In this document: piece by piece, positions 1-42,194 of the stretch
Position numbering within the stretch: the stretch's first letter is position 1
Layout of the letters: every line of letters starts with the position of its first letter
Source: Nocardioides sp.
GTDB taxonomy: Bacteria > Actinomycetota > Actinomycetes > Propionibacteriales > Nocardioidaceae
Assembly (NCBI GenBank): GCA_025965335.1
Contig: JAOPXC010000043.1
Location: 1-42,194 of the forward strand
Length of the DNA stretch: 42,194 bases
Reading direction: 5' to 3'
Position numbers and translations under genes: made by a program
Notes under the pieces: generated by a model
Seen by the model: the letters and a program-made list of their open reading frames with translations, nothing else
Told to the model about the DNA's origin: nothing
Database searches by the model: none

Positions 1-313
1 CGAACTCGCGGCCGTTGCTGGTGTCGGCCTGGCCGCGCTCGTCGGTGCCCTGGTAGGGGATCTCGGAGATCGCGAAGTCGGTGCTGTCCTGGGAGAAGTC
101 CTTGCGGCCCTTGGTCGAGCCGCCGCCCGTGTAGACGACCTTCATGCCGTTGGCGTCGACGTCGGCGATCCACTGCTCGACGATCAGCTGGGACCAGGTG
201 GAGCCGGTGCCCTCGATCTGGGCGTAGACCGTGGCGCTCGCCGTCCCGGGAAGGGCGGTGATGCAGGCCAGCGCGAGGGCGAAGGCGATGAGCGCGCGGA
301 CGGGGCGGTTCAC
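1..313 (-). CDS. pstS: Phosphate ABC transporter substrate-binding protein PstS (N-terminal part; runs off left edge)
   Basis: GTG start at 313; translation MNRPVRALIAFALALACITALPGTASATVYAQIEGTGSTWSQLIVEQWIADVDANGMKVVYTGGGSTKGRKDFSQDSTDFAISEIPYQ: signal peptide plus GSTWS/GGGSTKG/DFAISE motifs typical of PstS-like binding proteins; start abuts the pstA stop. Confidence 0.85.
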   Translation of the reverse strand, partial: MNRPVRALIAFALALACITALPGTASATVYAQIEGTGSTWSQLIVEQWIADVDANGMKVVYTGGGSTKGRKDFSQDSTDFAISEIPYQGTDERGQADTSNGREF

Positions 314-1578
314 GGGATCTCCTCGTTGAGGGCGGGTGGGTAGAGCTCGGCGAGGTCGTCGCGGGGGGCGACCGGGCCCATCTCGGTCAGCGGGTCGGCG
401 TTGACCACGTTGGTGCCGACGAGACCGGGGGCCTGGGTGAACCGGCGGCCCGACCGGGACCTCTTGGTGCGCTTGGGCCGCGCGAGAAGCCGCGCGGTGA
501 TGAAGAGGATGAGGACGATGGCCAGCAGCACCGTGGCGGCCGCGAACGCGCGGGTGATCGCCACCGGCTCGCCACTGCGCACCGTCGTGTAGATGTAGAG
601 CGGCAGCGAGTTCATGACGCCGTCGGTCGGGTTGGTGACGAGGAACGTCGCGGCGCCCGAGGTCAGCAGCACCGGGCTCGTCTCGCCGACGCCGCGCGCG
701 ACGCCGAGGATCACCGCGGTGGCCAGGCCCGGCCGGGCGGTCGGCAGCACGACGCGCCAGACCGTCCTCCAGCGACTGGAGCCGAGCGCCAGGCTCGCCT
801 CGCGCAGGCCGCCCGGGACGACGCGCAGCACCACGTCGGCCGCGCGGGCGATGATCGGCAGCATCATCACGGCGATGGCGAGCGAGGCAGCGAGGCCGGA
901 GCGCGGGTAGCCGAGCGCCACGATGAAGACCGTGTAGATGAAGAGACCGGCGACGATCGAGGGCAGCGCGGTCATCGCCTCGACCACCGTGCGCACGACG
1001 CGGGCGAACGCGCCGCCGACCTCGGTCATGAAGATCGCGGTCCCGATCCCGAGAGGCAGCGCGATCGCGACGCCGATGCCGATCTCGATGAGCGAGCCGA
1101 CGATCGCGTGCAGGATGCCGCCGTCGGTGAACGGGTCCTTGGGGCCGACCCCCGCCATGTCGTCGATGTAGAAGTTCAGGTGCGGCAGCGGGCGCCACCC
1201 GCGCATCACGACGAAGGCGAGGGCGCTGACCAGGACTCCGGCGACGAGCATCGCACCGACCGTCACGACCGCACCGGCGACCCGGTCGCGGACCTCGATC
1301 ATCCCTCCGGTCAGGAGACCGGTCACCGCCGTGACGGCCAGGCCGGCGGCGAACCACATGATCAGGAACCACGGGAGGCCGGGCAGCGGCAGCAACCGCT
1401 GGGTGAGCAGCCAGGCCAGGCCGAACGCGGAGGCCCACGTGCCGATCCGGACGAACTTCTCGTCGATGGTGGTCCGGCCCAGCGACTGGCGGGGTACGGC
1501 GGGCGCCGCGTCCTCGTCGTACGAGGGCATGAACGTCTGACCGGCGATGGAGCTGCCGGTCTCGATCGTGGAGGTCAT
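310..1578 (-). CDS. pstA: Phosphate ABC transporter permease PstA
   Basis: Start reassigned to MTSTIETGSS (ATG at 1578) within the longer ORF; multi-TM; ALPSIVAGLFIYTVFIVALG and EASLALGSSRWRTVWRVVLPTARPGLATAVILGVARGVGETSPVLLTSG are PstA signatures. Confidence 0.93.
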   Translation of the reverse strand: MTSTIETGSSIAGQTFMPSYDEDAAPAVPRQSLGRTTIDEKFVRIGTWASAFGLAWLLTQRLLPLPGLPWFLIMWFAAGLAVTAVTGLLTGGMIEVRDRVAGAVVTVGAMLVAGVLVSALAFVVMRGWRPLPHLNFYIDDMAGVGPKDPFTDGGILHAIVGSLIEIGIGVAIALPLGIGTAIFMTEVGGAFARVVRTVVEAMTALPSIVAGLFIYTVFIVALGYPRSGLAASLAIAVMMLPIIARAADVVLRVVPGGLREASLALGSSRWRTVWRVVLPTARPGLATAVILGVARGVGETSPVLLTSGAATFLVTNPTDGVMNSLPLYIYTTVRSGEPVAITRAFAAATVLLAIVLILFITARLLARPKRTKRSRSGRRFTQAPGLVGTNVVNADPLTEMGPVAPRDDLAELYPPALNEEIP

Positions 1579-2588
1579 CAGGCGTCCGTCCCGGCGCCCG
1601 AGCGGCTTCGGTTGACGATGACTGCGGCGAGGGTGTTGACGAGCAGGGTCAGGAGGAACAGCACGAACCCGGCGGCGAGCAGGGCGGAGAGCTGGGTCTT
1701 GCTGGCGTCGCCGAACCGGCCGGCGATCAGCGAGCTGACGGTGTTGCCGCCGACCTCCAGGATGCGCGGCTTGATCTCGAACGACGGCGAGAGGATGAGC
1801 AGCACGGCGATGGTCTCGCCGAGCGCGCGGCCCAGTCCGAGCATGGCGCCACCGATGATGCCGCCGCGGCCGAAGGGCAGCACGACCGAGCGGACCATGC
1901 CCCACTTGGTGGCGCCGAGCGCGAGCGCCGCCTCCTTCTCACCTTCCGGCGTCTGGGAGAAGACCTGGCGCATCACGGCGCACGACATCGGGAGCACCAT
2001 CATCGCGACGGCGATGCCGGCACAGAACATGCTCGCGGCGTAGCGGGAGAGGTCCGGGACGGCGGCGTTCGGGTCGGCGCCCTTGACGTCGAAGATCGGG
2101 ATCCAGCCGAAGTACCGCTGCAGCCAGATTGCGAAGTACGCGGCGTGCGGCATGATCAGGAAGAAGCCCCACAGACCCCACACGATCGAAGGCACCGCGG
2201 CCATCAGGTCGACCAGGGAGACCAGGGTCGCCTTGATCTGCGCGGGCGCGTACTCGCTGATGTACAGCGCCGTCAACAGCGCCAGCGGAAAGGCGATCGT
2301 CATCGCGACCAGCGCGACCTCGATGGTGCCACTCAGGACGCCGGCGATGCCGAGGATGTCGGCGTCCGGCTGCCAGGAGACCTCGGTGAAGAAGCCGAGC
2401 CCGTAGTGCTTGAGGGTCGGGTAGCCCTGCCAGCCGAGGAACAAGCCAACGCCGCCGGTGATGACCAGTACCGTCGCCCCGACCGCGCGTGCCGAATATA
2501 CGAATACGGCATCGGCACCCGTCGCCTTGCGGGAGATCTTGCGGGGACGTACGTCGGTGGACGCGTCCGGCACAGGAAGGGTGGTCAC
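1578..2588 (-). CDS. pstC: Phosphate ABC transporter permease PstC
   Basis: 336 aa multi-TM; AAVPSIVWGLWGFF and EKEAALALGATKWGMVRSVVLPFGRGGIIGGAMLGLGRALGETIAVLLIL motifs; stop overlaps the pstA start. Confidence 0.94.
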   Translation of the reverse strand: MTTLPVPDASTDVRPRKISRKATGADAVFVYSARAVGATVLVITGGVGLFLGWQGYPTLKHYGLGFFTEVSWQPDADILGIAGVLSGTIEVALVAMTIAFPLALLTALYISEYAPAQIKATLVSLVDLMAAVPSIVWGLWGFFLIMPHAAYFAIWLQRYFGWIPIFDVKGADPNAAVPDLSRYAASMFCAGIAVAMMVLPMSCAVMRQVFSQTPEGEKEAALALGATKWGMVRSVVLPFGRGGIIGGAMLGLGRALGETIAVLLILSPSFEIKPRILEVGGNTVSSLIAGRFGDASKTQLSALLAAGFVLFLLTLLVNTLAAVIVNRSRSGAGTDA

Positions 2589-2673
2589 TCGTTGGCTCTC
2601 TGGCGGGTCGCTCCGGGGAGCGGATGGGTGAAACGCCAGAAGTGTCAGGAGGCCACCGAAACGAAAGGTCCAA

Positions 2674-2695
2674 CCACGGTGAACGTGGTGCGAAC
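2674..2695 (-). promoter_or_regulatory. PHO-box-like tandem 11-bp repeats upstream of pstC
   Basis: Minus strand reads GTTCGCACCAC-GTTCACCGTGG: two GTTC(G/A)C units at exact 11-nt spacing, resembling actinobacterial PhoP boxes (GTTCACC direct repeats), 86-107 bp upstream of the pstC start. Confidence 0.6.
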
Positions 2696-2864
2696 AGCGG
2701 AGCCGCGTTTGCCCAACACGTCGACCCGGGTGGTGCCGGAGTAGTGCGAACGGGCAAGGTAGACCGCTCTGGAGGTAGCCCGAACGGGCCAGGGGTGGGC
2801 TTGAATCGCCTGTTTGCCCCCTGTTTACCTGCGAGATCGGTGCGCCGGGGTCAGGGATCCCCGG

Positions 2865-3638
2865 TCAGCCTGCGGTCTCGGCGGCCGCGAGCTCGGACTT
2901 CCAGGCCCGGAATCCCTCCTCGGTGCGGCCGCGGCGCCAGTAGCCCGAGATCGAGACGTCCGCGCGGGGCAGGTTGCGCTCGCGGAGCAGGTACGGACGG
3001 ATGCCGTGCATGACCGCGCCCGCCTCGCCGTGCACGAACGCCTGCACCCGGCCCGCGCGCCACGGCAGGTCGCGGACGGCGGCCACCAGGGGCGCGTCCA
3101 GTCCGGCGGCGGCGTCACCGACGGAATGGGAGCTCGCGCCGCGGTGCAGCCAGGTGACCTCGACACCCGGGTGAACCGGGAGGTCGACCTGGTGGTCGGG
3201 CCCGCTGACCTCGACGAGGACGTACGCCGTGGCGCCGTCCGGGAGCGCCTCGATCGTGGCACCGATCGCCGGGATCGCCGACTCGTCGCCGGCGAGCAGG
3301 TGCCAGTCGGCCGCGGGGTCGGGGGCGTACGCGCCGCCCGGTCCCCGGACCGTGAGCGTGTCGCTCGGGCCGGCGGCGGCGGCCCACGGGCCGGCGACGC
3401 CCTCGTCTCCGTGGACGACGAAGTCGATCGCGAGCGTGCGGGCCTCGAGGTCGGGCTCGAGCGCGGTGTAGGTGCGCACGACCTCACCGCCGTGGGCGGG
3501 GATGGCCAGCTTCACGTAGCGGTCGGTGAACACGCTGTCGGCGAAGGCCGAGAGGTCGTCGGTGCGGAACCGGACCCGCACCAGGCTCGCGCTGCGACGC
3601 TCGGTGGCGATGACGACGAGGGCGGTGGCTCCGGGCAC
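2865..3638 (-). CDS. Siderophore-interacting protein (FAD/NAD(P)H ferric-siderophore reductase family)
   Basis: 257 aa; VKLAIPAHGGEVVRTYTALEPD, HGDEGVAGPWAAAAGPSDTLTVRGPGGAY, WHLLAGDESAIPAIGATIEALP, GEAGAVMHGIRPYLL: hallmarks of the SIP/ViuB family. Confidence 0.9.
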   Translation of the reverse strand: MPGATALVVIATERRSASLVRVRFRTDDLSAFADSVFTDRYVKLAIPAHGGEVVRTYTALEPDLEARTLAIDFVVHGDEGVAGPWAAAAGPSDTLTVRGPGGAYAPDPAADWHLLAGDESAIPAIGATIEALPDGATAYVLVEVSGPDHQVDLPVHPGVEVTWLHRGASSHSVGDAAAGLDAPLVAAVRDLPWRAGRVQAFVHGEAGAVMHGIRPYLLRERNLPRADVSISGYWRRGRTEEGFRAWKSELAAAETAG

Positions 3639-3657
3639 ACCGGAACCCTACTGAGGC

Positions 3658-4392
3658 CTAACGTTCGTCGGACTCACTCGAGCCGTCGCTACGCAGCTCC
3701 TCGACGACGGCCACGGCCGCGAGCTGGGAAGCGACTGCCAGCTTGCGCAGCACGTTCTTCACCTGGCTCCGCACCGTCGCCTCGGAGACTCCGAGGCGTT
3801 CGGCGATGGTCCGCACGGTGATGCCTTCGTAGAGCATTGAGAGCACCACCTGCTCGCGCGGACTCAACGTGCCCAAGCGCACCCGCAACCGGTCCTGACC
3901 GACCTGCTCCGACCGCCACTCACTCACGAGCTCCGCTCGCTCGACCCCGCCGATGGGCGACTCACCCCGCGCGATCACCCGCAGTGACTCGACCAGCTCC
4001 GAGAGGGTGATCGTTGACGAGACGACCGCCCCCGCGCCCGCCTCGAGCATGGCGCCCCAGGTTGGGCCGCGGACACTCTCGGTCATCACCACCCACGGAA
4101 CGTCCCGGATGCTTCCGCGGATCCGGGCCTCGTCCAGCTGGGCGCGGTGCCCGAGATCGCAGATGAGCAGCAGGACAGCGGGACCCGACGACTCGCGGTC
4201 ATCGACGCGGGGGCGCGGCACGGGGCTCTCCGGCCACCACGGGACGATCGACACCCGCAGCCCTCGGCTGCGGAGTCCGGCGCCGATCGTCTCCGCGATC
4301 AGGCGCTGGTCCGACGACACCTCCACCCGCGCACCCTCGGACGACGCGGACCCGGCCGGGTCCGCGCCAAAGCGCTCTTCGGTCGGATCCAT
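3658..4392 (-). CDS. LuxR-type transcriptional regulator with receiver-like N-terminus (degenerate)
   Basis: C-terminal HTH LSPREQVVLSMLYEGITVRTIAERLGVSEATVRSQVKNVLRKL; N-terminal receiver fold without obvious phospho-acceptor Asp or conserved Lys. Confidence 0.85.
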   Translation of the reverse strand: MDPTEERFGADPAGSASSEGARVEVSSDQRLIAETIGAGLRSRGLRVSIVPWWPESPVPRPRVDDRESSGPAVLLLICDLGHRAQLDEARIRGSIRDVPWVVMTESVRGPTWGAMLEAGAGAVVSSTITLSELVESLRVIARGESPIGGVERAELVSEWRSEQVGQDRLRVRLGTLSPREQVVLSMLYEGITVRTIAERLGVSEATVRSQVKNVLRKLAVASQLAAVAVVEELRSDGSSESDER

Positions 4393-4446
4393 CGACTCGA
4401 TCGTGGACCCGCGAGACCGTCCGGGGGAGGTCGCGCGGCGAGTTCA

Positions 4447-4477
4447 CCCACTATTGGGGAGATTCGGGGGGCTTGGG
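4447..4477. promoter_or_regulatory. Conserved motif copy 1: CCCACTATTGGGGAGATTCGGGGGGCTTGGG, in the divergent regulator/histidine kinase intergenic region
   Basis: 26/31 identical to 36018-36048; contains inverted arms CCCA-CTAT-TGGG. Confidence 0.6.
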
Positions 4478-4740
4478 ACGACGAATTCCACGGTAAATTC
4501 ACAGAACTTCAACGAAACTCATTGCCAAGCCTCGTCGGCGTCCCTAATTTCTGGTATAGGCAACCAATTTTCATGAGACGTTCCCTCCGAACCGGATATT
4601 GCTGGTCCTGTGGGGTACGACACGGGAAGGCCGCAATCGAGCTGCGGCAGTTCTGTGCTGAGCAACGAGTACGGCGTCGGTCGACGATCGACGTATGCAA
4701 GCCGGGGGTGGGTGCATTGGGCACTGATGGAGAACCAGGC

Positions 4741-6138
4741 GTGGTCTGGGACGGGCCTTGGACTCTCGGCGTGCTCGCAGCGGTCGCCCTGCCCGCATTC
4801 CTCGCACCGCTGCTCGCCCCGGAGGGGAACCCGGTGACCCAGGTCGCCGGGCTGGGTGCGGTCGTCGCGTACGTCGCCGTCCTGTTCGCCGACCTCCTCA
4901 TCTACCTCCACTGGCGGATGACCGGCGGGCCCGCCAGCTGGCTCGTCCTGGCCCTCACGGCGCTCTCCATCCAGGGCCTCGCGGTCGCAGTTCTCGTGGC
5001 CGTGGATCCACTCAGGTCCGAGGATCATTCGACACGGATCGTCTTCGTCCAGGGACTCGTCGCGGTCGGCCTCTTCACACTGGTGGCGATCGCGAAGCGG
5101 CGCAGGCTCCGGATGGACCCGATCGTCGCCGGCGGGATCCTGGGCTTGGCGGTCGTCGGGGTTCGCTACCTGCTGGTGAACCACACCGGGTCCATGCACA
5201 CGTCCCGGACGACGGTCCAGATCCTGAACGTCACCGTGCTGCTCCTCGACCTGGCGATCGCTGCCGCCGTACTCCGCCTGACAATCGCGCCGGCCTGGGT
5301 CCGGATGCGCGTGGCGTGCGCGATGGTGCTGCTGAGCATCGGTCACGCCGCCACGTATCCCACGCCCAGCGGCACGTTCCTGAGCATCGTGTCGGTGTCG
5401 ACGAACCTTCTCGGAGCGACAGTCCTGCTCGCGCTGTCCATCACTCTCGTGCGCCTCTCGTGGTTGGACAACCGGGCGGCGCTGGACCTGCTGGGCTACC
5501 GGCTCGAGCAGGTCGAGGCAGGCGCGCGCATCGAGCAGGCACGGCTCCACGAGATCCGGGCAACCGTCGCCGGCCTACGGAACGCCTCCCGCCTCATCCA
5601 CCAGAGGTCGGCGATCAACGGGGACCGCAGACGCCAGCTCGAAGACATGATGGAAGCGGAGATGGGGCGTCTCCAGCGGATCCTGAACGATGAGACGGCG
5701 GGCGCCCCCGAGCTCGTCGACCTCGACGAGACCATCCGCCCGATCGTCACCCGGCACCGGGCTCTGGGATACCCGATCCGCTGGGTTCCTAGCGGAGAGC
5801 AGGCCATGGCCCGGGCCGACGACGTCGCCGAGGTCGTCAGCGTCCTCCTCCAGAACGCCGTCCACCATGCACCCGGTGCCGGAGCATCGATCGTCACCCG
5901 CAGGGTCGAAGGAGGGGTCGAGGTCGCCATCTCCGACACCGGTCCCGGTGTCGAACGTGCCGTGCGCTCGAAGATCTTCGAGTGGGGCGAGCGCGGGCGC
6001 GCGTCCGGCGGCAGCGGGATCGGCCTCAACGTCGCCCGACAGCTCACCACCGATCTCGGCGGCTACCTCAAGCTGGTCGAATCATCAGCTCCCGGCGCGA
6101 CCTTCGTGCTGGGACTTCCCTCGGAGGATGTGTCATGA
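4741..6138 (+). CDS. Membrane sensor histidine kinase
   Basis: GTG start chosen at 4741 (weak SD GGAG upstream; upstream part of the ORF is non-coding in character). Multiple TM helices, DHp-like ARLHEIRATVAGLRNASRLIH, HATPase motifs VLLQNAVHHAP, ISDTGPGV, GGSGIGLNVARQL. Confidence 0.85.
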   Translation: MVWDGPWTLGVLAAVALPAFLAPLLAPEGNPVTQVAGLGAVVAYVAVLFADLLIYLHWRMTGGPASWLVLALTALSIQGLAVAVLVAVDPLRSEDHSTRIVFVQGLVAVGLFTLVAIAKRRRLRMDPIVAGGILGLAVVGVRYLLVNHTGSMHTSRTTVQILNVTVLLLDLAIAAAVLRLTIAPAWVRMRVACAMVLLSIGHAATYPTPSGTFLSIVSVSTNLLGATVLLALSITLVRLSWLDNRAALDLLGYRLEQVEAGARIEQARLHEIRATVAGLRNASRLIHQRSAINGDRRRQLEDMMEAEMGRLQRILNDETAGAPELVDLDETIRPIVTRHRALGYPIRWVPSGEQAMARADDVAEVVSVLLQNAVHHAPGAGASIVTRRVEGGVEVAISDTGPGVERAVRSKIFEWGERGRASGGSGIGLNVARQLTTDLGGYLKLVESSAPGATFVLGLPSEDVS

Positions 6139-6833
6139 CCCAACAGATGGCCCGCAGCGCCGTGCGTGTAGCGATCATCGAAGACCACGCGCTCTTCGCC
6201 GAATCCTTGGAGCTCGCGCTCTCGCTGGAGGGGTACGACGTCCGCCGGACGCCCCACCAGGGCGCGGGCACCACCGTGAACGCGATGCTCGCCGCCGTCC
6301 TGCGGGCCCGGCCCCGGATCGTGCTGCTCGACCTCGATCTCGGGCCGTACGGTGACGGCGCCCGGCTCATCGCGCCGATGGCCGCGGCTGGCATCCAGGT
6401 CGTCGTGGTCACCGGTTCGCCGGACCGGCCGCGCTGGGGCGAGTGCCTGCGCAATGGCGCGCGCAAGGTGCACGTCAAGACCCAGCCCCTCAACGAGATA
6501 CTCGCAACGGTGCGGCGCATCAACCAGGGTTTCCCCGTCATCGACCGCTCCGAGCGAGACCAGCTCGTCCAGCTCTGGCGCGACCAGCGCCAGGAGCGCC
6601 ACCAGATGACTGAGCGCCTCCAGCTGCTCACACAGCGGGAGCAGCAGGTGCTCGGTCACCTGATGAGGGGCCGCACCGTCCGGGAGATCGCCGCCAACAG
6701 CGTCGTCTCCGAGGCAACGGTGCGCACCCAGGTGAAGTCGATCCTCGCCAAGTTGGAGGTCTCCTCGCAGCTGGCCGCGGTGGGCCTGGCGCACCACATA
6801 GGGTGGCGGCCCGTGACCGCCGTCTCCGCCTGA
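6135..6833 (+). CDS. LuxR/NarL-family response regulator
   Basis: Receiver VRVAIIEDHALFAESLELAL...RIVLLDLDLG...VVVTGS...VHVKTQ; HTH LTQREQQVLGHLMRGRTVREIAANSVVSEATVRTQVKSILAKLEVSSQLAAVG; 4-bp overlap with the kinase gene. Confidence 0.92.
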   Translation: MTQQMARSAVRVAIIEDHALFAESLELALSLEGYDVRRTPHQGAGTTVNAMLAAVLRARPRIVLLDLDLGPYGDGARLIAPMAAAGIQVVVVTGSPDRPRWGECLRNGARKVHVKTQPLNEILATVRRINQGFPVIDRSERDQLVQLWRDQRQERHQMTERLQLLTQREQQVLGHLMRGRTVREIAANSVVSEATVRTQVKSILAKLEVSSQLAAVGLAHHIGWRPVTAVSA

Positions 6834-6846
6834 GCCGGGAAGCGTC

Positions 6847-8319
6847 TCAGTACGCGCCCGCGTGGCCGAGAACTGCCCGCGCGGTCCGAAACAGGATCTG
6901 CAGGTCCAGTGCCGGCGACCAGTTGTCGACGTAGTGGAGGTCGAGGCGGACGGTCTCCTCCCACGACAGGTCCGAGCGGCCGGACACCTGCCACAGGCCG
7001 GTGATCCCGGGCCGGACCGCCAGCCGGCGACGCGCGTCGGGGTCGTAGCGCTCCACCTCGTCGGGCAGCGCGGGTCGGGGCCCGACCAGCGACATGTCGC
7101 CGAGCGCCACGTTGACGAGCTGCGGGAGCTCGTCGACGGAGTAGCGCCGGAGCACCGCTCCGAGGCGGGTCACGCGCGGGTCCTGACGGATCTTGAAGAG
7201 CAGGTCCCCCGCAGACTCGTTGTGGGCAGCCAGGTCGACGACGCGGGCCTCCGCGTCGGTCGTCATCGTGCGGAACTTGAACATGGTGAACTCGGCGCCG
7301 TCCCGGCCGACGCGACGCTGGCGGAAGATCGCCGGTCCGGGGCTGTCTCGGCGTACGGCGAGCGCGACCATCACCAGCAGCGGCGCCAGGACGACCAGGG
7401 CCGCGAGCGCGACCACCCGCTCCGCGGCGTGCTCCAACGTGCGCGCGAGACCGCCTGATGGCACCGCCCGCACGTCGACGACACTCAGGTCTCCGACGGC
7501 GCCCAGCGATGTCCGGCAGGGGGCCACGTCGATCAGCCCAGTGCCGACGTAGAGACGGGTCCCGGATGCCTCGAGCTGCCATCCGAGCCGTCGGAGCCGA
7601 TGCGGATCGAGCCAGTGGCACGGCAGGACCAGGACCGCCTGGGCGCCGGTGGCCGCGACGACGCCAGGGATGTCGTCGACTCCGACCGTCACCGGCACGT
7701 CGAGCTGGAGCTCGTCCGCTGCCTCCCGGACGCACGCCGACACGACGGTCCAGCGACCCGGCACCCGGCGCAGCTCGGACACGGCTCGCGCCACTGCGTC
7801 GACGTCACCAGCGACCAGGACCGGCGTTCCGCCACACGACTCGATCGCGCGGGTCGACCAGGCGTCCACCGTCAGCCGGTTCGTGATGGCGAGGGACGTC
7901 AAGGCTCCGGTCACCATCATGAGCTGCTGAGACGTCGCAGGGGGATCGACGACGGTCGGCAGGCACCAGCAGGCGAGGCCCAGGACGGCGCCGGCCCGCA
8001 GCACCGCCGACGCCTGCGCCCGTCGCCCGCCGATCGCGTCGTACGCGTGCACCGCCATCAGGAGGGTCACCCAGACGCAGGCGAGGGCGAGACCGGCAAC
8101 CGGGGCCACCGACACCTCCGTCACGGCCACCAGTGCGGTGACGATCGCGACGGCGGCGAGATCGGCGGCCACGGTCAGGGTCGCGCGCCGCGACCGGGCC
8201 CACACCCGTCCCTCGGCCGAGCGCTGGCGACGTCGGACCGACGGCCGGAGCGGACTCGGCTCGCCCGGAACCAGGAGGCTCGGCACCAGAGTGTCTGCGA
8301 CAGAGACGAGAGAGGTCAC
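6847..8319 (-). CDS. Exopolysaccharide biosynthesis polyprenyl-phosphate glycosyl-1-phosphate transferase (WbaP/CpsE type)
   Basis: C-terminal SPGPAIFRQRRVGRDGAEFTMFKFRTMTTDAE, LRRYSVDELPQLVNVALGDMSLVGPRPALPDEVERY, RPGITGLWQVSGRSDLSWEETVRLDLHYVDNWS; N-terminal TM region. Confidence 0.95.
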   Translation of the reverse strand: MTSLVSVADTLVPSLLVPGEPSPLRPSVRRRQRSAEGRVWARSRRATLTVAADLAAVAIVTALVAVTEVSVAPVAGLALACVWVTLLMAVHAYDAIGGRRAQASAVLRAGAVLGLACWCLPTVVDPPATSQQLMMVTGALTSLAITNRLTVDAWSTRAIESCGGTPVLVAGDVDAVARAVSELRRVPGRWTVVSACVREAADELQLDVPVTVGVDDIPGVVAATGAQAVLVLPCHWLDPHRLRRLGWQLEASGTRLYVGTGLIDVAPCRTSLGAVGDLSVVDVRAVPSGGLARTLEHAAERVVALAALVVLAPLLVMVALAVRRDSPGPAIFRQRRVGRDGAEFTMFKFRTMTTDAEARVVDLAAHNESAGDLLFKIRQDPRVTRLGAVLRRYSVDELPQLVNVALGDMSLVGPRPALPDEVERYDPDARRRLAVRPGITGLWQVSGRSDLSWEETVRLDLHYVDNWSPALDLQILFRTARAVLGHAGAY

Positions 8320-8431
8320 GGCTGCGTGCTCCTTGCGGTCGAACGAGGTGAGCCAAAACTAAGCAAGCGCTGCCCGTGGCACATGCCTCAAATCAGGCAA
8401 CTCACGAGCCGTCGGGGCCGACATCCGGGCA

Positions 8432-8473
8432 TGGGTCATCGGCCCGGCGGGAGAACGCCGGGCCGATGACCCA
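8432..8473 (-). terminator. Strong stem-loop 3' of the NHL gene
   Basis: Perfect 18-bp inverted repeat TGGGTCATCGGCCCGGCG - GGAGAA - CGCCGGGCCGATGACCCA; no U-tract; lies 14 bp past the 8487 stop codon end. Confidence 0.75.
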
Positions 8474-8486
8474 CGAGGACGTCGAC

Positions 8487-11400
8487 CTAGTTGAGGGTGA
8501 CCGTCCGCCAGGCGGTCTTGGCCGATGTGTTCCCTGCGGAGTCGACCGCCGTGACCTGGTATCCGTACTTCCCCGTCGCGGGTGGCGAGAAGGTGTAGCT
8601 CCAGGTGGTGTTGGTCGACCCGGGTGCCGTCAGCGTCGTCGGCACGTTCGTGAACGCTCCCCACCCGGAACCGGTCCACCACAGCTTGCTGACCGTGTCC
8701 TGGATGTTGATCCGGACCGCCGTGGTGCCGGTGTCGTCGGTGACGTTGCCACCGATCGCCACCGACATGCCGGTGACGGTCGCATTCACCTGGGCCGGCG
8801 TCGTGACCGTGGGGCTCGGCGCCGTCGTGTCCGGACTGCCCGAGAGCGTGAAGCCCCGGGTTGCCGGCGATGCGTCGAGGTTGTTCGACGCGTCGACCGC
8901 CGTTGCGGAGACCGTGTAGCTGCCGGCCGTCCCACCGCTGAAGGCATACGACCAGGTCGCCGAGGGAGTTCCGCTCCCTGTCACAGCGGCGTTCACCGTG
9001 GCGCTCGTCGCGGACCACGCCGACCCGGTCCAGTACTGCCCCGAGCCGTTCACGATCGCGAGCCTCACTGCGGTGACCTGCTTGTCGTCGGTTGCGCCGC
9101 CGGTGATCGTCAGGTTCCCGCTCGGCAGGTTCGCGCCGTCGTCGGGTGCGGTGATCGTCGTGTCCGGCGCGACCGTGTCCGGCGCCTCGGACGTGACGTT
9201 GAAGACGACGTTCGGCTTGGTCGAATCGATGTTGCCGGCCGCGTCACGCGCCTCCACCGTGATCGTGTAGGCCCCGGCCGCCTTGGGCAGCCAGTCCCAC
9301 GACCAGGTGGTGCTCGGGCCACCCGGCGTGCCGAGCGTCGCCTCCCACGTGGTGTACGTGGTGCTGAACCCGGTCGACCCGGTGCCCGTCCAGTACCGAC
9401 CGTTGGCGTTGTTCTTCAGCACGATCCGGACCGAGGTGACCCCGATGTTGTCGGAGGCGTCACCGGTGAAGTGCACGGTCCCGAGCGGCAGGTTCGCTGC
9501 CGGCTGCGGCGGCGGCGCCGGGAACGTCAGGCGGCCGTCGGGTCGGACGGTGTCCGCGGTCGTCGGCGGCGGGATCGGCGGCGGCGTCGCCCCGGTCATC
9601 GCGAACGAACGCACCGTCGGCTGGCTCACGTTGCCGTTGTGGTCGCGCGTCCGCACCTCGGCCAGGTAGCGGCCCTGTCTCGACACGCCCGGGAAGACGA
9701 AGCGCCAGCTGACGCTGGTGGCCGGTGCGGTGGTCGCCGTGTACGACGCGAGCGAGTACGACTTGGTGGTCTTCCACGAGGAGTCGCTGGAGTCCCACCA
9801 GAGCCCCGTGGTCGCGTCCTGGACCGAGAGCTCGACATTGCCCACCGACGTGTTGTCGGCAGCGGTGCCGGTCAGCGTGACCGATGCGAGCGGCAGCACC
9901 GAGCTCTGCGCGGGGCTGGACACGACCGGGGTGGACGGGGCCGCCGTCTCGTAGGTCCGCAGGTTGTTGGTGTTGAAGACCTGGATCCGGTCGTTGCCGG
10001 AGTCGGCGATGTAGAGCCGGCCCTGGGCGTCGCAGTCGATACCGGCAGGACCCTTGAAGTCGTAAGGGTTCTGGCCGAACGTCTGTCCCCACCTGGTCGC
10101 GAAGGTGCCGTCGAGGTTCATCGCGGTGACCTTGGCTGCTGCCTCGTCCACGACGAAGACCTGGCCGTTGCAGTAGACGAGGTCGGCGATGTCCCTGAAC
10201 TGGCCGAGCGCGGTGCCCGAGGCGCCGTAGGTGGCCACCAGGTTGCCCAGCTGGTCGTAGACGCGGACCCGGGTGCCGCTCCCGATGTAGATGTTGCCGG
10301 TCGCCGGGTCCACGGCGGTGCCGCTGCCGGACACCGGGATGAAGTTGTGGTTGGGATCGACGTCCAGGGGCGTCATGTCGATCTCTTCGAAGGTCACCGC
10401 ATTGATGACCTTGACGCTCGACGCCATCCGGTCGGTGATGATCGCGACCTGGGTGCCGTCGGGGCGGGTGTAGAACTCCACGTCACCCGGCCAGCGGAAG
10501 TGGCCGTTGTCCGTGTCGTCGCTGCCGATCTGGCCGATCTGGCGCACGTACGTCGGAGCCCCGGTGGCGGTCGTGGGGGCGTTGTACACCTGGATGTGGT
10601 GGCCGCGCTCGTTGACGACCCAGATCCGTTTGGGCGTGGTGGCCGTGGCCGGCTGGACCGCGATGTGCCGCGGGTAGTTCATGTCGAAGGGACCGCCGGG
10701 TCCGCGCTTGCCCCAGGCACCCAGGGAGGTGCCGTTGGAGGAGAACCGCTGGAACCGCTGGGCCCAGGCATCCGCGACCCAGACGTCGCCCGTGGCTCTG
10801 TCGATCGCGGCGTCACGAGGCTGTGCGAGGAAGCCGACGGGTGGCTTGCGGGCGGGGGATGGCGCGCGCAGAAGTGGCGTCCCCGTGGGAGAGAACTTCT
10901 CGGCCTCGAAGCCGCCGAAGTCGCCCACCCAGAGGTTGCCGTCGTTGTCGACGTCGATCTGACGACCGCCACCGGCGAACTGTCCGGGTCCTTCACCCTC
11001 GCTGCCGAAGGAGCTGACGTAGGTGCCGTCGAGGGTGAAGATGTCGACGTCGGAATGCTCGGCGTCGACGATGTAGACGCGGTTGGTGGCCTCGACGGCC
11101 AGGACCCCGCGGTTGTCGCCGCCGGTCTGTGTCTCCCCGAAGGTCGAGAGGTAGGTGCCGTCCTTGGCGTAGCGGTAGGCCCGCCGGTTCCAGGCGTCGG
11201 AGAAGTAGAAGACGTTGTCGTCGGTGATGTCGATGCCGTAGATCCGCGCCTGGTTGGTTGCGCTGGTGCCGGGCGGGGTGACGTCCCACGCGCCAATCTC
11301 GTCCACGGTCTGGTTGGCGTCGTTGAAGTGCAGCCCGAGCATGCGGGGCGGGTTCTCCTCGCTCAGGGTGTTCGCCGTCACCGACAGGTTCTGGTAGTGG

Positions 11401-11936
11401 CTGTCCAGCACCCACACGTCGCCGGTGTCCTCCTCCACGGTCATCCACACGGTGTAGAAGGCGCGGTAGCGATTGCCCGTGTTCGAGCCGAAGTTCGCGT
11501 TGGCGGCGTACAGGTAGTTGCCGAACTTGTCGTACTTCGCGATCGCCACGGTCAGCGGGTTGTCCTTGAGCTCGGCCACGTAGATCGCACCGTCGTTCGG
11601 GTCGACCGCGATGCTGTACGGCTGACCGAGCGGGTCGGGACGGTAGAAGTCGCCAAGCGCGTTGCCCTGCTTGTCGTAGCGGCGGATCTTGAAGTTCAGG
11701 TAGTCACCGACGAGGACCTCGTCGGTGACCGGGTTGTACTGGACTCCCCATCCGAAGACGCCCGGCCGGCCCTGGCCACCGATGCTGCGCTCGAAGCGCG
11801 GCTGCTGGTTGGTGGTCAGCGCCGCCGAGGCCGTCGGGGGGGCCACCGCCGTGGTGACGATGCTGAGCATCGCCGCCATCACGACCGTGGCCAGCAGTGC
11901 GACTAGATGGCGACGCGGGCTTCTAGGGACTGACAT
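8487..11936 (-). CDS. Secreted NHL-repeat protein with four C-terminal Ig-like domains (NHL protein 1, class A)
   Basis: Start MSVPRSPRRHL (ATG at 11936); signal peptide ending PTASA; about 12 NHL-like units by eye (e.g. RLYIADSGNDRIQVF); four repeats of TAPxxxxxxPxxxxxxxxxxxxxGxxxDxxxVxxVxxxIxDxxxxxWW...TTWSYxFxxPxxGxYxxxVxAxDxAGN. Confidence 0.9.
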   Translation of the reverse strand: MSVPRSPRRHLVALLATVVMAAMLSIVTTAVAPPTASAALTTNQQPRFERSIGGQGRPGVFGWGVQYNPVTDEVLVGDYLNFKIRRYDKQGNALGDFYRPDPLGQPYSIAVDPNDGAIYVAELKDNPLTVAIAKYDKFGNYLYAANANFGSNTGNRYRAFYTVWMTVEEDTGDVWVLDSHYQNLSVTANTLSEENPPRMLGLHFNDANQTVDEIGAWDVTPPGTSATNQARIYGIDITDDNVFYFSDAWNRRAYRYAKDGTYLSTFGETQTGGDNRGVLAVEATNRVYIVDAEHSDVDIFTLDGTYVSSFGSEGEGPGQFAGGGRQIDVDNDGNLWVGDFGGFEAEKFSPTGTPLLRAPSPARKPPVGFLAQPRDAAIDRATGDVWVADAWAQRFQRFSSNGTSLGAWGKRGPGGPFDMNYPRHIAVQPATATTPKRIWVVNERGHHIQVYNAPTTATGAPTYVRQIGQIGSDDTDNGHFRWPGDVEFYTRPDGTQVAIITDRMASSVKVINAVTFEEIDMTPLDVDPNHNFIPVSGSGTAVDPATGNIYIGSGTRVRVYDQLGNLVATYGASGTALGQFRDIADLVYCNGQVFVVDEAAAKVTAMNLDGTFATRWGQTFGQNPYDFKGPAGIDCDAQGRLYIADSGNDRIQVFNTNNLRTYETAAPSTPVVSSPAQSSVLPLASVTLTGTAADNTSVGNVELSVQDATTGLWWDSSDSSWKTTKSYSLASYTATTAPATSVSWRFVFPGVSRQGRYLAEVRTRDHNGNVSQPTVRSFAMTGATPPPIPPPTTADTVRPDGRLTFPAPPPQPAANLPLGTVHFTGDASDNIGVTSVRIVLKNNANGRYWTGTGSTGFSTTYTTWEATLGTPGGPSTTWSWDWLPKAAGAYTITVEARDAAGNIDSTKPNVVFNVTSEAPDTVAPDTTITAPDDGANLPSGNLTITGGATDDKQVTAVRLAIVNGSGQYWTGSAWSATSATVNAAVTGSGTPSATWSYAFSGGTAGSYTVSATAVDASNNLDASPATRGFTLSGSPDTTAPSPTVTTPAQVNATVTGMSVAIGGNVTDDTGTTAVRINIQDTVSKLWWTGSGWGAFTNVPTTLTAPGSTNTTWSYTFSPPATGKYGYQVTAVDSAGNTSAKTAWRTVTLN

Positions 11937-12051
11937 GTCTGGATCCCCCTCGGGATGGACGAAAGCCCGGCACTCGCCTGGCATCCGGATCAATCTCGCA
12001 CCGTGGGTGATGACGGGTCATACCCAAGATCGGCCAAAGATCAGCTGGCCC

Positions 12052-12924
12052 TCATCGATATCCGTGGTCCGCGAGCGAATGTCCGAGGACCGACTCCATG
12101 GCGGATATGTCGTCCGGCGACAGGTCGTCGCGGAAGGCCTGCGCCCGTCCGGACGAGAAGCGGTAGCGGGCGAACTCCGCTGCGTACGGCGGCGTCCAGT
12201 CCAGGCCCACCCGGGCAAGGATCTGGCCCACCTGGTCGCGGGGATCGGCAACGAGGTCCTCGTAGCGGACCCGCACCCACTGGTCCTCGGGGACCCGCAT
12301 GCGGGCCTCGTCGTAGGCCTCCATGAGCAGCCGCCAACCCAGGGCGGCCAGCACCGGGAACGATCTGTCGTGCTTGCGCCAGAGCTCGTCCAGCGGCTCC
12401 GGCAGCGGCCCCAACAACCATTGCTCCGGACCGCGGTGCCCATCCCACCAAGGCATCTGGAGCCACGAGCTCGCCACCGCCCGGCCGTCGCGGACGACCT
12501 CCACGAACACCGCGTCCGGGAAGCACGCGCGCAGCAGGCCGGCCCGGGGCCACCCGGTGAGCTTGTGCAGGAAGACTGGCGCGCCCAGCCGCTCCGCCCG
12601 GTCGGCCACGAACCTGCGCATTCGGTCGCGGATCCAGGGCGTCGCGTCTGCCTCCGTCAGGTCGCGGACCGGGTCCACCAGCATCGGACCCACCTCACGG
12701 GAGAGGACCCGGTAGCCCTCGGACGGGGCGAAGCGGAGCCCGCCCTTGCGGGTCACCCGCGCGGGGAGGCGGCGCCAGGCTCGGTTCTGCCAGGCGGCGC
12801 TCCGGAGCAGCCCGCGGTCGTCCAGGTTCGTGATGAAGCCGGTCTGCTCGTGCCGGGCCAGGACCTCGTGCACCAGCGTCGAGCCACACCGGCCGGTGCC
12901 GAGCACGAAGACCGGTCGGCTCAC
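12052..12924 (-). CDS. Sulfotransferase family protein (1)
   Basis: N-terminal PAPS-binding PVFVLGTGRCGSTLVHEVL; 3'-phosphate-binding-like VVRDGRAVASSWL; RYEDLVADPRDQVGQIL. Confidence 0.88.
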   Translation of the reverse strand: MSRPVFVLGTGRCGSTLVHEVLARHEQTGFITNLDDRGLLRSAAWQNRAWRRLPARVTRKGGLRFAPSEGYRVLSREVGPMLVDPVRDLTEADATPWIRDRMRRFVADRAERLGAPVFLHKLTGWPRAGLLRACFPDAVFVEVVRDGRAVASSWLQMPWWDGHRGPEQWLLGPLPEPLDELWRKHDRSFPVLAALGWRLLMEAYDEARMRVPEDQWVRVRYEDLVADPRDQVGQILARVGLDWTPPYAAEFARYRFSSGRAQAFRDDLSPDDISAMESVLGHSLADHGYR

Positions 12925-13838
12925 GGCCGGTAGCCCATGGCCGTGAGCATGTCCTCCTGAAGAACGGTGGCGCGTTCGTAGACGTGGTCGTGCGACACCT
13001 GGCGGTTGCGATCCGGGAAGCTGAGGTGCTCCAGTGCCTGGTGCCAGCTCGGGTCGGCCCCGAGCCCGGCGAACTCCGCCACGTCCCCCAGCGTCTGGTT
13101 CGGCGCGGACACGAGATCCTCGTACGACACGCGGCAGACCCGCTCGGGCGGCAGGCCCGCCAGGCCGTACTCGATCAGGCCCACCTCACGGACCCAGTGC
13201 TCCGCCGCCGCGTCCACGGGGTTGTGGCCGGTGCGCGCCCAGTCGATCGGCGTCCCTTCCCACCACCACAGGTCGTGTTCGGGCCACCAGTCGACGTAGA
13301 GCAGCGAGTTGGCGACCGCCCGGCCGTCTCGGGTCACGGCCACGAACCGGGCTTCGGGGAAGACGGCCGCGAGCAGGGGGATGCGCAGGTTGTGCCCGAT
13401 CCGCTTGGAGATCACGACGTCACCGCCGGACGCCCGCGCAAGCCGACGGAAGTCAGCGCGCAGGCGAAGCTGCTCCTCGTCCGCGGACGACGCGGCTCCC
13501 GGGCGCAGCCCGCGCCGCTCGAAGACGGGCTCGCCCTCGACCGGCTGGGGGAACCAGCGCTCGAGCACCGAACGAGGGAGTCCATAGCGATAGGCCTCGT
13601 CACCCGCCTCGCCGAACCAGACCCGCTCGCGGGTCCGCGGGGCCATGGCGGCCAGCCGGTTCAGCGCAGCGAGCTCCGGGAGCGCCGGTAGCCGTCGACA
13701 GTAGTTGCTGATCCAGGCCGCGCGAGGGTGCAGGGCCAGGCATCGGTAGAGCAGGGACGTACCCGAGCGCGGGGCACCCAGCACAAACACCGGAGTGGAG
13801 TCCTTCGCCCTGTCCCGACTCGATGTTCGTGCGGTCAT
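12921..13838 (-). CDS. Sulfotransferase family protein (2)
   Basis: TPVFVLGAPRSGTSLLYRCLALHP; VAVTRDGRAVANSLL; VSYEDLVSAPNQTLGDVAEFAGL; 4-bp overlap with sulfotransferase 1. Confidence 0.9.
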   Translation of the reverse strand: MTARTSSRDRAKDSTPVFVLGAPRSGTSLLYRCLALHPRAAWISNYCRRLPALPELAALNRLAAMAPRTRERVWFGEAGDEAYRYGLPRSVLERWFPQPVEGEPVFERRGLRPGAASSADEEQLRLRADFRRLARASGGDVVISKRIGHNLRIPLLAAVFPEARFVAVTRDGRAVANSLLYVDWWPEHDLWWWEGTPIDWARTGHNPVDAAAEHWVREVGLIEYGLAGLPPERVCRVSYEDLVSAPNQTLGDVAEFAGLGADPSWHQALEHLSFPDRNRQVSHDHVYERATVLQEDMLTAMGYRP

Positions 13839-13929
13839 GATCTCCTCCGGCCTGCCAGTGACACCTGGTTCCCGGCGTCGCGCCAGGTGGTCCGAGTGAA
13901 GCCGCGGTGCCGGTGACCACGCAGGGGGA

Positions 13930-13965
13930 CAAGTCCATATCCCTAACGTTGGGGATATGAACTTG
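13930..13965. promoter_or_regulatory. 36-bp near-perfect palindrome in the divergent promoter region (candidate operator)
   Basis: CAAGTCCATATCCC-TAACGTTG-GGGATATGAACTTG: 14-bp arms with 13/14 matches and an AACGTT-centred spacer, between divergent genes starting at 13838(-) and 14088(+). Confidence 0.75.
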
Positions 13966-14087
13966 AGGACCGCGATCGCCGCACCAAACGCTGCCTAGCC
14001 TCCAAAGGGCGTCGAGCGGGGGATCAGATGCAAACTCCCCGCCGTCCTGCGAGACCAGAGAGCCGTGTGCATCCACGGAGCCGAGAC

Positions 14088-15050
14088 ATGCAACTCATGA
14101 CTGTTCTCACCCGGGCGGGTGCAGCACGCTGGTTGCTCCTCGTCGTGCCGCTGGTGGCCGTCGTCGCCACCATCGGCCTGACCTTCCAGCAGGAGCCCGA
14201 CCGGTCCACCCTCGCGACGGTCTCCGTGGTCGCACCCGAGGGCCAGAGCACCGCCGCCACCGTCAGCCAGTCCGTGGACAGCTTCCGCTCCGCCATCGTG
14301 TCCGAGTCCGTGGTCGAGTCGGCGAGCAACGACGCCGGGGTGGCCGTGTCCGCCAGTCGCGACATCAGTGCCACGCGGATCGGCACCTCGAACCTCGTCG
14401 ACATCACGGTGCACACCCAGGCTGGTGAGGATGCGGAGGCGCTGATCCGGGCGCTGGTCTCGAACACCAACGCCGTCCTGTTCTCCTCGACCCTGACCGC
14501 GGCGGAGACCCGGGCCGAGCGAGCCGCGAAGCGCTACGAGACCGCCCTGAAGGACCGCGCCAGCGAGACCCATCGCAGCGGCCTCGTGCTTCCGATCGAG
14601 TCCTATCGTGCCAAGGCCAGCGAGGTGACGCAGCTGCGGGTCGCCCTGGCCACGACCCTGGGCGACCCGGCCGTCGACCGCGCGGCGCTCGTGGGCCGGC
14701 TCGCCGAGGCGGTGCGCGTTCGCGACGCGATCGGCGCCAACTTGGAGACCTACGAGTCCGTGCAGGACGCGGTCGTGCGGACCAGGGCCGAGCAGGCAAA
14801 CGCGGCCCTCCAGCTCGACGCGGTCCAGACCCGCAAGGCGGCGGCCACGTCGTCGGAGTCCGTGACGATCTCAGACACCCATCCCCAGTCCCGACAGACC
14901 CTTCTGGTCCGCGCGGGCGTCGCTGCCCTGGTGGTCGGCCTGGGGGTCGGTGCCGGACTGGTCCTGGCAATCGGGCTGCTGCGAGAGGGCCGGCGCAACC
15001 GCAACGGCGTCGCGACTCCCGATCCGCCCGCTTACTCCCTGGTCGGCTGA
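14088..15050 (+). CDS. Wzz/polysaccharide co-polymerase-like chain-length protein
   Basis: Start MQLMTVLTRAG (ATG 14088); N-terminal TM (WLLLVVPLVAVVATIGL), long helical periplasm-type region, C-terminal TM (VGLGVGAGLVLAIGLL); no kinase domain; translationally coupled (TGATG) to a sulfotransferase. Confidence 0.7.
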   Translation: MQLMTVLTRAGAARWLLLVVPLVAVVATIGLTFQQEPDRSTLATVSVVAPEGQSTAATVSQSVDSFRSAIVSESVVESASNDAGVAVSASRDISATRIGTSNLVDITVHTQAGEDAEALIRALVSNTNAVLFSSTLTAAETRAERAAKRYETALKDRASETHRSGLVLPIESYRAKASEVTQLRVALATTLGDPAVDRAALVGRLAEAVRVRDAIGANLETYESVQDAVVRTRAEQANAALQLDAVQTRKAAATSSESVTISDTHPQSRQTLLVRAGVAALVVGLGVGAGLVLAIGLLREGRRNRNGVATPDPPAYSLVG

Positions 15051-16018
15051 TGGGCGCGGGATTCGACCCCACGCGGGTCCTGTACGTCGGCGGTACCGGC
15101 CGCAGCGGCAGCACCGTGCTGGCCAACGTGCTGGGCGAGCTCGAGGGCATGGTGAGCGTGGGAGAGGTCAGGTTCCTGTGGCAACGCGGGATCCTGCAGA
15201 ACCGACTGTGCGGCTGTGGACTGAGATTCGGCCAGTGCCCGTGGTGGTCCGAGGTCCTGGACCTGGCTCTGGGACCCGGCACCGATGCCGCCCGGGCGGA
15301 GCTGGCGGTCCGCACCCATCAGGAGCTGACCCGACGAACGCGCCTCCGGCAGCTGCCGACCGCGCTCGCATCCCATCGCCTGCGGGTCACCTTGCGGCCC
15401 GACGGCGAGCTGGAGGATGTGCTCGGCAGGGTCTACGCCGCCATCTCGGCGATGGCCGATGGCGCCGTCGTCGTCGACTCCTCGAAGCTCCCCACCTACG
15501 CGGCCATGCTCGCCACCATCGAGGACGTCGATCCGCACGTGGTGCACATGCTGCGGGACCCGCGCGCGGCGGCGTACTCCTGGCTCCGGAACAAGCACCA
15601 ACCCGATCTGGGTGCCGACGCCCGGATGGAACGGCGGAGCGCGGCCAAGAGCGCCGTCCTGTGGGCGGTGTGGAACCGCGCGCTCGAGACCCTGGTCTCC
15701 GACGTCCCGAACCGCTACGCCCGCATCACCTACGAGACCTTCCTGTCGCAGCCCGACCCGGAGCTGCGCCGGGTGCTCGAGGCCCTGAACCTGGAACCGT
15801 CCGCTCGTGACCTGGAGCGGGTCTTCGCGAACCCGCGGGGAGTGCAGCTCTCCACCAACCACACCGTCGCCGGCAACCCGGCCCGGCACCAGCACGGCCT
15901 GGTCCCGATCGTCCTCGACGACGAGTGGACCCGGTCCATGCGCGGGGTGGACCGGCGGGCGGTCACCGCGCTGACCCTGCCCGCCCTGCGGCACTACGGC
16001 TACCGTCTCGCCGGCTGA
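15050..16018 (+). CDS. Sulfotransferase family protein (3)
   Basis: RVLYVGGTGRSGSTVLANVLGELEGMVSVGEVRFLWQRGILQNRLCGCGLRFGQCPWW; VHMLRDPRAAAYSWLRNK; ITYETFLSQPDPELRRVL. Confidence 0.9.
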   Translation: MGAGFDPTRVLYVGGTGRSGSTVLANVLGELEGMVSVGEVRFLWQRGILQNRLCGCGLRFGQCPWWSEVLDLALGPGTDAARAELAVRTHQELTRRTRLRQLPTALASHRLRVTLRPDGELEDVLGRVYAAISAMADGAVVVDSSKLPTYAAMLATIEDVDPHVVHMLRDPRAAAYSWLRNKHQPDLGADARMERRSAAKSAVLWAVWNRALETLVSDVPNRYARITYETFLSQPDPELRRVLEALNLEPSARDLERVFANPRGVQLSTNHTVAGNPARHQHGLVPIVLDDEWTRSMRGVDRRAVTALTLPALRHYGYRLAG

Positions 16019-16025
16019 GGTCGTG

Positions 16026-17552
16026 ATGCGCGGTCGCCGGCGACGCCTCGGTGCCCGGCCGGACCACCGACGGCTGACCCGGTCGCACGCGCTCGTCGGG
16101 ATCCTGGTGGCGGCTCTCCTGGTGACGGGCACGGCCGCCGGCTGCTCCGGTGGACCGGGTTCCGGACCGCAGGAGCCAAACCCGTACTCCAGCGCCCTGC
16201 CTCCCCCAGCGGGACCGCACGGCGCCCCCGGCACCGGGGCCCTGGGGCTCAAGTGGAGCTGGTTCCAGCCCGACACGTTCGGGTACGTCCGCCGCCTCCC
16301 GGGGGGCTGGACGTTCACCGAGGTCGAGTGGTGCAGCGTCGAGCCGGTGCCGGGTGCCCGCGACTGGGCGGAGCTGGACCGGATCGTGGCGCAGGCCCGG
16401 GACCTCGGGCAGGCCACCATGATCAAGCTGCGGACCGGCCAGTGCTGGGGCACGACGCCGGATCAGGGAGGCGGGATGGACCTGAGCGAAGCCAGCCGCA
16501 AGACCCCGTCAACCCCGCCCACAGACCTCGGTGCCTACCTGAGTTTCGTCTCCGACCTCGTCACCCGGTACGCCGCGATGGGCGTGCACGCCTATGCCAT
16601 CGAGAACGAGATCGACGTCCAGAACTTCTGGGCGGCGCCGGTCGCGACGTACGACGCACTGGCCCGGGCGGTTGCACCGGTGGTGCACCAGGCGGACCCC
16701 CACGCCGATGTCCTGGACGCGGGGCTGTCCAGCACCGCCTACGGCGTCGCCCTGGCCAACGCGCAGCTGGACGCCGGCGACGAGGAGGGCGCGCTGGCCA
16801 CGTACCAGCTGCACTACGGCCGCAGGATGGCCGGCGGGGTCTCCCGGTGGCCGACGGTGTTCGACGCCACCGGCCTGCGGGAGGTGCTGGCCACCGAGCC
16901 GGCCCGGCGCAGCATCGACGCGGCCGAGCTCGCGGGCCGCCTGGTTCGCGACCGGGTCGTGGATGCCTACCAGCTGCACTTCTACGAGGGCACCGAGGCG
17001 CTGCGACAGGTGCTGGTGCACCTCGACGAGCAGCTCGGGGACACGGGCCGTGTCGAGGCCTGGGAGATCGGCACGGCCTGGCCGGGCGCCGACTTCGACG
17101 AGCGCGCGCATGCCGAAGAGCTCTTCCGGGACGCCGCGCTCCTCCTTGGCCACGGCGTCCGACTCATGGTCTACCTGCCGCTGGCGTGGACCGACGACGG
17201 CGGACCCCAGGTCTTCCGGGGCTTGATGAATGCCGACGGCACGTTGCTTCCCGCCGGTCGGGGTTGGCTGGCCCTGGCCGACGAGCTCCCCCACCTGGCG
17301 GACGCCAAGGTGATCACGTTGGGCGACCCCGGGGATCCCCTGGGCAAGGCGGGTCTCGTCGGGGTCGTCTGGAGCGGCGCCGGTCACTCCGCCGCGCTGG
17401 TGTGGGCGGTCGGGCCACCGGTGCAGCTGCCGGCCTCCGGTGTCGACCGGGTGCTGGACGCCACCGGTGCGGAGCTGGACCCGGACCTGCCGGTGGGCGA
17501 CCAGCCCGTGCTGGTGGTCGGGTCAGCGGTGCACCGCTTGACCTCCGGCTGA
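16026..17552 (+). CDS. Putative lipoprotein, clan-A-like (beta/alpha)8 glycoside hydrolase
   Basis: N-terminal hydrophobic segment and lipobox-like TAAGC; AYAIENEIDVQNFW resembles the GH-A acid/base NE motif; VEAWEIGTAWPG is a candidate nucleophile region; extended barrel-like fold. Confidence 0.65.
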   Translation: MRGRRRRLGARPDHRRLTRSHALVGILVAALLVTGTAAGCSGGPGSGPQEPNPYSSALPPPAGPHGAPGTGALGLKWSWFQPDTFGYVRRLPGGWTFTEVEWCSVEPVPGARDWAELDRIVAQARDLGQATMIKLRTGQCWGTTPDQGGGMDLSEASRKTPSTPPTDLGAYLSFVSDLVTRYAAMGVHAYAIENEIDVQNFWAAPVATYDALARAVAPVVHQADPHADVLDAGLSSTAYGVALANAQLDAGDEEGALATYQLHYGRRMAGGVSRWPTVFDATGLREVLATEPARRSIDAAELAGRLVRDRVVDAYQLHFYEGTEALRQVLVHLDEQLGDTGRVEAWEIGTAWPGADFDERAHAEELFRDAALLLGHGVRLMVYLPLAWTDDGGPQVFRGLMNADGTLLPAGRGWLALADELPHLADAKVITLGDPGDPLGKAGLVGVVWSGAGHSAALVWAVGPPVQLPASGVDRVLDATGAELDPDLPVGDQPVLVVGSAVHRLTSG

Positions 17553-18767
17553 GAGGCCGGTGCGGCGACGGGCCACCGCGCGCCGGTAGACCTGCTCGAG
17601 CAGATCGGTGGCGACCTCCCAGTCGTACCGTGCCCGAGTCTCGGCCTTGAGCTGGTCGGCCCCGGCCCGCAGGGTCGCCTCCGGAGTGTCCAGGCTGACC
17701 TGGAGCTCACGCACCAGGCCGGCCCGGTCCCCGGCCGCGAACACCGTTCGTCCGGGCCCCGTCCGGCCCAGCACCTCCAGGTGCGGCGGGATGTCGCTGG
17801 CGAGGACCGGGAGTCCGTACGCAGTCGCCTCGAGGAGCGCGATCGGAAGCCCCTCGAGCAGCGAGGGCTGCACGAACAGCCGGGCCCCCTCGAGCAGTCC
17901 CGCCAGCCGGGCGTCGTGCTGGTATCCGGTGAGCACCACCCGGGGGTCCCGCGCGGCGGCCCGGCGCACGCGGGCCATGTAGTCGTCGGTGTGGCTGCTG
18001 TCGCCGACGAGCACGAGCCGCAGGTCGGTGTCCACCTCGCGGTACGCCTCGACCAACAGCAGCGGGTCCTTCTCCGGCACCATCCGGCCGACGGCGACGA
18101 CGTACTTGCCGGGTTCGAGGCCGAACTCCGGTAGCACGGTCGGGTCGCCCGGGACCGGAACCGGCGACCCGTTTCCGATGTACGTCGTGTAGCGCCCCAT
18201 CTGGTCGCGATAGTGGTTCAGGAGGTCGCGCGAGACGACCACCACCTCGTCGGGCACGTGCGCCGACAGCAGCCTGCCGGTGCGCAGCACCCGCTGGGCG
18301 GGGCCGTTCCACTTGCTCCGCTGGTCGTCCAGACCGTGGATCGTCTGCACCACGGCGGCGGCCGTCAGGACCCGGGCGAACGGCGAGAACAGGCCGGGTC
18401 CGAGGGCATGGAAGTGCACCAGGTCGAAGTGCCGTCCGATCGAGGTCAACACACTCAGCCCGCTGTGCACCAGGGCCTCGCCGCCCGCGGCACTGATCGT
18501 CGGCAGCGAGGCGAGGTGGACGCCGTGGTAGCTGCGCACGAGTCGAGTCGAGTAGGCGGGTCGGCAGAACACGGTGACATCGTGACCACGAGCCGCCAGG
18601 CGCGTCGCCAGCTCCTCGACGTGCCGCTCGACACCGCCCGTTCGGGCCGGCAGGCCGCGCTGGCCGATCATCGCGATCCGCAGCGGGGGTAGACCAGCGG
18701 GGGGCGCGGCTCCGGGCGCAGCAGTGTGCGCGACCGTCGTGGGGCGACCGGGTTCGGTGATGCTCAT
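17523..18767 (-). CDS. GT4-family glycosyltransferase (1)
   Basis: Start MSITEPGRPTT (ATG 18767); IAMIGQRGLPARTGGVERHVEELATRLAARGHDVTVFCR; VAVGRMVPEKDPLLLVEAY; PSLLEGLPIALLEATAYGLPVLASDIPPHLEV (EX7E-type). Confidence 0.93.
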   Translation of the reverse strand: MSITEPGRPTTVAHTAAPGAAPPAGLPPLRIAMIGQRGLPARTGGVERHVEELATRLAARGHDVTVFCRPAYSTRLVRSYHGVHLASLPTISAAGGEALVHSGLSVLTSIGRHFDLVHFHALGPGLFSPFARVLTAAAVVQTIHGLDDQRSKWNGPAQRVLRTGRLLSAHVPDEVVVVSRDLLNHYRDQMGRYTTYIGNGSPVPVPGDPTVLPEFGLEPGKYVVAVGRMVPEKDPLLLVEAYREVDTDLRLVLVGDSSHTDDYMARVRRAAARDPRVVLTGYQHDARLAGLLEGARLFVQPSLLEGLPIALLEATAYGLPVLASDIPPHLEVLGRTGPGRTVFAAGDRAGLVRELQVSLDTPEATLRAGADQLKAETRARYDWEVATDLLEQVYRRAVARRRTGLSAGGQAVHR

Positions 18768-19999
18768 TCTCTCGCGCCTGCCTCTCGGTAGAGCTCGGTG
18801 ATCGCTTCGAGATGGTCCTTCGGGTTGTGCTCCAGCTCGGCCACGCGGCGCGCCGCAAGACCGCGCCGGCGGGACTCCACGGCGCTGCCCAGCGCCTCCC
18901 GCAGGGCGCCGCGAAGTGCCGGCACGTCGTCGGGCGGCACCACCCAGCCGGTCGTGTCGTCGACCAGCTCCGGGAGCCCACCGAGGTTGGTGGCCACCAC
19001 CGGGACGCCGAGGGCGAAGGCCTCCAGCACCGCGAGGGGCTGGTTCTCGTGCCACCGTGACGGGACGACGCACACCGCGGCCTCCCCCACCAGTTCCTGG
19101 AGCTCGGGCCGGCCCAGTCGTCCGTGGAAGCGCACCCGGCCCGGCGCCTCGGCGGCCGCAAGAGCCTCGAGCGCCGGACGTTCGGGGCCGTCGCCGGCGA
19201 CGTCGAGGAGGACGCCGGGAGGCAGGTCGAGCCCGGCGATCGCGCGAATCAGCGTGTCGATCCCCTTCTCGGGCGACAGTCGCCCGGCCACGACGGCGCC
19301 ACGTCGGACCGGAGCCCCGAACACGACGTCGAGCTCGGTGAAGTTCGGGAGCACCCGGACCCGGTCGCCGGGGATCCCGCCGGCCGTGACCTGCTGGGCC
19401 AGGAACCTGCTGGGCGCAACGAAGACCTGGACCCCGTCGTAGGCCCCGAACCAGCGGTGCAGGCTGACCTCGACGGCGGCAGCGGTGCTGGCCGCCCGGC
19501 TGCCGTCCTTGCACGCGCGCCGGACGGCCGGCCAGGGCGTGCGTCCCACGCACGCCGTGCAGATCTGGCCGTTGTCGAGGAACTGGTAGGTCGGGCAGAC
19601 CAGCTTGTAGTCGTGCATGGTGAGCACGATGGGGATCCCGCGCTGCCGGGCGGCATGCAGCACCGACGGCGACAGCTGGTGGTAGATGTTGTGGGCGTGC
19701 ACGACGTCGGGCCGGAACTCCTCGATCGCCTCGTCCATGCCGCGCCGCGCCGAGGTCGACCACACCATCCGGCCCAACCGGGCCACCTTCGCGGGAACCC
19801 CGGCCGGCGCCGGCTCGAACTCGACGTAGGCCGGCGGCCGGCCGGCGGAGGGCTGATCGTTGTCGGGATGCTCCATCCCGAAGTAGGCCACCTCGTGCCC
19901 GGCGGTCCGCTGGAGCGCGGCCAGGTCCAGGAGGTACCCCTCGGCGCCGCCGCGCCGGTACAGGAACTTGTTCACGTGGAGGATGCGCACGCGGCTCAC
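18764..19999 (-). CDS. GT4-family glycosyltransferase (2)
   Basis: GTG start at 19999 (VSRVRILHVNKFLYRRGGAEGYLLDLAAL); DVVHAHNIYHQLSPSVL; VVAGRLSPEKGIDTLIRAI; PSRWHENQPLAVLEAFALGVPVVATNLGGLPELV. Confidence 0.93.
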   Translation of the reverse strand: MSRVRILHVNKFLYRRGGAEGYLLDLAALQRTAGHEVAYFGMEHPDNDQPSAGRPPAYVEFEPAPAGVPAKVARLGRMVWSTSARRGMDEAIEEFRPDVVHAHNIYHQLSPSVLHAARQRGIPIVLTMHDYKLVCPTYQFLDNGQICTACVGRTPWPAVRRACKDGSRAASTAAAVEVSLHRWFGAYDGVQVFVAPSRFLAQQVTAGGIPGDRVRVLPNFTELDVVFGAPVRRGAVVAGRLSPEKGIDTLIRAIAGLDLPPGVLLDVAGDGPERPALEALAAAEAPGRVRFHGRLGRPELQELVGEAAVCVVPSRWHENQPLAVLEAFALGVPVVATNLGGLPELVDDTTGWVVPPDDVPALRGALREALGSAVESRRRGLAARRVAELEHNPKDHLEAITELYREAGARE

Positions 20000-22935
20000 C
20001 CCTTCCTTGTCGGCTGCCGGACGGGCCGGTTCGCGGATCGCGACATCAGGGCCCCTGAGGCCAGCGCAGCGCCCGTGCCCGCGATGCCCATCACGTAGAG
20101 GCCCACCACCACCTGGGACATCAGGTTGGCGACCAGGCACATCAGCACGTAGCCGGCCGCAGTGCCGGCGAAACCCACCGCCAACGCCCGGTCCGGGCCG
20201 GTGGTGCCGCGGGTGCGCCGAACCGCCCGGGCCGCGGTCGCCAGCAGCTGCCAGGTGAAGTAGAGGTACGCCGCCAGGCCGAAGATGCCCATCTCCACAT
20301 AAGCGCGCAGGAAGTCGTTGTGTGGTTGCTTTCCTTCGGCGGCCCGCGCCGCCACCTGCTTGAGACCGATGCCGGTCACGGGGCTGTCCGCCGCCAGCGT
20401 CAACGCCTCCCCCCAGTACTCCGCGCGCCACGTCAACGAGTTGCTGGGCTCGCCCCGCGACGTGGTGTCGTCGCCGAGGTCGGAGAAGCGGGTCGCCACG
20501 CCGGGGACGAGGGCCAGGAGCAACAGCAGCGTGACCAGCACGGTCCCGACCAGGCGTCGGCTGCGGGTCATCGCGACCACCAGCACGCCGACCAGGGCTG
20601 CGAGCCAGGCCGCCCTCGTGTAGGTCATGTACAGGCCGGCGGCGGTCGCCACCAAGCCCAGGACCGCCCACGCCCTGGGCCCCGGTCGCCGGAGGTGCAC
20701 GACGTGCGCGAAGGCCAGCACCACGAGCAGCGCGAGGAAGGCCGCCAGCGGGTTGGGGTGGGTGAAGGTGCCGCGCGCCCGACCGAAGCCACCGATCTGC
20801 AGCAGTCCCGTCCCGGACCAGGTCTGGTACGACGCGACGACCAGCGGGACCACCGCGGCGGCGAACACCGCGACGACGAGGTGCCGCCGGAAAGCCGGCC
20901 TGGACCCCAGCCGCTCGGCGACCAGCACCATCACGCAGACGCTCGCGAGGCGGGTCCACTCGACGAGCGCGGGCCAGTACGACGGGGCGACGAGCACCCC
21001 GACCAGGCCCGCTCCGGCGAAGCAGATCGCCGCCCAGCCGAGCGGGCTGCAGCGGACCCTGCCCTCGGCCACCCACTGGGTCGCCAGCCACACCGCCGCG
21101 GCACCCAGAAACAGCATCCCCAGCAGGGCCGCGGGTTCCAGCGGCGAGCCGGAATGGCCGAACTTGAGTGCGTCGAGCGACGTGCGGGCGACGAGCAGGG
21201 CCAACACGAATGCCTCGAACCGGGCCATGGCCAGGGCCAGGGCGATCCCGCCGGCGATCAGACCGACCGGTGCCACCAGGGCCACGGTGGACCCGTCCGT
21301 GACGAACGCCATGGACGTCGCGGTCACCGCCGCGGCTCCGACGACGGCCATCGCCGCGGTGCCCACGACAGATGTCGCGCCCGACTCCGCGCCGACCAGC
21401 CTTCTGGCCCGTTGCCCCGGGGCCGACCGGCGGAGCTCGACGGCGAAGTTCGCGAGCGCACCCCCGACCCCGGCCACCGCCAGCCGAAGGAGCCCCCCGC
21501 CGGGCAGCCAGTCTCCGGTGGTCCACAGCAGCGCGGCCACCCCCGCGCCGGTCAGTCCTGCGGTCAGTGTCCTCGCCACCCGGCGTGGCGGCACGTGCGG
21601 CATGCCGAGGTCACCACGGCGCAGGCAGATCCACGCGTGGACCACATTGACGACGTTGGCAACGACGTATGCCGCCGCCACACCGAGCACCGCGTAGCCG
21701 GTCCCGAGCAGCGGCAGCACGCACAGCGGGAGTGCGACCAGGTTCGCCACCGCACCGGCCAGCGAGTTGCGCAACGGCGTGCGGGTCTCACGCGTCGCGT
21801 AGAAGGGGAGGAGCAGCGAGCGCTGTACCGCTGAGGCGGGGAACGAGAGCGACAGCACCACGATCACGAGGCCGAGGAGTCGTGCGTCGTCCGGGCCGAA
21901 ACGGCCGATGCCGAACACCGTCTCGGCTGCGGGCACCGCCAGCACGAGACCCAGCCCGGTCAGGGGGAGCGACACGCTCACCATCAGTCGCAGCCCCAGG
22001 GAGCTCAGCCGGTCGACGGCCTGCCGGTCCCGGGTCGCGAAGGCGCGGGTGAGCCGCGGCAGCACGGCCACCATCACCGAGCGGAAGAACATGGTGCCTC
22101 CGACCGCCGACACCAGGCGGTGGGCGTAGTGCAGGACGGTGGCCGAGCCGGGAATCAGGAACGAGGCCACCGCCGTCTCCGCGACCCGGACCAGGGGGTT
22201 GAGACTGGCACCCACCGAGGGGCGTACCAGCAGGCGCACGAGGGTTGCGGCCTCGGCGTCGCGCGGTGCAGGGGCCGCGAACCGCAGGCCGCGGCGTACG
22301 GCGTAGAGCAGCATCAGGATGAACTGGACGGCCGAGCCGCACAGGAAGGCCACCGGCAGGATGCCGATGTCGCCCGTCCCCAGGACGATGATGGCCGCGG
22401 CGACCACGTTGAGGACGACGGTCATCGCTGCTGGTACGACGAAGAGGTGTCGCGCGTTCAGCCAGGCACGAAGCACCTCGCAGCCGGCCGTGAGCGGGAT
22501 CGTCCACACCATGACCCGCAGCAGCTCGGTGGCCAGCACGCGCTGCTCGGCGTGGAAGCCCGGCGCGGTGACGGCCACCAGCACGGTGCCGAACACACTG
22601 AACACGGCGGCCACGGCGGCGCCGAGCGTCAGCGAGGCGAGCAGCGTGGTGGTGACCAGACTGCGACCGCGCCGCCGGTCCAGCGTCGCCGACCAGGTCG
22701 TCATCGTGGGCACCAGCGCCTGGTTGCCGAGCAACATGAAGATCGCGGTGAGGGCGAGCGGGAAGCGCGCGGCGACCACGAACGCGTCGGTGTCCCGGCC
22801 GGCGCCGAAGGCCGCGGCCGCGACGACGTCGAGGAGCAGCCCGGTCGCCACCGCAACCGCTGCGGTGCCGCCGGTGAGCACCGACTGGCGGACGACCACG
22901 TCGTTGTCGGCGCGCAACCGGTGGGCGCTGTTCAC
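19996..22935 (-). CDS. Fusion protein: MurJ/Wzx-like flippase (N-terminal half) plus Wzy/O-antigen-ligase-like polymerase (C-terminal half)
   Basis: GTG start at 22935 (VNSAHRLRADNDVVVRQ). N half: VAAAAFGAGRDTDAFVVAARFPLALTAIFMLLGNQALVPTM... (MviN/MurJ-like). C half: GRARGTFTHPNPLAAFLALLVVL, YMTYTRAAWLAALVG, TGIGLKQ...QPHNDFLRAYVEMGIFGLAAYLYF (O-antigen ligase/Wzy_C). Single uninterrupted ORF. Confidence 0.9.
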   Translation of the reverse strand: MNSAHRLRADNDVVVRQSVLTGGTAAVAVATGLLLDVVAAAAFGAGRDTDAFVVAARFPLALTAIFMLLGNQALVPTMTTWSATLDRRRGRSLVTTTLLASLTLGAAVAAVFSVFGTVLVAVTAPGFHAEQRVLATELLRVMVWTIPLTAGCEVLRAWLNARHLFVVPAAMTVVLNVVAAAIIVLGTGDIGILPVAFLCGSAVQFILMLLYAVRRGLRFAAPAPRDAEAATLVRLLVRPSVGASLNPLVRVAETAVASFLIPGSATVLHYAHRLVSAVGGTMFFRSVMVAVLPRLTRAFATRDRQAVDRLSSLGLRLMVSVSLPLTGLGLVLAVPAAETVFGIGRFGPDDARLLGLVIVVLSLSFPASAVQRSLLLPFYATRETRTPLRNSLAGAVANLVALPLCVLPLLGTGYAVLGVAAAYVVANVVNVVHAWICLRRGDLGMPHVPPRRVARTLTAGLTGAGVAALLWTTGDWLPGGGLLRLAVAGVGGALANFAVELRRSAPGQRARRLVGAESGATSVVGTAAMAVVGAAAVTATSMAFVTDGSTVALVAPVGLIAGGIALALAMARFEAFVLALLVARTSLDALKFGHSGSPLEPAALLGMLFLGAAAVWLATQWVAEGRVRCSPLGWAAICFAGAGLVGVLVAPSYWPALVEWTRLASVCVMVLVAERLGSRPAFRRHLVVAVFAAAVVPLVVASYQTWSGTGLLQIGGFGRARGTFTHPNPLAAFLALLVVLAFAHVVHLRRPGPRAWAVLGLVATAAGLYMTYTRAAWLAALVGVLVVAMTRSRRLVGTVLVTLLLLLALVPGVATRFSDLGDDTTSRGEPSNSLTWRAEYWGEALTLAADSPVTGIGLKQVAARAAEGKQPHNDFLRAYVEMGIFGLAAYLYFTWQLLATAARAVRRTRGTTGPDRALAVGFAGTAAGYVLMCLVANLMSQVVVGLYVMGIAGTGAALASGALMSRSANRPVRQPTRKG

Positions 22936-23942
22936 CCGCGCCCCGCGAGGACCCGTCGAGCCGAGCGCTCGGCGGCCAGGCCGAGCTCGAGCTCCAGCTC
23001 GGTGCAGGCGGCACGCACCCGCAGGTCGAGGTCGCTCCGCCTCGGACGGCCGGCACGGCACTCGATGCCGGCCGTCATGGCCGGGGAGAACCGCATGCCG
23101 AGAAAGCGAGCCAGGATCTCCACCTCGGGCTCGGGATCGGCGACCACCCGGTCGTAGGAGACGAGGTGCACGTCGCGACGCCGGTCCAGACCCTGCTCGA
23201 GGTACAGGCGGTTGCGGACCAGCCAGAACAAGGCGGCCGCGGACACTGGGCTCAGCGTGGCGGGACGCAGCCGGCGGATCAGCTCAAGCGAGGACTCCGA
23301 GAGGCCGTGCGCCTGCCAGCGGCCGGCAGCGGTGCCGTCGGCTATCTCCGTGAGCACCCTTCGGTTCACGTCGCCGAACTTGTGCACCGCCGACCGGGCT
23401 CGGGCGTCGACGTCGCGATAGACCCAGACCGCCAGGGGGGCCGGGCCGTCGCTGGTCGCGACCGAGGTGAGCAGCTCGGCGGTGCGGTGACTGTCGCACA
23501 GCGGCTTGAAGAGCACGACCGCCGAGCGGCTCCGGGCGACCACTCCACGCACCACGTCGTCCTCACGCAGGCAGAACCGGTCGAAGACTCGACTGTCGTT
23601 CTCGTTGTGGGTCTCGACGGAGGGGTCCCGCTCGATGCCGCGCACGATCATGTTGGTGCCGGATCGCTGCACGCCGACGACGAACACCGCCCGGGCCGCG
23701 CCGGCGGGTACGCCGTGCTCGGCCCGCCATTGACGGGCGGCCCGGGCCGAGCGGAGGCGTTGTCTCGGATCGAGGTCGTCCTCCTCGACCAGCCGGGCCA
23801 AGCCGTCGTGACGGGCCCAGGCGACGTGCCGGTACACCCGGGCACGTAGCCGGCCGCCCGCGGCCCGGTCCTCGGGCAACGACCCGGTGCCGAGCTCCCA
23901 CGTCATGGCTCGGGCGAAGGACCTGCGTGAGCTCTGGAACAT
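22932..23942 (-). CDS. Sulfotransferase family protein (4)
   Basis: AVFVVGVQRSGTNMIVRGIERDPSVETHNENDSRVFDRFCL; VWVYRDVDARARSAVHKFGD; LVSYDRVVADPEPEVEILARFLG. Confidence 0.82.
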   Translation of the reverse strand: MFQSSRRSFARAMTWELGTGSLPEDRAAGGRLRARVYRHVAWARHDGLARLVEEDDLDPRQRLRSARAARQWRAEHGVPAGAARAVFVVGVQRSGTNMIVRGIERDPSVETHNENDSRVFDRFCLREDDVVRGVVARSRSAVVLFKPLCDSHRTAELLTSVATSDGPAPLAVWVYRDVDARARSAVHKFGDVNRRVLTEIADGTAAGRWQAHGLSESSLELIRRLRPATLSPVSAAALFWLVRNRLYLEQGLDRRRDVHLVSYDRVVADPEPEVEILARFLGMRFSPAMTAGIECRAGRPRRSDLDLRVRAACTELELELGLAAERSARRVLAGRG

Positions 23943-23966
23943 CGTGCTCCTCTTCTGGTACGCGAG

Positions 23967-26861
23967 TCAGCTGACGGTGAAGGATCGGAAGGCGACCGTC
24001 GCGGTGTTGCCCGACGCATCGAAGGCGCGCACCTGGAAGCCGTAGGAACCTGCCGCCGCGGTCCAGTCCCGTGACCACGGCGTGTTGGCCGCGCCGGGCG
24101 AGGCCAGCGCCGCCGGCAGCCACCCGAACGCGCCCCAGGTGCCGTCGACCCGAAGCCACAGGTTGGTCGTCTTGTTCTTGATGGCGACGTCCACCGAGGC
24201 CATGGACCTGTCATCGGTGGCCAGTCCCGAGATGGCCGCACCGGACGCGGGCACCGTCGCGTTCGTGCCCGGGGCCAGCTGGCTCAGGGCAGGCGCCGTG
24301 GTGTCGGGCGGCAGGACGGTGGTGAGCGCGAACTCGCCCAGCACGGTCTGGACGGTGTTGGCGAGCACGTCGGTCGACCGGACGGCCACCTCGTAGTTCC
24401 CCGGAACCGGGTCCGCCCACGAGTAGCTCCACGCGGTGTCGGTGGTCGCGGGCTCGGACAGCGCGGTGGGCAGCCAGGCCGTGGTGGTGGCGAAGCTCCC
24501 GTCCGGCTGCAGGAACTGGCCGGTGCCCGCCTTGCGGACCCGCACCTCGACCGTCTGGACCCCGGTGTCGTCCAGGGCCTCACCCGAGATGACCAGCGGC
24601 GGCTCGATTGCGACGCTGCCGCCGGGGGCGGGGTTGAACAGCAGGGCGTCCGGCGGCTCCGTGTCGCTCGCGGACTCGGGCACGACGGTCACGTCGACCG
24701 AGGACACCGGAGTCGTGTTGCCGGCGACGTCGACTGCCCGGATCTCCGCGTGGTAGCGACCGGAGTACTCGACGCCGATGAAGCTCCAGGCCCAGGTCAT
24801 GTTTGTGCCGGTGTCACCCACCACGGGACTGTTCGCCCAGGTCTGGCTGGCCGACCAGGTCGAGGACGAGGCGTCGAACCACAGGCCGGTGTCCTGGTCC
24901 TGGACCGCGACCTGCACCCCCGCGACCCCGGTCTCGTCGGTCACCGTGCCCGCGTAGCGGATGGGTCGGGCCGGCACGTTGGCGCCGTGGCCGGGGTAGC
25001 CGACCGTGAGCGTCGGCGGCGGCCAGGCGGCGCCGCCGCGCGCCTTCGACGGGTCGAAGACGGTGATCCGGTCGTTGCCGGCGTCCGCGACGTAGATCAG
25101 CCCGGCCGCGTCGGCGGCGATGCCCGACGGGTTCTTGAACTGGTACGCGCCCTGCCCGAACCCGCCCCACTTGCCCAGGAAGGCGCCGGTGGTGGTGAAC
25201 GCCTGGATGCGGGACGCACTGTCGTCGGTGACGTAGAGGACGCCCTTGCTCACGACCATGTCCCAGATGTGCTTGAACTGGCCGTCGGCCGTGCCCGACG
25301 AGCCGAAGCTCGTGATCAGCGAAGTGCCGGTGGGGTTGTAGACGTAGACCTTGGTCGCGTCGGAGATGAAGAGGTTGCCGGTCGCCGGGTCGATGGCACC
25401 GCCGTGCTGGCCCGCGCGCGTGAACGAGGACAGCTCGGCGCCGCTGGCGGCGTCCAGGAGCTTGACCTTGTCCGAGTTGCGGTCGGTGACCATCGCCTTG
25501 CCGGCGTTGAACTCGATGTCCAGCGGCCACCGGAAGTGGCCCGGGGTGTTCGAGTCGATCTCGGCGTCGCCGAGCTGGTCGACGAACGTTCCGTCGTACG
25601 CGTAGCGCTTGATGTGGTGGCCGCGCTGGTTGGCCACCCACACCCGGTGGCTGACCGGGTCGATCCCGATGCCGCGCGGGTAGTTCATGCCGTACTCCGG
25701 GGACGCGCTCCGGGTGCCCCAGGTGCCGATGAACTCGCCGGTCGGGGCGAAGCGCTGGAAGCGCTGGTTCCAGGAGTCGGCGACCCAGATGTCGCCGGTC
25801 TCGTCGTCGACGTCGACGTCGCGCGGTTCGCCGAACTGGCCGGGGGTGGCCGGCTGTGCGGGCCGCGGGAAGTAGCCCGCGTCCGCGCCCTGCGCGGTGA
25901 ACACGTGCACCCGCGCGTTGCCGAACTCGGCGACGTAGAGGGTGCCGTCCGGCGCCACCGCGGGCTGCCGGGCACCGCCCAGGTTCAGCGCACCCACTCC
26001 GCCACCGCCGCCGATGCTTGACACGAGCTGGCCCTGCAGGTTGTAGACCTGCACCTGGCCGACCGTGGGGTCGGACACGTAGACGCGGTTCCTGGCGTCG
26101 TCAACGGCCATCCCGCGCGCGTCACCGTGCAGCGTGCCGGCGCCGTACGTCGCCTGGTAGGTGCCGGTGCCGGAGTACTTCAGGAGCCGGTTGTTGAACG
26201 TGTCGGTGAGCCAGATGGCACCGGTGGCGTCCACGTCGATGCCGTAGATGCGCGGGACCGTCGAGCTGGTGGTCCCCGGGGGCAGGACGTTGAACGTCCT
26301 GGTGTTCCTGCCGTCGGAGAGTCGCCAGATGCGCACCGCCGGCGGGTTGCTGGTGTTGTTGTTGAGGTAGTGGCTGTCGGCCTGGATCAGGTTGCCGTTG
26401 CCGTCGATGGTGATCCACGCCTGGTAGTCGATGTTGTTCAGCGTGAGGGCTTTGACGAACGTGCCGGTCTTTGTGTACTGCGCGACCTTGTTGGACACCG
26501 CGCCGTCCGCGATCTCGGGCACGTAGATGTCGCCGTTGCGGGGGTCGACCGCGATCGAGTAGGGCTGCCCGGTGGCGTTGGGCCGGTAGAAGGACCCGAG
26601 GATCTTGCCGCCGGGTGTGTACCGGCGGATCTGGTTGTTGAGGTAGTCCCCGACGATCACCTCGTTGCTGACCGGGTTGTACTGCGCTCCCCACGGGAAG
26701 ACCCCCGGCCGGCCGTTGCCGCCGACCGACCGCACGAACTGCGGGGTGGACCACGCGGCCTGCGCGGGTTGGGTGCTGCCGGCGACCACGACCAGTCCGG
26801 CCGCCGCCAGCACCAGCGGGATCAGTCGGGCAGCGGTCCGGCGAATCAGTCGGATGTCCAT
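23967..26861 (-). CDS. Secreted NHL-repeat protein with three C-terminal Ig-like domains (NHL protein 2, class A)
   Basis: Start MDIRLIRRTAARL (ATG 26861); signal peptide ending PAQA; FVRSVGGNGRPGVFPWGAQYNPVSNEVIVGDYLNNQIRRY closely matches NHL protein 1; about 12 NHL-like units by eye. Confidence 0.9.
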   Translation of the reverse strand: MDIRLIRRTAARLIPLVLAAAGLVVVAGSTQPAQAAWSTPQFVRSVGGNGRPGVFPWGAQYNPVSNEVIVGDYLNNQIRRYTPGGKILGSFYRPNATGQPYSIAVDPRNGDIYVPEIADGAVSNKVAQYTKTGTFVKALTLNNIDYQAWITIDGNGNLIQADSHYLNNNTSNPPAVRIWRLSDGRNTRTFNVLPPGTTSSTVPRIYGIDVDATGAIWLTDTFNNRLLKYSGTGTYQATYGAGTLHGDARGMAVDDARNRVYVSDPTVGQVQVYNLQGQLVSSIGGGGGVGALNLGGARQPAVAPDGTLYVAEFGNARVHVFTAQGADAGYFPRPAQPATPGQFGEPRDVDVDDETGDIWVADSWNQRFQRFAPTGEFIGTWGTRSASPEYGMNYPRGIGIDPVSHRVWVANQRGHHIKRYAYDGTFVDQLGDAEIDSNTPGHFRWPLDIEFNAGKAMVTDRNSDKVKLLDAASGAELSSFTRAGQHGGAIDPATGNLFISDATKVYVYNPTGTSLITSFGSSGTADGQFKHIWDMVVSKGVLYVTDDSASRIQAFTTTGAFLGKWGGFGQGAYQFKNPSGIAADAAGLIYVADAGNDRITVFDPSKARGGAAWPPPTLTVGYPGHGANVPARPIRYAGTVTDETGVAGVQVAVQDQDTGLWFDASSSTWSASQTWANSPVVGDTGTNMTWAWSFIGVEYSGRYHAEIRAVDVAGNTTPVSSVDVTVVPESASDTEPPDALLFNPAPGGSVAIEPPLVISGEALDDTGVQTVEVRVRKAGTGQFLQPDGSFATTTAWLPTALSEPATTDTAWSYSWADPVPGNYEVAVRSTDVLANTVQTVLGEFALTTVLPPDTTAPALSQLAPGTNATVPASGAAISGLATDDRSMASVDVAIKNKTTNLWLRVDGTWGAFGWLPAALASPGAANTPWSRDWTAAAGSYGFQVRAFDASGNTATVAFRSFTVS

Positions 26862-26872
26862 GGGTGGTCCCC

Positions 26873-29452
26873 TCATCCCGCGATCGAGAAGTTGCGCCAG
26901 GCCGGCTTGCCGGATCCGGTGGCCGCCTTGCCCGCGGTGTCAGTGATGTCGGTGGAGAACCCGTAACCGCCGGGGCTCTGGGTCGGGAGCTGGTAGCTCC
27001 ACGTCGTGGAGGTGCCGTTGGGGGTGCCCAGACTTGCGCTCACCTTGGTGGCGGTCGCCTGCCAGGTCGTGCCGTTCCACCAGAGGCCGCTGCTCTTCTG
27101 CTGGATCCCGAGCTTGACGCTCGCGACACCGGTGTCGTCGGCGGCGGTCCCGGTCAGTGTCACCGGGTTGGAGACCGTCGCGTTGTTGGCCGGCGCGGTG
27201 ACGGTGCCGGTCGGGGTCTGGGTGTCGCTGCCGCCTGCGACCGCGGTGAACGGGATCGACGGCCGCGGGGCCGCGCTCTGGTTGGCCGCCGCGTCGTCGA
27301 CCCGCAGCTGCATCAGGTAGCCACCGGACGCGGGCAGGGTGCGACTGAACGACCAGCTGCTGGCCGCCGCTCCGGGGGCGGCCAGCGTGGCCGGCACCCA
27401 CTGGAACGCACCGTAGGTGCCGTCGGTGCGCAACCAGGTGTTGGTGTCGTTGCGGCGCAGGGCGACGTACACGGTGCCGAGGGCGACGTTGTCGCTCGCC
27501 GTCCCGGTGAACGTGACCGGCCCGACCGGCAGCTCCTGGTTCGGGGCGGGCGTGGTGACCGTGCCGGTCGGGGGCGTGGTGTCGGGCGGGGTGCCGCCGA
27601 ACGTGTAGGTGCGGATCAGGTCCGCGTAGGTGTCGGCCAGGTACACCGTCCCGGTCGGACCGACCTCGACTGCGGCCGGGTGATGCAGGCCGGAGACGGT
27701 CGACTCGACGGTGCGGTCCGGCGCCATCACCACCATCTGGTTGTCGGCGCTGTCCGCGACGATCACGCGGCCGGTGGCGTCGACCGCGACCCCCTCGGGC
27801 TCGTTCAGGGTGCCGTTGGCGGTCCAGGACCGGACGAACGCGAAGCCCGCGGCCGCGGTGTAGCTGAGCTCCTGGATCCGGTTGTTGCCCCGGTCGGCGA
27901 CGTAGACGTGCCCGTCCGGACCGACCGCGACGCCGCTCGGCCAGCGGAAGTTGACGCTGGCCGTGCCCCGCGTGCCGAAGACGTGCGTCGGGAGCGGCCC
28001 CTTGTTGTCGGCCGGGAAGGCCGCGTTCGCCACGTCGTAGGCCTTGATCCGGTGGTTCTGGGTGTCGACGACGAACGCGAAGCGGTCGGACGACCGGATC
28101 GCGATGTCGTAGGGCCAGTTGAAGGACCGGGTGTCGGCGCCGGCGGGAAGGTTCTTCACGAACCCGCCCACGACCCCGGTGCAGTTGGGCGTCAGCACCT
28201 GCAGCTGGTGCTGCTTGGTGTCGGCGATCCACAGGTTCCCGTTCGCCGGGTCGACCGCGATACCGCGGGGCCAGTTGAACTGGCCGAGCTGGGTGCCCTC
28301 GGCCGCGCGCTCACCGCAGGTGCTGATCAAGTCACCGCTTGCGTTGAACTTCTGGAACTGGTGGTGGACGGTGTCGGTCACCCACAGGTCGCCATTCGGC
28401 GCGAACGCCATCCCGCGCGGCTCGTGGAAGATGGCCGTCGCGGTCGGCGCGGGCATCACCGTGCCGATGGTCCGGTTGTAGCTGAAGCCGGTGGGCGTGC
28501 GGTCCCAGCGCTCGATCCGGTCGCCCCAGAGGTCGGCCGCCCAGACGTTGCCGGTGCCGTCCTTGGCCACGGCGACGCGGCGCATGGTGGTGAAGGTGCC
28601 GGGAACGGTCGGTTCGTTGGACGTGCCGAAGGCGGTCACGAACCCGCCGGTGAGCGTGAAGACCTGGACCCGGTTGTTGAGCCCGTCGGCCACGTACACC
28701 AGTTCCTGGCCGGTGACCGGGTCGACGGCGGTGTCGACGCCGTAGGGCGTGCGGAACATGCCGTTCGTGGTGCCGGTGCCGCCCCACTTGGTGATGCAGG
28801 TGCCGTCGGGAGCGAACTTGACGATCTCGTTGGTCTTGTACCCGGCCACGTAGATGTTGCCGGCGCTGTCGGCCTGCGCGTCGCGGTTGTCGCTGATGTT
28901 GCCGCAGCCACCGTTGGCGACGACGGTCTGGGTCACCGCCAGCGACAGGTCGAGGACCACGACGCGGGCCCGGCCGGTGTCACCGACGTACACCTTGGAT
29001 CCCTTGACGGACACGCCGAGGGGGAACGAGAACGGGGTCGCGGGACCGATGGTCTCCCCCAACCACGCGCCCGTGGGCGAGAGCTTGACGATCCGGCTGT
29101 TGCGTGTGTCCGCGACGTAGACGTTGTTCGACGCGTCGATGGCGACATCACGCGGGTTGTCGAACTGACCGGTGCCGGCGCCGAACGTACCGACCGACCA
29201 GACCAGCGTTCCGTCGGCGTTGTAGCGCGCCACCCGGTTGTTGCCGGTGTCCGCGATGACCACGGTGCCGTCGGGCGCGGTCGCGAGACCCGAGGGGTAC
29301 ATCTCGGCGTGCAGCGGACCCCCGATCGTCCCCTGCGGGAGCGTGTCCGCGGTGCTGCTCGCCGCGAGTCCGGCCGTCAACGCGGCCACGAGGCCGATCG
29401 CCGCGACAACCGCGAGCCGGCGCCTGGTCCTGGTCACCATTGGATTCCCCAT
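26873..29452 (-). CDS. Secreted NHL-repeat protein with two C-terminal Ig-like domains (NHL protein 3, class B)
   Basis: Start MGNPMVTRTRRRL (ATG 29452); IGGPLHAEMYPSGLATAPDGTVVIADTGNNRVARY; about 12 NHL-like units; ends in Ig-like repeats (FTGTASDNVALGTVYVALRRNDTNTWLRTDGTYGAF). Confidence 0.9.
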   Translation of the reverse strand: MGNPMVTRTRRRLAVVAAIGLVAALTAGLAASSTADTLPQGTIGGPLHAEMYPSGLATAPDGTVVIADTGNNRVARYNADGTLVWSVGTFGAGTGQFDNPRDVAIDASNNVYVADTRNSRIVKLSPTGAWLGETIGPATPFSFPLGVSVKGSKVYVGDTGRARVVVLDLSLAVTQTVVANGGCGNISDNRDAQADSAGNIYVAGYKTNEIVKFAPDGTCITKWGGTGTTNGMFRTPYGVDTAVDPVTGQELVYVADGLNNRVQVFTLTGGFVTAFGTSNEPTVPGTFTTMRRVAVAKDGTGNVWAADLWGDRIERWDRTPTGFSYNRTIGTVMPAPTATAIFHEPRGMAFAPNGDLWVTDTVHHQFQKFNASGDLISTCGERAAEGTQLGQFNWPRGIAVDPANGNLWIADTKQHQLQVLTPNCTGVVGGFVKNLPAGADTRSFNWPYDIAIRSSDRFAFVVDTQNHRIKAYDVANAAFPADNKGPLPTHVFGTRGTASVNFRWPSGVAVGPDGHVYVADRGNNRIQELSYTAAAGFAFVRSWTANGTLNEPEGVAVDATGRVIVADSADNQMVVMAPDRTVESTVSGLHHPAAVEVGPTGTVYLADTYADLIRTYTFGGTPPDTTPPTGTVTTPAPNQELPVGPVTFTGTASDNVALGTVYVALRRNDTNTWLRTDGTYGAFQWVPATLAAPGAAASSWSFSRTLPASGGYLMQLRVDDAAANQSAAPRPSIPFTAVAGGSDTQTPTGTVTAPANNATVSNPVTLTGTAADDTGVASVKLGIQQKSSGLWWNGTTWQATATKVSASLGTPNGTSTTWSYQLPTQSPGGYGFSTDITDTAGKAATGSGKPAWRNFSIAG

Positions 29453-31206
29453 CAGCTGACGGCGACACGCAGTTCTTGGATGCGCTCGCCTCCCATTTCG
29501 ATCACGTAGAGGCGGTCGCCCACGAGGTCCATTCCGGTCGGGCCCTGGAACCTGCCCAGGGTCGAGCCGGCGGACCCGAACGTCCCGGTTGGAGTGCCGG
29601 TCTTGCTGTACAGGAGGATCCGGTTTCCGCCCTTGTCGGCGAGGAAGATCGTGTCGCCGTTGACCTCGAGGTCGGCCGCCTGGCCGGCCCCGGTTGCGAA
29701 CGACCCGAGAGCCTGGCCGGTGGCCGAGAAGTGGACGATCCGGCCACTCCCCTGGTTGGACACCCACACCGATCGGTCGACGGGGTCGACGGCGACTCCC
29801 CGCGGGTTCGACAGCCCGCCGGAGAACGTCGCCCCGAGCGTGCCGTTCTGCCGGATCACCCGGATGCGGTTGGAGGCGAACTCGGCGGCGTAGATGGTGC
29901 CGTCCACCTGGTCGACGGCGACCCCCCAGGGCTTGACGCCCGTGGCCGTCCACAACCGCTGCCCGGTGAGGGAGTACTTGATCACGTTCTGGGCATCGGT
30001 GTTGCCCACGACCAGGGTGTTCTGACCCCGGTCCGCGGCGAGGCCGCGGGGGTAGTTGAGGACGTTGCGGGTGCCGAACGCGGTCCGCGGAGTGCCGTCC
30101 GCGTTGTGCACGTTGACCCGCCAGTTGAACGAGTCGACGCCGGCGACGGTGCCGTCCGCGAACGCCGCGACGCCCTCGGGCATCGCGTAGCCACCGACCG
30201 GCGGCGGCTCCGGGGGCTGCGGCGCGGCGAGCAGGAAGCCGCCGGCAGGCGTGAACTTCTGCGCGCGGAAGTCCGGCATGTCCCCGACCCAGATGTTGCC
30301 GGAGCCGTCGGCGGTGATGCCGCGGCCGCCGTCTACGAACTGCCCGTCCCCGCTGCCGGAGCCGCCCCACGACCGCAGCCGCGTGCCGGTCGCCTGGCTG
30401 TAGACGTCCACCAGGGCCGAGCCCGCGTTGACGACGTAGAGCTCCCCGTTGCGGGCCAGCAGGCCGCGGAAGTCTCCCCCGTTGACCCGGTAGGACTTCA
30501 CCGCGGTCGCGGAGGAGGCGCTGAGCCGCCACTGCACGACGCGGCCGTTGTTGGTGTCGTTGACCCAGAGGGTCCCGTCCTCGGCGAAGTCGACGCCCCG
30601 CGGGGTGTTGAACTGCGACAGCCCCCCACCCTGGCTGCCGAACTGGAACAGCACCGAGCAGTTCGCGTCGTTGACCACCACGACCTTGTGGCCGCGACTG
30701 TCGGCGACGGCGAGCCGGCCGGACGCGTCGTAGTCCATCCAGGCCGGGTAGCGCCACAGCTGTCCGTTGCCGCAGGAGCGCAGGTAGGTGCCGTTCGCGG
30801 AGTAGATGTCGACCTGCATGCCCAGGTCGACGTCACCGAAGGCGATGTTGCCGTTGACCGGGTTGACCGCGACGTCGTACGGCGCGGCGTGTCGACCGTC
30901 GTCGGTGATCGGGTGTCCGACCACGTTGCCCTGCTGGTCGAGCTCGGTGATCCGGAAGTTCCAGTAGTCGCTGATCAGCACGTTCCCGGCGCGGGCCTGG
31001 CCCGGCGGGATGGTGTCGGCACCCCAGGCGTAGAGGCCGGCGTGGCCGTGGCCGCCGATGATCCGGACTGCTTGGAGCGTGGTCGCGGCGTGTGCCGGCA
31101 ACACCTGCGTCCCGAGCGACACGAGCAGGGCGAAGACTGAGCTCACGGCGAGTAGGACGGTCGCTCGGCGCACGGGCCGGCGGTGCGTCGGTTGGGTCAG
31201 AGGCAT
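29452..31206 (-). CDS. Secreted NHL-repeat protein without Ig-like domains (NHL protein 4, class A-like)
   Basis: Start MPLTQPTHRRPV (ATG 31206); signal peptide ending PAHA; VRIIGGHGHAGLYAWGADTIPPGQARAGNVLISDYWNFRITEL; about 12 NHL-like units; ends directly after the last one. Confidence 0.88.
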   Translation of the reverse strand: MPLTQPTHRRPVRRATVLLAVSSVFALLVSLGTQVLPAHAATTLQAVRIIGGHGHAGLYAWGADTIPPGQARAGNVLISDYWNFRITELDQQGNVVGHPITDDGRHAAPYDVAVNPVNGNIAFGDVDLGMQVDIYSANGTYLRSCGNGQLWRYPAWMDYDASGRLAVADSRGHKVVVVNDANCSVLFQFGSQGGGLSQFNTPRGVDFAEDGTLWVNDTNNGRVVQWRLSASSATAVKSYRVNGGDFRGLLARNGELYVVNAGSALVDVYSQATGTRLRSWGGSGSGDGQFVDGGRGITADGSGNIWVGDMPDFRAQKFTPAGGFLLAAPQPPEPPPVGGYAMPEGVAAFADGTVAGVDSFNWRVNVHNADGTPRTAFGTRNVLNYPRGLAADRGQNTLVVGNTDAQNVIKYSLTGQRLWTATGVKPWGVAVDQVDGTIYAAEFASNRIRVIRQNGTLGATFSGGLSNPRGVAVDPVDRSVWVSNQGSGRIVHFSATGQALGSFATGAGQAADLEVNGDTIFLADKGGNRILLYSKTGTPTGTFGSAGSTLGRFQGPTGMDLVGDRLYVIEMGGERIQELRVAVS

Positions 31207-31220
31207 GGCTGGCTCTCTCA

Positions 31221-34200
31221 CTAGTTGGTCACGGTGAAGTTCACGAAGGGCTTGGTGGGATCGGTGTTGCCGTTCGCGTCCTTGGCGATCACCGAGACGC
31301 CGTACTTGCGCGCCACCGGAGGTGTGAACGTGTAGGTCCACGCGGTGGTCGGCGCTCCGGGGGACCCGAGGCTGGCGGTCACCGTGGCGTAGCCCGCGGC
31401 GAAGGTGCCGTTGGGACGCAGCCACTGCTTGGTGACGGAGTCCTGGATGGCGAGCAGGACGGAGGTGACCCCGACGTTGTCGGTGGCGCCACCGTTCATC
31501 GGGACGGGCCCCATCGGGACCTGGGCGTTGGGCGCGGGGCTGGTCAGGGTGCCGTCGGGGGGCGTGCTGTCGGCAACCCGGACGGAGAACTGGCGGGAGG
31601 CCGGGGTGGCGTCCTGGTTCCCGGCGGCGTCGAACGCCCGGGCCGTGACCGTGTAGTTGCCTGCACCCAGGGGGATGTCGATCGTCCACGTGGTCGAGGC
31701 GGCGCCGGGTGAGGCGAGGGTGGCGGGACGCTGGGTGTTCGCGGTCGTCGAGCCCCAGGTCCCGTCGTTCTTCAGCCAGAGCCCGGTGTCGCGGTCCTTG
31801 ACCAGGATCGTCACCGAGGCGACGCCGACGTTGTCGCTGGCGGCGCCGGTGACCGTCGACGTGGGTGGCGCCAACGTGGCGTTGGTGGCCGGGGTCGCGA
31901 TCGACGTGTCGGGGGCCTGGCTGTCGGCCGCGGCCACGCCGAACGAGCGGGTCGCCTGCCCGGTCTTGGCCGCCTGGTCGGTGGCCCGTGCGGTGAGCGT
32001 GTAGGTCCCGGCGACCGTGGCCGGGAACGAGAACGACCAGGTCGACGACGAGGCTCCCGGAGCTGTCAGGGTGGTCGGGAGGAACTGCTGGGTCGCGCCC
32101 CAGGTGCCGTTGCCCTGGAGCCAGGTGCCGTCGGACGAGCGCTGCACCGCCAGGTCCACCGACGACACGGAGATGTCGTCGGACGAGGTGCCCGTGACGG
32201 CGACCGTGCCGGCAGGCAGGGACGCCCCACTCGCGGGAGCCGTGAACCCGACCGTCGGCGGGGCGACGTCCACCGGAGGCGGCGGACCCGTCGGCTTCCA
32301 CAGGGAGATGCGGTCGTTGCCGAAGTCGGCGACGGCGATGTCCCCGTCGGTGGGGTCCACCGCGATGCCGCGCGGCAGGTTCAGCTGGCCGGATCCCGAG
32401 CCGGTCGTCCCGAACGTCGCCTCGACGGCACCGGTGTTGTTGAGGACGATGACCCGGTTGTTGGTCTCGTCGGTGATCCAGAGGCGGCGCGCGAGGCCGG
32501 TGCCGGTGACCAGGAGGCCACCCGGCTTGCGGACCTGGCCCGCGCCGGTCCCCGATGCGGCGACCGTGCCCAGCAGGCTGCCGGAGGTCGAGTAGCGCTC
32601 CACCCGGTTGTTCTGGGTGTTGGAGACGAGGATCGACCCGTCGACGTCGACCGCGATCCCCTCGGGCTTGCTGCCGCCGGTGGCGGTCCCGGTGATCGCG
32701 ATGGTCGCCAACACGGCGCCCCCGGAGTCGAGGTGCACGACGCGGTTGTTGTTGGTGTCCGCGATCCAGTAGCCGCCGCTGCCGTCCAGAGCGGTCTGGT
32801 GCGGCCGGCTCAGCGGCGTGGCGGCCGGCGGCTTCACCTGCTTGACGTAGGCGCCGGCGGACGTGAACACGTCGATCCGGTTGTTCTCGCTGTCGGTCAC
32901 CACGACGTCGCCCGTAGCGGTGACGAGGAGCCCGCGCGGGAAGATCAACGACCCGTTCTGCGGTCCGTAGCCACCCCACTGGCCGACGTACGCGCCGCTC
33001 GGCGAGAACTTCTGGATCCGGTGGTTGAACCAGTCGGCGGCGTAGATGGAGCCGTCCGGCCCGTAGGCCACCGCGAACGCCCCGTTGAAGCCGCCGTTGG
33101 TCGGCTTGGTCCCCGCGACGGTCTGGACGTACGACGGGGTGGACCCGCCGACGTCGTAGACCGTCATCCGGAAGTTGAAGGTGTCGCACACCGCGACCCG
33201 GGTGGTGCCGGGGATCCGCGAGATGCAGTGCGGCGACCGGAACTGCTGGGCACCCTCGCCGTAGGCGTCCACCGGCGTGCCGCCGAGCGAGCCGCCGGTG
33301 CCGTTGAGGTGCTGGATCCGGTAGTTGAGGGCGTCCGCGACCCACAGGCCGCCCGAGCCGTCCGCGGTGACGCTGCGCGGCGACTTGAACTGGCCGGCGG
33401 CGGTGCCCCGGGTGCCGAACGTGCGGACGCAGGCGCCGGTGGCGGGGTCGAGCACGGCGATCCGGTCGTTGTCGGTGTCGGCCACGAAGATCTGCCCGTT
33501 GTCGGCCAGGCCCACGTCACGCGGCCTCGAGAACGCCAGGCCGCTGCAGGTGGTTTGGGTCCAGGCCGTCGCGCCGGCGCGGGTGAACGCCCGCACCGAG
33601 TTCGCGTAGGTGTTGGCCACGTAGACCCGGGTCGCGTCGTTGGTCAGGCCGTAGGGCTGGGTGAGCCCGGTCAGCGTGCTCAGCTGCTGCCCGGTCCGGG
33701 CCAGGCGCACGATCCGGTTGCCTCCGGTGTCGACGACCCAGAGCGCACTCGCGTCCGCCGCGTCCACCTCGAGGTCGCGGGGGTCGGTGAGCCCGGTCTC
33801 GGCCACGGGCGCGACCGCACCGGTCGTCGGATCCACGGTCACGACGCGGCTGCCGCCCGAGTCGGCGACGTACCAGGTGCCGTCCACGACGGCCACGCCG
33901 GCGGGGTAGACCGGTGCATGCCCGCCCGTGCTGGAGATCTGGTCCGCGTACGTCGGTTGCAGCGGCGTCGGCGGCGGGTCGACGGGTCCCGGCATGTCGA
34001 ACATCTGGACCCGGTTGTTGTAGGTGTCCGCGACGTACATCTTGTTGTTGCCGAACGCCAGGTCGTGCGGGTTGAAGAACTGGGTGTTGCCGGTGCCCAG
34101 CGAGCCGAAGCCGTCGCCCAGGTCGGTGAGGTTCGCGGACAGGTGCACCAGGCGGCTGTTCTGCGTGTCCGCGACCCAGACGGTCCCGTCGGGCGCCACC

Positions 34201-35873
34201 TCGATGCCCTCGGGACCGAGCAGCCCGGTCGAGTAGGTCGCCAGGGGAGTGCCGTCGAGCGCGAGCTTCTGGACGCGGTTGTTCTCCGTGTCGGCGACGA
34301 ACACCGCGGACCCGGTGACCGCGACGCCCATCGGCTTGTTGAACTGGCCGGCGCCCGAGCCCAGGGCGCCGATCGTGGAGAACGCCAGCGTGGTCGGGTC
34401 GTACTTCTGCAGCCGGTCGTTGCGGGTGTCGGCCACCCACACCACGCCGTCGGGCGCCACGTCGGCACCTTCGGGGTAGGTGAACTGGCCGACGGCGGTG
34501 CCGGTGGCCCCGTAGGACTTCACCGTCGGGGTCGTCGCCAGGTCGCCCGGGAAGTCCTCGATCCGGTCGTTGCGGGTGTCGATGGCCCACACCCGGCCGT
34601 TCGGCGCCACGGTGACGCCCTCCGGCCAGGAGAACGTGGCGGGCTGGGTGCCGCGGGCGCCCACCTTGTTGACGTAGGTCCCGTCGCTCTGGAAGCGCTG
34701 GATCCGGTGGTTGAGCCGGTCCATCACGTAGACCTGGCCGCTCGGCGCGACGTCGACGCCGTACGCCTCGGAGACGCCCGGGGCCGGCGGCTCGTTGCCC
34801 TCGATCGAGCGCACCACGGAGCCGTCGGGCGCGAACACCTCGATCCCGGCACCCCAGAAGTCGGCGGCGAAGATGTTGCCGGCGGAGTCCACGGCGACCC
34901 GGCGCAGGTGGTTGAACTTGCCGGCGTCGACCGGCGGGTCCTCGCACGGCTGCGGGTGGTTGGTGCAGTGGTCACCGAACTGGGGCAGCAGCCACTGCGG
35001 GGTGGCGCCGCTGAGATCCCAGCGGGCGACCCGCCCGTTGCCGGTGTCGGACACGTAGACGGTGTTGCCGTCGGGTGACCAGTCCACGTTGTAGGGGAAG
35101 TTCAGCTGGTTGACCCCACTACCGTTCGTGGCGCCGTCACCGAGCACCCAGACCGCGGCGTTGTTCCAGGTAAGCCCGTTGGCGGAGACGTCGTAGACCC
35201 TGATCTGGTGCTGCTTGTAGGCGGTGACCCACATCCGCCCGTCGGGGCCGCGGCTCACGTCGCGCATGGCGGCGTTGGCTATTCCCAGCGCGGTGGCGGT
35301 GGGCGACTTCCACTGGTAGACGCCGTTGGCGTCCCAGGCCTTGATCAGCGACTGCCCCGTCGAGGCGACGAGCAGCACGTCGTTGGCCGAGTCCCAGGTG
35401 ACGCCGATGGGCGTGTTGAGGCTCTCGTTGCCGGTCCCGACCCCACCCTTCTCCCACTGGAAGACACCGGTGGAGCTGAACTTCTGGATGCGGTTGTTCT
35501 CGGCGTCGGCGACATAGATGTTGCCGGTGTCGTCGACGGCGGCATCGCGTGGGCTGGCGAACTGGCCCGGACCGGTGCCGTAGGAGCCGAACCCGCCGAG
35601 CTTGGTGCCGGTGCGACTGTAGAAGAGGATCCGGTCGCGACCGGTGTCGGCGATCACGAGCCGGTCGTTGGTCGTGTCCACCTCGAGGCCGGAGGGGTAC
35701 ATCTCGGCCTGTGACGGTCCGGCAAGCGTGCCGAGGAACGTCGGCGGGGCCGCCGATGCCGGCGCGGCGGACGCGACAAGCATGACGAAGGCGACCGAGG
35801 AGACGAGCGCCAGGGCGCAGGTCAGGGCGGTGGCCCCTCGCAAGGACACGGAGCGACTGGTCATGGAACGCAT
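31221..35873 (-). CDS. Giant secreted NHL-repeat protein, about 24 NHL units plus three Ig-like domains (NHL protein 5, class B)
   Basis: Start MRSMTSRSVSLRG (ATG 35873), signal peptide ending APASA; GTLAGPSQAEMYPSGLEVDTTNDRLVIADTGRDRI; two blocks of about 12 NHL-like units separated by a Pro-rich linker PGPVDPPPTPLQPTYAD; C-terminal Ig-like repeats. Confidence 0.9.
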   Translation of the reverse strand: MRSMTSRSVSLRGATALTCALALVSSVAFVMLVASAAPASAAPPTFLGTLAGPSQAEMYPSGLEVDTTNDRLVIADTGRDRILFYSRTGTKLGGFGSYGTGPGQFASPRDAAVDDTGNIYVADAENNRIQKFSSTGVFQWEKGGVGTGNESLNTPIGVTWDSANDVLLVASTGQSLIKAWDANGVYQWKSPTATALGIANAAMRDVSRGPDGRMWVTAYKQHQIRVYDVSANGLTWNNAAVWVLGDGATNGSGVNQLNFPYNVDWSPDGNTVYVSDTGNGRVARWDLSGATPQWLLPQFGDHCTNHPQPCEDPPVDAGKFNHLRRVAVDSAGNIFAADFWGAGIEVFAPDGSVVRSIEGNEPPAPGVSEAYGVDVAPSGQVYVMDRLNHRIQRFQSDGTYVNKVGARGTQPATFSWPEGVTVAPNGRVWAIDTRNDRIEDFPGDLATTPTVKSYGATGTAVGQFTYPEGADVAPDGVVWVADTRNDRLQKYDPTTLAFSTIGALGSGAGQFNKPMGVAVTGSAVFVADTENNRVQKLALDGTPLATYSTGLLGPEGIEVAPDGTVWVADTQNSRLVHLSANLTDLGDGFGSLGTGNTQFFNPHDLAFGNNKMYVADTYNNRVQMFDMPGPVDPPPTPLQPTYADQISSTGGHAPVYPAGVAVVDGTWYVADSGGSRVVTVDPTTGAVAPVAETGLTDPRDLEVDAADASALWVVDTGGNRIVRLARTGQQLSTLTGLTQPYGLTNDATRVYVANTYANSVRAFTRAGATAWTQTTCSGLAFSRPRDVGLADNGQIFVADTDNDRIAVLDPATGACVRTFGTRGTAAGQFKSPRSVTADGSGGLWVADALNYRIQHLNGTGGSLGGTPVDAYGEGAQQFRSPHCISRIPGTTRVAVCDTFNFRMTVYDVGGSTPSYVQTVAGTKPTNGGFNGAFAVAYGPDGSIYAADWFNHRIQKFSPSGAYVGQWGGYGPQNGSLIFPRGLLVTATGDVVVTDSENNRIDVFTSAGAYVKQVKPPAATPLSRPHQTALDGSGGYWIADTNNNRVVHLDSGGAVLATIAITGTATGGSKPEGIAVDVDGSILVSNTQNNRVERYSTSGSLLGTVAASGTGAGQVRKPGGLLVTGTGLARRLWITDETNNRVIVLNNTGAVEATFGTTGSGSGQLNLPRGIAVDPTDGDIAVADFGNDRISLWKPTGPPPPVDVAPPTVGFTAPASGASLPAGTVAVTGTSSDDISVSSVDLAVQRSSDGTWLQGNGTWGATQQFLPTTLTAPGASSSTWSFSFPATVAGTYTLTARATDQAAKTGQATRSFGVAAADSQAPDTSIATPATNATLAPPTSTVTGAASDNVGVASVTILVKDRDTGLWLKNDGTWGSTTANTQRPATLASPGAASTTWTIDIPLGAGNYTVTARAFDAAGNQDATPASRQFSVRVADSTPPDGTLTSPAPNAQVPMGPVPMNGGATDNVGVTSVLLAIQDSVTKQWLRPNGTFAAGYATVTASLGSPGAPTTAWTYTFTPPVARKYGVSVIAKDANGNTDPTKPFVNFTVTN

Positions 35874-35973
35874 GGGCGGCTGCCTGTGGTGGTCCGGAAG
35901 TCGCGCATGACTGAGCGACTCGCCCATCCTCGGGAGGGGGTCGGCCGTGCGAGCCGCGCGGCCGGACCTTTCG

Positions 35974-35983
35974 CCAAATTTGG
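35974..35983. promoter_or_regulatory. AT-rich palindrome CCAAATTTGG in the NHL-operon/LCP divergent promoter region
   Basis: Perfect 10-bp palindrome in a GC-rich intergenic region about 100 bp upstream of each start codon. Confidence 0.3.
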
Positions 35984-36017
35984 TCATGGCCGTCTGGGCG
36001 TGGCCTCGCAAGGGGTG

Positions 36018-36048
36018 ACCACTATTGGTGAGATTCGCGGGGCAAGGG
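36018..36048. promoter_or_regulatory. Conserved motif copy 2: ACCACTATTGGTGAGATTCGCGGGGCAAGGG, between the NHL operon and the LCP gene
   Basis: 26/31 identical to 4447-4477; arms ACCA-CTAT-TGGT preserve the inverted repeat by paired changes. Confidence 0.6.
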
Positions 36049-36084
36049 TTCCGGATCGTCGATTCGCCGCCGATGGTCCTTGAC

Positions 36085-37125
36085 ATGGGCATCTTCGAAG
36101 CCAGCCCCGTGGGGGGCCAGGTGGAAGCCCCGAGGGACGACGACCACGCCGACCACGGGGTCCGCCGCGCGATGATCGGGCTACTGGCCTGTTCGCTGCT
36201 GCTGGTCGGGTTCGGCTTCGCGAGCGTGGTCTACGTGCAGCACCACCTGGTCGGACAGGTCGACCGGATCGACCACGTCTTCCGGGGTCTCACCGACCGG
36301 CCGGCCAAGCCGTCACAGGGAGACGCCGCCCGGGCCCAGAACATCCTCCTGCTCGGGACGGACCGCCGGTCCGACGACCCCACGACCGGGACGGACGCAT
36401 CCGCCCCGACCTGGATCCCGGGGGCGCAGCGCACGGACGTCATCATGATCCTTCATGTCGACGGGGACGGGAACGGCGCGTCGCTCATCTCGATCCCCCG
36501 GGACGCCTGGGTCGACGTGCCGGGCTACGGGAGCCACAAGATCAATGCGGCCTTCTCGTTGGCCGGGCCGTCGCTCGCGGTGAAGACGATCGAGACGCTG
36601 ACCGGGGTCCGCATCGACCACATGGTGGTCGTCGACTGGAGCGGCTTCGAGGCGATCACCGACGCGGTCGGGGGTGTGACGGTGACCGTGCCGCGCACCA
36701 TCGAGGACCCGATGAACCATGTGGTGTGGACTCGTGGCCGGCAGACCCTCACCGGGCGAGAGGCGCTGCTCTACGTCCGCCAGCGCTACGGGCTGCCCCG
36801 CGGCGATCTCGACCGGATCCTGCGGCAGCAGGCCTACCTGCGCAGTCTCACCCGGGCCTCGGTGAGCGTCCTGCACGGCCGGAACCCCCTGCAGGTCTAC
36901 GACCTGCTCGACGTGGCTTCCCGCAACGTCGCGGTCGACTCGGAGTGGTCCGCCTCCGACATGCGGGGCCTGGCGATGACGATGCGCGGAATCTCGGTCT
37001 CCGACCTCAAGTTCCTCACCGCCCCGGTCGCCGACCTGGGCTGGGAGGGCGACCAGAGCGTGGTTCACCTGGACCCGAAGCGCAACCGGGAGCTGTGGCT
37101 GTCGGTCGCCGAGGACCGGCTCTAG
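36085..37125 (+). CDS. LytR-CpsA-Psr (LCP) family glycopolymer-peptidoglycan ligase
   Basis: Start MGIFEASPVGG (ATG 36085); one TM helix; ARAQNILLLGTDRR, RTDVIMILHVDGDGNGASLISIPRDAWVDVPGYGSHKINAAFSLAGPSLAVKTIETLTGVRIDHMVVVDWSGFEAITDAVGGVTV, LTGREALLYVRQRYGLPRGDLDRILRQQAYL. Confidence 0.95.
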   Translation: MGIFEASPVGGQVEAPRDDDHADHGVRRAMIGLLACSLLLVGFGFASVVYVQHHLVGQVDRIDHVFRGLTDRPAKPSQGDAARAQNILLLGTDRRSDDPTTGTDASAPTWIPGAQRTDVIMILHVDGDGNGASLISIPRDAWVDVPGYGSHKINAAFSLAGPSLAVKTIETLTGVRIDHMVVVDWSGFEAITDAVGGVTVTVPRTIEDPMNHVVWTRGRQTLTGREALLYVRQRYGLPRGDLDRILRQQAYLRSLTRASVSVLHGRNPLQVYDLLDVASRNVAVDSEWSASDMRGLAMTMRGISVSDLKFLTAPVADLGWEGDQSVVHLDPKRNRELWLSVAEDRL

Positions 37126-37144
37126 GGCGTCGAGTTCCGGGGGG

Positions 37145-37945
37145 TCACCCCGCGGACGTGATCCTGTGGCGCTCGACGAAGTCGACGATCCGGTCGGCCA
37201 GCTCGGGACGGCACACGATCAGGTCGGGCAGGTAGACATCGTGCTGGTTGTACGCCAGGGGCGTGCCGTCGATCCGCGAGGTGAACAGCCCCGCGGCGCG
37301 GGCCACGGCCACCGGAGCTGCGGAGTCCCACTCGTACTGACCACCCGCGTGGACGTAGGCGTCGGTGAGGTCGCGCGCCACCGAGAGGACCTTGACCCCG
37401 GCGGACCCCATCGCGACGAGGTCGGCATCGAGCTCGGCCGCGAGCCCGTGCACGAACTCCGGCGGGCGGCTGCGGGACACGGCGATCCGGGGCCGGCTCG
37501 ACGTGCTCGGAGGTACGACGGGGGGCCGGCCGGTGTTGAAGGTCTCCCCGATGGCCGGCTGCGCCACGGCGCCCGCGGTGAGGTCGCCGGCCTGCCACAG
37601 CGCGACGTGGACCGCCCAGTCCTCGCGAGGCGGCTCGGAGAACTCGCGGGTGCCGTCCAGGGGGTCGATGATCCACACCCGGTCGGCCTTCAGTCGATCG
37701 ACCTTGTCGCCCGAGCTCTCGGTGCGCTCCTCGGACAGCACGGCATCGGCGGGGCGGTGCGCGGCGAGCAGCTCCATGAGCAGCTCGTGCGCGGCCCTGT
37801 CGCCGGCGTCCTTGAGCTCGCGGCCCTCCAGCCCCTCCAGCCGGACCTCGAGCAGCAGCTGCCCGGCGACGGTGGCCAGCCACGTGGCGAGCACGTGGTC
37901 GTCGTCGGCGGCGTCAGCGGGCGGGATGCCGGGATCGAAAGTCAC
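37145..37945 (-). CDS. cysQ: Inositol monophosphatase superfamily; 3'(2'),5'-bisphosphate nucleotidase (CysQ-like)
   Basis: VLSEERTESSGDKVDRLKADRVWIIDPLDGTREFSEPPREDWAVHVALW: DPLDGT metal-binding signature and CysQ-like spacing. Confidence 0.8.
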   Translation of the reverse strand: MTFDPGIPPADAADDDHVLATWLATVAGQLLLEVRLEGLEGRELKDAGDRAAHELLMELLAAHRPADAVLSEERTESSGDKVDRLKADRVWIIDPLDGTREFSEPPREDWAVHVALWQAGDLTAGAVAQPAIGETFNTGRPPVVPPSTSSRPRIAVSRSRPPEFVHGLAAELDADLVAMGSAGVKVLSVARDLTDAYVHAGGQYEWDSAAPVAVARAAGLFTSRIDGTPLAYNQHDVYLPDLIVCRPELADRIVDFVERHRITSAG

Positions 37946-37991
37946 CGGGTCACCCTAGCCATCTACCCGGAGCAGCTGCGTGGAGGACCGC

Positions 37992-38597
37992 TCAGGAGTT
38001 GAACGACTGCTGGGTGCGCTCGAGACCGTCGACGATGAGCGACTCCACTGCGTCGGCGGCCTTGTCCACCTGGAACGGCAGCGTCTTGCGCTCCGTGGAG
38101 GAGTAGTTGGAGAGCACGAAGTCGGCCACGTCCTGCCGGCCCGGTGGGCGGCCGATGCCGATCCGGACGCGATGGAAGTCGCCGGTGCCGAGCGAGGACC
38201 GCATCGACTTCAGGCCGTTGTGGCCGTTGTCGCCGCCGCCGAGCTTGACCCGCATCGTGTCGAAGGGGAGGTCGAGCTCGTCGTGGATCGCGAGGATCCG
38301 CTCCGGCGGCACCTTGTAGAACGTCGCCAGGGCCTTGACCGATCCCCCGGACTCGTTCATGTACCCGCGCGGACGGGCGAGCACGACGCGCGGGCCGGGT
38401 GAGCCGGGGGCGCCGAGGCGACCCTCGACCACCTCGGCACGCCCCGACTTGTGGGAGCGGAACGAAGCGCCCATCCGGCGGGCCAGCTCGTCGGCGACGA
38501 GGTAGCCGACGTTGTGGCGGTGACCGGCATAGGAAGGGCCGGGGTTCCCGAGCCCGACCACGAGCCACACAGGGGTCCCTGTGTCAGCAGTGGTCAT
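37992..38597 (-). CDS. pth: Peptidyl-tRNA hydrolase
   Basis: [74 protein letters not shown]. Confidence 0.96.
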
Positions 38598-38639
38598 GGT
38601 CTCGGAGTCCCGGCCCTCTCTCCGGAAGAACAGCGGGGA

Positions 38640-39296
38640 TCACTCCCCGTCGGACGCCTCGGGGGCCGCCGCGGCGGCCTCGGTCTCGGGCTCGTCGCGC
38701 TCGATGCCGGCCTCGGCCTCGGCCTCGGCGAGCTCGGCCTCGACCTGCTGGGTGGTCGACGCCTCGGTGATGTTGACGATGAGCGCGTCGGCATCGAGCA
38801 GCAGCGTCGAGCCGCTGGGCAGCGTGAGGTCGGACGCCAGGATCTGGGTGCCGGCGGGGAGCCCCTCGATGGACACCTCGATGGAATCCGGGATGTGCGT
38901 CGCCTCGGCCTCGACCTGGACGGTGTTGTTGTCGACCACGACCAGGGTCTCGCGCTGGGCGTCGCCCACGAGCACGATCGGGATGTCGACGGTGACCTTC
39001 TCGCCCCGTCGCACGGCGACGAAGTCGATGTGCTCGAGGTGGCGGCGGATCGGGTCGATCTGGACCTGCTTGGTCAGCGCCAGCTGGCTCGTGCCGTCGA
39101 TGTCCAGCTCGAGCAGGGCGTTCGCGCCGCCGTGCTTGAGCGCCATCATGGTGTCGTGACCCGGCAGGGTGATGTGGACCGGGTCGTTGCCGTGCCCGTA
39201 CAGGACGGCGGGGACCTTGTCGGCGCGGCGGATGCGGCGAGCCGCGCCCTTGCCGAACTCGGTGCGGGGCTCTGCGGTGATCTTCTCGGCGGCCAT
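38640..39296 (-). CDS. rplY: 50S ribosomal protein L25/general stress protein Ctc
   Basis: Start MAAEKITAEPRTEFGKGAARRIRRADKVPAVLYGHG; HLEHIDFVAVRRGEKVTVDIPI; acidic Ala/Glu-rich C-terminus; adjacent to pth as commonly seen. Confidence 0.95.
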   Translation of the reverse strand: MAAEKITAEPRTEFGKGAARRIRRADKVPAVLYGHGNDPVHITLPGHDTMMALKHGGANALLELDIDGTSQLALTKQVQIDPIRRHLEHIDFVAVRRGEKVTVDIPIVLVGDAQRETLVVVDNNTVQVEAEATHIPDSIEVSIEGLPAGTQILASDLTLPSGSTLLLDADALIVNITEASTTQQVEAELAEAEAEAGIERDEPETEAAAAAPEASDGE

Positions 39297-39571
39297 GCGA
39301 CTACTCCTCGTACGTGCTGACGTCAGAAACGTGGGTGGCTGCCCCGGACCCGGCGACCGACATGACGAACGCCGCGCACCCGGTCTGAGTCGACATCGAG
39401 CAGCGCGGCGCACCATGAGGTCCTGCCAGCCCTGTCGATCACGGAGCGCCCGAACTCGTGAACCGTCCGGTGCTCCCTCGCCGAGGCAACCTGTTGATCC
39501 TAGCGACGCCGTTCGCGGAGCGCGAATCGCGGTGGACGCCTTGGCTGGGAGCTGGCCCGCGCAGCCCCGGG

Positions 39572-39615
39572 ACGTCATACGGACAGCGCAAGCGGTTGCT
39601 CCGTCCGTATGACGT
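39572..39615 (-). terminator. Stem-loop downstream of the ABC-2 exporter operon
   Basis: Perfect 13-bp arms ACGTCATACGGAC/GTCCGTATGACGT around an 18-nt loop with further partial pairing (GCAA..TTGC). Confidence 0.65.
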
Positions 39616-39645
39616 GCCGGGTCGGCCGGCGCGCGCGAGGTGGCC

Positions 39646-40431
39646 TCAGTTGCGGTCGAGCGAGGCCCGGCGCCGACTCTCGTCCTCGAAGAAGCGCAGC
39701 AGGACCAGGCCGGCGACGGTGTAGAGCGCGCCGATCCCGATCTCCCGGGCAACGAGACCGGTGACATCCCCGAGCGAGCTCCCGTCGGCGAGCAGCCGAG
39801 CGGCCTCGATGGCGTGGGTGAGGGGCAGCCAGGACCCGGTCGTGGCCATCCAGCCGGGCAGGTCGTCGAGCGCGACGTTGACCCCGCAGAACACCAGCAG
39901 GATGCAGAACACGACGTTCCCGAGAACCGCGGTCTCCCGAACCCGCAGGGCGACCGCGCCCATGGCGAGCCCGAGCCCGGTGCAGGACGCCGACGCGACA
40001 ACGACGACGAACAGGATCGCCGGCCACGACCCGGGTGGCACGTGCACGTCGAGCAGCAGCACACCGGCGAGCACACCGACCATCGCGACGCCCCAGCCGT
40101 TCGCGATCACCGGGAGCGCCCGGCCGAGGAACAGCGGGATCCTCCGGGCCGGGGTGGCCAGCACGATGCCGAGCGTGTGCCCCTCGCGCTCGCCCCCGAT
40201 CGTGGCGCCCATCGCGAACAGGCACGGGATCGCGGCGTAGTTCAGTGCGTTGCCGATGACGTAGAACTCGTCGTTGCCCACGCCGGCGCTCCGGCCGATG
40301 TAGGAGAACAGCAGGATCTGGCAGATCGGCGACACGATCAGCGACGGGATCAGGATCCACGGGTTGAGCCAGCCGAACATCGCGCGGTAGCTCATCAGGC
40401 CGCCGATGAAGAAGATCCGCAAGGACGTCAC
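39646..40431 (-). CDS. ABC-2 type transporter permease (1)
   Basis: GTG start at 40431; six-TM-like hydrophobic pattern; GGEREGHTLGIVLATPARRIPLFLGRALP is a characteristic ABC-2 EREGTLE-like motif. Confidence 0.85.
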   Translation of the reverse strand: MTSLRIFFIGGLMSYRAMFGWLNPWILIPSLIVSPICQILLFSYIGRSAGVGNDEFYVIGNALNYAAIPCLFAMGATIGGEREGHTLGIVLATPARRIPLFLGRALPVIANGWGVAMVGVLAGVLLLDVHVPPGSWPAILFVVVVASASCTGLGLAMGAVALRVRETAVLGNVVFCILLVFCGVNVALDDLPGWMATTGSWLPLTHAIEAARLLADGSSLGDVTGLVAREIGIGALYTVAGLVLLRFFEDESRRRASLDRN

Positions 40432-40441
40432 GCTGCCGTCC

Positions 40442-41239
40442 TCACGTCAGGGCCAGGGTTGCGTGCCGGCGAGCCGAGTCGACCAGTCGGCGACCGAGGT
40501 ACGCCGCGACGGCGGCGTAGGCGAGCCCGATCACGACACACAGGCCGAGGTGCCCCCACGGGCTGACGCCGTTCGCGGAGTCCCGGACCGCCGCCATCGC
40601 CCAGGTCGTCGGGATGGACCACGACAACGGGTGGACCCAGGTGGGCAGCAGGTCGACGGGCACGAGGAAGCCGCACAGCAGCCAGCCGGGGTACTCCAGG
40701 GCGGCGCCGAGCGCCCAGGACGTGCGGTAGCGCACCGCGGTGACCGAGAGGAAGAAGCCGAACAACGCCAGGGTGAGCGCAGCCGTCAGCACGCTCAGCA
40801 CGAACAGCGGCCAGCTCGCGATCTCGAGCGGGAGGTCGAAGACCCAGCGCTCCCACGCGATGGTCGCCACCACGCAGTAGAGGCCGATGGTCGACAGCGC
40901 CATCGTGATCGGCACCAGGACCCGGGCCAGCGGAATCGGCGCGGCCACGAGCAGCTCGAGGGTGCCGGCCCAGCGTTCGCGGGTCAGCAACGACGACGCG
41001 ATGACCCCCTGGCAGGTCCACATCCCCATGATTGCCGCTCCGAGCCCGGCGTACTGCATGGCTTCGGGGTCGCCCTTGATGCGGTAGACGAGCAGCGCCG
41101 CGGTCGCGAACATCATGGGGAAGAACACCGCCAGCAGGCCGTCGAACAGCGAGGTCGACAACACCCGAAGCTGGAGCCGGTAGCAGACCGCCTGCTGGTG
41201 CAGCAGTGCCCCGAGTCGGGTCCGGACCGACGTGGTCAC
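40442..41239 (-). CDS. ABC-2 type transporter permease (2)
   Basis: GTG start at 41239; LLTRERWAGTLELLVAAPIPLARVLV motif; multi-TM; overlaps the ATPase gene stop. Confidence 0.87.
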   Translation of the reverse strand: MTTSVRTRLGALLHQQAVCYRLQLRVLSTSLFDGLLAVFFPMMFATAALLVYRIKGDPEAMQYAGLGAAIMGMWTCQGVIASSLLTRERWAGTLELLVAAPIPLARVLVPITMALSTIGLYCVVATIAWERWVFDLPLEIASWPLFVLSVLTAALTLALFGFFLSVTAVRYRTSWALGAALEYPGWLLCGFLVPVDLLPTWVHPLSWSIPTTWAMAAVRDSANGVSPWGHLGLCVVIGLAYAAVAAYLGRRLVDSARRHATLALT

Positions 41240-42194
41240 GACCCGGTGACCAGCTCGACGTAGGCGTCTTCGAGGGTCGGTTGCCGGGCCCCCACCCGGC
41301 CGACCCGGACGTCGCCGAGGAGGGCGAGGACGCCCTGCGTGACCTCGGCGTCGCGCTCGCACTGGATGATCAGCACCTGCTGGTGGCCGCGCTCCTCCAC
41401 GGCCACCGACCGGATCCCGGGCACGGTGCCGACCGCGGCGATCGTGTGCTCCAGCACGCCATAGGTCTCGACCTCGACGACGCGCCCGCCGCTCACCCGG
41501 CCCTTCAGCTGGGCCGGCGTGCCCTCGGCCACGATCTCGCCCTCGCGGATCACGGCGATCCGGTCGCAGAGCTCGTCGGCCTCGAACATGTAGTGGGTGG
41601 TGAGCAGCACCGTCTTGCCCAGGTCGACGAGGTTCGCGATCGTCGCGCGCAGCTCCCGGGCGCCGACCGGGTCGATGCCGATCGACGGCTCGTCGAGGAA
41701 CAGCACGTCCGGGTCGTGCAGGAGCCCGCGAGCGATGTGCAGTCGCTGGCGCATGCCGCGCGAGTAGCCCTCGACGCGTTCCTTGTCGCGCTCGGTGAGG
41801 CCGACCAGCTCGAGCAGCTCGTCGATGCGGGTCGCCTGGGTGCGCGGGGGCACGCCGTACAGCTCGCTGAAGTAGCGCAGGTTGTCGCGTGCGGAGAGCC
41901 GTTCGTACAGGCCGCGGTCCCCGCCGAAGACGTAGCCGATCCGGCGGCGGACCTCGCGGACGTCGGCGACCACGTCGTGGCCGAGCACCCGGGCCGAGCC
42001 GCTGGTCGGGAGGAGAAGGGTGATCAGCATCTTGATCGTGGTGGTCTTGCCGGCGCCGTTGGGCCCGAGCAGGCCGAAGAGCTCACCCCGCTCGATGTGG
42101 AAGCTGACGCCCGTGACCGCCTCGACGACCTTGCGGGTGCGGCGGATGGTGCCGGTGTGTGTGCGGAAGCTGCGGCGCAGGTCGACGGCTTCCA
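41236..42194 (-). CDS. ABC transporter ATP-binding protein (DrrA/NatA-like; N-terminus beyond right edge)
   Basis: Walker A LLGPNGAGKTTTIKML readable at about 42030-42070 (minus); GYSRGMRQRLHIARGLLHDPDVLFLDEPSIGIDP signature/Walker B; TTHYMFEADELCDRI. Confidence 0.93.
   Translation of the reverse strand, partial: EAVDLRRSFRTHTGTIRRTRKVVEAVTGVSFHIERGELFGLLGPNGAGKTTTIKMLITLLLPTSGSARVLGHDVVADVREVRRRIGYVFGGDRGLYERLSARDNLRYFSELYGVPPRTQATRIDELLELVGLTERDKERVEGYSRGMRQRLHIARGLLHDPDVLFLDEPSIGIDPVGARELRATIANLVDLGKTVLLTTHYMFEADELCDRIAVIREGEIVAEGTPAQLKGRVSGGRVVEVETYGVLEHTIAAVGTVPGIRSVAVEERGHQQVLIIQCERDAEVTQGVLALLGDVRVGRVGARQPTLEDAYVELVTGS

Follow-up and report, generated by a model that had tools for sequence, protein, structure and literature searches.

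Introduction

The enterobacterial capsule regulators are RcsB and its partner RcsA (PMC4125116). In Streptomyces, the orphan regulators BldM and WhiI control development, and the BldM homodimer has the 16-bp palindrome TCACcCgnncGgGTGA as its site (PMC4125116). The locus described here lies in a stretch of 42,194 nt from Nocardioides sp., hereafter the window. It resembles the RcsB/RcsA system in that LuxR/NarL-type regulators accompany polysaccharide genes and a phosphorylatable regulator is paired with an auxiliary one, but its operator and its genes are different and the auxiliary protein, LuxR1, is a pseudo-receiver protein. With BldM and WhiI it shares actinobacterial, atypical response regulators, whereas the operator sequence differs and a kinase lies next to a regulator whose receiver is intact (RR2). 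Both systems are precedents for paired regulators; that LuxR1 and RR2 might heterodimerise is our conjecture by analogy with them.

Known families offer looser parallels. In NCBIfam, RR2 (72 bits) and LuxR1 (49 bits) both match the MadR family response regulator (NF047785) best, and these scores are far under its 300-bit cut-off, so neither protein belongs to that family. EpsA, the XrtB/PEP-CTERM-associated regulator (TIGR03020), is likewise an exopolysaccharide-linked regulator with a LuxR-type domain, but the locus regulators match it in the HTH region alone, at 29–33 bits against a cut-off of 170. A literature search found no description of the motif or of the cluster; the regulon is new, although its kind is already known. 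The locus supplies a testable operator sequence, with a testable set of target promoters, for a Nocardioides surface-polysaccharide cluster, as well as a natural test case in which a pseudo-receiver protein and a genuine response regulator, almost alike in their recognition helices, may use one set of sites.

Regulators and Polysaccharide Genes of the Locus

Gene luxR1 (3658–4392, minus strand) codes for a GerE-type regulator, as judged from its Pfam GerE match and from alignment, and is followed on the plus strand by a histidine kinase gene, HK (4573–6138; Pfam HATPase_c), and by RR2 (6135–6833; Pfam Response_reg and GerE), a NarL-type response regulator. The receiver residues of RR2 (the acidic pair, D66, T93 and K115) are kept in 21/21 orthologues, as expected of a phosphorylatable regulator. 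Neither the phospho-acceptor Asp nor the Lys occurs in any of the 21 orthologues of LuxR1, which is therefore a pseudo-receiver regulator and does not qualify as phosphorylatable. The two proteins are homologous over their length and carry almost identical recognition helices (SEATVRSQVKNVLRKL and SEATVRTQVKSILAKL); in the simplest view, both would recognise one operator.

According to Pfam and NCBIfam, the neighbouring cluster contains an EPS-type initiating sugar phosphotransferase, a glycosyltransferase and an LCP glycopolymer transferase, and its product is likely a sulfated, wall-attached polysaccharide. Sulfation is suggested by four sulfotransferase genes (12052–12924, 12921–13838, 15050–16018 and 22932–23942). 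The cluster also codes for four large proteins with NHL repeats and Ig domains, all on the minus strand (8487–11993, 23967–26876, 26873–30757 and 31221–35873), and for a 1021-aa product (19996–23061, minus strand) in which a MurJ-family flippase domain is fused to a Wzy_C (O-antigen ligase) domain. Two further genes on the plus strand (14028–15050 and 16023–17552) are conserved, with homologues in Nocardioides sp. SR21, and have no Pfam or NCBIfam match.

The Two 31-bp Copies

The first-pass annotation had singled out two sequences, at 4447–4477 (copy 1) and 36018–36048 (copy 2), as a motif shared by two distant promoters. Their coordinates and sequences are exact, and they are identical in 26/31 positions. 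Apart from its own 1-bp slide, this is the sole pair of plus-strand 31-mers in the window with at least 26/31 identity in which even one partner is intergenic. The remaining 223 pairs at that threshold all involve coding DNA in both partners, presumably mostly NHL repeats, and no such pair occurred in two Markov-shuffled windows. The 19-bp core, allowing up to three mismatches, occurs in only two places of the 4.27-Mb assembly (85% complete), namely the two copies. Their assigned context also holds: copy 1 lies between luxR1 and HK, whose likely start is ATG 4573, and copy 2 between NHL4 (minus strand; likely start at about 35873, judged from the signal peptide) and LCP (plus strand; start at ATG 36073 or 36085).

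It had also been argued that a C-to-A change at position 1 is compensated by a G-to-T change at position 12. The pair of changes does keep the inverted arms, but it is a single event and weak as an argument by itself, so we set it aside. The 31-bp form did not survive as the operator unit, since it was not found in the other Nocardioides genomes searched. The right half of copy 1 (4464–4477, plus strand), common only to copy 2 and not kept in relatives, therefore does not belong to the conserved operator. Searches with the 16–19-bp core of the repeat gave nothing convincing in 59 relatives and 220 genomes of the genus, and the search unit was therefore shortened; isolated core matches in three genomes (G044, G160 and G188) were rejected because they lack the palindrome.

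A Conserved Palindrome Accompanies the Regulator Genes

The conserved unit is a palindrome of about 20 bp, approximately TATCCCCAANNTTGGGGATA, seen in full form in the stronger copies and centred where the CCCA-CTAT-TGGG arms of copy 1 have their centre. This inverted repeat has a size that fits an HTH dimer, as expected of operators of the NarL/LuxR (GerE) type. We compared the LuxR1/HK region in eight other Nocardioides genomes in which LuxR1, HK and RR have stayed together, and in all eight a related site precedes the start of luxR1 (e.g., CCCATAATTGGGGA, CCCAGAATTGGGGG, CCCAACATTGGGGA and CCCAGATTTGGGGA; in G080, CCCCCGATTTCGGGATGA, with a PWM score of 17.4). With up to two mismatches, the core gave 33 matches in the 1.5-kb regions upstream of the 29 HK homologues, a count in which one palindrome may figure repeatedly, both strands having been read, compared with no match inside the HK bodies, five downstream and a mean of 2.9 upstream for scrambled patterns. 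Counted by locus, 21 of the 29 have an upstream match (mean of 2.7 and maximum of 10 with scrambled patterns).

The site also follows the regulator. Within 600 bp upstream of HK, and with up to three mismatches, it is present in all 20 loci with LuxR1 as opposed to two of the nine without it, or three if a weak match in L036 is counted, a comparison from which phylogeny was not removed; L019 was scored as lacking LuxR1, its match being the RR2 gene. Thus, although the 31-bp form is missing from relatives, its palindromic core is not, and the proposal of an operator for the local LuxR regulators was of the right kind and is now supported by comparison of genomes. Copy 1 very probably contains a conserved operator to which the NarL/LuxR-type regulators of the locus, RR2 and/or LuxR1, bind as a dimer, and through which they would switch the cluster. 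We infer binding itself, the identity of the binder and the sign of regulation. As two loci (L018 and L021) have the site and RR2 and, in the stretch examined, no LuxR1, the association does not separate LuxR1 from RR2. Locus L036 (G025, contig 6) has a LuxR1 homologue without HTH (about 816–1304, minus strand) and no good operator, an anecdotal observation consistent with use of the site by LuxR1.

It is unlikely, given how closely the sites track luxR1 (20/20 versus 2–3/9 loci), that they serve instead some different regulator, for instance a global factor that merely counts the LuxR and RR genes among its targets. The link between sites and regulators is entirely one of co-location, and some palindromes are found in loci without a detected homologue of the window proteins (e.g., L063–L068), as such a factor would predict; however, the sites are clustered at the locus, and few genomes have any exact palindrome (17 of 121). 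A very strict search for TATCCC...GGGATA across the family retrieved matches only in this genome and one other. A looser pattern scan of the own genome (up to three mismatches) gave seven places versus five for the control, which is near background.

Probable Operator Sites in the Window

We scored the window with a symmetric PWM trained only on the LuxR/HK loci of other Nocardioides, the own genome being excluded. The five best sites start at 13937 (20.2), 4442 (19.8), 35968 (18.5), 4538 (17.2) and 12018 (14.3), compared with a best score of 10.5 on average and 16.4 at most in 30 shuffled windows. Four of them, all except that at 4442, had gone unnoticed in the first-pass annotation. All five are outside assigned genes, in intergenic DNA amounting to approximately 2.5 kb of 42 kb, a figure that depends on the choice of start codons. 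For each of sites A to F, described below, the syntenic cluster of Nocardioides sp. SR21 has a counterpart in the corresponding position.

Site A (GTTCACCCACTATTGGGGAGAT; 4442–4463, plus strand), upstream of luxR1, contains the arms of copy 1 and is the site found at the same place in the eight other genomes. Site B (GCGTCCCTAATTTCTGGTATAG; 4538–4559, plus strand), in the HK-RR promoter, merges with a putative extended −10 (TGGTATAG); CTGGTATAG is kept in SR21, and similar sites ending in TGGTAT precede HK in other genomes. Upstream of the initiating sugar transferase, the operator-like site C (ACATGCCTCAAATCAGGCAACT; 8381–8402, minus strand) is weak, its score of 7.3 being at chance level by itself; its core is identical in SR21 and similar sites lie just past RR2 in two other genomes (L092 and L093). 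Site D (TCATACCCAAGATCGGCCAAAG; 12018–12039, minus strand) is upstream of NHL1, and its CGGGTCATACCC block is kept in SR21. Site E (ATATCCCTAACGTTGGGGATAT; 13937–13958, no strand assigned), in the divergent Sulf2/14028 promoter, is the best of the window and also the best palindrome genome-wide, with ATCCCCAATGTTGGGGA at the same place in SR21. Site F (CTTTCGCCAAATTTGGTCATGG; 35968–35989, no strand assigned) occupies the divergent NHL4/LCP promoter; CGGACCTTTCGCCAAWTTTGGT is kept in SR21 and a similar block exists in G204 (L046:13183).

The arms of copy 2 fall within a weak operator-like sequence, site G (GGGTGACCACTATTGGTGAGAT; 36013–36034, plus strand), whose score of 8.2 is a chance-level value taken alone and for which there is no counterpart in the syntenic SR21 cluster. 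The conserved site of the NHL4/LCP promoter is the one at 35968, 45 bp from copy 2. Copy 2 is credible mainly through its likeness to copy 1, and is probably a species-specific accessory site; we would guess that the identity of the two 31-mers outside the palindrome stems from a short local copying event. Of the original proposal, the connection of copy 1 with the LuxR, HK and RR genes and its sharing with structural genes stand, as does the link from the two-component system to the structural genes, through the stronger sites at 13937, 35968 and 12018; the 31-bp unit, the compensatory argument and the key role given to copy 2 are weak.

In the model that we favour, RR2 and/or its pseudo-receiver cousin LuxR1 would bind the copy 1 operator as a dimer, and the same operator would front luxR1, the HK-RR operon, NHL1, the sulfotransferase/14028 pair and NHL4/LCP, with a weaker form at the initiating sugar transferase. 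With an operator common to these promoters, the two-component system would switch its own genes along with the cluster for the polysaccharide and its wall attachment. The merging of site B with the putative −10 suggests autoregulation at the HK promoter, and the sites at the other promoters are upstream of the genes, which is compatible with activation. More speculatively, LuxR1 and RR2 could heterodimerise, or compete for shared operators, in a switch similar to that of RcsA/RcsB, here controlling a polysaccharide that is sulfated, attached by LCP and accompanied by secreted NHL propellers; by analogy we regard this as possible, though doubtful.

The position of the two copies, in the same orientation, 31.5 kb apart and roughly bracketing the polysaccharide cluster, is also what direct repeats at the ends of an acquired island would show, whether att-like or derived from a duplication. 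This origin is very improbable, because related sites occur inside the cluster and elsewhere too, site A is kept beside luxR1 in genomes without the present cluster arrangement, and no integrase or transposase domain was found among the proteins searched; an att-flanked genomic island was consequently rejected. There is as little to recommend a shared coding sequence, although both copies read TIGEIRGA in one frame with three of the five differences synonymous (PTIGEIRGAW in the HK frame; TTIGEIRGAR within an ORF of 22 codons upstream of LCP). We rejected it because relatives keep the palindrome and not the letters after it, and the small ORF and LCP are in different frames.

Sites beyond the Cluster

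Nocardioides sp. SR21 has a strong extra operator (L054:8116; PWM score of 20.3), absent from the window, upstream of a second RR2-like gene adjoining LCP. In the own genome, the two next-best palindromes are elsewhere. One of them, GTCCCCAACATTGGCGAT, is on contig 43, unlinked to the window, about 130 bp upstream of a fifth, NHL4-like NHL protein gene (G000:C43, L082:4343–9034), a full-length paralogue 66% identical to NHL4. The other is on contig 457, just past an ORF of 847 residues.

Follow-up and report, generated by a model that had tools for sequence, protein, structure and literature searches.

MurJ (MviN) is the lipid II flippase of the MOP superfamily (PDB 7wax, 6cc4, 6nc6). Wzx proteins, such as WzxE (PDB 9g9m), flip lipid-linked repeat units and usually match the profile PF01943, and the Wzy polymerases are covered, together with WaaL-type O-antigen ligases (PDB 7tpg), by PF04932. 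In PCP-2A Wzc proteins, a co-polymerase is fused to a tyrosine kinase (PMC7310880), which provides a precedent for the joining of successive parts of the Wzx/Wzy machine, although the parts joined are a regulator and a kinase rather than a flippase and a polymerase. On the basis of complementation genetics, cited in PMC10030265, Wzx, Wzy and Wzz have been proposed to form a complex, and the discussion of that paper still treats this super-complex as a proposal. Contact between Wzx and Wzy has so far been argued from genetics. Our searches of the open-access literature turned up no description of Wzx fused to Wzy; annotation databases may contain the architecture unremarked.

The gene described here lies within a 42,194-nucleotide stretch of Nocardioides sp. 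DNA (contig JAOPXC010000043.1), which was analysed in full and is referred to as the window. A preliminary description had proposed that a flippase and a polymerase are encoded as a single polypeptide, with a junction near position 21400, but gave no strand. Both proposals were borne out: the gene is on the minus strand, running from a GTG at 22935 to a TGA ending at 19996, and encodes 979 amino acids plus the stop, with no internal stops, while the plus strand over the same interval is interrupted by stops. The start codon shares bases with the stop codon of the sulfotransferase gene upstream, in the sequence GTGA. The MurJ-family (MOP superfamily) flippase domain occupies 21607-22818, a linker (aa 505-546) maps to 21298-21423, and the Wzy_C/O-antigen ligase domain occupies 20263-20658, all on the minus strand. 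GC content at third codon positions was 0.78-0.97 in every 40-codon segment from codon 401 to codon 660, a range that spans the junction, and the codon-position GC bias continues through the junction uninterrupted.

Domain searches, which the preliminary description had called for, placed both halves far above the Pfam cut-offs. The N-terminal half matched MurJ (PF03023) over aa 40-443 (183.6 bits against a cut-off of 27.4, E 7e-54) and the C-terminal half matched Wzy_C (PF04932) over aa 760-891 (82.4 bits against 31.7, E 3.8e-23); each half scanned alone gave the same scoring outcome as in the full chain, and no match to PF01943 (Polysacc_synt) was obtained in the fusion protein. The motifs that had been noted in the Wzy half are present as GTFTHPN at aa 722, YTRAAW at aa 772 and PHNDFLRAY at aa 871, and it is such Thr-Arg and His-Asn motifs, along with the Wzy_C domain and a WaaL-like fold, that this half shares with Wzy and WaaL proteins.

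An AlphaFold2 model of the fusion, built from a 21-row alignment (mean pLDDT 82.4), contains two confident bundles, one corresponding to about aa 1-504, with 14 transmembrane segments, and the other to about aa 547-979; confidence in the linker is below 50, and with this linker pLDDT and a pTM of 0.65 the arrangement of the bundles relative to each other is unreliable. In Foldseek searches the N-terminal model matched E. coli MurJ in both its inward-closed and inward-occluded forms, with TM-scores on target of up to 0.86 (reached with 7wax), and the Wzx protein WzxE (9g9m), of the same superfamily fold, appeared at rank 50. The predicted 14-helix, MurJ-type bundle, modelled mostly with confidence, places this half in the MOP superfamily. 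The C-terminal model matched WaaL (7tpg; E 5.7e-5, TM-score 0.60 on target) and, with PF04932 above its cut-off, belongs to the Wzy/WaaL superfamily; because a sequence search of the PDB with this half returned no match, its fold match is a property of the model.

The linker consists of an Arg-rich stretch followed by an extra hydrophobic helix (aa 518-543). In two other genomes (G238 and G662), Wzy relatives that stand alone have an N-terminal hydrophobic segment to which this helix aligns, and it would correspond to their first hydrophobic segment. Both termini of MurJ are cytoplasmic (PMC4790310), and the Arg-rich part of the linker fits this location. The predicted architecture is that of a complete flippase and a complete Wzy protein joined via a cytoplasmic linker.

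The window comes from an assembly fragmented into 459 contigs, and in one related genome, considered below, the two halves lie in separate overlapping frames; both facts could be taken to mean that two genes were joined into a single frame by an error of sequencing or assembly. We regard this as scarcely credible and rejected it, since Nocardioides sp. SR21, an independent isolate, has the same fusion with the same neighbours. There it forms one continuous frame with 60% identity to the window protein, and the genome-scan match covers aa 10-960. The linker also aligns between the two proteins, including the hydrophobic segment at aa 518-543 (codons 515-549 are 50% identical), and most changes between them, at the junction as elsewhere, fall at codon position 3. 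With its single frame conserved in a second, independent genome, the gene is a true fusion, and the conservation that the preliminary description had proposed to check was found.

In a third congener (G113), both halves are present (56-59% identity) but do not share a frame: the TGA that closes the MurJ frame overlaps the GTG with which the Wzy frame starts. The extra hydrophobic segment of the linker is missing there. The G113 junction contains a run of seven G, a suspicious feature that the window does not share, and a one-base difference there would open a single 980-codon frame. Whether the split is real or a sequencing error at this run is uncertain; the positive-inside rule mildly favours a real split, because the joined Wzy part would, lacking the extra helix, start in the cytoplasm and fit the rule poorly. 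The preliminary description had held that orthologs encoded by two separate genes would count against a fusion; G113, with the uncertainty attached to its G run, shows that arrangement, and SR21 does not. Only these three of 221 genomes of the genus contain both halves, two of them as the MurJ-type fusion and G113 in a probable split form, and no further fusions were found among 298 genomes of the family. Given this absence from other genomes of the genus and family, the MurJ-type fusion is lineage-specific, and given the distribution within the genus, covalent linkage may be dispensable in the Nocardioides lineage. The trees conflict on the order of fusion and split: the Wzy tree groups the window with SR21 (84/86), whereas the MurJ tree groups SR21 with G113 (82/80). 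A plasmid search gave matches to the MurJ half only, none spanning most of the query.

Two proteins could also be made from a gene that is fused in DNA, if the product were cut or the C-terminal half were additionally translated on its own, in which case there would be no physical coupling. An Arg-rich linker of low prediction confidence would suit such a scheme, as would G113, which appears to encode two separate proteins, but the hydrophobic segment of the linker is kept in SR21, and inspection of the sequence near the junction showed no start paired with an obvious ribosome-binding site. We consider this outcome quite improbable.

The preliminary description called the N-terminal half lipid-II-flippase-like. 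For family and fold the description holds: the half shares with MurJ the PF03023 profile, the 14-helix fold and the equivalents of D39 and R270, and MurJ is its best family. For substrate it probably does not. Mutational work on E. coli MurJ found R18, R24, R52, D39 and R270 to be essential (PMC4790310), with R18, R24 and R270 also reported as essential in PMC9973255. In our alignment the window, SR21 and G113 proteins all have the equivalents of D39 and R270, but of the TM1/TM2 arginines R18 is replaced, in that order of proteins, by V/V/L, R24 by L/L/L and R52 by T/V/T. Because R52 is also absent from the canonical MurJ of the window genome, which keeps R18 and R24, and from related MurJ-like proteins, only the two TM1 arginines R18 and R24 discriminate. 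The half scored 185.9 bits against the NCBIfam MurJ equivalog TIGR01695, below the cut-off of 235.55. Moreover, the fusion is not the only MurJ of its genome: all three genomes encode a separate canonical MurJ that scores higher on Pfam than the fusion (in the window genome, a contig other than that of the fusion carries it, next to a kinase-like gene). That the fusion carries a second lipid II flippase feeding wall synthesis is, with these arginines lost, a separate MurJ at hand and exopolysaccharide genes as neighbours, highly improbable. No PF01943 flippase was found on the window contig, where the MurJ half is the sole flippase seen at the locus. This, together with the loss of R18 and R24 and the separate MurJ, makes the half most likely a Wzx-like flippase of the MurJ branch that serves an exopolysaccharide repeat unit. 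It would thus resemble Wzx in locus context and in the job inferred from it, the flipping of lipid-linked repeats, but differ in belonging to the MurJ branch rather than PF01943 and in being fused to a polymerase; from MurJ it differs also in carrying a second enzyme and in its setting within an exopolysaccharide locus.

That setting is a complete Wzx/Wzy-type locus, in which a priming transferase, glycosyltransferases, flippase, polymerase and, by predicted fold, a co-polymerase occur together. The priming phosphoglycosyl transferase is encoded at 6847-8319 on the minus strand (PF02397, E 7e-65; TIGR03025 above cut-off). Two GT4 glycosyltransferases follow the fusion gene on its own strand (18764-19990 and 17523-18767), and sulfotransferases are encoded at 12921-13838 (minus), 15050-16018 (plus) and, immediately upstream of the fusion gene, 22932-23942 (minus; Pfam Sulfotransfer_1/_3; in the same position in SR21 and G113). 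The product of 14028-15050 (plus) has two transmembrane segments flanking a large middle domain; its Wzz score is weak and sub-threshold, but a fold search with its model (pLDDT 72) gave Wzc, KpsE and Wzz as the top matches, making it a probable polysaccharide co-polymerase (Wzz/Wzc/KpsE-like). At 16023-17552 (plus) is a putative secreted glycoside-hydrolase-like lipoprotein, a weak assignment with sub-threshold GH44/GH42 matches and an N-terminal hydrophobic segment ending in Cys. SR21 and G113 have the same gene order, comprising the three sulfotransferases, the two GT4s, the two-helix protein, the possible glycoside hydrolase and large secreted NHL/Ig-repeat proteins. A LytR-CpsA-Psr family glycopolymer transferase is encoded at 36025-37125 (plus). 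The sulfotransferases in the locus suggest that its product is sulfated.

Sequence does not tell a polymerase from a ligase in the C-terminal half, since PF04932 includes both. As a ligase, either WaaL-like or an O-linking oligosaccharyltransferase, the half would take finished glycans off their lipid carrier and attach them to an acceptor; its closest fold match is the ligase WaaL, there are weak matches to the O-linking oligosaccharyltransferase TfpM and to RfaL, and the large secreted proteins encoded alongside could be acceptors. The contig encodes no other Wzy_C protein, however, and the locus also has a probable co-polymerase and a priming transferase; nor would Nocardioides be expected to have an outer membrane or an LPS core. 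The locus context favours a polymerase, and we judge the ligase reading unlikely. Together, these data make it likely that the fused protein combines a Wzx-like flippase with a Wzy-type polymerase and acts in making the probably sulfated exopolysaccharide of the surrounding Wzx/Wzy-type locus.

We propose that the repeat unit would be built on undecaprenyl pyrophosphate by cytoplasmic enzymes and flipped by the 14-helix MurJ-type half, after which the attached Wzy half, at the outer face, would add it to the growing chain, with the Wzz-like co-polymerase governing chain growth. The covalent link would hold flipping and polymerisation side by side at 1:1 stoichiometry. Of the preliminary description, then, the fusion of a flippase with a Wzy-type protein stands on profile matches, predicted fold and SR21, and the direct hand-over from flipping to polymerisation that it envisaged is plausible. 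A protein of this kind offers a single polypeptide of fixed stoichiometry with which the coupled reaction could be studied structurally and biochemically, and its flippase half suggests that the MurJ branch, whose best-known role is in peptidoglycan synthesis, has been reused for an exopolysaccharide.

A similar architecture was found elsewhere in the phylum. A search of Actinomycetota for Wzy_C gave, among the matches listed, at least two in family f24 whose frames are about 1000 aa long, and in both proteins Wzy_C comes after an N-terminal flippase of the Polysacc_synt family (PF01943). Within the order of one of the genomes involved (G321), which is not the order of Nocardioides, this fusion is encoded in 5 of the 42 genomes, spread over three genera (loci L063, L064 and L075-L077), with 52-71% identity over nearly the full length and stops solely at the C-terminus (the single TGA recorded in G772 and in G773 is the C-terminal stop). 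Long Wzy_C frames in two other genomes (G447 and G516) are GC-rich read-through in which, by inspection, the upstream part overlaps other genes, and were rejected as fusions. Like the Nocardioides protein, the Polysacc_synt-Wzy_C fusions have an N-terminal MOP flippase and a C-terminal Wzy_C domain in about 1000 aa, but their flippase is of PF01943 and not of MurJ. Because the flippase families differ, the sequences indicate that flippase-polymerase fusions arose independently, at least twice, in Actinomycetota.

This recurrence suggests that flippase and polymerase work as one unit, and the natural occurrence of such fusions, of independent origin and with flippases of two families, is good circumstantial evidence that Wzx and Wzy are in contact. 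It is possible, and we advance it tentatively, that fusions originated at least twice because flipping and polymerisation form one physical unit with direct hand-over of the repeat unit, the fused protein being a natural, covalently locked Wzx-Wzy complex. At L063, the upstream neighbour of the Polysacc_synt-Wzy_C fusion is a Wzc-like gene (AAA_31/GNVR).

In another actinobacterial order, 5 of 42 genomes encode Polysacc_synt (PF01943) flippase and Wzy_C domains joined in a single chain of ~1000 aa, and these fusions, in loci L063 (3868-6873, minus strand), L064 (3032-5989, minus strand), L075, L076 and L077, are independent of the MurJ-Wzy_C fusion in Nocardioides. In L063, the fusion gene directly follows a gene encoding a Wzc-like protein with AAA_31 and GNVR domains. 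In G113, the third Nocardioides genome, the boundary between the separate MurJ and Wzy frames falls exactly at a run of seven Gs (~1515 in its locus, L021; ~650800 in G113:C6). This run could come from a sequencing error, mark a genuine split or be a site capable of slippage. This genome carries another Wzy_C gene (G113:C6:474585-476932), with a Polysacc_synt flippase nearby, apparently encoded by an adjacent gene.

MurJ-like paralogs from related families in the order of Nocardioides (L007-L020) form a clade of their own, retaining R24 and R270 (E. coli MurJ numbering) and carrying Gln near the R18 position.

The exopolysaccharide genes are flanked by four genes (8487-11993, 23967-26876, 26873-30757 and 31221-36092, all minus strand) whose very large products contain NHL beta-propeller repeats and bacterial Ig domains; the 23967-26876 product has 75% identity in two other species. 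The conserved product of 16023-17552 (plus strand), with only sub-threshold glycoside hydrolase matches, is probably secreted and is possibly an exopolysaccharide-trimming enzyme from an undescribed family.
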